64,000 bases of DNA. Origin: Apium graveolens (lineage: Eukaryota > Streptophyta > Magnoliopsida > Apiales > Apiaceae). The stretch is taken from assembly GCF_009905375.1 (NCBI RefSeq), contig NC_133647.1:172838790-172902789 (forward strand). Direction: 5' to 3'. The position numbers and the translations under genes are program-made. The notes beneath the pieces were generated by a model. It saw only the letters and a program-made list of their open reading frames with translations. It made no database searches and was not told the DNA's origin. Positions 1 through 64,000 of the stretch are shown here, piece after piece (within the stretch, counting starts at the first letter, position 1; the number at the start of each line of letters is the position of its first letter).

Positions 1-1305
1 TAAGGGACAATAATAATGCATTAAGACCGGTGTGTTTGTTGATTGATGATCAGATCTCATTGATCATAGGTATAGTGATACTAAAGTCAAAAACACAGGC
101 AAATGTATATGTACATGGTGCTGGACATACCCAATGTGAGATTCTACATGTCTGTTGTGTCGTAAGTAAATCTGACAGTGATAATGATGTAATGGTCCTT
201 AGACCTGAAGTCATTTATTTCTATACGAGAATTAATATACATTGATTCCATTAAAAGTTATCCTTGATCGGGTAATGATAAAAGTGGACATTGGGTATAT
301 TATGAATCGTATGAGAAATATGAATGATCTAGATGGGATTCAACCCTCCTATTTTAGGAGTGATATTATTGGCCTCTTGTGTGAGCTAGACTATGAAATG
401 CGTGGCCACGCTCAAATATTGATTTGATATGATAGTCTACTCATTGATCAAAGAAACTTGGATTAAACTATGATGAGGATGACATATTACATGCCTCTAG
501 TTTAATCTATAATATATGGTTAAAGGGATTATATTACATTGTACATTATTCACAAAAGGTTTAATCGATCACCGATTCAATTATTATTACTTGGGTAGCA
601 ATGATGTATTACTAGATGCCGCTCATTGTTTATAATTTTAAATTAGATTTAAAATCCGTTGTCAACGTAATAATAACCTATAGGGTCACACACTAAGAAT
701 GCTTGAAGGATTATTTAATTTAAATTGGATTTAAATTATATTAAAGTAATTCGAATTATTTATAATATTAATTAAGTATGACTTAATTAATTAGATAAAT
801 ATTGATATTCGAATTTACTAATATTAATTATGAAATTTATTTATTAAATAATTAAGTGAGACTTAATTATAATATAAATAGGATTTTCGAATTAATAATA
901 ACTCCTAATTAGTTAAGAGTTATAATTCGTTTTTCTACTCTCTATATAATATCTCTTGCGTGGCTGATTTTGTAAGCAAGACTTTTACTAAAACCCTAGC
1001 CACCAAGAGAGAAGATGGAGAGAGCAAGAAGAAACGAGTTTGTGCTAGTACACATCCAATCCTTGAGTTCAAACATTCGTGTGGATACCGATAGATCGTA
1101 GATCGCGGGAGCGGGATGCGTGGTGATTGAACAAGCTTTGGATCTTCATTATTCAACCAATTGGTAAAGCTTCTTAAGGTAAACAATCTGATCTACGAAT
1201 TAAATATATATTTTTCACATGGATCCCGCGGCGGGTTTCAAAAATTATGATTTTTTACATTTTTAATTACTATTTTCGTTGCGTTTATGTGCTCGAAACC
1301 CTTCA
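1..1305 (+). mobile_element. Copia-type LTR, 5' part outside the window (solo or 3' LTR)
   Basis: AT-rich sequence with an LTR-like promoter: a TATA-type stretch near 942-952, then a leader with an 'aaccctagccaccaagag' type segment, ending near 1305 in 'gaaacccttca'. I recognise the overall composition as a plant copia LTR from general familiarity; no second copy is present to prove the ends. No tRNA-Met primer site follows 1305, so this is a solo LTR or the 3' LTR of an element lying to the left. The short ORFs inside it have no recognisable product. The exact right end is uncertain by some bases. Confidence 0.5.
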
Positions 1306-1603
1306 GAGAGAGCATGAGGTAGGGAAGAGAAAGGTAATAAAAAAAGAAAATTTAAGAGAAGATGAAGATGGAGATGGAGAAAATGGAGGAAAACTGGCGG
1401 GGTGGCGGTAGAGAAAAGGGTGATGGCGGTGGTAGGGTTGATGCCGGTAGTGGGGGTAATGGCGTTGGTAGCTGGTTGATAGATTTAAGGGTGAGGTTTT
1501 GGATTTGGGTGAGGCGTCGGGGTTGATGGTACATTAAATATGAAAGTGAGCTAGGTGGATAGTGGGGTTTTTAGTTTTTATTTTAAGGGGTGTTTCTATT
1601 TGG

Positions 1604-1643
1604 TTATCTCTCTCTATCTCTCTAATATATATATATATATATC
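1604..1643. repeat. (TC)n-(AT)n compound microsatellite
   Basis: About 18 bases of TC repeats run directly into about 18 bases of AT repeats. Confidence 0.8.
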
Positions 1644-2334
1644 AAATAAATTATGAAATTTTTTAGATAAATTATTATTATCATTTCTTAGATTATTTAT
1701 TATATAGATAATCGGTTAAAAAATTCAGAAGATGGCACTTTTGAAATTAATTTTAGTAACTCATTTTTTAAATCACTCTTAAGTTATACTATATTTTTTA
1801 TACATCTATTTTTTTATCTTTTCTCTTGATCTTTATCTATTTGACAAACTCGCATAAATTGAATGTTAATTGTTACTTCTTTTTTTACTGATTATTATTC
1901 TCTACATATTTCTCATATCTATTTATGTTATACCGATTACATTGATTCTTCACCAATGCATGCTTCTGTGAAAAAATATTTTGTTTCTTTCAAGTTATTT
2001 TTTTGTCTTTATTTTCAATTCCACATGCATGATTTGTTTTAAAAAATTTTGAGTCTTGTGATTTTTATGGTGTTTTCAGCTTGTGTTTGGTTATCTATAC
2101 ATAGTGATGGTCTATAGATCTTAATGTTAGTGGTGATCATGATGGTGGAGATGTGGTGATAAGTGGTAGAAAATGACAATACATGTGTTGTCGTAGTTCG
2201 ATTCTGGTGATTCTAGTATGTATTTGGTGATCCTAATCGAATTTGATGAATTAGTTATATCCTTATATATAATAAGAGTAAAAGAGATCTTATCCAAAAT
2301 TTTGGTCATTGACATCCAATGTAATAAAGACAGC

Positions 2335-2920
2335 TAGATCTTGAAATAAATAGATGATAGTTGTTATATAATAAAAAGAATTATATTTTCTTGATTTCAA
2401 CCAAAAAAGAAGTACGTACCCAAAGTAGAATAAAATACTAAAGGTGATATTCGTAATTGCCTCTTCTCTTTAATTTTGTGGATAATTTTAATTGGATAGG
2501 TACCATCACTAAATTACAGATCATTTCTTGTGCTTTGCATGGTTATAAAATCGCTAAAATCTAATTTCTAAAAATCAAGATGAAACCGAAATAAAATCAA
2601 ACGAAACCCGATAAAAAATTATGCTAGGGATTATTGTTCTTTTTATTTGTTTTTAACTCTAATTTAACTATTTCTTGTTTAAATATTTCAAAATACTATT
2701 AGATCTTGAAATAAATAGATCATAGTTGTTTGATCGAAATAAAGGAATAATTATGTTTGCTTGATTTAAAAAAGTAGGTATCCAATATATAAATAAATAC
2801 TTAATGCTAAATTCATAACTTTCTTTTCACTCATTTTAATTGTATAATATATTTTAAACCATCTCTGAATTAAATATTATCTCGTGAGGTTCGCGTAGGC
2901 TATAAATTTGTTAAAATATG
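2335..2920 (+). repeat. Degenerate tandem duplication, period about 365 bp
   Basis: The sequence from about 2335 ('agatcttgaaataaatag') recurs at about 2700. Matching continues in order through 'gcttgattt', 'gtaggta', 'accatc' and 'ggctataaa' blocks up to the edge of element C at 2920. The second copy is cut by that insertion. The copies are clearly diverged, so the duplication is older than element C. Confidence 0.55.
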
Positions 2921-4221
2921 TGTTAGGAAATGAATAACACACAGAGGGGGGGGTGAATGTGTTTTAATATTTTTAGGATTTTCTTGAATGTTTTTGGTTG
3001 AACAAAGTAAATTTAATCTTGTAGAGAAGATGTGTTAATGCAGTAAATAAACATGCAATAAACAAGAACACAATCTTTTCAAAACTCACTTAATTTTTAT
3101 ATTAAAAATTAAGAATGTTTTGCTACAAAATTTCTAGGCTCTTTGTTTAAAGAGCTTAGCTTCTTCTTGAGAGAATTACAAGATTTTCTATCTAGATTGT
3201 TACTATGACTAAAGGACCAGTGTTAACGTTATAATTCAGTTAACTGTTGGTTTACACAGTGCACAATAAGACATGATATTCACTTTTCTAAACTGTCACT
3301 TGCCATTTCTATTTATAGAAAAGTAAATCTTCCATTTCTGGCTTAGCATATCTTTAGCATCCTGTGATTATCTTGATCTTCCTTTGTCACTTAATCTTCA
3401 CCATTGATCTTGCACATTCTTCAAGCTGCTTTTTATAGACTTGTCAATCCAGGTGGTTGGATTTTTTGTTGATTGTTTATCTTGGATATTGAACTGGTCT
3501 GTGATTTTGTACTTTGAGAATTTTACTCGAGATCTCCAATTAGGTATATAGAGATCTTGAAATCTCGATAAGTATGCTCTAGTGAATTTGACTTATAGAG
3601 GTCTCTGAGTTCTCGAATGAAACTTTGGCTTGTCGAGATCTCTCAGCATCATTTCTTCACTTTGACTTGTCGACAACTTAGAGTTCTCTAGTGAATTTTG
3701 ACTTATCGATATCTCTGAGTTCTCTAGTGGACTTTGACTTATCGATAACTCAGAGTTCTCTAATGAATGTAGACTTGTCGATAACTCTGAGTTCTCTAGT
3801 GAAGAAATGACTTATCGATATCCCCAATCTTCAAGTCTTCTTGACTTATCGATATCTCTCTGAGTTCTCTAGTAGCTTTCCTGACTTCTCAATAAATCAT
3901 TTGGATTTCTCGAATGACTTCTCTATAACACTAAATCTGTGACTTGTAGAGATCTTGACTTAGTGTATTTTTATCCAAACAGATTTATTCAACTCCAAAC
4001 TTCTTCAAAATTCTTCTAAGGCATGATCTTCATGATTTTCTTCCATATAGAATCCTTAGGCTTGATACTTTTTCAGGAAAAAGACTCCAGTCTGCTCCTT
4101 TGCATTTTTACAGACTTTAAAATGTTACAAGTACAAATACAAACTAAGATAACAATACAACTTACTTTGGGTTGTCAATATGACTTAGTCTTGTTGAGAT
4201 ACAGGCATGTCTTGCACAACA
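2921..4221 (-). repeat. 3' LTR of element C (1301 bp)
   Basis: Perfect TGTT...AACA ends, next to the polypurine tract on its upstream (higher-coordinate) side. Its part at 3535-3950 carries many copies of the words 'gacttatcgata' and 'gagttctctagtg', partly palindromic through ATCGAT. Near 2936-2963 a C-rich-loop hairpin (aacaca/tgtgtt) lies close to the LTR's minus-strand 3' end. Confidence 0.85.
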
Positions 4222-4432
4222 ATCTCCCCCAATTTGTGAGAAGATTGCTTAACATAAATTCATGCCTGTTAACAAGACTAACCCCAAGATAAAATGGAAA
4301 GAAAATTTAAATTAATACACAAAGCTTGATCAAATTACAACTCTATATACATTAGTAAATTTACAAAGTTTAATGGTTACAAGTACCAAGTAAAGACAGT
4401 TTTTGCATCAGCTTCTTCTCTTTGTAGGTCCT

Positions 4433-5815
4433 TTAAGAAACAAGAATTTCAAGTTCTTCTATAATAGGTGTCCCACTTAGAGCTTCTATGAGTTCCTGTC
4501 TTGTTGCTTTTGAGTAACCTTTGTCCAGTAAATCAATCCTGAATTTTGAAAATTGACCAGCTTTAATATTAAAAAAAATTCCATCTTTGGAGATTCTGCT
4601 CATTCCTTTTGCTTTTAACTCTTCAGATCTTTTTATGTACATCTCCATTTCTTCATCATACTTCCTCCTTCTCTCTTCAGCTTCATCCTCATCTCTTTTC
4701 TTTGTTTAATCCCTTTCAATCAACCATTCGGCTAGAACTGATCTCCATGCCCTTATAGCAGTATCCTTGTCCTTTAGCAAACTTATCACTCTCTTAATTT
4801 ATGAGTTTGAAAGGGAGTCCATTAATCTACTGCTAAGAAAGGTGAAGGAACCATCTTCATAGAAAATTCTGACTTCCCTAAGAGATACAATCCATACTTT
4901 GACTATTTACTCAGCAAGTTGTTGAAAATGGTCTTCATCTGAGATGCACCAATTTAGAGGTAGAAAGTCAGATTGCTTGAAATAGTTCCAGATGGCCCTT
5001 TCAGTGACTTCCACTTTCTTTGTAGTCTTGACTTTCTTAGGCTTTCTCCCAATAGATTTGTGCTTGAATTTTAGTGAAGGTTTGGCTAAAGGTAGGGTTA
5101 TCATTTTCTTGAGATTTGTCTGGCTTGTGGTGATTGGGATTTTTAGAAAAGAGTTGGTTGTTTATTTGTACATAAACTTTGGCTTTGAGTTTTGAGGTGG
5201 TTTGATATTTGAGATAGTTGATGTTTTAGGTTGAGCTGAGGTTTGAGCTAATTGTGTTTGGATTTTTAGGGATTGGTGTGGTTATGATCTATCATGAGCC
5301 TTTTTAGTTCTTCTCTCACTTCCCTTTTTCTTTTCATCATTTTTCTTCTCCTCCTACTTCTTGTCCTTGCTGCCAGTTGCCTTGGATTGACTTGGATTTG
5401 AGCCAGAAGGTTTTTGATCATCTTTCTGCTCATTATTATCCTCATCTTTCCTTAGATTGTACTTAGTAGCTGGCAACATGTTGTCATAATCTCTCAGGTA
5501 TCTTTCCAAGATTTTTATCATCTCAACATCTTCATCTTTCTTGCTCTTCTTGATCTTTAAATCAGACTGTAAAGTCATGAGCAGCCTTAAGTTTGATCTG
5601 ACACAGTGCTTGGGAATGTAGAGATGTTTGGCATGCTTGGTGGAGGGACAGACATAAATAATTCCCTTGTTTGGAGATTGATAGGCTTCTGGAAAAGCTG
5701 TTATCTGTGCCTTTTTAAGCTCATGTAATAGTTGAGTGTCTTCATGAATTACTTTCTGGACTTTGTCAATCATGACATCCAATTCAGATGCTCTTAAGGT
5801 TTGACTTGTCGTCAA
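4433..5815 (-). pseudogene. Third-ORF (ORF3) remnant of element C
   Basis: Three open stretches on the minus strand (5815-5354, 5104-4907, 4648-4433), interrupted by stops, form the end of a lysine-rich, charged protein placed between the missing pol and the 3' LTR, as in elements A and B. The best-preserved part is about 150 residues and holds a IYVCPSTKHAKHLYIP segment followed by an acidic, Q/K/S-rich tail. No transmembrane segment or known catalytic motif is visible. The protein is not obviously alignable by eye to ORF3 of A or B. The function is unknown. The first few codons of the longest open stretch come from the fused LTR, so its apparent start is an artefact. Confidence 0.55.
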
Positions 5816-6352
5816 CTTAGAGTTCTTTAGTGAATTTTGACTTATCGATATTTCTGAGTTCTCTAGTGGACTTTGACTTATCGATAACTCAGAGTTCTCT
5901 AATGAATGCAGACTTGTCGATAACTCTGAGTTCTCTAGTGAAGAAATGACTTATCGATATCTCCAACCTTCTTGACTTGTCGATATCTCTCTGAGTTCGC
6001 TAGTAGCTTTCCTGAGTTCTCGATAAGTCATTTGGAGTTCTCGAATGACTTCTCTATAACACTAAATCTGTGACTTGTAGAGATCTTGACTTAAAGTATT
6101 TTTATCCAAACAGATTTATTCAACTCCAAACTTCTTCAAAATTCTTCTGAGGCATGATCTCCTTGATCTTCTTCCAAATAGAATCCTTAGGCTTGATACT
6201 GTTTCAGGAAAAAGACTCCAGTCTGCTCCTTTGCATTTTTACAGACTTTAAAATGTTACAAGTACAAATACAAACTAAGATAACAATACAACTTACTTAG
6301 GGTTGTCAATATGACTTAGTCTTGTTGAGATACAGGCATGTCTTGCACAATA
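5797..6352 (-). repeat. Truncated 5' LTR of element C
   Basis: It matches about 3651-4221 of the complete LTR, including the repeated 'gacttatcgata' words. The part equivalent to 2921-3650 (the transcribed end of the LTR) is missing. The joint to ORF3 sequence lies near 'tttgacttgtcg', suggesting short-homology illegitimate recombination. Confidence 0.8.
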
Positions 6353-9300
6353 ATATGATTTATAGAACTCATCATATAGCCAAAATAAAATTAAGTGAAA
6401 TATGACTAATCAAAGTGTGAAAGAAAATATTTGTGAATTCGTCAACATTTTAATTAAAACATGTATAAATCTATAAATCCTACAAATTACAATCTATAAA
6501 TCCTACAAATTAACATGTAGGGTATCAAAATTAACATTTCAATTACAATTTATAAATCCTACAAATTAATATTTAGGGTTCTTATCAGTTCCACACCGCT
6601 TAATTTCGATTAAGAAGATCCTTGAAGATGTCTGATGAGATTCCTCAATAAACATCTAACCAAGAAGCATCTCAACATGTTAATGAAGTGGTATCAATTT
6701 TTGTTTATTGTTATGAAAAAAGTAATATATTTGTTTCTCTATTTGAAATGTGTATGTTTGACTTAAAAATGGTAATCTATTTATGTTCTCTGTATGTTCT
6801 CTCTTTACTAAGTAAAATATTTTATTTATAGCATGTGGACATAGAATATGAAGGTGCTAACAAGACTGATAAGCCAGGGGAAAAATGCGATAAGAAAGGT
6901 ATAAAGAGTTTAAAAACTTGGGAATATTTTTAAGAACTGAAAGGCTGTCCATAAGGTTTTGAAAAAGCTAAATGCAAGTTATGTAATATGGTTTTCGGAT
7001 GTAACACAAACCGAAATGGCACATCTGCTATGATGAACCATTTAAAAATGGTGTGTGCTAAATCACCATCACGCACCAATTACGACAAATTGCAGAAGAC
7101 ATTGAAGTTTGAGAAATTGTCCAGTGATGAAAATGTTCAAATACTTAGGGCTCATACATTTGATCAAGAGAAATCAAGGAAAAAGCTTGTGTTGATGTGC
7201 ATTAAAGTTTAAAGATAATTAGCCTTTTAGGGTTGTGGAGTATGAAGGTTTTAGAGATTTAATAAATAAAGCGGAGTCAAAATTTAAAATGCCCAACAGG
7301 TGGACAGTAGCAAGGGACTGCTTGAAGATATACAACGATGAATTATTGAAACTAAAAAAATGTTTGGTCTCTGAAAGAGTATTCTTTACCACAGATACTT
7401 GGACATCAGTCCAGAATATGAATTACATGTGCCTAATAGCTCACTAGATAATTAAAGATTGGAAAATATGTAAAAGGATTTTGAACTTTCGTCAAATTAG
7501 AAGCCATAAAGGAGATGCAGTTGGTAAGATGTTTGTTGAATTGTTTGGAAGATGGGGTATTGATCGTATATTTACCATTATATTGGATAATGCAAGTTCA
7601 AATGACACCGTAATCTCATATTTGAAGAAGTTTTTAAGAGGGCTGGAAGCTATTTTGGAGAACAAATTTCTTCATATGCGATGTTGTGCACACTATCTAA
7701 ATTTAATGATGAAGGACGGTTTGAAAGAACAACACGAGTCGATTTCGAGGATTCGTAATGATATAGATATGTTAGATCTTCCCCGGCTAGGCTTGAAAAA
7801 TTTTAAAAAAGTGTCGAAAGAGAGAAGATAAAGTGCGATAAAATGGTTTGTCTTGATGTCGATACTTGATGGAATTCAACCTACAATATGTTGGACGTTG
7901 CGGTCAAGTACAAATGAGCTTTTATTAGAATGATCACGGAAGATTCTAACTATGAACCATTTTTTAATTGGGCTGATCTTGGATTTTCAAGTGGTAATGC
8001 TAAGAAAAAAGAAGAACAAAATTGTTGAAGGTGCCCCTTTCTTTATTGATTTTAATAATGTCATTCGCTTTATTCAATTTTTAAAAATCTTATATGATGT
8101 TACACTAAAATTATCGGGTTCAAAGTATTGCACTTCCAATTTTTTTTTTTGAGCTTGTTAAAGTGCAAGAGACTATTATTAAGTTGTGCTCAAATGAAGA
8201 TATATTGATGAGAGACATGGCTAATAGGATGAAGAATAAATATGATAAGTATTGGAATAACATGGAGAATACGAACTTTTTGTTGTATGTGGCGGTTGTG
8301 TTAGATCCTAGGTATAAAATGAGTTACACTGAGTTTTGCTTTGCCAAAATTTATGGGAGAGGATCTACTAAATATTTTATGATTTGTGATAAAGTTACGA
8401 AGACATTACAAGAACTTTTTGAGTACTAGAGGAATTTGGTAGGCACTTTAGATTCCTCTTTTAGTTCCAAGACAAACCAGCCTAACGATACATTGGATGT
8501 CATTTATGAAATATTTATAGAAGATCGAGATAAATAGGGAATTGAGAATCCGAACTTGATGTTTACTTGGCTGATGAAAGAGAAAGAAAAAGTGAAGGAT
8601 TTGATATATTATTATGGTGGAAGATAAATTCAACGAGGTTGTCAATACTTTCAGACTTAGCTAAATATGTATTAGGTATGACGGTGTCTTCGATTGCTTC
8701 GGAGGCTGCTTTCAGAACTATTGGATGAATAATTGATGCCTATAGGAGTTCATTATCACCCAAAACAGCTGAATCGTTGATTTGCGGCCAAGATTGGTTA
8801 AGAACTTCCGGAGATATACTTGATCTTAGAGGGGAACCGGAAGAATATCTGCAATTGGAAAAGATGGAAGATGGTAAATATTGTTGATCTATGTCTTTTT
8901 ATTATATTTTCCTGGTTAATATTGTTGATTCTAATTTATGTGGTAATTGTCCGGTTAATATTATTTATTTTAATTTTTTTGGTAATTAGATGATCTTATA
9001 GATGAGCTCAGAGTTGGAATTTTCTTTCAAAAATTGGATATTGACGACTAAAGTCTTAAGGTATAGCTCTGTTCTTCCACATATTATATTTAATGATCTG
9101 CTTAATCTTGTAATTTGCTTTATTTGGACATGTTTTTTGCTGATTTCTTTGTGTCCCTTTCTGCAAGAATTGAAGTTCTTGATTCTCTGGACAATTGTCT
9201 AAAGTTGTTTTGCTTGGTTTAATGTCCAGGACTTGGACAATGGACTCTGAGTTTGAACAATGAACATGATTGCAGTTGATGCTGGTGCCTGGTGGTCACC

Positions 9301-9649
9301 TATTTGTACTAGAAATTTACAATTTCCGGTTTTAGTTTCTTGTTTATGGTTTGGACTTGTAATGTCATAAATTTGAGCTGTGTAGCGTGAACTTTGAACG
9401 CAAAAACACTTTTTTAATTTTTAATTAAGTGTGTTTTCTTTAATTAAGTTATATTATTTTCTGATTTTTATTTTATCCGGTTTTTTAACCGAAATCGGAC
9501 CGATGAAAATTGAACTGGCTTTTTAAAACCGAAACCGAAATCCAAGGTTTGGTTGCGGTTATGGTTTTTAATTTTTAAAATCCGAGGTATACGGTTTCGG
9601 TTCTGATTTTACCTAGAAACCGAACCGAGTCGACCCTTGCTCTCCCCTA
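6353..9649 (+). mobile_element. Decayed hAT-family DNA transposon (3' end recognisable)
   Basis: The region contains a broken hAT transposase (separate entry) followed by about 750 bp of noncoding DNA. It ends in a GAACCG-rich segment and 'cccttgctctcccctac' near 9649, the usual style of the 3' end of plant hAT elements. I could not find the matching left terminal inverted repeat between 6353 and 6628. The left end is therefore lost, or lies left of element C, which may have inserted into this transposon. The left boundary given is simply the right edge of element C. Confidence 0.6.
6628..8887 (+). pseudogene. hAT transposase pseudogene (zinc finger BED type)
   Basis: Order of recognisable parts: a possible start at 6628 with an early stop, a probable intron up to about 6832, and a BED-type zinc finger at about 6970-7065 (CKLCNMVF, then H and C ligands). 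The RNase-H-like transposase core follows, with TTDTWTS near 7390, ILDNASSND near 7590 and CCAHYLNLMMKDG near 7690. Next comes a VVLDPRYKM block near 8300 and a C-terminal dimerisation region near 8620-8830 (SDLAKYVLGM, SSIASEAAF). Several stops and frameshifts interrupt it, for example at 7210-7212, 7445-7447, 7829-7831 and 8427-8429. It belongs to the RICESLEEPER/DAYSLEEPER-like group of plant hAT proteins and is clearly inactive. Confidence 0.8.
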
Positions 9650-10586
9650 CAAATCGTACATGATGAAGTATGATGATGACGGTGAATGATGATAGAGACG
9701 CGATTCAGGATGAAGAATGAGAGAAAAGGATGGGGGTCGTAATGTTGAAAAAAAAGATGGAAAAAGTATTATAACGAAGGAAAAAGAAGACACCGTATTT
9801 TAACATTTTTCAAAGATTTTATAATATTAATCATATTTTTTATATTAATGTGAGTTTAAAGATTTAGATGTAGAGTTTAAAAAATTTTTATTTGTGTGTT
9901 TATTTTATTAAATATCTAAATATTAAATTTCTTAATTTAAAAATAAAATAAAAAATAGTAATAGTAAATATATGTAAAGATTGAATTTTTTACATATTTT
10001 TCTCACAATTCCACGAAAAATATTAGGAAACTAACATCTGAATCCTTATTCTCTTTTTTTATTATTTTATTACAAATACAATTGATAATTATGGTTGGGT
10101 CGTGGTTTGGTGCGGTTTGATACGTCACATAGGTAAAACGATAGTAAAAATATAAAAAAAAGTTTGTTTGAGCTAAAATTTATTATTTATTATTTTTTTC
10201 CCTTTCTCGTATTTCCGAACATAACGTAAAAGAGTAACGTTATAAAAAGTTTGAAAATGGAGAGAAGAGAAGATAAAAGATAATTTAATTTTAAAAAAAT
10301 CTGAGAAATGATCCCAAATTTTTTGATGAGAAAAGAGAAATGGTGGGAAGAGAAAATTTTCTATAATTTTCTCCCAAAATATTCTTCTCATTCACACTTC
10401 TATCCCTTTTTACGCAGACTCGAATCACACCACTAATTTATTTTATTCTAATTATTCTATTCTCTTCTCTCCTGATTGCATCTATTCTCTTTTCTTCTCT
10501 TCTCTCCCAAAAACGTAAATGCTTAGTTCACTAACTAAGCTTACCCAACACTCCAAATCTCAACAAGCCATCTTCAATCTCTTCTC
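9650..10586. other. AT-rich intergenic DNA
   Basis: No gene or structured repeat is recognised. CT-rich stretches appear near 10440-10510. Confidence 0.5.
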
Positions 10587-10823
10587 TGTTAAATATATAA
10601 TCCTATTGGGGTCTTCCTCTAACAACTTAAGATTTTAGATGAGCTGGTTACTCAACATGGTATCAGAGCTTAGGCTGGCGGGAGTACTAAGATTCGATTC
10701 CCAGCCACCCCCAATATTCTCACAATTTATTGTGGACACTAAAGATAATTAATGCCCAAAGATGAGTGCCGGTGTTCCACTCTTCGACCCATAAAGGTAG
10801 TGAGATGAGCTGGTTACTCAACA
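10587..10823 (+). mobile_element. TRIM-like remnant with tRNA-Met primer site
   Basis: A 20-bp direct repeat (gatgagctggttactcaaca) occurs at 10638-10657 and 10804-10823. The first copy is followed immediately by tggtatcagagc (10658-10669), the classic complement of initiator tRNA-Met. This is the arrangement of the 5' LTR end plus primer site of a terminal-repeat retrotransposon in miniature. Only the last 20 bp of the putative LTRs match, so the element is eroded or rearranged and the ends are uncertain. Confidence 0.45.
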
Positions 10824-11195
10824 TCCTCCATTCTCAACCCCACCTGTCTCTTTCTCTCTAAAACTCACCCTATCTCTCCTCTCCCTAAATGGCTCAAATC
10901 CCCTCTCTTTCTCTCTTTTCATCCGCCATTTTACTCCCAACCCCACATTGTTTTCTTGCCCAGTTTCCTGGTCTCTACGAATTTTTCGCGGATTAATTTT
11001 TGGTTTAATCGGGTCGGGTCGGGTAAAGAAAATGCAGGTGGTGGATACCCGGCGGAGAAGGGTAGTGGAGGTGAGAATGAGTTTGTAAATTTATCTAAAT
11101 TTTCGCGGGTTATTTTTTGCTCTAAGCGGGTCGGGTCGGGTGAAGAGAATGTGAAGCGGGTCGGGTCGGGTGAAGAGAATGTGGGTGGTGGGAAC

Positions 11196-11573
11196 TGTTG
11201 AAACATGAACTAATAAATACAAATAGATAGACACGCTGTGTGTATATATATATAAATTGGAGATTTTTAACTTATGAAGAGAAAAGAAACTCTTTTATTC
11301 TCTCTTAACATTAAACTGAGTACATGGCTGATATAAATAGATAAATACATAAAGGTAGTTCCTATAAATAAGCAACTAATCTCCTATCTAATCTCAATAA
11401 CTCTAACGTGCTTATACTTGCCTAGAAAAGCTGAGAACCTGCAGAAAGACTCGGGCTCTGCAACAAAACAAACTTGCATACATGCACGTTTGCATGCTTG
11501 AATTATTAAACTAAAACTAAAACATTATCTAAATAAATAAATAAACATATGAATATAGAATTAAATTCCAATA
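11196..11573 (-). repeat. 3' LTR of gag-only element
   Basis: 378 bp, nearly identical to 12707-13076. Small differences include extra TA/TG dinucleotides, an extra 'taaa' unit and a terminal aata in place of aaca. Confidence 0.9.
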
Positions 11574-11614
11574 ATCTCCCCCTTAATTCTATATTCATCT
11601 ATCAATTCTTCAGC

Positions 11615-11848
11615 TACTCGTATGGCATGCCTTGAACTGAAACAGCTTCTTCATGCCCGTATGGCAAATACATTGATCCAGCCCGTGTGGCCTTTCTGTG
11701 CCCATATGGCACCACTGATCACAGCTCCTTTTGGCTTCCTTGTTTGCCCGTCTGGCAATTTATTTCCTGCCCATATGGCATCCATTTCATAGCCCTTATG
11801 GCTATTATTCACAAGCCCGTATGGCTTGTCTTTGTTGGCCCATATGAC
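11615..11848. repeat. Array of the 11-bp word gcccNtatggc, partly with 23-bp period
   Basis: Copies or near copies start at 11615 (tail only), 11655, 11681, 11700, 11746, 11769, 11792, 11815 and 11838. The last five start exactly 23 bp apart. The core ccatatgg in some copies is a perfect palindrome. The period is not a multiple of three, so the array does not encode a peptide repeat. It lies between the gag stop and the polypurine tract. Confidence 0.8.
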
Positions 11849-11850
11849 CT

Positions 11851-12717
11851 CTACAGCAATATCGGTTCGTCATCATGAAGTTGTGCTAAATTTGCTTCTT
11901 GACAGTGTTCTTTCTTTCGTCGAGGTTTGTCACACTCTGAGGCGAAGTGACCATAAATGTTACAATTGAAACATTTTATCTTGCTTTTGTCCAGTCTACC
12001 CTTCCATTTCTGAGCTAAGAGAAACTGTTGTTGCTCACTTTGCTCACTCATACCTTTCATTCTTTCTTCATGGGCCTTGAGACGTCCCACCAGTTCTTCA
12101 ACTGATATGACTTTAACATCTCGAAATTGTTCAATGTTTGAAGCTATTTGGAGGAACTTATCAGGCACAGCTCGTAGAATCTTCCTTACAACACTGGATT
12201 CTTCCATATCCTCTCCAAGAACTCGAATGTTAGTCACAATGCCACTCAGTTTCAAGCAGAAGTCTTCTATCTTCTTTGAGTCTTTCATCATGAGAGACTC
12301 GAATTCTCCCTTTAATGTCTGCACCCTAGCCTCCTGTACTCGTTCAACCCCCATACACATTGTCTTGATTGCCTCCCAAGCCTCCTTTGTTATTTCCTTT
12401 TCTGCAATAGCCAGCAACACATCCTCAGGAACACCTTGATAAATGGCTGCAAGAGCCATCTACACAGTCCTTTCATCTACTGCAGCCCTGGGACCTTTCT
12501 GTTCAATAGCACCCCAAACACCTTGTGCCTTCATAAAGACCTTCATTTTTAGGGACCAGGCAGTGTAGTTGCTCTTGGTTAGCATAGGGTAGTTCACAGC
12601 CACAACACCTTCCTTTGTTCTTGGTGTCTCCATGGATTCTGATGTGTGTCGTGGTTGATACTTTGGCATAAACAGGACCTTCGAACCTGGGGAGCTCCGA
12701 TACCACTGTTGAAACAA
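11851..12717 (-). pseudogene. gag of the non-autonomous element, one in-frame stop
   Basis: Two contiguous open stretches in the same minus-strand frame (12717-12460 and 12459-11851) are separated only by a TAG. Together they encode a copia-type Gag of about 288 codons. The N-terminal part has NYPMLTKSNYTAWSLKMK, typical of Gag polyproteins of this group. The middle matches the UBN2/Retrotran_gag type (WEAIKTMCMG, LKGEFESLMM), and near the C-terminus there is one CCHC zinc knuckle (CFNCNIYGHFASEC). It would form the particle shell and bind RNA. No protease follows. Without the TAG it would read through as one protein; a start at about 12603 (the METPRTKEG methionine) is also possible. Confidence 0.8.
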
Positions 12718-13076
12718 GAACTAATAAACACAAATAGATAGACACGCTGTATATATATATAAACCGGAGAGTTTTAACTTATGAAGAGAAAAGAAACTCT
12801 TTTATTCTCTCTTAACATTAAACTGAGTACATGGCTGATATAAATAGATAAATACATAAAGGTAGTTCCTATAAATAAGCAATTAATCTCCTATCTAATC
12901 TCAATAACTCTAACGTGCTTATACTTGCCTAGAAAAGCTGAGAACCTGCAGAAAGACTCGGGCTCTGCAACAAAACAAACTTGCATACATGCACGTTTGC
13001 ATGCTTGAATTATTAAACTAAAACCAAAACATTATCTAAATAAATAAACATATGAATATAGAATTAAATTCCAACA
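12707..13076 (-). repeat. 5' LTR of gag-only element
   Basis: 370 bp with TGTTG...CAACA ends. The primer site complementary to initiator tRNA-Met lies immediately to its left on the plus-strand map (about 12691-12706). Confidence 0.9.
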
Positions 13077-13733
13077 GGAACCAGGTAGATAATGGTGGTG
13101 GAGGTGGAGGTGGAGGTGGAGGTGTGGATGGGTTTGTGAATTTGCCAAATTTGATATCGATGAGTAGGTTGATCTCGGGTCCGGTCATTGGATGGATGAT
13201 TTTGCAGGAAATGTACCTTCCTGCATTTGGCTGTCTAGCCTTATCTGGTGCAACAGATTGGCTAGACGGGTACGTAGCGCAAAAGATGAGAATCAATCCT
13301 GTAGTTGGATCATACCTGGATCCTCTTGCTAACAAGGTTCTAATCGGATCAGTTGCTTTAGCTATGGTTGACAAAGGTCTTCTAAACTCCGGACTTGTTG
13401 GGATCATTGTACTGAGGGATGTAGGTCTTGTTGGTGGTGCAATCTATTACAGAGCTAGCAGCTTGAATTGGAAATGGAAATGGAAAAGTTGGTCTGACTT
13501 CTTCAATCTTGATGGGATTGTAGCGCGGAAGGTGGAGCCTCTTTTTATTAGCAAGGTGGACACATTGTTCCAACTTGTTTTAGTGAGTGCTGCTCCCTGA
13601 TTTAGGAACCCAAGATACGGACTCATACATTACATACGTGAGCTGGTTAGTGGCATCAACGACCGTGGCTTCAACTGCGGCATATGGTGCTCAATATTTA
13701 AGGAGAAATCCCGTGTTAAGAAAGGGTTTCTAA

Positions 13734-14950
13734 TTTGGAATTGTATGATGTTTGTTCTTTCGTAGAATGTTGCTAATGCTTTGGTTCAGCTAGGATTGAT
13801 TGACCTTTGATGAGCTCAGGGTTCTCATCCCGGATGTAAAATGCTGTAATGTTGTTTAGTTGCTGGGAAGAAGCTGGGGCATAGTTTATAAATGTCAGTG
13901 CATGCAGTAAATTATTACACTAGTAAAGCTAAACTTAGTTGACCAGAGCATTAAACATTATGTGTAATGAATCAAACTGTTAAGGATTGTGGACAGAGTA
14001 TCAAAATGTTGCCCCAACGAGAAGAATTAATAGCTTATAACCAGCGTAAACTAAGGATCTGCAAAGGAAGGAAACATATTAACAATGGCAGCCTACTACT
14101 AATGAAAGCTTTTAGAGATTAGGTGAGGTCTGTTTGGATGAGTGGTTCTTGTGCACTGGATTTATATGGTGTTTCCTGTGGAAGGCTCTATCTCTTCTAT
14201 GAACTAGGATTTGGAGGACCATGTATGATCATGTTCTGTACTTCTGCTGAAATCCGATGTGCTACATAGTTTGCACGGTTTTAAATTTTCAGGGATGTAG
14301 CTGGAAGAGTTGTTTTTTCATTTTTGATCCCTAAGAAATTCCCTTAACCACAAATTATTAATCTGTCATGAACTGAAATTTCTTGCTAAACATATACTAA
14401 TTTAAGATGTCAAGACATATTTATGTGCTTGTGTTTGACCCTGTATTCTTGTTTCTATAAACTCAATGAAGGACATTAAAGTCATTTAAGTATAAAGCTA
14501 GTTAAAACATCTCTAATAGAGGTTGCCAAGTCCTAGTTAGTATTTGGGTTTTGGTAATGTTTGGCTTGCTTCCGTAAACTACTAACCTGTATAAATATTG
14601 AACATTTCTTTTATAGGTCTCATAAAGCTTCTGATATCACATTTCAGCGAATTGCAGCCTCAAACCCTCAGGTGAAGGATGGATTTATCAGGGCACTGCA
14701 GAATTTAGAATAGCTGTAAGCTTTCATTTTCCCAGTTAAGTTCTCTACATCTGGTGTGTATCATTCTAAGGCTATTATCCCGTTCAAAGGTCCTTATAAT
14801 TAGCTAACAGTTGAGACTTTACACAATGATTTTTCTGATTGGCCTGCGACCTTAAGCAATGCAAAATTATCTGTGATGTTCTAATTAAGAAAAAGGGCTT
14901 ACTTGGTAATATAGATAGAATTATGTTCATTTAAATCTTACAGCAGGTAG
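13734..14950. other. Former 3' flank of the cardiolipin-synthase-like gene; one weak exon candidate
   Basis: Mostly noncoding. At 14618-14713, after a splice-acceptor-like 'ttcttttatag', an open stretch ends in TAG and reads SHKASDITFQRIAASNPQVK and onward, which looks like ordinary protein. I do not recognise the family and find no upstream exon. It may be the last exon of a lost gene or chance. The solo LTR follows at 14951. Confidence 0.35.
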
Positions 14951-16351
14951 TGTTGACGGAGGAATTTGGTATCAACAAAGTTTGAGGTGCGTAGCCGGAA
15001 ACAAGATCTGTGATGGCGGTTCTTTGTCGGAAACGTGAACAGTAGTCGGTGGATCCGATGAACAGTATTCGTCGGAAAAGATGAACAGTGTTTGGTGGTG
15101 TTGATTATTGGGGGCTGAGATTGTTTAGGGTTAGTGGTGGCTCATTTACGCTCTCGCTTCTGACCTCTTACAATGTGCCTACGTACCCCTATTTATAGGG
15201 GATCAAGCCCACGTAGTTCTTGGGGAACAAGAAACCTAATGGGCTTAGATTTCTTATCCCGAGGCCCAATGGGAAACCCACTGGAAACCGTCTTCTACTA
15301 GCTTTAGGAACGTCCGCCGATGAGGCCCAACCACAAAGGCCCAAGGCTCGTCCACGGCTTCGAGACTTCACGGATGAGGCATCTCCCTGGCCAAGGATAA
15401 CCCTCCGCTACCAGCTGTTTCTCTAGTCCGTGGACGCAGGTATAGCCGTGATTCACCCCAAATGTTGGACGCATCCTTGTCCCCCGATAAGGAGCCCCTA
15501 CCAGATTACAGGACAAGTAATCCCAAGCTTTTGGGTGCAAAGTGCAGGATACTCCAAAGTCTCCCAACGAGGACACCCGTTGACTACAGAGACAGAGCTC
15601 CCAAAGCACACACCAGATTTTACCCCACATCCCCAATGAGGACACCCATTGACTACAGGAGGAGGCCTTCAGTCCAGGCATACCCCTGGAGGTCTCTGAC
15701 CACGGACACCGCCTTTCCTGCAGATATGCTACAGGAAGGTGTTCTTCAGTAGAGTACCTGCATCAAATAAGTTAGTAATAACATTCTCCATCTTCCTTGA
15801 GTCTTCCAGAGAATCCATCCAAGCAGCACATAAAAGCTATATTTATATGTTCAAGTAGAAGATCAAGGCGCGCCCTAACATCTCTGTATGTTGGCATTGC
15901 CATGTGTTACCAGCCTTTGGTCTCTTCTTATATCATTTTTCATCATAGGGCGTGCCCTAAACTATTCATCTTTAGGGCTCGTTCCAATTCTCTCTAAATC
16001 AAGCAAGTCTGTCAAAGCAATCATGTCCAAACAACCCGTCCAAAGAGTCTTCCTTGCTCTAGGCGCGCCCTAAGGCTCACTTACACTACAGGTTTCAGTT
16101 AAGAGAATTCTCTCCTTCTTCTCGATAATTGGACGCGCCTCCTTCACCTGTTGGAGGGCGCGCCTTTAAAGCATGATAACCACAACTGTCAATCAGCTAT
16201 TCAATCAATGGGGCGCGTTCTTAGGGCGCGCCTTCTATTTATGGAAAGTCAATCTCATCTTTTCCCTAGATTTCAGGCGTTTCTCCTTTAATTCTGCCCA
16301 TTATATTAATCTTAATCTAAATATTGTTTATATCAATTTTTTGGCATAACA
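14951..16351 (-). mobile_element. Solo LTR (1.4 kb) rich in GGCGCGCC sites
   Basis: The ends are tgttgac (14951) and cataaca (16351), flanked by a perfect 5-bp target duplication ggtag (14946-14950, 16352-16356). No interior, primer site or second LTR is present, so this is the product of LTR-LTR recombination. A TATA box on the minus strand (tataaatagggg, about 15190-15201) sets the orientation. The minus-strand upstream region (15860-16240) carries repeated GGCGCGCC or near copies. Overlapping ORFs in both strands at 15189-16073 are not taken as genes. The superfamily is not assigned. Confidence 0.85.
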
Positions 16352-17401
16352 GGTAGCTTCGTGGAAGATTTTTAATTGTAAATGTAAACATTATTCAGTT
16401 TCTGGGAAATATACTGAAATTGTATATTTTAAGAATTCTTATGTACCACTATTTTATCTATATACACCCTAAAGGAAGGATAACTATTACTTGTAGCTTC
16501 TGAATTTTTTCAGTATGTCTACTAGTTTTCCCAGAATCTGAAGTTTAAAACTTGGTGCCTAGTAAATTGAAACAGTAAAACGTTATAATATATCTATATG
16601 TAACTAGAAGTCGAGAACCACGTCAAGGTTTTACTAAGCCCACTAGGTAAATAAGGCTTAGGAACAAACTTGAATTATTAGTAGTACTCGTTGAAGCAAC
16701 ATAAATATTAATAAGCCTTTTGCTCATGACTACTGTTAGACATAGGTATGATTATTGAAAAATAGTGTATATTATATAAACTAAAATCTAGTTTTTTAAC
16801 TTATTTATTCTTTTTTTTATTAAAATAAATAAAATTAGAGTATATGTTATACAATAAAATATAACTACCACATTGCTAGAATTTAACTTATGTACTTTGT
16901 TTGCAAATCTAGCTTCAAATAGTACTCAAAATAAAAAATAGCTTCAGATAATTTTTTATTTTCATGAATAATAAAATGAGGAAACTAGTGAGTAATGTAT
17001 ATGAGCTGCTTTTTAGCACAAGTTCTTGATCAAGCTTGTGTGAATTGTCCGCGATCAGTTTTGTGGACAATTTTTCCTAAAAAAATGTAAACCAAACAAA
17101 CTTTTAACTCGATTTAAGCTTCAGCTCAAGTAATTTTTTGCGTTCAAGAATTCCGTTCAGTTCAAATACAACCCTGCCAACTAAATGCCACCTCCTGAGT
17201 AAGTTTTGGAAAAAGGTCTTGGGGAATGTAGCTAGTGTTTTAAATCGGAAAAGGAAATTAAAATGCAAGTAAATATATCATAATTCTTAGCTCACATCAA
17301 ACATACCATTTTGAAAGCATAATACTGAAAAATTTAATAAAACAGAATACATTATACTAAACAAATAAAACTAACCCCCGCTATATATCATTCTAATTGT
17401 C
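16352..17401. other. AT-rich intergenic DNA; 3' flank of the b561 gene
   Basis: No gene or repeat is recognised. The left end is the second copy of the ggtag target duplication. The right part should contain the 3' UTR of the minus-strand gene at 17402. Confidence 0.5.
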
Positions 17402-18754
17402 CTACACCCTATGATTTGGCCTTCCACCATATCCATTGAACTCATTCATTACATTTAGCGTCTTTTCAGCACTTGCTGCTTTTCTCCTTTTCAAAACAAT
17501 GCACCATGTCAAACCCTCTAATATCACAGCAGTTATTGACAATATAACAATGATTGCAACATATCCTCTTTGCCATTTCTTTTCTGGGTTCAAGATATCA
17601 AATCCTTTGAATATGTTGATGATGCTTAGAAGAATGACCATGTAACCTGTTGTATGGTGGTAAATATTCCAGTACAATCTGTATTTGTGATCCTTTTGTG
17701 GCCTTATGAGCAATGCTAATACCTAAAAGTTGAACCAAACATGACTACATTGTCCTTACATGACAAACATAAAAATATTTAGTTAGGTTTTTTTTAAGGA
17801 CCGTGAAGTACCTGGAGTGTTCCGAACACAAACAGAGTAATGCCAATGTATCTGTGGGAGGAGTACTGAATTCCAGGGGACTGACTACCGAGTTGGAGAC
17901 CAGTTCCCCAACCAACCAGACCAATTACGTAGGCTGTAGTTTGGCAAGAAACATGAAGGTAAAACCATGCAGGATCTGCTACTTCAAAAACTTTTACGTA
18001 TCTTGCTATTAGAGCGCCAATAGGCATCATAATACCCCAACTGACCGTATTAAGCGCCCCATGAATCTGAAATAAAAATGAAGTAATTAATAAAAGAATG
18101 GCTCACTGAGGATTTTTATTTGAATGGATAGTAAGGACTTACATTCCGTTTCTTGGTTTTAGAACCACCTCCTCCGTTGGTAGATCCAGCCTGACCAGAA
18201 AGTATATTTAGACGTCCTGAAGATTGAACATTCGCTCCTGAAATGTCATGCCCCCCAGGTTTATCACTTGCAACAGGACCATTTTGCCAAACGTGGTTCA
18301 AAGTAGTGGTATTTTGAATGTTCAGAGTAGCAAAAATTATGATCTCGTTGTTTGCAAAGCTAGCGGATAAATCTGCAACTCGAAATTTCAGATCCCCCTC
18401 CTGTAATGTTGTCTGGTAATCTGTCACAGAAGATGTGTAAAACCTCATGCTTCCATCAGATTTCTGATAAGCAACAAGAGCTTGTGCCCCACGCATGCCT
18501 GAACGATCTGGATTGATTCCCCATGCTGCCCAACTTGTTGACTTAATTTCCGTCTGTCTGTAAGCTATCTGAAAATTACCTGAAGAAGGATCATAAGTCC
18601 AGTGAAGAAAGGCATTCAAGAACGGGAGATCGTTGCAGGATTTAAACAGTTTGTTGCTAGCAAAGCTATACTTGGCACACTTTTGAGCAGAGGATGATAG
18701 AAATAGAGATAAGAGCATACAATAAAGCAGAATCCCTTTTAGGATTGTACCCAT
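17402..18754 (-). CDS. Cytochrome b561 and DOMON domain-containing protein (three exons)
   Basis: The exons on the minus strand are 18754-18143, 18066-17812 and 17722-17402. All introns are phase 0 with GT-AG borders (gtaagt/tttcag and gtactt/ttttag), giving 204+85+106 = 395 residues, the usual size for this plant family. Residues 1-23 form a signal peptide. A DOMON domain covers about 45-180, with the family-typical segment [21 protein letters not shown] glycine/lysine linker follows, then a cytochrome b561 domain with five hydrophobic segments. Candidate heme-ligand histidines sit in IHGAL, FYLHVSC, SSHRYIG and NIYHHTTGY. Such proteins carry electrons across the plasma membrane, with ascorbate as likely donor, and members related to AIR12 respond to auxin. 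That role is known for the family and not shown here. The frame is intact, so this is the one convincing functional host gene in the window. Confidence 0.92.
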
Positions 18755-18938
18755 TTAATCTGATCGTTTTGGTTGATCAGCTTAGCAAGCGGAAACTGAT
18801 GATTTGATTAATCAAGTGAAAAGACCCTGTTGCGACTTGTCAACAAGAACAGAGTAGATGTAATCAGAGAGTAATGAAGTATTGTTGTTTGTTCTGGTGG
18901 AGGGCATATGACAATATGAGACGGAGGAAAGGTGGTGT

Positions 18939-18948
18939 AATTATAGAC
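18939..18948 (-). promoter_or_regulatory. Possible TATA box of the b561/DOMON gene
   Basis: Minus-strand 'gtctataatt' lies about 185 bp upstream of the ATG at 18754. It is the best TATA-like match in the upstream region, but no other promoter evidence is visible. Confidence 0.3.
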
Positions 18949-18963
18949 CAAGAGGTGAATAAT

Positions 18964-18978
18964 GGGGGGGGGGGGGGG
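18964..18978 (+). repeat. Run of 15 G
   Basis: An uninterrupted G tract just upstream of the possible promoter of the b561/DOMON gene. It could form a G-quadruplex. The exact length is prone to assembly error. Confidence 0.8.
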
Positions 18979-19986
18979 TTGTTCTGGTATTTGGTATGTA
19001 AGATTCTATGTTGTGGTGTATAGACAAAACCTTGTTGTAATTTGGCACTTGTTGATATCTTTCTTAGGTTTTAACAACTATTCCCTAAGACCATAACATC
19101 TCCAATTATGTAACTTCTAATGCAATATATTTACAAGCTTTAAAATAAAAGTTTTCTTGGTCATTGTTTTTTACAATTGGATTTTGTTGTTATATTTATT
19201 ATCTATCTGTACACTTTTGACTCTCCGGAGATCCTGTAGTGTGATTAGATATAAGCTTGTTCTTCAATTATAGATGTAAATCATTTAGTATCGAGATTTA
19301 ATTAATTTCTCTCCTGATATTCTCCTCACCTCTATGATATTCTCCTCACGACCATACCATGTAAATCATTTAGCCATATAATTTGTAACCCAGGTAATCT
19401 CACCAAAACAAATATTTGTATTCCTAATAATTCAACTACTACAACGTTATGAACTGCAGATGGACTAAAGAGGAAGACAACAACTTGTGGATGCGTTGGG
19501 TTTGGTAATTATGTTTTTCCTAAAAATCACTTTTATTCGAATTAGAAAGATACTAGACATTTCGAAATAATTTATCAAATGTTGCACCGAACGTCTGAAT
19601 GTCATATGTAATTTGTAAAACATTTTAGCATATCTCTCTTGGTTAATCCACGTTATGCATACATCAAGGAACCACATTAAGCCGGCATGGTCAACTATAT
19701 GTCACATAGTTTACACTTAAAATACAATATTTATTCAGCGGCAGCGTTAATTCATCGAAATCTCAAGCTCCCATGAGATGATTTGCCGGACATAGCCAAC
19801 ATTTGTTGTTTTCCTTGTGGACTTTGTTTCTTCTCTTTTATTCTTTTTCACTTAAACGGCGACATTTTTTCTTATACGCTTATAACACTCAACTGGATGC
19901 TAAACTTCAATTAAGTCGTCAATTCAAAAAACAATTCAGTCAACTGACTACACTAAAAAAAAATTAATGAATTCACTAGCTGTTAG
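18979..19986. other. AT-rich intergenic DNA
   Basis: No gene recognised. A short direct repeat 'gatattctcctcac' occurs at about 19316 and 19337. Confidence 0.5.
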
Positions 19987-20258
19987 CAGTGTTCTAAAAG
20001 TCGGAAATCGGCGTTGTTAGGTGGAGGTACGTTTTAGTAATTAATCGAATAATCGGTGATTAATCGGATCGATTAATCGGAATATTAATCGAAAATAATT
20101 TATTTAAATAATAATATAATTCTATTTATATTTCGTTAACCTTTCATAAATTTTACAAAAATAGTATCACATATCATTAGTTCATATTTGGGTGTTTTAT
20201 ACATTTTTTTCATAGTTGATTTATACTTAATAATTAATACCAACTATTTAGTAGTTCG

Positions 20259-21315
20259 TGTTAGGAATATATGTGCATTAGTTTGATGATATGTTTAACA
20301 AAACACTTAAGTAGAAATCTAGTGTTTGTAGCATCAACGGATAAGACCACTTTGGCTATCCGTTGATGGTGTAGCTTTACTTAGAAATAAGTCTAGTGTT
20401 GTAGCACATTTCAGTCTCTGAATTTGAGATATAATTCTTAAATGTTGAGGGAAATTATAAGTCATGTTGACTACTAAAGGATATGCAGATAGGAAGGCCA
20501 ATTGTAAATATTTCATGCCTTGTAATTTTGTATAAATGAAATGGTGTCAACGGATAACTTAAAGACCTTCAACGGATGAGAAACAAAGCTTCAACGGATG
20601 TCTCTAAAGCTTCAACGGATAACATCCTTCAACGGATGAGTGCATCAACGGATAGAGCTTCAACTGCTAACACATCAACGGATAAAGCCATCAACGGATG
20701 AAGGCTTCAACGAATGTTCTGTTAAATAGCAGTTGACAAGTGGTAGTTGTACCTACAAACAGAGGCATATGGGTTGACAGAGACAACTGAGATGTGGTAG
20801 CCTATTTCAGGAACATCAGAAAAAGCAGCCGTTCTACTCTAGTATAAAGAGGCAATAGTCAACAATGCACTGGAGTAAAATGGAGAAGAAACAAGTGGAG
20901 AACTTATTTTATTATTGTACTTTTTATCTTTGTCTTCACTTGTAAACTTGGTGATATATAAACCAAGTAGCAGCTAGTAATTAGAGAAGAATTTTTCCAG
21001 AGCTGTTTAGAAAAATCTTGAGAAAAATTATCTAATTTGTACTAGGATGCAGCTGTGATCAACTTCTTGAATCACAGATTTTCTGAAATACCATCTCTGG
21101 TGGAACAACAAATCCACCAGAAAAGTTTTTAAGGTCTGTTGTGTTCTGTACTTTTGTGCTTGAATATATATCTGTCTGTATTAGCTTAAAGCAATTCACA
21201 CACTTGTTTATCTTAAACACACAGCCTTTGAAACTGCTCAAAACTTGAAAAAGTTTTGAGATTTACATTCAACCCCCCTTCTGTAAATCTCATTGTTAGT
21301 TCACTAGGAATAACA
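20259..21315 (+). repeat. 5' LTR of element A
   Basis: 1057 bp. It holds ten exact copies of TCAACGGAT (one inverted) at 20334, 20357 (inverted), 20547, 20569, 20591, 20612, 20629, 20645, 20675 and 20691, mostly 16-22 bp apart, plus one degenerate copy at 20706. Near the 3' end lie two consecutive hairpins: aaaact/agtttt (21241-21258) and a perfect 10-bp stem gagatttaca/tgtaaatctc (21259-21268, 21283-21292) around the 14-nt loop ttcaaccccccttc. Confidence 0.95.
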
Positions 21316-21330
21316 ATTGGTATCAGAGCA
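21316..21330 (+). promoter_or_regulatory. Primer binding site of element A
   Basis: attggtatcagagca begins directly after the LTR. tggtatcagagc is the complement of the 3' end of plant initiator tRNA-Met, the usual copia primer. Confidence 0.9.
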
Positions 21331-21376
21331 GGCTCTTGACATACAAAGAGTTTAAAGTTCTTGGAAACTAACAAAG

Positions 21377-23789
21377 ATGAGTAAGAAGGATATTGGAGTA
21401 AAAATCCCAGTTCTTGACAAAGACAGTTATCACCATTGGAAGGTGAAAATGCACCTTCATCTACTCTCCCAAGATGAAGGTTATGTAAACTACATTGAGA
21501 ATGGTCCTCACATTCCCCACAAAGTAGCCACAGTTGCTACAGCCACAATTGTTGTTGGTCAATCCATTCCAAAACCTAGAGCAGAATGGACAATGGAAGA
21601 CACAGAAGAAGTCCACAAGGATAAGAAGGCCATGAACATTTTGTTTAATGGTCTTGACAAGGATATGTTTGATAATGTGATAAATTGCACAACTGCCAAA
21701 GAGGTTTGGGACACAGTTCAGCTACTGTGTGAAGGTACAGAACAAGTAAAAGAAAACAAAATGCAGCTTCTCATTCAACAGTATGAATATTTTCATTTTG
21801 AAGAAAATGAATCTTTAAATGACACATTCAATAGATTTCAAAAGCTGTTGAATGGACTGAAGCTGTATGGTAGAGTGTACCAGGTGAAGGATTCAAATCT
21901 TAAATTTTTAAGATCCTTGCCAAAGGAATGGAAACCCATGACTGTCTCCTTGAGAAACTCTCAAGATTATAAGGACTTCACTCTTGAAAGATTATATGGA
22001 ATCTTGAAGACTTATGAACTAGAGCTGGAACAGGATGAGGTATTGGAGAAGGGAAGAAAGAAAGGAGGTTCAGTTGCCTTGGTAGCTGAAAATGAGAAAG
22101 AATGCAGACAAGAGACTGTGAGATCAACATTAAACTCCAAAGATGGCACAAGCAAATCAGAATCAAGCAAGGGTAAGGAGCAAGTTGCTGAGAATGAAGA
22201 CAACTCCAGCCAAGATGACTCTGATGGTATTGATGAGCATCTTGCATTTCTGTCCAGAAGATTTGCAAAGATGAAATTTAAGAAAAACACTAGAGCCACT
22301 AAACCTCATAAGAACATGGTGGACAAATCTAAGTTCAAGTGTTTCAATTGTGGTATAAGTGGACACTTTGCAAGTGAGTGCAGAAAGCCAACTTCTGAAA
22401 AGAAGAAATTTGACCAAGTAGATTACAAAAAGAAATATTTTGATCTGCTCAAGCAAAAGGAGAAGGCTTTCATTACTCAAGAAAAAGACTGGGCAACTGA
22501 TGAGAAGAAGAGGATGAAGATGTGGAATATGTCAACTTGGCTCTCATTGCTGATTCTGAGGAAAATGAAGTTAGTTCATCAAGCAACCAGGTAATCACTA
22601 CTGATTTAACACAGCTTACTAAAGAAGAGTGCAATGATGCTTTTAATGACATGTCTACTGAATTGTATCACTTGCGTGTGTCTCTTAAATCTCTTGCTAA
22701 AGAAAATAGTAGGATTAAAGAGAACAATCTATTTTTAAGTAATAGAAAGCTGTATTAGAAGATAAGTTGATTGACCTAGAGAAAACTAAGCTACATTGTA
22801 TATCTGTTGAAAATGAACTAGCTGAATCTGTTAAGAAAGTAGAAATACTTTCTAATCAATTAGAGAGAGAGCAAGAGGTGATTAAAGCCTGGAAGACATC
22901 TAGGGATGTTAGTGCTCAAATTGTCAAGGTCCAGGGAATTGAATCATTTTGTGAGACTGCCTGGGATAAAAACAAAAAGAAAATGGAATTAATTGATGGG
23001 CTGTCAACGGATGTGGAATCAACGGATGATGAAAATTATCCGTTGAAGGAAGAAAAAGAGCATCCGTTGAAGGTTCCTCAATTAAAACAGGCAGATGTTT
23101 CTAACAATGAAAAACTAAAGAAACTCAACAAAAAGTTTGGTTCAACTTCCAAGAACTTTGTCAAAGAAGAAGCAAGCACATCCAAAGATTTCAGTAAGGT
23201 GAATATAGGACACATGACCTTAGAACAGTTAAAGAATAGGCTCAAAGTGGTTGAGGATAAAAAGGAAACTAAAAGGAAATCTAATAGAAATGGGAAGGTA
23301 GGGGTTAACAAACATAACAATTACACACCTGATAAGTATGCTCCTAGAAAAAGCTGTGTGCATTGTAATAGTGTTAATCATCTATCTGCTAAATGCAAAT
23401 CTATTAAGAAAACTCCCATACCTGTACCCTCTTCCATGCCTAATATGTCTGCATCACCTCTGCATGCTATGCCTGTTATGTCTCAACAGAATCCTTATGC
23501 ACATTTTGGAAACATGCCATATTTTAACAATCCTTATCTTGCTGCATTTAGTATGCCTCAAATGCCATACAATATGCCTATGTGGAATAACATGTTTGCA
23601 CAATCCATGCCTTATCAAATTCCAAATGTGCTAAATAATTCTGTGACTAACCCTACACCTCAACCAACTACATCTAAGATTAAGGTTGACTCAAAGTTAC
23701 CTAAGTCTAAAGATGCAGGAGGAATGAAGTCTAGGAGAAAGGCTAACATGAATGGACCCAAGGAAACTTGGGTACCAAAATCAACTTGA
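21377..23789 (+). pseudogene. gag of element A (two frameshifts)
   Basis: Starts at ATG 21377. The first 375 or so codons form a copia Gag with a DSYHHWKVKM segment, LCEGTEQVKENK and a CCHC knuckle (CFNCGISGHFASEC, about residue 325). A frameshift near 22500-22510, in a GA-rich run, moves the true frame to the open stretch reaching 22757. A second near 22755 moves it to the stretch 22767-23789. The C-terminal part has a coiled-coil-like region (VENELAESVKKVEILSNQLE), a second knuckle (CVHCNSVNHLSAKC) and a Met/Pro/Asn-rich tail ending WVPKST. Four copies of the TCAACGGAT word lie at 23004-23070. Full length would be roughly 800 residues, long for Gag but similar to B2. Confidence 0.85.
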
Positions 23790-23802
23790 TTGATTTTATG
23801 GT

Positions 23803-26800
23803 GTGCAGGGAAACAGAAGAAATCTATGGTACTTGGACAGTGGTTGTTCAAGACACATGACAGGAGATTTCTCCCTGCTCACAGAGTTTAAGGAGAGAGC
23901 TGGCCCTAGCATAACCTTTGGAGATGACAGCAAAGGGTTTACTATGGGATATGGCTTGATTTCAACAAGGAATGTCATCATTGATGAAGTTGCATTAGTT
24001 GATGGTCTCAAGCACAACTTACTGAGCATCAGTCAACTATGTGATAGAGGGAATACAATTTCCTTCAATTCTGAAGCCTGTGTTGTCACCAGTAAGAAAG
24101 ACAACAAAGTGGTTCTAACTGGAGTTAGAAAAGGAAATGTGTACATAGCTGACTTCAACTCTACTGATGCAGAATCTATTACTTGTCTCTTCAGCAAAGC
24201 AAGTCCAGTTGAAAGTTGGTTGTGGCACAAGAAGCTATCCCATTTGAATTTCAAGACAATGAATGATCTAGTCAAAAAGGACTTAGTTAGAGGAATTCCT
24301 CTTGTTGAATTCTCAAGGGATGGTTTGTGTGATGCTTGTCAGAAAGGCAAACAAAGGAAAGCATCATTCAAAAAGAAGCTTGAAACAACAATTGATGAAC
24401 CATTACAGCTGCTACATATGGATTTGTTTGGACCAGTCAATGTATTGTCAATTGCAAGAAAAAGATATTGCTTAGTGATTGTAGATGATTTCTCAAAGTT
24501 TTCATGGGTCTATTTTCTTGGATCAAAGGATGAAGCAAGTGAAATCATTATCAATCACATCAGGCAAGTCAATAATCATCCTGACTTGAAGGTTAGGAAT
24601 ATCAGGAGTGACAATGGAACTGAGTTCAAGAATTTGACAATGAGGTTGTTCTGTGAAGAAAATGGAATCATGCATGAGTTCTCAGCTCCAAGAACACCTC
24701 AACAAAATGGGGTAGTTGAAAGAAAGAACAGATCTTTAATTGAGGCTGCTAGAACAATGCTTGAAGAATCAAAGTTACCAACATATTTCTGGGCTGAAGC
24801 TGTTAATTGTGCCTGCTACACTCAGAATATTTCTTTGATCAATCAAGTTAAAGGCATGACTCCTTATCAGTTGTTCAAGAGAAGAAAACCAACTCTAAAC
24901 TTTCTTCATGTCTTTGGATGTAAATGCTTTATACTGAGAAATCAATCTGACCATAAAGGGAAGTTTGATGCAAAGGCTGATGAAGGAATATTTGTTGGTT
25001 ACTCAGCTGGAAAATCTTATAGGGTCTACAATCTAAGAACCAATATTGTTATGGAATCTGTGCATGTTGTGTTTGATGATAAAAAGATTGATGGACTAAC
25101 AGATGAGGGACACCATGAGAGACTTAAATTTGACAACATTGAGATATATTGTGATGATAGTGAAGAGGAGACTGATGGAGATGACACTTCAAAAGGGATT
25201 CAAAACATGCCCTTGGATAATGCACAAAATTCTGCATCCGTTGATAGAGGCAATGCAGTATCCGTTGAAAGACATAGTGCATCATCCGTTGAAGTACAAA
25301 ATGAAGCATCCGTTGATCATAGTTCATCAACGGATAATCAATTTACATCATCAGTTGATAGAACTCCAAGTTCCCTGCAAAGGACCAACAACTCAGGGGG
25401 AGTTTCAACTAATCAACACTCTGTCTCACATCATGACAATACTGAGGCCACTTCATCTAGAGTATATCTTCCACCTCAAAGGAAATGGACCAAGAATCAT
25501 CCCTTTGAACTGATCATTGGTAATGCATCATCTAAAGTGCAAACAAGAAAAGCTACTCAAGATGAATGTCTATACAGTAGTTTTCTATCTCAGGAGGAAC
25601 CTAAGAAAGTGGAAGAAGCTTTATTGGATCCAGATTGGATATTAGCTATGCAGGAAGAGCTGAACCAATTTGAGAGAAACAAAGTTTGGAAGCTGGTACC
25701 CAAACCAAAGAACAAGAGTCCTATTGACACAAAATGGGTATTCAGAAACAAGATAGATGAAAATGGCATTGTCATAAGGAATAAAGCCAGATTGGTTGCT
25801 AAAGGCTATTCTCAACAAGAGGGAATAGATTTTGATGAGACATATGCTCCTGTTGCAAGACTTGAAGCCATCAGAATTTTTCTAGCCTATGCAGCCCATG
25901 CCAATTTCAAAGTCTATCAAATGGATGTCAAGAGTGCATTTCTAAATGGGAAATTGGAGGAAGAAGTTTATGTAAGTCAACCTCCAGGGTTTGAAGATTC
26001 AAATTTTCCAGACTATGTGTATTATCTGTTGAAAGCACTCTATGGACTGAAGCAAGCACCTAGAGCCTGGTATGAAACCTTATCAAAATTCCTTTTGGAG
26101 AATCACTTCACTAGAGGTACTGTTGATAAAACTCTCTTCTTTAGGAATGTTAATGGCTCTAGTATACTTGTTCAAATTTATGTAGATGACATAATATTTG
26201 GATCTACAGATGATAAGCTTTGTAAAAAGTTTGCTAAGCTAATGCAAAGTAATTATGAAATGAGCATGATGGGAGAACTAACCTATTTTCTTGGTTTACA
26301 AGTTAAACAAGTTAGTGATGGAATTTTCATTAGTCAAACTAAATATATTTATGATCTTTTAAAGAAGTTTGACTTAATAGAATGTTCATCTGCAAAAACT
26401 CCCATGGCCACTGCCACCAAACTTGAATTAAATAAGACTAAAAGGTCTGTGAACATTACAAGTTATAGAGGTATGGTTGGTTCACTTTTATATTTAACTG
26501 CCAGTAGATCAGATATAATGTTTTCTACATGTCTCTGTGCTAGATTTCAAGCTGACCCTAAAGAATCTCACTTAGTAGCTATTAAAAGAATTTTCAGATA
26601 TCTCAAGGGGACTCCAAATCTAGGAATTTGGTACCCTAGAGAATCTGGTTTTGATCTAATTGGCTACTCAGATGCAGACTATGCAGGTTGCAAAATAGAC
26701 AGGAAAAGTACAACAGGCTCCTGCCAATTCCTGGGAAACAAGCTTGTATCATGGTTTAGCAAAAAGCAAAATTCAGTCTCTACTTCTACAGCTGAGGCTG

Positions 26801-27123
26801 AATACATTGCTGCTGGAAGTTGCTGCTCTCAAGTGTTATGGATGAGGAATCAGCTCCTTGATTATGGACTACATGTTGATAGCATTCCTATTTTTTGTGA
26901 CAACACAAGTGCCATAGCCATAACAGAGAATCCTGTGCAGCACTCAAGGACCAAGCACATTGATATCAAGTACCACTTCATTAGGGAACATGTGATGAAA
27001 GGTACAGTGGAACTTCATTTTGTTCCAAGTGAACAACAAATTGCAGACATATTTACCATGCCACTTGATGAATCAACATTCACAAGATTGGTAAGTGAGC
27101 TAGGTATGCTTAATTACTCTTAA
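23803..27123 (+). CDS. pol of element A: protease, integrase, reverse transcriptase, RNase H
   Basis: 1106 codons, open throughout. Domains by residue: aspartic protease LDSGCS at 11-16; GAG-pre-integrase [10 protein letters not shown] near 141; integrase core with D near 207 (HMDLFGP), D near 270 (DNGTEF) and E near 306 (VVERKNR); a variable linker about 430-580; reverse transcriptase from about 600 (KWVFRNK) with YVDD at 793-796; RNase H at about 953-1060 ([17 protein letters not shown]). The frame has no ATG at its beginning. It opens 13 nt after the gag stop and in a different frame, just after 'ggtgtgcag', which resembles a splice acceptor. Translation must depend on splicing, frameshifting or re-initiation. 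The integrase-RT linker holds five TCAACGGAT words (25236-25335). Confidence 0.93.
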
Positions 27124-27677
27124 AATTCATGTCCTCATTGCAATTTGAATTGAAGCCTGAAATGTATTAGCTGCAAGAACAAATTTGAGTTTTAACATAG
27201 ATTATTCCATCAACGGATATTCCCTATCCGTTGAAAGTCAAAATTGTTCTGTCAACGGATGTTCATTATCCGTTGAAAGTCATATACATTTCTGGAATTT
27301 TTATCCTTCAACGGATAAAACTGAAGTGCTCTTCAACGGATGACAGTTTACCTTATCCGTTGAAATATCACATCAGTCGATTCAAGTGTTTCACAGCCGT
27401 TGATTCTATTGTCTTAACCGCTGATACTCATACATACAGCTGTATGTATTTGTTTTAAAGGTAGTTTTTAGAATACTTACAGTTTATTCTTAAACGGCTG
27501 AAATTCACTTACACATATTTATTGTTTAATCTCTTATTTATTTTTTTTAATTTGAGAAAGTATATAAGCCCTTCTGATTTTTCATTTTTACTTTACGCTT
27601 TCTTGAAATTTCAAAGCTTTTACCATTTTCTCTCTGCAAAACCTTCAAGTTATTCTCTGCAATTTCTACTCACAACA
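27124..27677 (+). other. pol-ORF3 spacer of element A with motif pairs
   Basis: Noncoding. It carries seven copies of TCAACGGAT in both orientations between 27209 and 27365, several arranged as inverted pairs (for example 27209/27225 and 27252/27268) that could fold as stems. The region just before ORF3 is T-rich, like a leader. Confidence 0.8.
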
Positions 27678-30600
27678 ATGGCACCAGTAGTAAAGATTAT
27701 GTCTCAATCCGGGTTCATCTATGAGAAGAACAATTTCATAGATTTGGTAAAAAAGAATGAAGCCCACTCAGATTATCACAAAATGATGGATTTCATCAAA
27801 AACTGTAAACTTAGCTATGCAATGCTGGAAGCCCCAACGATTTACTGTGAAGTAGTTGAGGAGATTTGGACATCTGCTGAGTTCAACTCCATAGATATGA
27901 CTATCTCCTTCACTCTCAAAGGTAAAAATCACTGTGTTAACTGTGATGACTTACTAGCATGTTTTAAATTACCTGAGAACAATGCCATGACACCACACAC
28001 TGATAATGATGTATCCAGCATGTTAGATTCCATAGGTTATTCTCTTAACTCTGCTAGTTTAGGGAGTATTAGAAGAAAAGGCCTTAGGAAAGAATGGAGT
28101 TTTCTTGGGGATGCCTTTATCAAGGTTTTCTCTGGGAAAATTAGCAATTTTGATGCCATAACTTCATCTCTTGTTAATATGCTCTATATGCTTGTTTCTG
28201 ATATGTATTTTAATTTTAGCAACTATATTATGCTAGAATTGGGTACTAGATTAGGTAACAAAGCTAATAGACCTAATAACATCTATTATGCTAGATTCTT
28301 TATGTTATTGGCTAACCATGTTGCTGAAGGTTTGGTCATTACGAATGAGAATAATAAACTCAAGTGCTAGGCATAAGAGAAAAGAGTTCTTGCGGATTTA
28401 TTGAGAATGGATCTCAACAGCAGTGTGCCATTGGTATATTTACCAATCATGAATGCACCACAGGTAGGTGAGGTAATTGCTTCTACAACTCCTACTTCTT
28501 GCAACCCCTCTATTTCTTTATCTTCTGGTGTGGCCATGGAATCTGTGACAATGCCCCAACAGATTCCTACTAAGGTCACCAAAACTAAACTTTCAAAATC
28601 AAAGACAAAGAAAACCACCTCTGTTGTTTCTCAAAAGACAACAGTTGTAACACCTACCATTAACCCTGAGGAGAGTGAACAGGGTGTGAGTGGTGAGGGG
28701 AGGGGTAAACATCAAAGAAACCCCCAGGATAAGGAAGGAGAGAAAAGTGCTTCCCAAGCTAGCCAAGCCACAGTTTCTCAAAAAGCTGTGGTGGTTGAAA
28801 AGGTTACTAGCATATCCCTAGCTGCATCCTCCCAAAAGGATGTAACTATTGAAAATAGTTCCCAACCAGGAACACACAAACGAGGGAGGGACACTAAAGC
28901 CAAACACTCACCAACAAAAGCCTTTATTAGAAGAAAGAGAGCTAGAACCCAATCTTTTGCACAGGGTGCACACACTGCACAGATACATCCATCTGTATCT
29001 ATGCCTTCTCAAACTCAGTTTGATGTGGCTCCAACAAATGTGGAGTCACAGCCCCATTCTCTCACAATTAACACACATCAATCACCACACACTTCTTCAC
29101 CATCTCTAGATGTGGATATGTTATTCCCATCAATTCCTGATTCTCCCTCTTTACAACTCAGGGAGGAGCCCCACTCAAATACAGGTGATCATCATCTTTT
29201 AGATGATTTGTTGGATCACCCGCAAATTCTTTCAGATGTAATTGAAGGATCTGTGTCACCAAAACTCATATCAATCTACACAGATTCAACAGTTATATCA
29301 CTTTCAATTTCTACTTCTTTTCCTTCTTCAACGGATATCACTCATCCGTTGACAAGTGGTTGTTCTTCAACGGATAAGCTTAACAGCAGTTATCCGTTGA
29401 TACCATCAGTTTCACCTTCAACGGCTATTCCTCATCCGTTGATAGTCTCTACACACACAACTGAAACAATTCCAAGTGTAGAAGACTTGATTATTGTACA
29501 ATCACTTCTAGGACTGAGGGAAGGGAGTGACAATTTGAGTGAGAGGCTGGGTTGCTCCCAGGCAAAAGGAGAGATTGAGAGCTCAAATATGCATGCTATT
29601 TCTTCCAGCATGGCAAAAGTAAGTGAGAGGAGTACCACCTTAGTAGGTGAAGGTGAGGGAGTGAGTTGTGTGAGCCAGGGGGAGCCCCTGATGCAAGAAC
29701 ATAGAGAAAATGAGAGAAAGGCAGGTACAGCAGATATAAGGATGGATCCAGCCATTGCTAGTGAGTCAATGATTGTGAATGATGCTGAAAAGGAAAGACA
29801 ATTTCAGCAACATTACAAAGCTGTAATTGATAACATTTCCTTGGATGCTGACACTTTTACTCATCCTGTTTCAGCCTATCAAGTATTGGCTGCACAGGGC
29901 AATGTGGAGGCAGAAAAGACATTACATCTAGTACATACAACAGCATCTCTTCAAAGGGACAAAACTGCTATTAACAAGATGCCTTCAACAGCTGGTGAGT
30001 CATTTGAAGAATTTGGAGTAAATTCTGATGACGATGACTTTGTTTCTTCTGATGGAAGCATGAACTTAGGGGGAGATGAAGGCCCTAGTTCTATTCCAAA
30101 TCTACCTGAATGGGCCTTCACAAAGGAGTCTACAACAGGGCAATTCAATGTCTCCTTAGTCAAACAAATCAGTACTATCAAACAGGCCATTCAGAAAACT
30201 TCTCATGCTGGTACAAAGGCTATCCTTACAGCTCACTTGGACTCACTGCATCTCATGAAGTTGCAGCAAGTAAGACAGAATCTGAGTGTGGATGAACTCA
30301 GAAAGGATATTGCTGACTTGAAATCCTACAATTCTGAAAAATTGGATTCAGTCATGCCCTTTGGTACAATGCAGGACATTTTGTTGAGATTGAAAAAGGA
30401 ATCACATACTGAAAAGAGGTTGGACAAATTGGAAGACAGAGTTCAAGTTATTGAAGATTCTGTGGCCACCATTCTTCACAACCAACAATCTCAAACAAAT
30501 CTACTTATGCAGCTGGCAAAAGCACAGGGCTTGACCCATCTCCTTGATGATAACAAAAAGGGGGAGAGTAAAAGGGAAGGGGAAGGAGAGCCATCTACAA

Positions 30601-32207
30601 AAATCCAAATATCTAAAGTGCTAGTTCCTGCTATCACTACTTCTCCAATCATTCAAATCAAAGGAAAGCCTGATGGAATTGATTTAATCCAGCTAGCAGC
30701 AGCTGAAATTCAGGTGAAAGAGCAAAGGAGAAGAATTGATGAAAGGATGCAACAACTGTTTGGCTCAACACAAGATAAATCAATATCTGTGAAACATAGC
30801 ACAAAGGTTGAACCAATAAATATGGAGCACAAGCCAGAAAGGAGAAATAAGGTTGGAGAGACTTCTTTCAAGAATCTAAAACCTATGGTTCTCAAGCCCA
30901 ACACCAGATCCAGCAAGGACTCTACAAAGAACCCTCTAGACTTTGCTCAGATGAAAGAAGTGGACTTTCCTCTTCCAAAGCCTGATGAAGACAAATTTTT
31001 GGGTACAAGCATCACAAAACACAAGGAGAACATGGATGAGGCAGTAAGGAGAAACATGGCTATTATCTTTAGAGAGGGAAAGAGAATATGTGTGATGCAA
31101 GGACATCCCAAATTCTCAATAGCCAAGAGGGAAGAAACCAAAAGGTTAAAGAAAGAAGCTGAAAAACTCAAGGCTGACAAAAGAGCACAAGCAAAGCTTG
31201 AACAAAAGCTAAAGTCAAGTCTAGTTGAAAATGAGAAAGGAATTGAAGTCAGGGGTGAAGACAAGATTGCAAACTTAGATGAGGTTTTTGGGAGTATATT
31301 TGGTGAAAGCATGGAGGAAAAAGAGGAATGGCAGAAGGGAAACAGAAGAAAGGCCAAGGCACATAGAAGGAGTGAAGGCAACACTGAAGAAACTAAATCT
31401 CTACCTTCCATACCTGAACCCTTTGTTGCTGATCCCACTATAAACATCCATGGTGAACCAATCATCCCAAAAGAGGAACCTATTGATTGGGACACCATCA
31501 ATTTGCCTACCTTTTTAACCACTCTTCCACTACCAAAGAAACAGAAAGGAAAATCCAAATCTACACCTCCCCTAAACTCTAAGAAATTCACTCAAAAACA
31601 TAAACCTAACCCTAAGCCACCCATTTCTAAAGATGATTATGTTCACATCAGTGACATAAAAGAAATTTCAGACATTGAACTTTATCTGGATGATCTGGAG
31701 GATGTAAGGGGAATTGCTGCTTACAGACAGCTACCAGAGAGATTGGTGTTCAGATATAAAGGAGCTGGGGAAAGAACATGGCCTCTCTACAGGATTCTGA
31801 ATGAAGGCTACTCTACCTTGATCAGAGTCTTTTCAGCCATACAAAAGGATTTTGGCTTTACCAGGACTTCCAAGACTGAAATTCTCAACAAGATTGCCAA
31901 CATAAGGAAAACATGGAGGGAGCCCAATGCTTTGCCCAGAACCTTACTCATTCAAGAAAGGGGAACTACAATTCACAAATCACCTCATTGGTTGATGGAA
32001 TTCAGAGATGATAAAGGAGTCAGAAGATTTTTCAGACTTGAAGACCAAATCAAGATTGCCAGCAATGAAACTCTCAAAGAAATGCAATCTAAGTTGGATA
32101 TCAGTGATGAAGATGAAGCTGAATTCTTCAGACAACTCCAACTCCAAATTGAGGAAAATGACAAAGGGCTAGGAAAGAAAACCAGGGATCAAAGAAGAAA
32201 AAGATGA
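27678..32207 (+). pseudogene. ORF3 of element A, very long third ORF (two in-frame stops)
   Basis: I chose ATG 27678 (MAPVVKIM) because B2 ORF3 starts in the same way (MAPKDLIF); the open frame upstream is leader. The frame covers 1510 codons, broken only by TAG 28368-28370 and TAA 28374-28376. Three parts are visible. The N-terminal domain of about 230 residues includes LRKEWSFLGDAFIKVFSGK and ISNFDAI, matching REWSFFFDCITKAFGNK and SNFDAI in B2. A long S/T/P-rich low-complexity middle holds six TCAACGGAT words (29325-29445) and a coiled-coil-like stretch. The C-terminal part is conserved-looking and charged (SDIKEISDIELYLDDLEDV, WREPNALPRTLL). No signal peptide, transmembrane segment or known enzyme motif is seen, so 'envelope-like' is not supported. 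Function unknown. Confidence 0.75.
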
Positions 32208-32381
32208 TTTGCTCAGGCTAGAGGAGCACCCTTGGAAACACTGTAAATCTTCAATTACCTTCTAGTACATACACTTTTGCATCACTTTTAAATTTCTACT
32301 TAGTTTCAGTTCATATATTTGTTAAGTGTTTTGTTATCATCAAGTTAACCTTGAATTTATGTCTACAATTCTTATAGACAT

Positions 32382-32395
32382 AAATAGGGGGAGAT
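32382..32395 (+). promoter_or_regulatory. Polypurine tract of element A
   Basis: aaatagggggagat lies immediately before the 3' LTR and would prime plus-strand synthesis. The gggggagat core is shared with elements B, C and the gag-only element. Confidence 0.85.
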
Positions 32396-33452
32396 TGTTA
32401 GGAATATATGTGCATTAGTTTGATGATATGTTTAACAAAACACTTAAGTAGAAATCTAGTATTTGTAGCCTCAACGGATAAGACCACTTTGGCTATCCGT
32501 TGATGGTGTAGCTTTACTTAGAAATAAGTCTAGTGTTGTAGCACATTTCAGTCTCTGAATTTGAGATATAATTCTTAAATGTTGAGGGAAATTATAAGTC
32601 ATGTTGACTACTAAAGGATATGCAGATAGGAAGGCCAATTGTAAATATTTCATGCCTTGTAATTTTGTATAAATGAAATGGTGTCAACGGATAACTTAAA
32701 GACCTTCAACGGATGAGAAACAAAGCTTCAACGGATGTCTCTAAAGCTTCAACGGATAACATCCTTCAACGGATGAGTGCATCAATGGATAGAGCTTCAA
32801 CTGCTAACACATCAACGGATAAAGCCATCAACGGATGAAGGCTTCAACGGATGTTCTGTTAAATAGCAGTTGACAAGTGGTAGTTGTACCTACAAACAGA
32901 GGCACATGGGTTGACAGAGACAACTGAGATGTGGTAGCCTATTTCAGGAACATCAGAAAAAGCAGCCGTTCTACTCTAGTATAAAGAGGCAATAGTCAAC
33001 AATGCACTGGAGTAAAATGGAGAAGAAACAAGTGGAGAACTTATTTCATTATTGTACTTTTTATCTTTGTCTTCACTTGTAAACTTGGTGATATATAAAC
33101 CAAGTAGCAGCTAGTAATTAGAGAAGAATTTTTCCAGAGCTGTTTAGAAAAATCTTGAGAAAAATTATCTAGTTTGTACTAGGATGCAGCTGTGATTAAC
33201 TTCTTGAATCACAGATTTTCTGAAATACCATCTCTGGTGGAACAACAAATCCACCAGAAAAGTTTTTAAGGTCTGTTGTGTTCTGTACTTTTGTGCTTGA
33301 ATATATATCTGTCTGTATTAGCTTAAAGCAATTCACACACTTGTTTATCTTAAACACACAGCCTTTGAAACTGCTCAAAACTTGAAAAAGTTTTGAGATT
33401 TACATTCAACCCCCCTTCTGTAAATCTCATTGTTAGTTCACTAGGAATAACA
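32396..33452 (+). repeat. 3' LTR of element A
   Basis: 1057 bp, the same length as the 5' LTR, with 8 base differences counted by eye. Seven are transitions. One changes a TCAACGGAT copy to TCAATGGAT, while another position has the canonical word where the 5' LTR has a degenerate one. Confidence 0.95.
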
Positions 33453-33883
33453 GTTCGAAAGTTACTAACTACTATATATAAGTTAGATATAACTTTGTAA
33501 TTTGCTAAAATTAGTTATATATAGAAATTCAACTATAGGAAATTGTGAAAGATGAATAAGAGTAATTTAATTGAAGAAACTCATTCAATTATTAAAGATT
33601 AGGATTTAGGGGCATATAATAGTCAATATCAGTCAGTATATTATTATTAAATATTAATTATTATTTTGAATTTCAATTTTTCTTAAAAAATTAATTTTTT
33701 TATTAATTTTCAGCATTTGACCGAACTGACCGATTTTTGACCCGAACTGACCGATTTTTGACTGAATCAGCCACTTTTGACCGATTTTTCAAAAAACGCA
33801 CTTTGACCCGATTTTCGATTAATCGAGACGGTGCCCGTCTGATCTCCGATTAATCAGCCGATTTTTAGAACACTAGCAGTTAG

Positions 33884-34695
33884 TAACGATATATTTTTAA
33901 TGAAATGCTGAATCCGCTCCTTAATGTGACAAATGTCTGACCTTCGTGATTGTGCCATGTTATGTGATCCTCCGTTGAAGAACCTCCACCCGAAAAATGA
34001 AGAAGGTGACCAGAATTTGGGTTTTTTCCTAGAAACCAGCAACATTTCGGTCACCATCCTCCTTTTATGTGACTCAATTTTGGAGGTAAAACATGTTATT
34101 TCAATATCGTAGCAATCAAGCAACTACAGTAGAATCAATGACGACCATAATTGATGATTCGAACACGAAGTCTTACCCGCAAATTTGACACAAATATCGT
34201 GATGAAGTCTTACCCACAAATATTCGACTTTGCATATAACTTGACAAAAATCAACGAGTAATATCATAAAACAAATCTTACACACATACGAATTTGAACA
34301 CACAGTCATAATCACCAAGCAATCACAGGTTTGCCCTAGAAATTAAATTAAATTCACGGGAACAACCCTCGACTCGACTAAAATAATACGTACATGAAAA
34401 TTCACAATACATATATCAAATGACTGTAAATTAAACGATTAAACTATTTAAATCATCAAAATGACTTAAAGAACTCTAAATTCGAATTTCAGAATAGTTG
34501 TCCTTTGTGAAAACTGATGGTGGAAATGAAAAATGATGTAGGAATATTTTCGGTGAATATTGAGTATGTGATGAAAGCGAGAATCGGAAATGTATGATCA
34601 TGATACTAACGATAGTTGATGACATGATCACGCTGCCAAATTACCACAAACTTTTATAGAGGATGAAGAGGTTGTGCATGATAATGCCAAAATAC
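33884..34695. other. Intergenic DNA between hAT-type element and LINE
   Basis: No gene, RNA or repeat is recognised. A diverged direct repeat of 'gaagtcttacccgcaaatttgac' type sequence occurs at about 34165 and 34205. Confidence 0.5.
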
Positions 34696-35018
34696 TTTTT
34701 TTTTGTTAAATTTGTTTATATTAGAAAGAAAAGGAGAATATACAAGGGGTGAACCCTAAGATCTATGACTATGACAAGTCATAGATGGGACCATCTATAA
34801 CCAATCTAGAAAAGATTGGAGATAGAAATTAAAACCTAAACAGAAAAACAAAGAAATCTAAGCAACAAACTAGGCAACAAGACTGTGTAAATCAGGCGTA
34901 ATACAAACTATTTTATCAAACCAAGAAGAACCACTAAGGCGGGTCTTAACATCCAGAAAAATTCCATGCAGAATTTTTTTAAGGCCGAAAACCCTTTTCT
35001 CATGTGCACGGGCGTTAC

Positions 35019-36102
35019 TGAAACGACCCGCACTTCCGGACTATTAAATCTAAATCAAAACTAATACAATATACAATCTATTTATCAAAAATTCAATTAA
35101 AAACTATTTCGAAAGCGCAACTAACGGAAGTCCAAAAGTCAATCTACTCCAATTCTAAGTCCTCGAACTCCAATACTATCCAACACGAATCTCAGACGAC
35201 ACCTGAAATTATAAGTAATGAGCTATACAGCCCAGCAAGAAACCAATCGATCCAACTAGTAGGTCAAGCAACTTATACACATATAACAAAATACGACAAT
35301 CTATACGATATACGAAACACACACTATCAACAAAATTTCATATTCTTATTCTTAATCGATACACACAATACACATAGCACATAAACAACAATAACTCAAA
35401 ATCAATAACTCATGCCACGACCACTACAACCCGGTGATAACGGTCCTAAGTTTTTACAAGTCTGTCACTACAATCCGGTGACTGCGGTCCTAAGTTCTTA
35501 TTCGATATTTTCACAAACAATGGCATAAAACAGAGATTCAGAATTATCATCTATACACCACAGAAATACAACAATACGTATACTTGTGACACATAATACT
35601 TTTAAAGATATCATCAATTAGCCCATATTTTGATAATTAAATATACACGTATCACACAATTTTGAAAACACTAGTAAGATTGATCGAAAACTTACCTCAA
35701 AACCCGACCAGGTCTGAATTTACTCTTTTTGACCCTCTAAACGATGTTTTCTTGAAAAACACAAAACATGAAAGTTGAGAGAACGAAAAGAGCTTTTCAA
35801 AACGTCTAGGATCACTAAATTCTAACTTACGATGAATTTTCTACGAATTTTACAAAACTGTTGATTTATGCTGAGAGAGCCCTACGAATTTTAAGAATAA
35901 AAATGAAGAATACGAATATGGTGTATTTATAATGCTACAAAACCCTATATCTTAACCTACAAGTTATCCATATTAGAATTTGATCCAAATTTTAGGCCCA
36001 TTAGTCTAATTCAATTTTAAATCATAATCCTTATCCAATTTTAATCCTTTTTATTCTATTATTCTATTATTAATCTAATTGTAAAAATTACGGGATATTA
36101 CA
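35019..36102 (-). repeat. 3' LTR of the short-interior element
   Basis: 1084 bp, AT-rich. The minus-strand end begins tgtaatatcccg and the other end is gggtcgtttca. Confidence 0.88.
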
Positions 36103-36287
36103 TACTACCCTCCTTAAAAAGAATTTGGTCCCCAAATTCACAACAATCCTAAAGATCGAGACACATCTACCCCATTTACCCCCTGATCTACCAAAGATCA
36201 AACTATGGTCCACAAGAACGCATCCTAGAGAATGTACTAGTCTCATACCTAACACATTCCGAAGGACAACCTGCTCTGGATACCAAC

Positions 36288-37375
36288 TGAAACAACCCGC
36301 ACTTCCGGACTATTAAATCTAAATCAAAACTAATACCATATACAATCTATTTATCAAAAATTCAATTAGAAAGGTACTATTTCGAAAGCACAACTAACGG
36401 AAGTCCAAAAGTCAATTTACTACAATTCTAAGTCCTCGAACTCCAATTCTATCCAACACGAATCTTAGACGAAACCCGAAATTATAAGTAATGAGCTATA
36501 CAGCCCAGCAAGAAACCAATCGATCCAACTAGTAGGCCAAGCAACTTATACACATATAACAAAATATGACAATCTATACGATATACGAAACACACACTAT
36601 CAATAAAATTCATATTCTTATTCTTAATCGATACACACAATACACATAGCACATAAAGAACAATAACTCAAAATCAATAACTCATGCCACGACCACTACA
36701 ACCCGGTGATAACGGTCCTAAATTTTCACAAAACTGTCGCTATAATCCAGTGACTGCGGTCCTAAGTTCTTATTCGATATTTTCACAAACCATGTCATAA
36801 ATCAGAGATTCAGAATTATCATCTATACACCACAGAAATACAATAATACGTATACTTGTGACACATAATACTTTTAAAAATATCATCACTTAGCCCATAT
36901 TTTGATAATTAAATATACACGTATCACACAATTTTGAAAACACTAGTAAGATTGATCGAAAACTTACCTTAAAACCTGACCAGATCTAAATTTACTCTTT
37001 TTAACCCTCTAAACGATGTTTTATTAAAAAACACGAATCATGAAAGTTGTAGAGAATGAAAAGAGCTTTCCGAAATATCTAGGATCACTAAATTTTGACT
37101 TATAATAAATTTTCTACAAATTTTACAAAACTGTTGATTTATGCTGAGAGAGCCCTTCGAATTTTATGAATAAAAATGAAGAATACGAATATGGTGTATT
37201 TATAATGCTACAAAACCCTATATCTTAACCTACAATTTATCCATATTAGAATATGATCCAAATTTTAGGCCCATTAGTCTAATTCAATTTTAAATCCTAA
37301 TCCTTATCCAATTTTAATCCTTTTTATTCTATTATTCTATTATTAATCTAATTATAAAAATTACGGGATATTATA
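36288..37375 (-). repeat. 5' LTR of the short-interior element
   Basis: 1088 bp. It differs from the other copy by scattered substitutions and small indels, suggesting an older insertion than element A. Confidence 0.88.
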
Positions 37376-37614
37376 GTTACGCTCTCTCCAAATATGATAA
37401 CAAAAAATCTGAGCAAAACAGAGAGCAACCACCCTCTCAACCTTGTCTTCGATAGCCAACAAAGAAGTGAGAAATTGAGACCAGGAGCCAGGCCTGATAG
37501 TGATGTTGAGAGACGAAAAGAGATGCCTAAGAATCCAGCTGATATAAGTGCAATTCATAAAGATATGGTTATCTTTCTCTCTGCCATGGATGCATAAGTA
37601 ACACTTTTGATGAG

Positions 37615-38238
37615 TGTTAGGTCACACACACTGTAGAAAGGGGTTGAATACAGTGTTTAGCACAATCAAATCGAATATAAGAACTCAAGTAACAGAAAAC
37701 ATATTTTATTCAACACAATAAACTTTGTTACAATATGGAACTGTCCTCTCTCAGTGATGAACAAATTATCACGAGAGCTGCTAGAGTTACAAATAATAAT
37801 AACTTTGATAATCGTAACACTTTTTAGTGTAAACTCTATGCCTGTGTTTATATAGATACACAGTTACAAGATAATCTTCTAATTGATATGGAATATAATT
37901 CTGCTTCCTAAGATATATCAACTAGTTATCTTTTCTTCCAAGTATTCTATTCTTCATAGAATTCTTTCTTCATGCACAATTCTTTCTGTCTTAGTCTCGA
38001 TCTTCTTTCATTTCAATCAGCCGCCTGCCTTATCTAAAAGTCATCTTAAGTCCTGATATTATCTCCTGATAAATATCTTCTGATCACTGAAGTTCTGATA
38101 ACTTAAGTTCTGATATCTTAAGTTTTGTCTTCAGTATAAGTGCTGATTTCCAGTTAAGTATTGATTTGTCCTGTTAAGTAAGATTTGAAAACTAAACACA
38201 AATCATATTACACATGACATTATCAAATATATCTAACA
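37615..38238 (-). repeat. 3' LTR of B1 (624 bp)
   Basis: TGTTAG...TAACA ends. On the higher-coordinate side it adjoins the polypurine tract (ttgggggagat, minus strand). Confidence 0.88.
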
Positions 38239-38442
38239 ATCTCCCCCAACTTGTAAATTAACATAATATACAAGTTCAACAGATATTTGATGATGTCAAA
38301 AACATTAAGTACAAATGCATGAGAATTTGACTAGATAACTACAACTTATAGTCTTTTCAGCTTTACCATCTTAAACTTCTGATAACAGCTTCAGTCTGTA
38401 TATACTTCAGAATTTAAGCAGTTGTAGATCTTTGACTTGGCT

Positions 38443-41400
38443 TCAATTTCCGATCTCTTTGATATCAGGAGTTGTTCTGAGATAGTTCTTCAACAAACAT
38501 CTCTTAACATATTCAAGTTCATTGACCATCCTCCTTTTAGCACTATTTGTTAATCTGTCTTTCACTTGAAGTAGGAATAGAACATGTTCCAGTTCCTCAA
38601 AATACTTCAGTGGTATAGCATTTTGCTTAATCTGGTATACCCTTCCATCTGTTATAAAATATAACAAGATATGTTCTTTCAAAAAGGTATGGTAAACCAT
38701 TTGTACATATTCAAGTCGATTCAATCTTTCAGGAGTTGCTCCAACACCTGGTTCACTTAAGGAAGTTGGATCATTGGTAGTGTTATGTACTCTTCTTTCA
38801 TCAGAACTACCCAATCCAGATTTATCTCTTGCTTCCTTTCCTGTAACAACTCTTGCTTCAAAACCACTTGTTGCAGTCTTCAAAGGTTGAGCCTGTTTAG
38901 CTTTGGTGAATCCTGGTAGGAGTATCTTTGAAGGTTTAATATGAGCAATGTCAGAGGTTTCCTTTTCCTTATCTTCTGATATCAAGCCAACTTGAGCTAA
39001 GTCAGGGGTTGCTTGCTTTACTGTCATATCAGAACTTACTACATCTTGACTCTGAACAACATGAGCCATGTTAGAGGTTGTTTGAAAAATCTTCTTATGC
39101 ATCAGAGTAAGATTAGCATCTTCTTCATCATCAATTATTTCTTCATCCATGACTAGCATATAAACCTTTACAGGTTCATCAACTTTTTCTTTGCCCTTGG
39201 ACCTTGGATCAATTTCCATTTGTGATTTGGCTTTGGTTGCCTCAGAACTCGTTCTTTCCTTTATCACAATACCCTTAAGTTTTGGAAATTTCTTTTCAAC
39301 AACAGAAGTTTTAGATTTTGTCTTGACACCTTCTACTTTGAGTCTAGCTTCTTCTTCCTTTAGACTCTCAAAGTCCATTCCTGGATTTTCTTTAAGAAAT
39401 AACTACTTTAAAATTTCTTCATCAAGTTCCAAATGTTCACCAGAACTTATCCTTTTACCAGTATCAGAACTTATTCTTCTCCCAGTATCAGAACTTGTTC
39501 TTTGACTTGTAATTTCAGCTTTACTTGATGGAAATCCTTTGCCTTGACCTTGACCTCTACCCTTATCAGAGTTTCCCTGGTCATCATTTCCATCATCCTT
39601 TCCTTTCAGTGTCTGAATAGATTTGCATTTGGACTTAATCACTTTCTCCCCCTTTTTGGCATCAGCAGGTAATAGAAGAGAGACAAGCAATTACACTGAG
39701 GATTGGATCTCATTGAGTTGATTTTGGTAAGAAGCTTGATTTTTCAGAATTTCTTCAATTTGAGTTTGTTGCTTCTCCTGAGTTTTCCCAATGTAGGCAA
39801 TTCTGTCAAAGGTTGGCTTGAAAAATCTGTTCTTTTCAAGTTGCACATTCATATCTTGCTGGATCAAAGTTTCTTGACTTTTGTTCACCTTGTCATGAGT
39901 AATTGAGTGTTGACCTTGAAGGTGCCTTGTACTCAATGCAGTAACTCTCAGTTGTGCCTTGAAATCATCATTTATCAGCATTTCATCAGCTTTTGCAAGA
40001 TGCTCGGCAAGAATCTTTTCAGAAGGAACAAAACTAACTGAGTTCCATTCTTTAGTCCACTCCTTTCCTCTAGGAGTTTCACTCCAAGGTACCGGTGCTT
40101 CCCCTATAACAAACTTCTTAACTAATTCAGCTTTAGTAATTGTTTGTGGAGGTGCATGTCCTGATGGACCAGCTACATCAGCATGTAAATTGGTAGCAGT
40201 TTCACCAGTAGTTTCTTCATTGTCAGCATCAAAACTTGTAGATCCTACGGTATCAGTATCCTCTGGTAAAACAGCCGTATGTGAAGCTATAGAGGCTTCA
40301 ACATCATCCTCTAAATTCTGATCTGCAGCCAGGTTCTGATCAACATCCAAAATTGATATTGTTGGTGGAGTGAGTTAAATTGGTGGAGCTTCCAAGTACA
40401 AAACCTCAGGCACAATCAAGTTATGAATATCTATTTCAGCACTTGTACCTGGTTCTTCTGTATGTACTGGATCAACTATAAGTGACATAGGAGGTGTAGG
40501 TATTTTAGCTTGAGCAGTTTCTGGTTGTGCAGTTTTTGGTTGTGCAGAAAGAAGTGATTCAATAACAATAGGTTCTGTTGAGATCAGAGATTCCTGATCC
40601 CCTTCCTTAGCTGCTTCCACTACATCTGAATCTTACTCAACCATGTCCCTATGAGCTCTCTGTTTCTTTAATTTCTTTAAAGGTGGAGACACTGTAGGAG
40701 CTTTATCATCAGATTTTATCTTTCTAAGCCTTTTGAGGGGCCTAGAACTCCCAGTTACATTATCTTTCTAAGAAGAAACTTTCTCAGCTTCTATAACAAC
40801 AGGTTCTGATATGGGAACCTGTTCCTCAGTATCTGATTCATCTCGCAGAATAATTTTCTTTCTCTTCTGTTGAGTCTGAGGTACTTTCTTAGTCCTCTTG
40901 GGTTTGCAAGATGAAGGCTGCACTGTAGGATCTGAAGGTTGAGGTTGAAAAGTTTGAGGTGTTTGTGTAGAGGTGGTAGGTGTTGATGGATGAGGTTCGG
41001 ATGGTTGAACATCAGGATATAGTTCAGTGTATTTAACTGGATCATAGGTTATTAAGCCTTGTTTGACAGATAAAGGAACTAGGAGGGGTCTTAACACAGC
41101 CTTCTTATTATCAGTAGATAATAAGTCATTAAAAGCTCTTTTAGCTAGTCTGAATGATGGAATTAATTCACTAGCTGATTGGGGCTTATCATCACAACAA
41201 AAACTATAGATAAGCTGGCAGAATCTATCAAAATAAACAGTGTTTCTATCTTCTATCATTCTATCTCCAATAAAACCTAAGACAACACTTGCATAATCAA
41301 AATCAGTTTGATTAATGAGAGCATACCTGATTTGTTGGATGAATATGGGGATTGCATCAAAATTAGAGCATTTGTTTGCAAAAGCCTTGGTTATGCAGTC

Positions 41401-41828
41401 AAAGAAGAAACTCCATTCCCTCCTTATGAAAGATCTCTTCCACTACCCCAGCTTTGCCAATGTCCTCTCATACCCCAGACTGGGCATCATGTTTTGAAGA
41501 ACTGGCTCTTCAACAGTAGAATAAACACAATTCTCAGGCAGCTGCAGTGCTTGTCGAACCGTAGCCAATGTCACGACATGCTCATCCTCTCCTGACGTAA
41601 AAATAATACTTGGAGACCCTTGAGCACCACCATCATCATATACTCCACTTCTCCAGAACTCCAGTACTTGAGTACCAGAGAATGCCTCAGGTTCGGTCAG
41701 AGCGTACCCAATATCAGAACTAGCAAGAAAGTCCTGAATGAAGTGAAGTTCTGATGGGGCTTCTGACTTGCTAAGAATAGCGGAGAAGTTATTAGGAACA
41801 AACTTAGCTCCATCAAAAATTATGTCTT
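38443..41828 (-). pseudogene. ORF3 of B1 (main part; start codon at 55127)
   Basis: Homologous along its length to the intact ORF3 of B2. Open stretches at 41259-40768, 40620-40375, 40350-39691, 39690-39403 and 39378-38443 are separated by stops and frame changes. The N-terminal domain (DGAKFVPNN, EAPSELHF, DIGYALTEPE) is readable to 41828, where B2 interrupts codon 6. The first five codons (MTPKD) lie at 55113-55127 on the far side of B2. The C-terminal segment (GATPERLNRLEYVQMVYHTF, KNYLRTTPDI) is present, but about 75 residues found in B2 between LLQVKDR and the end are missing. Confidence 0.8.
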
Positions 41829-42443
41829 TGTTAGGTCACACACACACTGTAGAGGGGGTGAATACAGTGTATAGTACACTCAAATCGAACTTAAGAACTT
41901 AAGTAACAGAAAACAAACTTTATTGAAATAATTAACTCTGTTACAGTATGGAACTGTTACCTCTCAATGATGAACAAATATCACGAGAGCTGCTAGGGTT
42001 ATAATGAATAATCTTCTCGAATATATGATAACACTTATAGTGTAAACCCTATGTCTGTGTTTATATACTACACAGTTACAAGATAATCGCTAATTGATAT
42101 GGAATATAATTCTGCTTCCTAAAATATATCAATCAGATATCTTTTCTTCCAAGTATTCCATTCTTCACGGAATTTCTTCTTCATGCATATCTCTTCTTAT
42201 GTTTATCTCGATCTTCTTTCCTTTAATCAGCTACTGTCCTTATCTGATCATCCTTCAGCACTTAAGTTCTGATATCTAACTTCTGATGATTATCTCCTGA
42301 TAATATAAGTACTGATATCCTTAAGTCCTGACTTCCAGTATAAGTACTGATCAACAGTTAAGTACTGATTTATCCTGTTCAAGTAAGATCTAAAAGCTAA
42401 ACATAAAACATATTAGCCATGACATTATCAAATATATCTAACA
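41829..42443 (-). repeat. 3' LTR of B2 (615 bp)
   Basis: Contains AAGTTCTGA at 42264 and related 'ctgata' and 'agtactgat' words through 42250-42380. The C-rich-loop hairpin acactgta/tacagtgt lies near the minus-strand 3' end. The adjacent polypurine tract is ttgggggagat (42444-42455). Confidence 0.92.
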
Positions 42444-42651
42444 ATCTCCCCCAACTTGTAAATTAGCATAATATACAAGTTTAACAGATATTTGATGATG
42501 TCAAAAACATTAAGTACAAATGCATGAGAATTAGACTAGATAACTACAACTTACAGTCCTTAAAGCTTTACCAATATTCAACTTCTGATAACAACTTCAG
42601 TCTGTACAAATATCAGAATTTAAGCAGTTGTAGATCTTCGACTTGGCTTCA

Positions 42652-45600
42652 TCATTTTCTGATCTCTCTGATGTCAGGAGTTGTTCTGAGATAGTTCTTC
42701 AACAAACATTTCTCAGCATATCTGAGTTCATCAATCATTCTCCTTTTGACATCTTTAAGCTCTGCAGTATCTTCACCAGTTTGAAAGATTGCAGCTCTGA
42801 GATCATTGATCTTTGCTTTTCTCAACTCCTGATCTAGTCTTATGACATAAGCTTTGTCAGACTCCAGATTGAATTCAAGTCCCTTAATACCAAGATATGT
42901 TCTGATCTGTGCAGTATTAGGCTTCATATCAACAATATCACCATTGTGATCTCTGTACTTTGGAACATATGTGCTGTCAGACTTAACAGAATAAAGCCTT
43001 TTCTGTCTCTGAATCTGTTCTTTTAAGTATTTTGCAGCAGTCCCTTTTATTCTGTCATCCACTTGAAGTAAGAAAAGTACATGCTCCAATTCTTCAAAAT
43101 ACTTCAATGGAATGGCATTTTGTCTTATATAATAAACCCTACCATCTGTCATGAAATACAACATGATGTATTCTTTCAAGTAGGTATGGTAAACCATCTG
43201 TACAGATTCCAGTTGATTCAATCTCTCAGGAGTTACTCCAATACCTGGTTCACTCAAGGAAGTTGGATCATTGGTAGTGTTGTGTACTCTTCTTTCATCA
43301 GCACTTCCCAATCCAGTTTTATCTCTTGCTTCCTTTCCAGTAACTACTCTTGCTTCAAAACCACTTGCAGTAGTCTTCAAAGATTGAGTCTGTTTTGCTT
43401 TAGTGAATCCTGGTAGGAGTATTTTTGATCTATCTTCTGATATCAAGTTAACTTGAGCTGTGTCAGAGGTTACTTGCTTCTGTTGAATATCAGAACTTAT
43501 AATTTCTTGACTCTGAACAACTTGAGCCATGTCAGAGGTTGTTTTAAGAACTTTTCTTGAATTCAGAGCAAGATCATCCTTTTCATCAGTAATTTCTTCA
43601 TCCTCAGGAGGTACATAAACCTTGATAGGTTCACCAACCTTTTCTTTACCCTTGGATCTTGGATCTATCTGTGGTTGTGATCTAGCCAATGTTGCTTCAG
43701 TATGTGTCCTTTCTTTGATCACAATGCCTTTGAGTTTTGGAAGTGACTTTTTACCAGAAGCTTCAGATTTGGATGTGACTTTCTCTGATTTAAGTCTGGC
43801 TTCTTCTTCCTTTAAACTTTCCAAGTCCATTCCTGGATTTTCTTGAAGAAATAACCATCTTGACATTTCCTCATCAAGATCTAAAAGTTCATCAGAACTT
43901 AACTTTTTACCAGCAGCAGAACTTATTCTTTTCCCAGTATCAGAACTTGTCCTGTGACTAGCTTGTCTTGATGTGAATCCTCTACCTTGACTATGACCTC
44001 TACCCATTCCAGAGCTTCCTTGATCATCTTTTTCATTATCATTTCCTGTCAGTGTCTTGTCAGTCTTGCATTTGGACTTAATCACTTTCTCCCCCTTTTT
44101 GGCATCAGTAGGTAGTAGAAGAGAGATAAGTAATTCCACTGAGGATTGGATTTCAGTAAGTTGTAATTGCTGAGAAGCTTGATTTGTCAGAATTTCATCA
44201 ATCTGAGCTTGTTGATGATCTTGAGTCTTCTCAATATAAGCAATCCTGTCAATGGTAGGTTGAAAGAACTTTTTCTTATCAATTTTCCAAACTTGTTCTT
44301 GTTTGATAAAGTTCTCCTGAATCTTGTGTAGCTCTGCATGAGTAGTTGAATGAAGACCTTTTAGATGTTTAGTACTCAATGCAGTGACCCTAAGCTGGGT
44401 TTTAAAATCATCAGAATTTAACATTGCATCAGCTTTAGTCAAGTGCTCAGCAAGATGTTTTTCAGCTGGAACACATGAAACTGAGTTCCATTCCTTAGTC
44501 CACTCCTGACCTGCAGGAGTTTCACTCCAAGGTACTGGTGCTTCCCCGGTAATAAACTGCTTAACCAATTCAGACTTAGGAATAGTCTGTTGAGGAGTTT
44601 GTCCGGAAGGACCTGCTGCATCAGTATCTACAACATGAGCAGTTGGAGCAGCATCACCAGTATCTCCAGCATGTGCAGCATCAGAACTTAAAGAATCAGT
44701 ATCTTCTGATAAGACAACAGTGTAAGTAGCAATGGAGGCTTCAGCATCCTCTAATTGCTGATCTTGTTCTAAGTTCTGATCAACAACCATATCCTGATGC
44801 TCACCTAAATTCTGATCATTAGCATCTTGATGCAGAGAAGGTGTTGTTGATGACTCTGAAGTTTGAACAGCATCAGTAACAGGTGTTGTGGAAGGAATAT
44901 TTGTTGTTGGAGCTTCTAAGAGAATTACAGCAGGCACAACCAAGTTTTGAACATCAATATCAGCACTTGTGCCTGGATCAACAGAAGACACAGAGGGTGT
45001 GTTAGCCTTTTCAGAAACAGCTTCCTGAGATGGAGTTGATGGAGAAGAAGTGACTGGAGCAAATTCCTTGTCTTGTGAGATCAGAGATTCCTGATCTCCT
45101 TCCTTAGCTGCTTCCTCTTCATCATCTGAAACTGGCCTTTTTTCCCTCTGTTTCTTGTATCTCGTTGTTGATTTGGATTCCTTGGGAGTTTCAGGAAATG
45201 TCATTCTTCTAAGCCGTTTGAGAATCCTAGATCCTCCAATTCCAGAATCCTTCTGAGAAATCACTTTCTCAGCTTCACCTACAACAGGTTCTGAAGAAGG
45301 AACCTGTTCCTCAGTATCAGATTCATCTCTCAGTACAGTCCTCCTCCTCTTTTGAGGTGTTTGAGGAATAGTTTTTGTCCTCTTTGGCTTGGAGGATGAG
45401 GGTTGAACAGTCTGTGAAGAAGAGAGATAGGATTTGAGATAAGTCCTGAGGGTAGGTTGAGTAGTATGAGTGGTAGGTGCTGAAGATGATGGTTTTTGGG
45501 TGTTTGTGGTTGGTTGGACATCAGAGTAAACATATCTATAAGTATCAGGATCAGCATTTACTAGAATCTGTTTTACAGACGGAGGAATCTGTAATGGTCT

Positions 45601-46344
45601 AACCACTGTTTTCTTTGTATCAGCATTTACCAGATCATTAAAGTATCGTTTTGCAACTCTAAAAGGTGGGGTTGAGGAACTGACTAATTGAGGTTCATCA
45701 GTACAAAAAGTATATATAAGTTGACAGAATCTAGCAAAATAGACAACATTTCTATCCTCTGTCATCCTATCCCCAATAGAACCAATTATTCCAGTTGCAA
45801 AATCAAAATGAGTTTGATGGATAATAGCATACCCTATGTGCTGACTCAGAATTGGGATAGCATCAAAATTCGAACATTTGTTCCCAAAAGCTTTGGTGAT
45901 GCAGTCAAAGAAGAAACTCCATTCTCTTCTGATATTAGCCCTTTTTAACTGCCCAAGCTTTGCCAAACTCTTTTCATATCCCAAATCAGCCATTAACTCC
46001 TGAAGTGCTGATTCCTCTGGAGTTGAAAAAGTACAATTGTCTGAGAGATGTAGAGCTTTGCGTATTGTACCAGGAGTGACTGCATAAGATGAATCACCCA
46101 CTTCAAAAACAATACTGGGAGTGCCATGTTTACCACCATCATCAAAGTGCCCAGTCCGCCAAAATGTCAGAACTTGTTGACTTGAAAAGACTTCAGGCTG
46201 AGTTAATGCATACCCAATCTCACTATGTGCAAGAAGATCTTGCACAAAATGCAATTCAGATGGAGCTTCAGCATGATCAAGAATTGCAGCATAGTTGTTT
46301 GGAACAAACTTAGCTCCATCAAAGATTAAATCCTTTGGTGCCAT
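42652..46344 (-). CDS. ORF3 of B2, intact 1230-residue protein of unknown function
   Basis: ATG at 46344 (MAPKDLIFDGAKFVPNNYAA), stop at 42652. Residues 1-260 form a conserved domain with LHFVQDLLAHSEIGYAL, VLTFWRTGHFDDGG, REWSFFFDCITKAFGNK and FARFCQLIYTF, repeated closely in B1 and B3. A basic K/R-rich stretch near 315-375 (KPKRTKTIPQ, KRRRTVLRDE) could be a nuclear signal. Residues about 390-830 are S/T/E/D-rich low complexity. The C-terminal 330 residues (GFEARVVTGKEARDKTGLG, TPERLNQLESVQMVYHTY, FNLESDKAYVIRLDQEL) are again conserved among the copies. No membrane segment or enzyme motif is seen. It occupies the same place as ORF3 of element A, with a matching N-terminal block. The surviving frame in a copy whose gag and pol carry stops is notable. 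Confidence 0.85.
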   Translation of the reverse strand: MAPKDLIFDGAKFVPNNYAAILDHAEAPSELHFVQDLLAHSEIGYALTQPEVFSSQQVLTFWRTGHFDDGGKHGTPSIVFEVGDSSYAVTPGTIRKALHLSDNCTFSTPEESALQELMADLGYEKSLAKLGQLKRANIRREWSFFFDCITKAFGNKCSNFDAIPILSQHIGYAIIHQTHFDFATGIIGSIGDRMTEDRNVVYFARFCQLIYTFCTDEPQLVSSSTPPFRVAKRYFNDLVNADTKKTVVRPLQIPPSVKQILVNADPDTYRYVYSDVQPTTNTQKPSSSAPTTHTTQPTLRTYLKSYLSSSQTVQPSSSKPKRTKTIPQTPQKRRRTVLRDESDTEEQVPSSEPVVGEAEKVISQKDSGIGGSRILKRLRRMTFPETPKESKSTTRYKKQREKRPVSDDEEEAAKEGDQESLISQDKEFAPVTSSPSTPSQEAVSEKANTPSVSSVDPGTSADIDVQNLVVPAVILLEAPTTNIPSTTPVTDAVQTSESSTTPSLHQDANDQNLGEHQDMVVDQNLEQDQQLEDAEASIATYTVVLSEDTDSLSSDAAHAGDTGDAAPTAHVVDTDAAGPSGQTPQQTIPKSELVKQFITGEAPVPWSETPAGQEWTKEWNSVSCVPAEKHLAEHLTKADAMLNSDDFKTQLRVTALSTKHLKGLHSTTHAELHKIQENFIKQEQVWKIDKKKFFQPTIDRIAYIEKTQDHQQAQIDEILTNQASQQLQLTEIQSSVELLISLLLPTDAKKGEKVIKSKCKTDKTLTGNDNEKDDQGSSGMGRGHSQGRGFTSRQASHRTSSDTGKRISSAAGKKLSSDELLDLDEEMSRWLFLQENPGMDLESLKEEEARLKSEKVTSKSEASGKKSLPKLKGIVIKERTHTEATLARSQPQIDPRSKGKEKVGEPIKVYVPPEDEEITDEKDDLALNSRKVLKTTSDMAQVVQSQEIISSDIQQKQVTSDTAQVNLISEDRSKILLPGFTKAKQTQSLKTTASGFEARVVTGKEARDKTGLGSADERRVHNTTNDPTSLSEPGIGVTPERLNQLESVQMVYHTYLKEYIMLYFMTDGRVYYIRQNAIPLKYFEELEHVLFLLQVDDRIKGTAAKYLKEQIQRQKRLYSVKSDSTYVPKYRDHNGDIVDMKPNTAQIRTYLGIKGLEFNLESDKAYVIRLDQELRKAKINDLRAAIFQTGEDTAELKDVKRRMIDELRYAEKCLLKNYLRTTPDIREIRK

Positions 46345-48739
46345 GTGAAAAAATTGAGATTCAAGTATGCCTGTTAGGTGTTTGATATAATGTCTGTATG
46401 AAAAACCAACGTGAGAAATAAAGAGAAAGATAGTAAAAGTAAGGAGAGAGATAAAATATGAAGAAAATAAAAGATTAAAGAAATCTTCTCTCTGTTGTAC
46501 TTATACTTCAAAAAAATGTTACCGTTGGACACCTGTCAGACATGCAGTAATAACGGATAGTTACTGGGCTCGAGAAAACAGGAATCATTACTTACCCATT
46601 TGCCTAGTTTCAAGGAAAAACTGTTCCATTTATCAAGAGAAACAGTTTTAATTCAAAATCTAAACCGTTATCACTGATTGAATTATTTTTCACTGCATCA
46701 TTAATATTCTGAAAATAAATCACATGAAAATGACCAAGATAAATTAGATAAGTGTTGAAAACGAATCAGAACTTAATATAAAACAAAATGTATAAGATCA
46801 TCAGAATATCAATCAGGATTTATCAACTCAAGATAAAATAACTCAGAGACAAAATCTTGAAGTAAAAACAAATTTCATTAATATATCAAGACAATACATT
46901 CATGAAATGGAAATTACATCAAGACTTATACAAGATTTTCCCTAAGCTTCTAAACCTAACATCAACAGCCTTAGTCCTAGCTAAGAAGCCTGACAAAGCT
47001 GATGATGAAGAAAAACAGGAAGAAGATGAGATTAAGTCATCTTCTTCTTCCTACTCTCGACAAACAGAATGGCGAGTCTGATGATTCGCTCTTGCTGGCG
47101 GAGAGCTGCCAGTCTTTCCTCCTCCAGTCGCTCCAAATGGCGATGGTAATCCATATAGAAGAACAGGAGATGGGTCAGTACCTCCTGTGGGACAGAGTCC
47201 CATATCTCCTCAGGAATGGCTGTGATATGCCATTCCTGCTGCCAGTCGGCACAGCTTAGCTCCATATTGAAGTTTTGGTAGTTCAAAAACATGTTGTATC
47301 TGACCATTGTGATTTTGAAAGAAAAAGTATGAAGATAAGTGTGTGAGAAGAATTTGATGGAAAGGCTGATGTGAAGTGGTTGCTTATAAAGGCAAGAGAA
47401 TGCTAGGAGACGTAAAGAAATTGAATGCTGACAGGTAGAATTAATTCTACCTCGTCTCCCGAGACTTTGAAAAAGAATAACATTCATTGGAAAGAGGAAA
47501 CATGGTTTAAAGCGCACAAGAAACAAGTAACATTGGACTGTTCAAGTACGAATACCAGTAATCCTAATCATAGTGACTATTAATCTTCCACTTCAACATA
47601 TTCTAGTTCGAACTGAGACTGTTACCAAATTTTATTCACAGATAAGCCAAGTAAAGGATTAGACTGAGAAATCAGAACTTAGACCTATACCAGAACTTAA
47701 CAGTCATCAGAACATAATTTCTTAACTCGAAAAAGGAATGCCCATCTTAGTAAATCCTCATACAAGTTATGAGTTATAGACTTCAGAACTTAATCATCAG
47801 AACGTGTAACAAGAACTTGTCCTCAGAATTTGTGCAATAATGACACAATGACTGTTTATCTAAAATAACGTAGACCACCATAGAAATTTTCATCATTCAT
47901 ATGGAGTGTAAGTGTGTGCATTAAGCAAAATATCAGACAAAGAGTAAAGTCTGATTCACTTCAGTACATCTTAGAAATAAGGCATAACTAAAATTTTGCT
48001 AAAGAGCTGTCATTGTCCTTAAACCTACTGATGAATGAGTTCATGCTTGAGTCCACCTCAACTGTTTTGTGCTAATTTTATGCATCTTTTGAAATTCTAT
48101 TTTACAGTGGCTTCTCAGTGTAAGTGAGTCACGACTGCTTATCAGAATTTATGCCATTATCAGAGTATTTCTCCAGTAATCATAGAGTGTGAAAAGTCAC
48201 CAAGAAAATATTTTTCTTTTCTAATGCATATTTACTTAATACCAGCAATGCACTTGGGTCGTCCCTTCCACATTTTTACTCTAGATCTCAAAGGAGTACA
48301 TGATTTTATTCTTTGATCTTTTTGTTTTTTCTTTTGATAGGTGAGGTTTATCAGCACTTAGTACATTCAGCAGTTTTACTAGTATCAGAACTTAACAGAT
48401 GAGTAGCATTATTCTAATTTGTGACTTAGTAATAAGATATACAAAGTAAACTCAACTAAGCTCAATTATCAGAATTTGCTAGTGTCATAAGATTTCCACT
48501 GAAATAATTACTTCTTGCATGGGATCATTTGTTTATTGAAGACTACTAGATCAGTATCTAGCACAGTTATCCTCATAGGATTGAATAGTTACTTGAACAG
48601 ACATATCACTTATCAGAGTTTAGAAACATATATCAGACAACAATCAATACTTAAACGTGTATTTTAATTAAGCACAGAATAAACAAGGAGATTACATTCT
48701 GTAAATACTGATCATAAAGTCTGATGCATCAGAACAAAA
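46345..48739 (-). other. pol-ORF3 spacer of B2
   Basis: About 2.4 kb, rich in TCAGAACTT-type words (for example near 46766, 47672, 47783 and 48387) in an AT-rich background. Apart from the small ORF listed separately, no coding potential is recognised. A segment at about 47880-48300 is highly similar to matching spacer segments in B1 (55780-56180) and B3 (62790-63200). Confidence 0.75.
47032..47307 (-). CDS. Small conserved ORF of family B (91 codons), unknown function
   Basis: I chose ATG 47307 (MVRYNMFLNYQNFNMELSC) because the B3 copy starts at the equivalent ATG; the open frame upstream is not conserved. The product is a small, soluble-looking protein: a W-rich N-terminal half (DWQQEWHITAIPEEIWDSV), then a probable amphipathic helix or coiled coil (HLERLEEERLAALRQQERII) and a basic end (ESRKKK). 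Against the B3 copy I count 44 base differences over 267 bp but only 11 changed codons, which points to selection on the protein. It has no resemblance I recognise. It stands between pol and ORF3, and B1 has lost it. Confidence 0.6.
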   Translation of the reverse strand: MVRYNMFLNYQNFNMELSCADWQQEWHITAIPEEIWDSVPQEVLTHLLFFYMDYHRHLERLEEERLAALRQQERIIRLAILFVESRKKKMT

Positions 48740-51700
48740 CTAGACAGATTTATAAAAAGCACCTGAGACCATTCCAAGTTTATTTACCAATCTTGTAAAA
48801 GTGGCTTCATATAGTGGTTTTGTGAAGATATCTGCTAGTTGTTGATCTGTTGGAACAAAGTGCAATTCCACTATACCTTCATCCACATATTCCCTTATGA
48901 AGTGGTACCTGATGCTGATGTGCTTTTTCATAGAGTGTTGAACTGGATTACCTGTCATAGCAATAGCACTTTGATTATCACAGTAAATAGGGATTTTGAA
49001 ATATGTTAACCCATAATCCAGTAACTGATTCTTCATCCAAAGAATTTGTGCACAACAGCTTCTTGCAGCAATATACTCTGCTTCTGCAGTTGATGTGGAA
49101 ATTGACTTTTGTTTCTTGCTGTACCAAGAAACCAATCTGCCTCCAAGAAATTGGCAGCTTCCACTTGTGCTTTTCCTGTCAATTTTGCAGCCTGCAAAAT
49201 CTGCATCTGAGTAACCTATTAGTTTAAAGTCTGATTCTCTAGGATACCACAATCCCAGATCAGCTGTTCCTTTAAGATACTTAAAGATTCTTTTCACAGC
49301 TGTTAAGTGAGATTCTCTTGGATCTGCTTGAAATCTTGCACAAATACAGGTAGCATACATGATATCAGGTCTACTAGCAGTTAGATAGAGTAGAGAGCCA
49401 ATCATACCTCTGTAGTCAGTAATATCTACTGATTTACTAGTATCCTTATCCAGTTTTGTTGCAGTGGCCATGGGAGTGGATGCACTTGAACAATCTTGCA
49501 TTCCAAATTTCTTCAGCAAGTTTCTAGTGTACTTAGATTGACAAATGAAAGTGCCTTCTTCATTCTGCTTGACTTGAAGGCCCAGAAAGTAGCTAAGTTC
49601 CCCCATCATACTCATCTGATATCTTGACTGCATCAGTTTGGCAAACTTCTTGCAAACTCTGTCATTTGTAGATCCAAAGATGATATCATCAACATAAATC
49701 TAGACAAGAAGTAAGTCATTTCCATGGTTGAGGTAGAATAGTGTTTTGTCTATTGTTCCTCTGTTGAATCCACTTTCCAGAAGAAACTGAGCTAAAGTCT
49801 CATACCATGCTCTAGGAGCTTGCTTACGTCCATAAAGTGCTTTATCAAGCCTGTAGACATAATCTGGATGTTTGGTATCTACAAAGCCTGGAGGTTGTTC
49901 AACATATACCTCCTCCTCCAATTCTCCATTGAGAAAAGCACTTTTCACATCCATTTGAAAGACAGTAAACTTTTTGTGAGCAGCATAAGCCAAAAATATC
50001 CTTATGGCTTCTAACCTAGCAACTGGTGCAAATGTTTCATCATAATCAATTCCCTCATGTTGAGAATATCCTTTTGCGACCAGTCTTGCCTTATTCCTTG
50101 TAATTATGCCATCACTGTCAGTTTTGTTTCTGAATACCCATTTTGTACCAACAATAGATCTATTCTTTGGTCTTGGCACTAGGATCCAGACTTTGTTTCT
50201 TTCAAATTCATTTAACTCTTCCTGCATTGCTTGCACCCAATCAGCATCTTGAAGAGCTTCTTCAACTTTCTTTGGCTCAGTCTGAGAGAGAAAAGAATTG
50301 TATAGACATTCATTTGAAGTACATGTTCTAGTTCTGACACCTGCATCAGGATTTCCAATTATCAAATCAGGTGTATGTGATTTTGTCCACTTCCTTGCAG
50401 ATGGAAGGTTGTCTCTAGAACTGGATGCTCCCCCATGATCCATGCTATCATCATGTTCATTTTCTGATGCTCCCCCTGAAACTATGCTCTCTGAGTTGGA
50501 TTCTTCAGTATTTAGATTTTCAGCACTGTCAGAACTTGGCTTATCAGAACTTGACGAATCAGAACTTGAAGAGCCAGATGCATGTTCTGATGTTTCTTGA
50601 GATGAGGTAGGATCTTGAGTATGCTCCCCCTGCATAGGTGCATCTTCCTTTGATGTAGTTACCACAGTTTCAATAACATCAGAGTTTAATCCATCAGAGT
50701 TTACAGTATCAGGACTTAGACTGTCAGGATTTGCAGTATCAGAATTTGAGTCTTCATTTTCAAATCTCAGCTGATCATGGTCAATGAAATCTTCAAGACC
50801 AGTAATCTTCTTGTCATCAAAAGAGACATTGATAGATTCCATGACCACTTTTGTTCTCAAATTATAGACTCTAAAGGCTTTTGTGGAAAGTGGATATCCA
50901 ACAAAGATTCCTTCATCGGCTTTTAGATCAAACTTTCATAGCTGTTCAGGATGAGTCTTGAGAACAAAACACTTGCATCCAAATACCTGAAAATATTTCA
51001 GATTTGGCTTCTTTTTCTTCACCATCTCATATGGTGTTTTTCCATGCTTGTTAATGAGTGTTGCATTTTGAGTAAAACAAGCATTCTGCACAGCTTCAGC
51101 CCAGAAATAGGTTGGAAGCTTTGCTTCTTCAAGCATTGTATGTGCAGCTTCAATGAGAGTTCTATTCTTCCTTTCAACAACTCCATTTTGCTGTGGAGTT
51201 TCAGGAGCAGAAAATTCCTGCTTTATTCCATGGTTTTTGCAGAACTCTCCCATTATTAAATTCTTGAATTCAGTGCCATTATCACTCCTTAAAATTTTCA
51301 CAGAATCTTTGACCATTTTATCCAGATGTTTGACATGATCAATCAAGATAGATGCAGTTTCACTTTTTGTGTCCAAGAAATATACCCATGTGTATCTGGT
51401 GAACTCATCCACTATGACCAACGCATACTTCTTCTTTGCAATAGTCATGACATTTACTGGACCAAATAGATCAACATGTAGTAGATGATAAGGCTCAAGA
51501 ATTGATAATTCAGTCTTGCTCTTGAATGAAGATTTTCTTTGTTTGGCCTTCTGACAGGAATCACAAAGACCATCAGGAGCAAATACTGACTTTGGCAGTC
51601 CTCTCACAAGATTTTTCTTGACTAGTTCATTTATATTGTTGAAATTTAAATGAGAGAGTTTCTTGTGCCAATTCCAGCTTTCTTCAATTGATGTTCTACT

Positions 51701-52090
51701 CATCAGACAGATTGCAGAACCATCAGTACTTGTTGAAAGCTTAGCTTCATAAATGTTACCACGCCTGTATCCTTTCAGAACAACTTTGCCTTTAGATTTA
51801 CTCACAATTTCACAGTGTTCTTCAAAGAAATCAACATGATAACCTCTGTCACAGATTTGACTTATACTCAGCAGATTGTGTTTAAGTCCTGAGACCAGAG
51901 CTGCATCTTTAATTATGACATTTCCAAGATTGATATTGCCATATCCCAATATTTTTCCAATGTTGCCATCTCCATAAGAAACACTTGGGCCAGCTTTCTC
52001 CACAAAGTCTGATAGCAGGGCCTTATTTCCAGTCATATGTCCTGAACATCCACTGTCCAGAACTAGAATATTTTTCCTGTTGCCCTGCAA
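48740..52090 (-). pseudogene. pol of B2 (two in-frame stops)
   Basis: One continuous frame of 1117 codons with TGA at 50936-50938 and TAG at 49700-49702. Domains: protease LDSGCS near residue 11; GAG-pre-integrase [10 protein letters not shown]; integrase ([23 protein letters not shown]); an S/D-rich linker with three TCAGAACTT words at 50529-50567; reverse transcriptase (KWVFRNK, then YVDD just downstream of the second stop); RNase H ([19 protein letters not shown]). The TAG falls two codons before the YVDD motif and probably arose from CAG. As in element A, the frame has no ATG and opens right after 'ttgtgattgcag'. Confidence 0.9.
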
Positions 52091-52138
52091 TCACAAAGAC
52101 CACTAATTATTAGTTTTAAGGACCCAGACTTGCTTGGA

Positions 52139-54439
52139 TCATTTGGCCTTTTTAAGTTTGTTAACATTTGCAGTGGATTTAGCATCAGAGTTTATGTTAA
52201 CATTTTTCTTATCAGAACTTACACTATCAGTCTTTGAATCAGAATTTACACTAGAAGGAACAATGGAAACTTTCTTCAAAGAAGGTTTTATTTGATAATA
52301 ATCATAGTACAAGCTATGATATTCCTTACAAGTATAAATGGAATGCCATAAACTACCACAATGAAAACAAGGATTTTGTGGTTTGTATCTAACAGACTGA
52401 CTCTTAACTCCTGATTTTGAATGTAAGGAGTTAATATTCTTATTCTTCCTGCAAAAAGAAGCCAGATGGTTAGAACTTCCACAGTTATGACATGTTTTCC
52501 TAGAAGCATCAGGAACAGGTTTGTAATTATTGCTTTTATTCACACCTTCCTTTCCATTCCTATTTTTCCTAGGTAATTTTACCTTGTTTGCATTCTTAAC
52601 ATCTTTCAGCTTATGTTTAAGCTGCTTCTTTGTCATTAAGCCTATGTTCACTTCAGCTGTCTTTTCCTGTTTTAGTTTGTCAAAAGTTAATTCCTTTATA
52701 ACTTCTGATTTCTCATTTTCAGACTTTACAGTTACAAACTTAACAGATTTTAACTTTGGCTTTTGCTTATCAACAGGCTTAATTTCTTCAGTTCCTTTAT
52801 CATTCTTATCTTCTCCATAACCTAAGCCCTCTTTCCAGTTTCCACTACTTAGCAAATTTTGAGTTGTTTTGCCAGAGTTAGTCCAAGTCCTGATAATCTC
52901 TCTTTCCTTTTCTAACTCAGTTTTTAGAGATTCATTCATTTTTAGCACTTCATCCCTAACATAAAAGGCATAATCTCTATCCTTCTGAGTTTGATGGAAC
53001 ATGACTAACTCTTTTTTTAAGAAATCATTTCTTTTCTTAAATGCAAGATTTTTAGAAGTTAATCTCTCACATGTTAAAGTTTGATCTCTATAACTAACAA
53101 ACATGGTTTTAAGATATCTTCTCAACTCATTAATATCATCAGTATGAAAAGCATAAGTAGTCTGAGGTACCTTTGTTTCAGCAGCTTCAGAACTGCTCTC
53201 AGCACTTGATTTATCAGCATTTGCCATCAATGCATAGTTCTCCTCACTTTCAGAGTCTGAGGTGTCTGTCCAGCTTTTCTGCTTTGTGACAAGAGCCTTG
53301 CCTTTGTCACCCTTTACCTTCTTACAATCAGGAGATATGTGGTCTTTCTCACCACAGTTATAGCATTTAACATTGGTGTAATCTCCTCTGTCAGACTTTC
53401 AACATCTGCCTTCAGATCTTCTGAAATTCTTCTTATCAGAACTTATGCCTTTCCTGGAAAACTTCTTTCCCTTCCTGAACTTCCTGTATGCAATCTTTGT
53501 GATTCCTTTCACCATAAGAGCACACAGCTTCATCATCTCCTCATCAGCATCAGTCTCAGGCAAGCTTTCAGAATCTGAGTCATCATTACTCTCCGAAGTT
53601 GATGACTCATTATCAGACTTTATGAAAAGAGCTTTACCCTTGTCTTTCTTTGAGGAAGCTGCTTTGGGGGATTCTTCTTCAGCCTTAAGAGCAACTGTCC
53701 TTGACTTTCCTCCTTTCATCTTGCTTCTTTGTTCCATCTCAAGCTCATGAGTCTTGAGCATTCCATTGATTTCGTCAAGAGTTGTTTCATCAAGATTGTA
53801 GTTATCTCTTATTATCATTGCCTTCAAATCCCAGCATTCAGGAAGAGCTAACAGGAACTTAAGGTTTGAATTTTCAAGATCATACTCTTTATCAACCAAT
53901 GACAAATCATTCAAAAGTTTGACAAATCTATCATATAAATCATTCAATGACTCATTAATCTTTGAGTCAAAGTGTTCATACTCTTGAGTGAGTATTGTCT
54001 TCCTGTTCTTCTTAATTGTCTCCGTTCCCTGACACCTTGTTTCCAGAGCATCCCATATCTCCTTAGTAGTCTTGCACTTGATTACCCTGTTTGACATTAC
54101 ATTATCAATGGCACTATGCAGTAAGTGTCGTACCTTAGCATCCTTAGCAATTGATGATATATCTTCAGCAGTATAATCACTCTTCTCCTTTGGTATGGTC
54201 TTTGCTGCTTCACCTGCAACAGCAACAGCGAGCTTGGTTGGTTTGTGAGGGCCTTCCTTGATTCTATCAAGGTATTCTGGATATGTTGCTTCCAGGAACA
54301 TGGTCATCCTTACCTTCCATATGGGATATTCAGATGGTTTCAGTATGGGAACTCTGATGGTCTCATACCGACTCTGAATTTGTGTCTTTGGTGGTTCCTC
54401 AGTTTTGGTAGGCTTAGTTTGAGTTTCTGTGTCCGACAT
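52139..54439 (-). pseudogene. gag of B2 (premature stops)
   Basis: ATG 54439 (MSDTETQTK). One frame of about 767 codons with an internal TGA at 53399-53401. A terminal TGA at 52139-52141 is itself probably premature, since the frame stays open for another 13 codons ending in a WVLKTNN-like peptide that resembles the WVPKST end of the element A gag. Contents: N-terminal Gag domain (EYPIWKVRM, CQGTETIKKNRK), a K/S/E-rich hinge, knuckle 1 CYNCGEKDHISPDC just after the internal stop, a coiled-coil-like stretch (LKTELEKEREII), knuckle 2 CHNCGSSNHLASFC and knuckle 3 CFHCGSLWHSIYTC. Three zinc knuckles are unusual for a plant copia Gag. Two TCAGAACTT words lie at 52212 and 53436. Confidence 0.85.
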
Positions 54440-54480
54440 GATTGTGTTTGGATCTTTAACTGTATGTGTGTTAACAGATA

Positions 54481-54493
54481 GGCTCTGATACCA
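54481..54493 (-). promoter_or_regulatory. Primer binding site of B2
   Basis: Minus-strand tggtatcagagcc, two bases after the 5' LTR end, complementary to initiator tRNA-Met. Confidence 0.88.
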
Positions 54494-54495
54494 CT

Positions 54496-55112
54496 TGTTA
54501 GGTCACACACACACACTGTAGAGGGGGTGAATACAGTGTATAGTACACTCAAATCGAACTTAAGAACTTAAGTAACAGAAAATAAACTTTATTGAAACAA
54601 TAAACTCTGTTACAGTATGGAACTGTTACCTCTCAGTGATGAACAAATATCACGAGAGCTGCTAGGATTACAATGAATAATGTTCTTGAATATATGATAA
54701 CACTTATAGTGTAAACCCTATGTCTGTGTTTATATACTACACAGTTACAAGATAATCGCTAATTGACATGGAATATAATTCTGCTTCCTAAAATATATCA
54801 ATCAGATATCTTTTCTTCCAAGTATTCCATTCTTCACGGAATTCCTTCTTCATGCATATCTCTTCTTATGTTTATCTCGATCTTCTTTCCTTTAATCAGC
54901 TACTGTCCTTATCTGATCATCCTTCAGCACTTAAGTTCTGATATCTAACTTCTGATGATTATCTCCTGATAATATAAGTACTGATATCCTTAAGTCCTGA
55001 CTTCCAGTATAAGTACTGATCAACAGTTAAGTACTGATTTATCCTGTTCAAGTAAGATCTGAAAGCTAAACATAAAACATATTAGTCATGACATTATCAA
55101 ATATATCTAACA
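54496..55112 (-). repeat. 5' LTR of B2 (617 bp)
   Basis: Twelve substitutions and one CA-unit difference from the 3' LTR. A hairpin acactgta (54513-54520) / tacagtgt (54532-54539) encloses the loop gagggggtgaa. Confidence 0.92.
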
Positions 55113-55127
55113 GTCTTTTGGTGTCAT

Positions 55128-55207
55128 CTCTGTAAGAAATTAAGTGAATAAGAGAATGTTTGCAAAGTGTTTGTAAAAAGTCCTGAGAGAAAAACAGCTT
55201 CAGAAAA

Positions 55208-55244
<37 letters not shown>

Positions 55245-56609
55245 TTTAGAATAGAAAAGTAAGTAAAAGATTAGAAAATCTTTTATCTCTCATATATATA
55301 CTCTCTCCACTCAACAGTCATATTTTTGAAGCATGGGATACACTTTACACCTGGCACCATTTGAACAGTCAGTAAACGGTTAGAATAAGAGTTAATGGGC
55401 ACGTAAAATAAGCAATAATTATCGTGCACATGCAGTTTTTCAGGACATACACTTTAACCACTAACCCACAATGATTATGACTGTTTTATCTCACATTAAC
55501 CAATATTCTGTAAAAATATTATCGTTCAAGTAATGACCAAAAATAAACCAAGTAAATAAATACTGTCACGTCAGCATCAAAACTTGATTATTATCAGGAT
55601 TTAAAAGTCATCAGAATATGGCTCCTTAACTCGAAAAGCGAATGTGTATTCCTGTAATTCTTCACACAAATACTGATATGGTGTCATCATAACTTAATCA
55701 TCAGAACTTGTCCTCAGAATTTAACATAGACTGTTCATCTAAAACAACGTTGATCACCACAGTAATTTTCATCATTCATATGGAATGTAAGTGTGTGCAT
55801 TAAGCTAAATATCAGGCAAAGAGTAAAGTCTGATTCACTTCAGTACATCTTAGAAATAAGGCATAACTAAGAACTTTGCCCAAAATCTGTCATTATTCTG
55901 AAGCCTACTATTGAATAAGTTCATGCATGAGTCCACCTCAACTGTTTTGTGCTCATTTTATGCATCTTTTGAAATTCTATTTTACAGTGGCTTCTCAGTG
56001 TAAGTGAGTCACGACTGCTTATCAGAATTTATGATGTTATCAGAGTATTTCTCCAATAATCATAGAGTGTGAAAAGTCACCAAGAAAATTTTATTTTGCT
56101 TTTTTAATGCATATTACTTAATACCAGCAATGCACTTGGGTCTTCCCTTCCACATTTTTACTCTAGATCTCAAAGAAGTACCTGATTTTTATTTCTTTTC
56201 TTTTTCTTTTGATAAGTGAGGCTTATCAGCACTTAGTACATCCACCAGATTTACTAACATCAGAACTTAACAGATAAGAAGCACTATTCTGGTTTTTGAC
56301 TTAGTAATAAGATACACAAAGTAAACTTAACTAAGCTCAATATCAGAATTTGCTTGTGTTAAAAGATTTCCACATAAACAATTACTTCAAACATGGGATC
56401 TATAGTATATTAAAGACTAATAGGTCAGCATCTAGCACAGTTATCCTCATTAGATTGAATAGTCACAGAAATATTCATATCACTATCAGAGTTTAGAAAT
56501 TCACATCAGACAATAATCAGCACTTAAGTAATTTTCAATTTAAGCACAGACACAAAGATAGTAATATCTGTAAATACTAATCATAAAGTCTGATATATCA
56601 GAACATAAA
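55128..56609 (-). other. pol-ORF3 spacer of B1
   Basis: Similar to the B2 spacer but shorter. It includes a (GA)n tract at about 55214-55242. No ORF comparable to the small conserved ORF is present. Confidence 0.7.
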
Positions 56610-57469
56610 CTAAGCAGATTTAGAGAAAGAACCTGAAACCATTCCAAGTTTATTTACCAATCTTGTAAAAGTAGCTTCACACAGTGGTTTTGTGAAGATA
56701 TCTGCTAGTTGTTGATCTGTTGGAACAAAATGCAATTCCACTGTACCTTCATCCACATGTTCCCATATGAAGTGATACCTAATGCTGATGTGCTTTGTCA
56801 TTGAGTATTGAACTGGATTACCTGTCATAGCAATAGCACTTTAATTATCACAGTAAATAGGAATTTAGAAAATTCTAACCCATAATACAGTAACTGATTC
56901 TTCATCCAAAGAATCTATGCACAACAGCTTCCTGCAGCAATGTATTCTACTTCTGCAGTTGATGTGAAAATTGACTTCTGTTTCTTGCTAAACCAAGAAA
57001 CCAATCTGCCTCCAAGAAATTGGCAGCTTCCACTTGTGCTTTTCCAGTCAATTTTGCATCCTGCAAAATCTGCATCTGAGTAACCTATTAGATTAAAGTC
57101 TGATTCTCTAGGATACCACAATCCCAGATTAGCTATACCCTTAAGGTACTTGAAAATTCTTTTCACAGCTATTAAGTGAAGTTCTCTTGGATCTGCTTGA
57201 AATCTTGCACAAAGACAGGTAGCATACATGATATCAGGTCTACTTGTTGTTAGATAGAGTAGAGAGCCAATCATACCTCTGTAATCAGTAATATCTGCTG
57301 ATTTACCAGTATCCTTATCCAATTTTGTTGCAGTGGCCATAGGAGTGGATGCACTTGAACAATCTTACATTCCAAATTTCTTCAACAAATTTCGGGTGTA
57401 CTTAGATTGACAAATAAAAGTTCCTTCTTCATTCTGCTTGACTTGAAGGCCCAGAAAATAGTTAAGTTC
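56610..57469 (-). pseudogene. RT/RNase H fragment of B1, first copy
   Basis: Minus-strand fragment from [13 protein letters not shown] to the pol C-terminus (PLCEATFTRLVNKLGMVSG). It carries stops near 56843 and 57366. At 57469 it ends abruptly against spacer sequence that begins the duplicated segment. YVDD and everything upstream are missing. Confidence 0.8.
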
Positions 57470-57470
57470 A

Positions 57471-58610
57471 GCAGATTGACTAACACCAGAACTGAACAAA
57501 TGAGAAGCATTATTCTAGTTTTTGACTTAGTAATAAGATAGACAAAGTGAACTTAACTAAGCTCAATATCAGAATTTGTTTGTGTCAATAGAGTTCCATA
57601 TAAATAATTACTGCTAACATGGGATCTCTAGTATGTTGAAGACTACTAGGTCAGCATCTAGCACAGTTATCCTCATAGGATTGAAAAATCACATAAATAG
57701 TCATATCACTATTAGAGTTTAGAAATTCACATCAGACAACAATCAGTACTTAAGCAATTTTCAATTAAGCACAGAATACACAAAGAGAGTAATTTCTGTA
57801 CATACTGATCATAAAGTCTAATGCATCAGAACAAAAATTAAGCAGATTTAGAGAAAGAACCTGGAACCATTCCAAGTTCATTTACTAATCTTGTAAAAGT
57901 AGTTTCACACAGTGGTTTTGTGAAGATATCTGCTAGTTGTTGATCGATTGGAACAAAATGCAATTCCACTGTACCTTCATCCACATGTTCCCTTATGAAG
58001 TGGTACCTAATGCTGATGTGCTTTGTCATTGAGTGTTGAACTGGATTACCTGTCATAGCAATAGCACTTTGATTATCACAGTAAATAGGGATTTTAAAAT
58101 ATGTTAACCCATAATCCAGTAACTGATTCTTCATCCAAAGAATCTGTGCACAACAGCTTCCTGCAGCAATGTACTCTGCATCTGCAGTTGATGTGGAAAT
58201 TCTTTTCACAACTGTTAAGTGAGGTTCTCTTGGATCTGCTTGAAATCTTGCACAAAGACAGGTAGCATACATGATATCAGGTCTACTAGCAGTTAGATAG
58301 AGTAGAGAGCCAATCATACCTCTGTAATCAGTAATATCTACTGATTTACCAGTATCCTTGTCCAGTTTTGTTGCAGTGGCCATGATAGTGGATGCACTTG
58401 AAAAATCTTGCATTCCAAATTTCTTCAGCAAATTTCTGGTGTACTTGGTTTGATAAATAAAAGTGCCTTCTTCATTCTGCTTGACTTGAAGGCCCGGAAA
58501 ATAGCTAAGTTCCCCCATCATACTCATTTGATATCTTGACTGCATCAGTTTGGCAAACTTCTTACAAAGTCTGTCACTTGTAGAACCAAAAATGATATCA
58601 TCAACATAAA
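57471..58610 (-). pseudogene. Duplicated segment: spacer end plus RT/RNase H fragment, second copy
   Basis: From 57471 to 58204 the sequence is nearly identical to 63267-64000 at a constant offset of 5796 bp. The coding part (58610-57838) starts within the YVDD motif region. An internal deletion fuses the RT end (HLTVVKR-like) directly to ISTSTADAEYIA, removing most of the RNase H N-terminal half. At 58610 it joins the primer site of the LTR at 58623, with short shared sequence (cag) at the joint. Confidence 0.8.
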
Positions 58611-58622
58611 TCTGATACCACT

Positions 58623-59227
58623 TGTTAGGTCACACACACTGTAGAGGGGGTGAATACAGTGTATAGTACAATCAAATCGAACTTTAATAACTCAAGTAAT
58701 AGAAAACAAACTTTATTAAAAACAATAAACTCTGTTACAGTATGGAACTATCCTCTCTCAGTGATGAACAAATATCACGAGAGCTGCTAGGGTTACAATG
58801 AATAATCTTCTTGATAACGATAACACTTATAGTGTAAACCCTATGTCTGTGTTTATATACTACACAGTTACAAGATAATCACTAATTGATATGGAATATA
58901 ATTCTGCTTCCTAAAATATATCAATTAAATATCTTTTCTTTCAAGTATTCTATTCTTCATAGAATTCCTTCTTCATGCATATCTCTTCTTATAATTGTCT
59001 CGATCTTCTCTTCATGTAAATCAGTTGCCTTCCTCATCTGAACGTTTCCTTTAAGTCCTGATATTATCTTCTGATAAATATCTCCTGAACCTTAAGTACT
59101 GATGACTTAAGTTCTGACTTCAGTATAAGTGCTGATTTCAGTTAAGTACTGATTTGTCCTGTTTAAGTAAGATCTGAAAACTAAACATAAATCATATTAG
59201 ACATGACATTATCAAATATATCTAACA
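58623..59227 (-). repeat. Family-B LTR shared by two tandem units (605 bp)
   Basis: On its lower-coordinate side it has a tRNA-Met primer site remnant (agtggtatca, minus strand), marking it as the 5' LTR of B1. On its higher-coordinate side it has a polypurine tract after an ORF3, marking it as the 3' LTR of B3. One LTR thus serves two units, as expected from unequal recombination between LTRs. Confidence 0.88.
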
Positions 59228-59451
59228 ATCTCCCCCAACTTGTAAATTAGCATAATATACAAGTTAACAGTTATTTGATGATGTCAAAAACATTAAGTAC
59301 AAATGCATGAGAATTTGACTAGATAACTACAACTTACAGTCCTTAAAGCTTTACCAACTTTAACTTCTGATAACAACTTCAGTCTGTATTCATATTAGAA
59401 TTTGAGCAGTTGTAGATCTTGACTTGGCTTCATCTTCTGATCTCTCTGATG

Positions 59452-61215
59452 TCAGGAGCTGCTCTGAGATAGTTCTTTAACAAACATCTCAACATATCTG
59501 AGTTCATCGATCATCCTCCTTTTAGCATCTTTAAGTTCTGCAGAATCTTCACCAGTTTGAAAGATTGCAGCCCTGAGATCATTAATTTTAGCTTTCTTTA
59601 TGTCCTGATCCAGTCTGATCAAATACGCCTTGTCAGACTCAAGATTGAATTCCACAGCCCTGTAACCCAGGAAGGTAGTTATAATCTTAGCAGAGTTAGG
59701 CTTTATCTCAACAATATCACCCTTGTGATCTCTGTACTTTGGAAGATATGTGATGTCAGACTTAACAGAATAAATCCTTTTCTGTCTCTGAATCTGACTC
59801 TTCAAATAGTTTGCAGCACTTTCTGTTATTTTGTCATTCACTTGAAGTAAGAATAATACATGTTCCAATTCTTCATAATATTTCAGTGGAATGGCATTTT
59901 CCCTTATATGATAAACCCTACCATCTGTCATGAAGTACAACAAGATGTGTTCTTTCAAGTAGGTAAGGTAAACCATCTGTACAGATTCTAGTTGATTCAA
60001 TCTTTCAGGAGTTGTTCCAATACCTGGTTCACTTAAGGAAGTTGGATCATTGGTTGTGTTCTGTATTCTTCTTTCATCAGCACTTCCCAATCCAGTTTTA
60101 TCTCTTACTTCCTTTCCAGTAACCACTCTTGCTTCAAAACCACTTGCAGCAGTCTTCAAAGGTTGAGTCTGTTTGGCTTTGGTGAATCCTGGTAGGAGTA
60201 TCTTTGAAGGTTTAACATGAGCAATGTCAGAGGTTTCCTTTGATTTAACTTCTGATATCAAGTTAACTTGATCTATGTCAGAGGTTACTTGCTTCTTTGA
60301 GATATCAGAACTAACTCTATCTTTACCCTGAACAACTTGAGCCATGTCAGAGGTTGTCTTAGAAATTTTTCTTGAAGTCAGAGCATGATCAGCATCTTTA
60401 ACAGTAATTTCTTCATCCACAGGAGGCACATAAACCTTGATAGGTTCACCAACTTTCTCTTTGCCCTTGGACCTTGGATCTATCTGCAATTGTGATTTAG
60501 TCTTGGTTGCTTCCGGATTTGTTCTTTCCTTTATCACAATGCCTTTGGTCTTTGGAAGTTTCTTTTTACCAACAGCAAAAGGTATATATAAGCTGACAGA
60601 ATCTAGCAAAGTAAACTACATTTCTATCCTCTGTCATCCTATCCCTATAAAACCTAGCACAGCACTTGCAAAATTAAAATGAGTTTGGTTAATAATAGCA
60701 TACCCGATGTGCTGACTCATTATTGGAATGGCATCAAAGTTGGAACACTTATTGCTGAATGATTTAGTGATGCAGTCGAAGAAAAAGCTCCATTCCTTTC
60801 TGATATATGCTCATTTCAACTGTCCAAGCTTGGCCAAACTCTTCTCATACCCCAAATTGGCCATGAGCTTCTGTAGAGCTGGTTCCTCCGGTGTTGAGAA
60901 AATGCAGCCTTCTGGTAAATGTAAAGCCTTGTGAACTGTTCCAGGAGTTACCACATGTTCAGAATCATCCACTTCAAAAACAATGCTGGGAGTACCATTA
61001 GCACCACCATTATCAAAATGCCCAGTCCTCCAAAATGTCAGAACTTGTTGGCTTGAAAAGACTGAAGGCTGGGTCAATGCATACCCAATTTCACTGTGTG
61101 CAAGAAGATCTTGCACAAAATGCAACTCATACGGAGCTTCATCATGGTTTAGGATTGCAGCATAGTTGTTGGGAACGAACTTAGCTCTATCGATGATCAA
61201 ATGCTTAGGTGCCAT
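59452..61215 (-). pseudogene. ORF3 of B3 with large internal deletion
   Basis: ATG 61215 (MAPKHLIIDRAKFVPNNYAA). The N-terminal domain is readable to about 60600 with a TGA near 60809-60811. Most of the low-complexity middle is absent. The sequence resumes near 60580 at KKLPKTKGIVIKERT and runs to the C-terminus at 59452 (TPERLNQLESVQMVYLTYL). Near the end a frame change replaces the usual KNYLRTTPDI tail. Confidence 0.8.
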
Positions 61216-61937
61216 GAGAAAAAATTGAAAATTAAGATTGCCTGTAAGGTGTTTGATAAAATATCTGTATGAAAAACCAACGGCAGGAGATGAGAGAGAG
61301 TAAAAGCTAAGAAAGAGAGATAAAGCGTAAAAGTAAATAAAAGATTGTATAATCTTCTCTCTCTCTTACTTATACTTGGTTAAAAAAATAACCGTTGGAC
61401 ACCTGTCAGACATGCAGCAATAATGAATAGTTAATGGGCACGGGAAAACAGTAATCATTACTTATCACATTCAGTTTTTCAAGGAAAAACCGTTCCACTT
61501 ACCCAGTAATCCCATTAATTAAGGTAAGTTAGTTTTAATTCAAAATTTAAACTATTCCAACTTAATTAATCATTTTCACTGCAAAACGAATATTCTGTAA
61601 AAAAATTCCAAGTGTGAGAATGACCAAAAAAAATCACGTAAACAAGTACTGATATTTTAAAATCAGAACTTAATTTAAATCAATAATTAAAATGGTCATC
61701 AATATGGATATATCAGGATTTAACAGTGCAGTAAAATTGCAAACATCTCAGAGACAAAATCTTCCAAAAATCAGAAATTCCATTAATATATTAAGGGAAT
61801 ACATTCATGAAATTTAAATTACATCAGAGCATTACAAGACTGTCCTAAGCTTCTAAACCTAACATCAACAGCTTTTGTCCTTGGCTAAAAAGCCGGACAA
61901 AGCTGACGATGAAGAAAAACAGGAAGAAGAAAACAAA

Positions 61938-62207
61938 TTATTTCTTCTTCCGACTCTCTACAAAAAGAATAGCGAGCCGAATGATTCGCTCTTGTTGGCG
62001 GAGAGCTTCCAGCCTTTCTTCTTCCAATCACTCCAGATGGCGATGGTAATCCATGTAAAAGAACATGAGGTGTGTGAGAACCTCCTGGGGAACCAAGTCC
62101 CAAATCTCATCAGGAATGACAGTTACGTGCCATTCCTGCTGCCAGTCGTCACAGCTCAACTCCATGTTGAAGGTTTCATAGTTCAAAAACATATTGTAGT
62201 TAACCAT
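61938..62207 (-). pseudogene. Small conserved ORF in B3 (one in-frame stop)
   Basis: Aligns without gaps to the B2 small ORF from ATG 62207 to a TAA at 61938-61940 (90 codons): MVNYNMFLNYETFNMELSC, then DWQQEWHVTVIPDEIWDLV. A TGA at about 62028-62030 replaces the arginine of the HLERLEEER segment. Apart from the stop, ten residues differ from B2. The flanking sequence is much more diverged than the ORF. Confidence 0.6.
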
Positions 62208-63633
62208 GATTTTGTTGATATGAAGGAAAAGAGAGTGAGTGTTTAAGAAATGATGTGTAGGCTGATGTGAGGTGATGGTTTATATAGGCATTAGAATGCC
62301 AGGAGACGCGAGGATAATTAAATGCGGATAGGTAGAAATAATTCTACCTCGTCTTCCTAGACTGGAAAGAAGAAAAACAATCATTGGAAATGTAAAACAG
62401 GGTTTAATGCGCACAAGAAACAAGTAAAAATTACTGTGCATGTACGTGTCCTACTAACCCTAATTGAATTGACTGTTAATATCTCACTCGTTCATATTCT
62501 GATTTAAACGAAGACTGTTTCAGATTTTAACCACAAATAAGTCAAATAGAGGATCAGAATTTAATATCAACACTTAGACTTATATCAGAACTTAACAGTC
62601 ATCAGAACATGATTTCTTAACTCGAAAAATGAATGCCTATCTCTGTGATTCTTCATACAAATTCTGATTTTGGTTCTTCAGAACTTAATCATCAGAACTT
62701 CCATCAGAACCTGTCCTCAGAATTTATGCAATCTGACACATAAATTGTTCATCTAAAATAACATTGAACGCCACAGTAATTTTCATCATTCATATGGAGT
62801 GTAAGTGTGTGCATTAAGCAAAATATCAGACAAAGAGTAAAGTCTGATTCACTTCAGTACATCTTAGAAATAAGGCATAACTAAGATCTTTACAAAAAAT
62901 CTGTCATTATTCTGAAGTGTACTTTTGAATGAGTGCATGCATGAGTCCACCTCAACTATTTTGTGCTTATTTCATGCATCTTTTGAAATTCCATTTTACA
63001 GTGGCTTCTCAGTGTAAGTGAGTCACGACTGCTTATCAGAATTTATGCTATTATCAGAGTATTTCTCCAGTAATCATAGAGTGTGAAAAGTCACCAAGAA
63101 AAATAATTAGTTGCTTTTCTGATGCATATTACTTAATACCAGCAATGCACTTGGGTCGTCCCTTCCACATTTTTACTCTAGATCTCAAAGGAGTACCTGA
63201 TATTTATTCCTTGTTCTTTTCCTTTTTCTTTTGATAAGTGAGGGTTATCAGCACTTAGTACATTCAGCAGATTGACTAACACCAGAACTGGACAGATGAG
63301 AAGCATTATTCTAGTTTTTGACTTAGTAATAAGATAGACAAAGTGAACTTAACTAAGCTCAATATCAGAATTTGCTTGTGTCAATAGAGTTCCACATAAA
63401 TAATTACTGCTAACATGGGATCTCTAGTATGTTGAAGACTACTAGGTCAGCATCTAGCACAGTTATCCTCATAGGATTGAAAAATCACATAAATAGTCAT
63501 ATCACTATCAGAGTTTAGAAATTCACATCAGACAACAATCAGTACTTAAGCAATTTTCAATTAAGCACAGAATACACAAAGAGAGTAATTTATGTACATA
63601 CTGATCATAAAGTCTAATGCATCAGAACAAAAA
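62208..63633 (-). other. pol-ORF3 spacer of B3
   Basis: AT-rich spacer homologous to those of B2 and B1, with TCAGAACTT-type words near 62584, 62679 and 62693. No further ORF. Confidence 0.7.
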
Positions 63634-64000
63634 TTAAGCAGATTTAGAGAAAGAACCTGAAACCATTCCAAGTTCATTTACTAATCTTGTAAAAGTAGCT
63701 TCACACAGTGGTTTTGTGAAGATATCTGCTAGTTGTTGATCTATTGGAACAAAATGCAATTCCACTGTACCTTCATCCACATGTTCCCTTATGAAGTGGT
63801 ACCTAATGCTGATGTGCTTTGTCATTGAGTGTTGAACTGGATTACCTGTCATAGCAATAGCACTTAGATTATCACAGTAAATAGGGATTTTAAAATATGT
63901 TAACCCATAATCCAGTAACTGATTCTTCATCCAAAGAATCTGTGCACAACAGCTTCCTGCAGCAATGTACTCTGCATCTGCAGTTGATGTGGAAATTCTT
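63634..64000 (-). pseudogene. 3' end of pol (RNase H) of B3, cut by window edge
   Basis: Encodes the RNase H C-terminal half (MKNQLLDYG, NPVQHSMTKH, TDQQLADIF-like, PLCEATFTRLVNELGMVSG). At the window edge it reaches the ISTSTADAEYIA joint seen at 58204, preceded by the same 'aattctt'. Confidence 0.85.

What the first reader, a model, noticed from the sequence alone, without database searches (positions are those of the whole stretch)
20259..33452. Family-specific word TCAACGGAT scattered about 40 times through LTRs, spacer and coding DNA of element A
Seen: about 42 copies in both orientations. They lie in each LTR (10), the gag 3' part (4, 23004-23070), the integrase-RT linker (5, 25236-25335), the pol-ORF3 spacer (7, 27209-27365) and the ORF3 middle (6, 29325-29445). 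A 9-mer is expected well under once in 13 kb by chance. In coding parts it is read as STD, SVD/SVE or (H/Y)PL depending on strand and frame, so the DNA or RNA word is what is kept. Copies avoid the conserved enzyme domains and sit in linkers. In the 3' LTR the word is restored where the 5' LTR has a variant. Hypothesis: a binding site for an element-encoded protein (ORF3 or Gag), comparable to VANDAL elements, whose VANC protein recognises a family-specific short motif and counters silencing.
Basis: partly seen in the sequence, partly recalled or inferred. Interest (0 to 1): 0.8.

Follow-up and report, generated by a model that had tools for sequence, protein, structure and literature searches.

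The report
Family-specific DNA word in plant retrotransposon
A plant retrotransposon carries one short DNA word 41 times, in its ends and inside its genes, and a related element keeps a different word in matching places, which looks like a self-recognition code read by a protein.

Summary
TCAACGGAT occurs 41 times in the window, all in element A (20259-33452), against 0.24 expected. A is a Sirevirus-type Ty1/copia element. The word extends to TCAACGGATR (R in 41 of 41). (1) A is nearly free of CpG: 41 of its 58 CpGs lie in words, and so do all 9 CpGs of the gag, gag-3' and pol frames. (2) Related element B has another word, YAAGTNCTGAT, at 46 sites, in its LTRs and its integrase-RT linker too; A has none at that threshold. 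Among B-family copies this word changes less than its flanks, also at third codon positions, though one of two controls is weak. (3) Relatives' proteins suggest that words of an array differ together: HPL in A, HQL at three sites in carrot. Best reading: a selected, family-specific DNA recognition site. Its reader, perhaps the element's ORF3 protein, is inferred. Closest known: Sirevirus repeated motifs and VANDAL/VANC. New variant of a known kind.

The parts
20259..33452 (+). Element A: Sirevirus-type Ty1/copia LTR retrotransposon with both LTRs, target-site duplication GTTCG
20259..21315 (+). 5' LTR; 10 exact words (20334-20699), 9 of 10 in one orientation; variant at 20707; TATAAA at 20843 after the array and at 20531 before its main part
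32396..33452 (+). 3' LTR; 10 exact words (32471-32852), variant at 32782; 99.24% identical to the 5' LTR
21321..21329 (+). Primer-binding site TATCAGAGC preceded by CA/ATTGG
   Evidence: consensus from PMC2829016
32386..32393 (+). Terminal polypurine tract AGGGGGAG followed by AT/TG
   Evidence: consensus from PMC2829016
21377..22594 (+). gag (PF14223, zinc knuckle); no word, no CpG
23004..23070 (+). Word array in the gag 3' reading frame, 4 copies (+ + - -), read STD, STD, YPL, HPL
23803..27123 (+). pol reading frame: Pfam integrase, SH3 and RT domains
25236..25358 (+). Word array in the integrase-RT linker: 5 exact copies plus one variant, read SVD/SVE/STD
27210..27403 (+). Word array in the pol-ORF3 spacer: 7 exact copies plus one variant
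27522..28370 (+). ORF homologous to the N-terminus of B ORF3 (about 26% identical); a stop separates it from ORF3 in the same frame
28401..32207 (+). ORF3, 1268 aa: no Pfam family above cut-off, no hydrophobic stretch of membrane type by Kyte-Doolittle, basic clusters; candidate reader of the word (inferred)
29328..29442 (+). Word array in ORF3: 5 exact copies plus one variant, three + - pairs read STD or STA and (H/Y)PL
41828..55116 (-). Element B: related element (pol 63% identical at protein level) with its own word YAAGTNCTGAT
50526..50750 (-). Five of six B words (11 bits or more) in B's integrase-RT linker, the place that matches 25236-25358 of A

Best explanation
TCAACGGATR is a family-specific double-stranded DNA recognition site. 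It is kept by selection in the LTR and in tolerant stretches of the element: the spacer and protein linkers. A sequence-specific protein binds these dispersed arrays and marks the 13 kb as 'self', most likely to open its chromatin or counter silencing. Shown: enrichment, signs of selection on the DNA rather than the peptide, and a different word in matching places of a related element. Inferred: that a protein binds it, that the protein is ORF3, and the anti-silencing outcome.
For: Count 41 vs 0.24 expected; tenth base a purine in 41 of 41. 41 of 58 CpGs of A lie in words; CpG o/e is 0.04 with words masked. In the gag, gag-3' and pol frames all 9 CpGs lie in words; 10 of 14 NCG codons of A's five reading frames lie in exact words and 1 in a variant. 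Both orientations and several reading frames. Element B carries another word at 46 sites vs 1.1 in 30 shuffles, 0 in A at 12 bits; 6 words in its IN-RT linker and none in RT-RH at 11 bits. B-family copies, 14 alignments: word identity 0.898 (1413/1574) vs flanks 0.837 (3839/4587); 0 of 100 column-permuted motifs reach this difference; identity is 0.97-0.99 at three fixed positions, 0.86-0.94 at the other fixed ones, 0.68 at the free one. Third codon positions in B ORF3: 32/36 in words vs 801/1213 elsewhere. Pol linkers: A traces 34 vs 5.7 expected in the 8 sequences at 74% identity or more (A included), B traces 59 vs 16.2 in the 25 at 60-66% (B included). ORF3 arrays: HPL in A-like rows, HQL at all three sites in two carrot proteins, HPS in celery proteins; third residue agrees across the three sites in 10 of 13 rows vs 3.1 by permutation. 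Different words in related elements of one host fit an element-encoded reader better than one host factor. ORF3 of A and B shows no membrane-type stretch and has basic clusters.
Against: No binding or methylation data. Both ORF3 models are poor (mean pLDDT 54 and 59); the one searched gave no meaningful fold match. The shifted-mask control is weak: word identity 0.898 against a mean of 0.870, sd 0.027, maximum 0.919. Second codon positions in B ORF3 words are no better than elsewhere (32/38 vs 1043/1219). All 16 Heracleum rows of the ORF3 alignment have eroded arrays. Linkers at 66-74% (n=5) and 50-60% identity (n=65) show neither trace above expectation. A Heracleum relative of ORF3, P0003, has a hydrophobic stretch (1.91). 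Words of relatives are inferred from proteins; no DNA of another A copy was seen. B words are more degenerate and more scattered than A words. Motifs and trace patterns were chosen after seeing the data.
Confidence: 0.5

Rival explanations
1. Host transcription-factor site. The word contains AACGG, the core of the MSA element bound by plant MYB3R proteins, so the arrays would be enhancers driving cell-cycle or stress expression; coding copies would be internal enhancers.
For: AACGG is named as the MSA core in PMC8964727 (passages). The LTR arrays lie before a TATAAA at 20843, as Sirevirus repeated motifs lie before a TATA box; another TATAAA at 20531 lies before the main array. Clustered sites in both orientations are usual for enhancers (general knowledge).
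Against: The B word has no AACGG, and the inferred celery word TCGAYGGAT lacks it too. Related elements in one host would need different host factors in matching places. Copies also fill linkers many kilobases from the LTR.
Confidence: 0.25
2. RNA-level function: inverted words form hairpins in genomic RNA used for packaging or dimerisation, or seen by the host as small-RNA precursors.
For: Stretches of up to 150 bases from the gag, spacer and ORF3 arrays fold much better than shuffles (z -7.97, -4.95, -6.18). In maize Sireviruses small RNAs map to palindromic clusters (Bousios et al. 2016 as described in PMC10760457, passages).
Against: The LTR stretch folds worse than shuffles (z 1.85) and the pol linker only weakly better (-2.15); the LTRs hold 20 of 41 copies. 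B words are all in one orientation in each LTR (7 of 7) and in the spacer (8 of 8).
Confidence: 0.17
3. Neutral spread: words multiplied by slippage or template switching and are simply young, with no function.
For: LTRs differ by only 8 of 1057 bases; the number of traces varies among relatives; VANDAL motif arrays expand as tandem repeats (PMC5735166); some LTR words share a few flanking bases.
Against: Within gag, gag 3' and pol, CpGs survive only in words; flanks of the words are only mildly alike (C in 19 of 41 at -3, A in 26 of 41 at +2); aligned ORF3 sites differ in parallel; B words outlast their flanks.
Confidence: 0.06

Closest known systems
Sirevirus repeated motif (RM), Bousios et al. 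2010, PMC2829016
   Same: Short repeat in high copy number, in the upper half of the LTR and upstream of the additional (ENV) gene; CGG in most of them; CpG islands; sequence varies among elements.
   Different: The reported RMs are palindromes in non-coding DNA, with extra copies at the start of ENV in two elements. Here the unit is non-palindromic, 9 of 10 copies per LTR are direct, and 14 exact copies lie in reading frames of gag 3', pol and ORF3. Element B's word has no CGG (neither has the reported Tnd-1 motif).
VANDAL transposons and VANC proteins (VANC21 motif YAGTATTAY; VANC6 motifs), PMC5735166, PMC10398659
   Same: Short, family-specific, repeated word; related elements have different words; words appear to change together.
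   Different: VANDALs are DNA transposons (general knowledge), their motif lies in non-coding regions, and binding plus loss of methylation were shown by experiment. Nothing of this was tested here, nor was a relation of ORF3 to VANC.
MSA element bound by MYB3R, PMC8964727
   Same: AACGG core, repeated, both orientations.
   Different: The element's site is fixed over nine bases plus a purine, and related elements use words without this core.

Membership tests
Sirevirus (Ty1/copia) | Met-tRNA PBS TATCAGAGC after CA/ATTGG | tested here: met
   at 21321; consensus
Sirevirus (Ty1/copia) | Terminal PPT AGGGGGAG 10 bp before the 3' LTR with AT/TG | tested here: met
   at 32386; consensus
Sirevirus (Ty1/copia) | Several identical PPT octamers, mostly within 0.5 kb of the 3' LTR | tested here: inconclusive
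   5 octamers in A, but the extra ones lie in ORF3 (29677, 30068, 30559) and in pol (25395), not near the LTR
Sirevirus (Ty1/copia) | C-rich integrase signal near the LTR 3' end | tested here: inconclusive
   CAACCCCCC lies in the last 70 bases of the LTR; the 19-bp consensus itself was not compared
Sirevirus (Ty1/copia) | Copia gag, integrase and RVT_2 order, often an additional gene after pol | tested here: met
Sirevirus repeated motif (RM) | At least eight copies, in the upper half of the LTR and upstream of the additional gene | tested here: met
Sirevirus repeated motif (RM) | Palindromic unit with dyad symmetry, CGG-CCG in most | tested here: not met
   Unit is not palindromic; + - pairs at 16-base spacing make a dyad 4 times, once with a variant word; LTR copies are mostly direct
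Sirevirus repeated motif (RM) | Restricted to LTR and linker, apart from the start of ENV | tested here: not met
   14 exact copies in gag 3', pol and ORF3 frames
VANDAL/VANC system | Short family-specific repeated motif differing between related elements | tested here: met
VANDAL/VANC system | DNA transposon encoding VANC | tested here: not met
   A is an LTR retrotransposon; similarity of ORF3 to VANC itself was not tested
VANDAL/VANC system | Element protein binds the motif and removes methylation | not testable with these tools
   needs DAP-seq, gel shift, bisulfite sequencing
MSA/MYB3R site | AACGG core | tested here: met
   sequence; core
MSA/MYB3R site | Bound by MYB3R | not testable with these tools
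   needs binding data

The most novel reading that the evidence does not exclude
Apiaceae Sireviruses use a self-recognition code. Each family encodes a DNA-binding protein (ORF3) that reads its own short word, written throughout the element including its coding DNA, and word and protein change together so that each family lifts silencing, or drives packaging or transcription, only for itself. This would be a VANC-like system arisen separately in LTR retrotransposons.
Probability: 0.3. Interest if true: 0.85.

Novelty: new variant of a known kind. Interest (0 to 1): 0.62.

Why it matters
The 2010 paper on Sirevirus repeated motifs could assign no single binding factor (PMC2829016, section 19), and I met no later assignment in the passages I read. 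Finding that such a word also occupies coding linkers, holds most of the CpGs left in the element, and differs between related elements in matching places turns an LTR oddity into a testable code: a reader protein should switch specificity with the word. If element-encoded, it would be a separate sequence-specific self-recognition or anti-silencing system in plant transposons.

Tried and rejected

The ORF3 concordance table was typed by hand: 13 rows, namely A (which missed the anchors) plus the 12 non-Heracleum rows of the 28 (of 42) that had both anchors. 16 Heracleum rows with eroded arrays were left out. P0032, P0034, P0038 and P0041 show an array or part of one but missed an anchor and were not counted: P0041 is mostly HPS, P0032 and P0034 mixed, P0038 broken. 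The other rows without both anchors were not used. The permutation ignores relatedness.

Not-in-print statement: the listings (titles, abstract starts) showed no paper on such words in Sirevirus coding regions; only CC0, CC BY and CC BY-SA papers were searched. Papers: PMC2829016 abstract and sections 6, 7, 9, 10, 12, 13, 19; PMC5735166, PMC8964727, PMC9073684, PMC10760457, PMC11728184 passages only; PMC10398659 abstract and outline; PMC3599292 first of two parts. Bousios et al. 2016 was not read.
Full report
What is there. TCAACGGAT occurs 41 times in the 64-kb window, every copy inside element A, against a shuffle mean of 0.24. Element A (20259-33452) has 1057-bp LTRs that are 99.24% identical, copia gag, integrase and RT domains and Sirevirus junctions: PBS TATCAGAGC after CA/ATTGG, PPT AGGGGGAG with AT/TG, a C-rich stretch near the LTR end, and a GTTCG target-site duplication (consensus from PMC2829016). 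The named relatives of its ORF3 are celery, hogweed and carrot (Apiaceae). The pol list also holds Asteraceae, and the B ORF3 list one broomrape.

Shape of the word. The base after the word is A or G in 41 of 41, the base two before it is a pyrimidine in 39 of 41, and further flanks are only mildly alike. Copies point both ways. In each LTR 9 of 10 are direct; neighbours in the main LTR arrays are 16-30 bases apart. Four + - pairs share a 16-base spacing, one of them with a variant word. In coding parts the word is read STD, SVD/SVE, YPL or HPL.

The word is kept as DNA. Element A has 58 CpGs in 13,194 bp; 41 are in exact words. With the words masked the CpG observed/expected ratio is 0.04, while GC is 1.00. 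The ratio is 0.57 before A, 0.53 between A and B, 0.13 in B and 0.21 after B. In the gag, gag-3' and pol frames there are 9 CpGs, all 9 in words. Across the five reading frames listed, 14 of 757 four-fold C-family codons are NCG: 10 in exact words, 1 in a variant. Pol has 0 CGN against 54 AGR arginine codons. The element has lost or shed CpG almost everywhere else, yet the words keep theirs. Element B is also depleted although its word has no CpG, so the CpG is not what every family keeps; the word is.

A second family, a second word. Element B (41828-55116, minus strand; pol 63% identical) lacks TCAACGGAT but has TAAGTTCTGA 12 times vs 0.17 expected and AAGTTCTGAT 14 vs 0.26. A refined motif, YAAGTNCTGAT, gives 46 sites at 12 bits vs 1.1 in 30 shuffles and 0 in A; at 7 bits A has 6, like shuffled DNA. 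The motif was fitted on B, so the k-mer counts are the less biased figure. B words at 11 bits lie 7 per LTR, 6 in the IN-RT linker, 0 in RT-RH, 1 in PR-IN-SH3, 6 in gag, 13 in ORF3, 8 in the spacer and 2 after ORF3.

Words outlast their flanks. In 14 alignments among the B-family copies of the window, word cores are 0.898 identical and flanks 0.837; none of 100 column-permuted motifs gives so large a difference. Sliding the mask gives a mean of 0.870, sd 0.027, maximum 0.919, so this second control is weak. Identity by position mirrors the motif: 0.97-0.99 at three fixed positions, 0.68 at the free one. A first version with 36 alignments in both directions gave 0.900 in words, 0.812 in flanks and 0.858 further away. 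In B ORF3, third codon positions are identical in 32/36 within words and 801/1213 elsewhere; first positions 24/26 vs 984/1218, second 32/38 vs 1043/1219. Alignments overlap and are not independent. For family A itself no second copy's DNA was reached, so this test was not run on it.

Relatives. Among 103 of 122 pol linkers that could be cut out, the 8 at 74% identity or more (A included) hold 34 A-type traces vs 5.7 in shuffles; the 5 at 66-74% hold 2 vs 2.0; the 25 at 60-66% (B included) hold 59 B-type traces vs 16.2, 44 of them in six sequences (B, P0060, P0061, P0066, P0068, P0072); the 65 at 50-60% hold neither in excess. P0075 and P0045 are not significant alone. In ORF3 the three antisense sites read HPL/YPL in A, P0015 and P0022, HQL at all three in the carrot proteins P0014 and P0036, and HPS or YPS at one or more sites in the eight celery rows. 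Read back, these imply TCAACTGAT in carrot and TCGAYGGAT in the second celery group; this is inference from protein. Concordance across sites is 10 of 13 rows (permutation mean 3.1) and 12 of 13 (7.2) for the two residues. All 16 hogweed rows have lost the pattern. P0047, a celery gag-pol, keeps 3 of the 4 gag-3' traces.

Mechanism. Words in both orientations and several frames, kept at silent sites, are best read as binding sites on double-stranded DNA. Two related elements use different words in matching places, which points to a reader that diverges with the element. The additional gene diverges strongly (its N-terminal region is about 26% identical between A and B, against 63% for pol). 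In A and B it shows no membrane-type stretch and has basic clusters, though the hogweed relative P0003 has a hydrophobic stretch; this speaks, weakly, for a soluble, perhaps nuclear protein. Its structure could not be modelled well. RNA hairpins are possible in three arrays but not in the LTR stretch.

Against what is known. Sirevirus repeated motifs (PMC2829016) share place, copy number and, for A, the CGG, but are palindromic and almost wholly non-coding, so the strict definition is not met. VANDAL/VANC (PMC5735166) shares the idea of a short family-specific repeated word, not the type of element, and binding there was shown by experiment. MYB3R sites share AACGG (PMC8964727), but the B word and the inferred second celery word lack it.

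Verdict.

Noticed in passing
25395 (A); 50631 and 50477 (B); 29677, 30068, 30559: The PPT octamer AGGGGGAG also lies in the integrase-RT linker of both A and B, like a central PPT, and three times in A's ORF3. A loose GG[A/V/D/G/F] trace is seen in 25 of 103 linkers.
   Followed up: partly
20259-33452 and 41828-55116: Extreme CpG depletion: A 0.04 with words masked, B 0.13, with arginine coded almost only by AGR; 0.57 before A and 0.53 between A and B.
   Followed up: partly
21377-32207: gag, gag 3' part and pol of A lie in three different frames and a stop separates two ORFs after pol, so this copy may be inactive.
   Followed up: no
37615-41827 and 55117-64000: Pieces of further B-family copies, nested around B on the minus strand.
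   Followed up: partly
11194-13074: 378-bp direct repeats (96%) flanking a gag-like stretch on the minus strand, a possible small LTR element.
   Followed up: no
35017-37373 and 3661-6354: Direct repeats of about 1.09 kb (94.7%) and 0.56 kb (94.8%).
   Followed up: no
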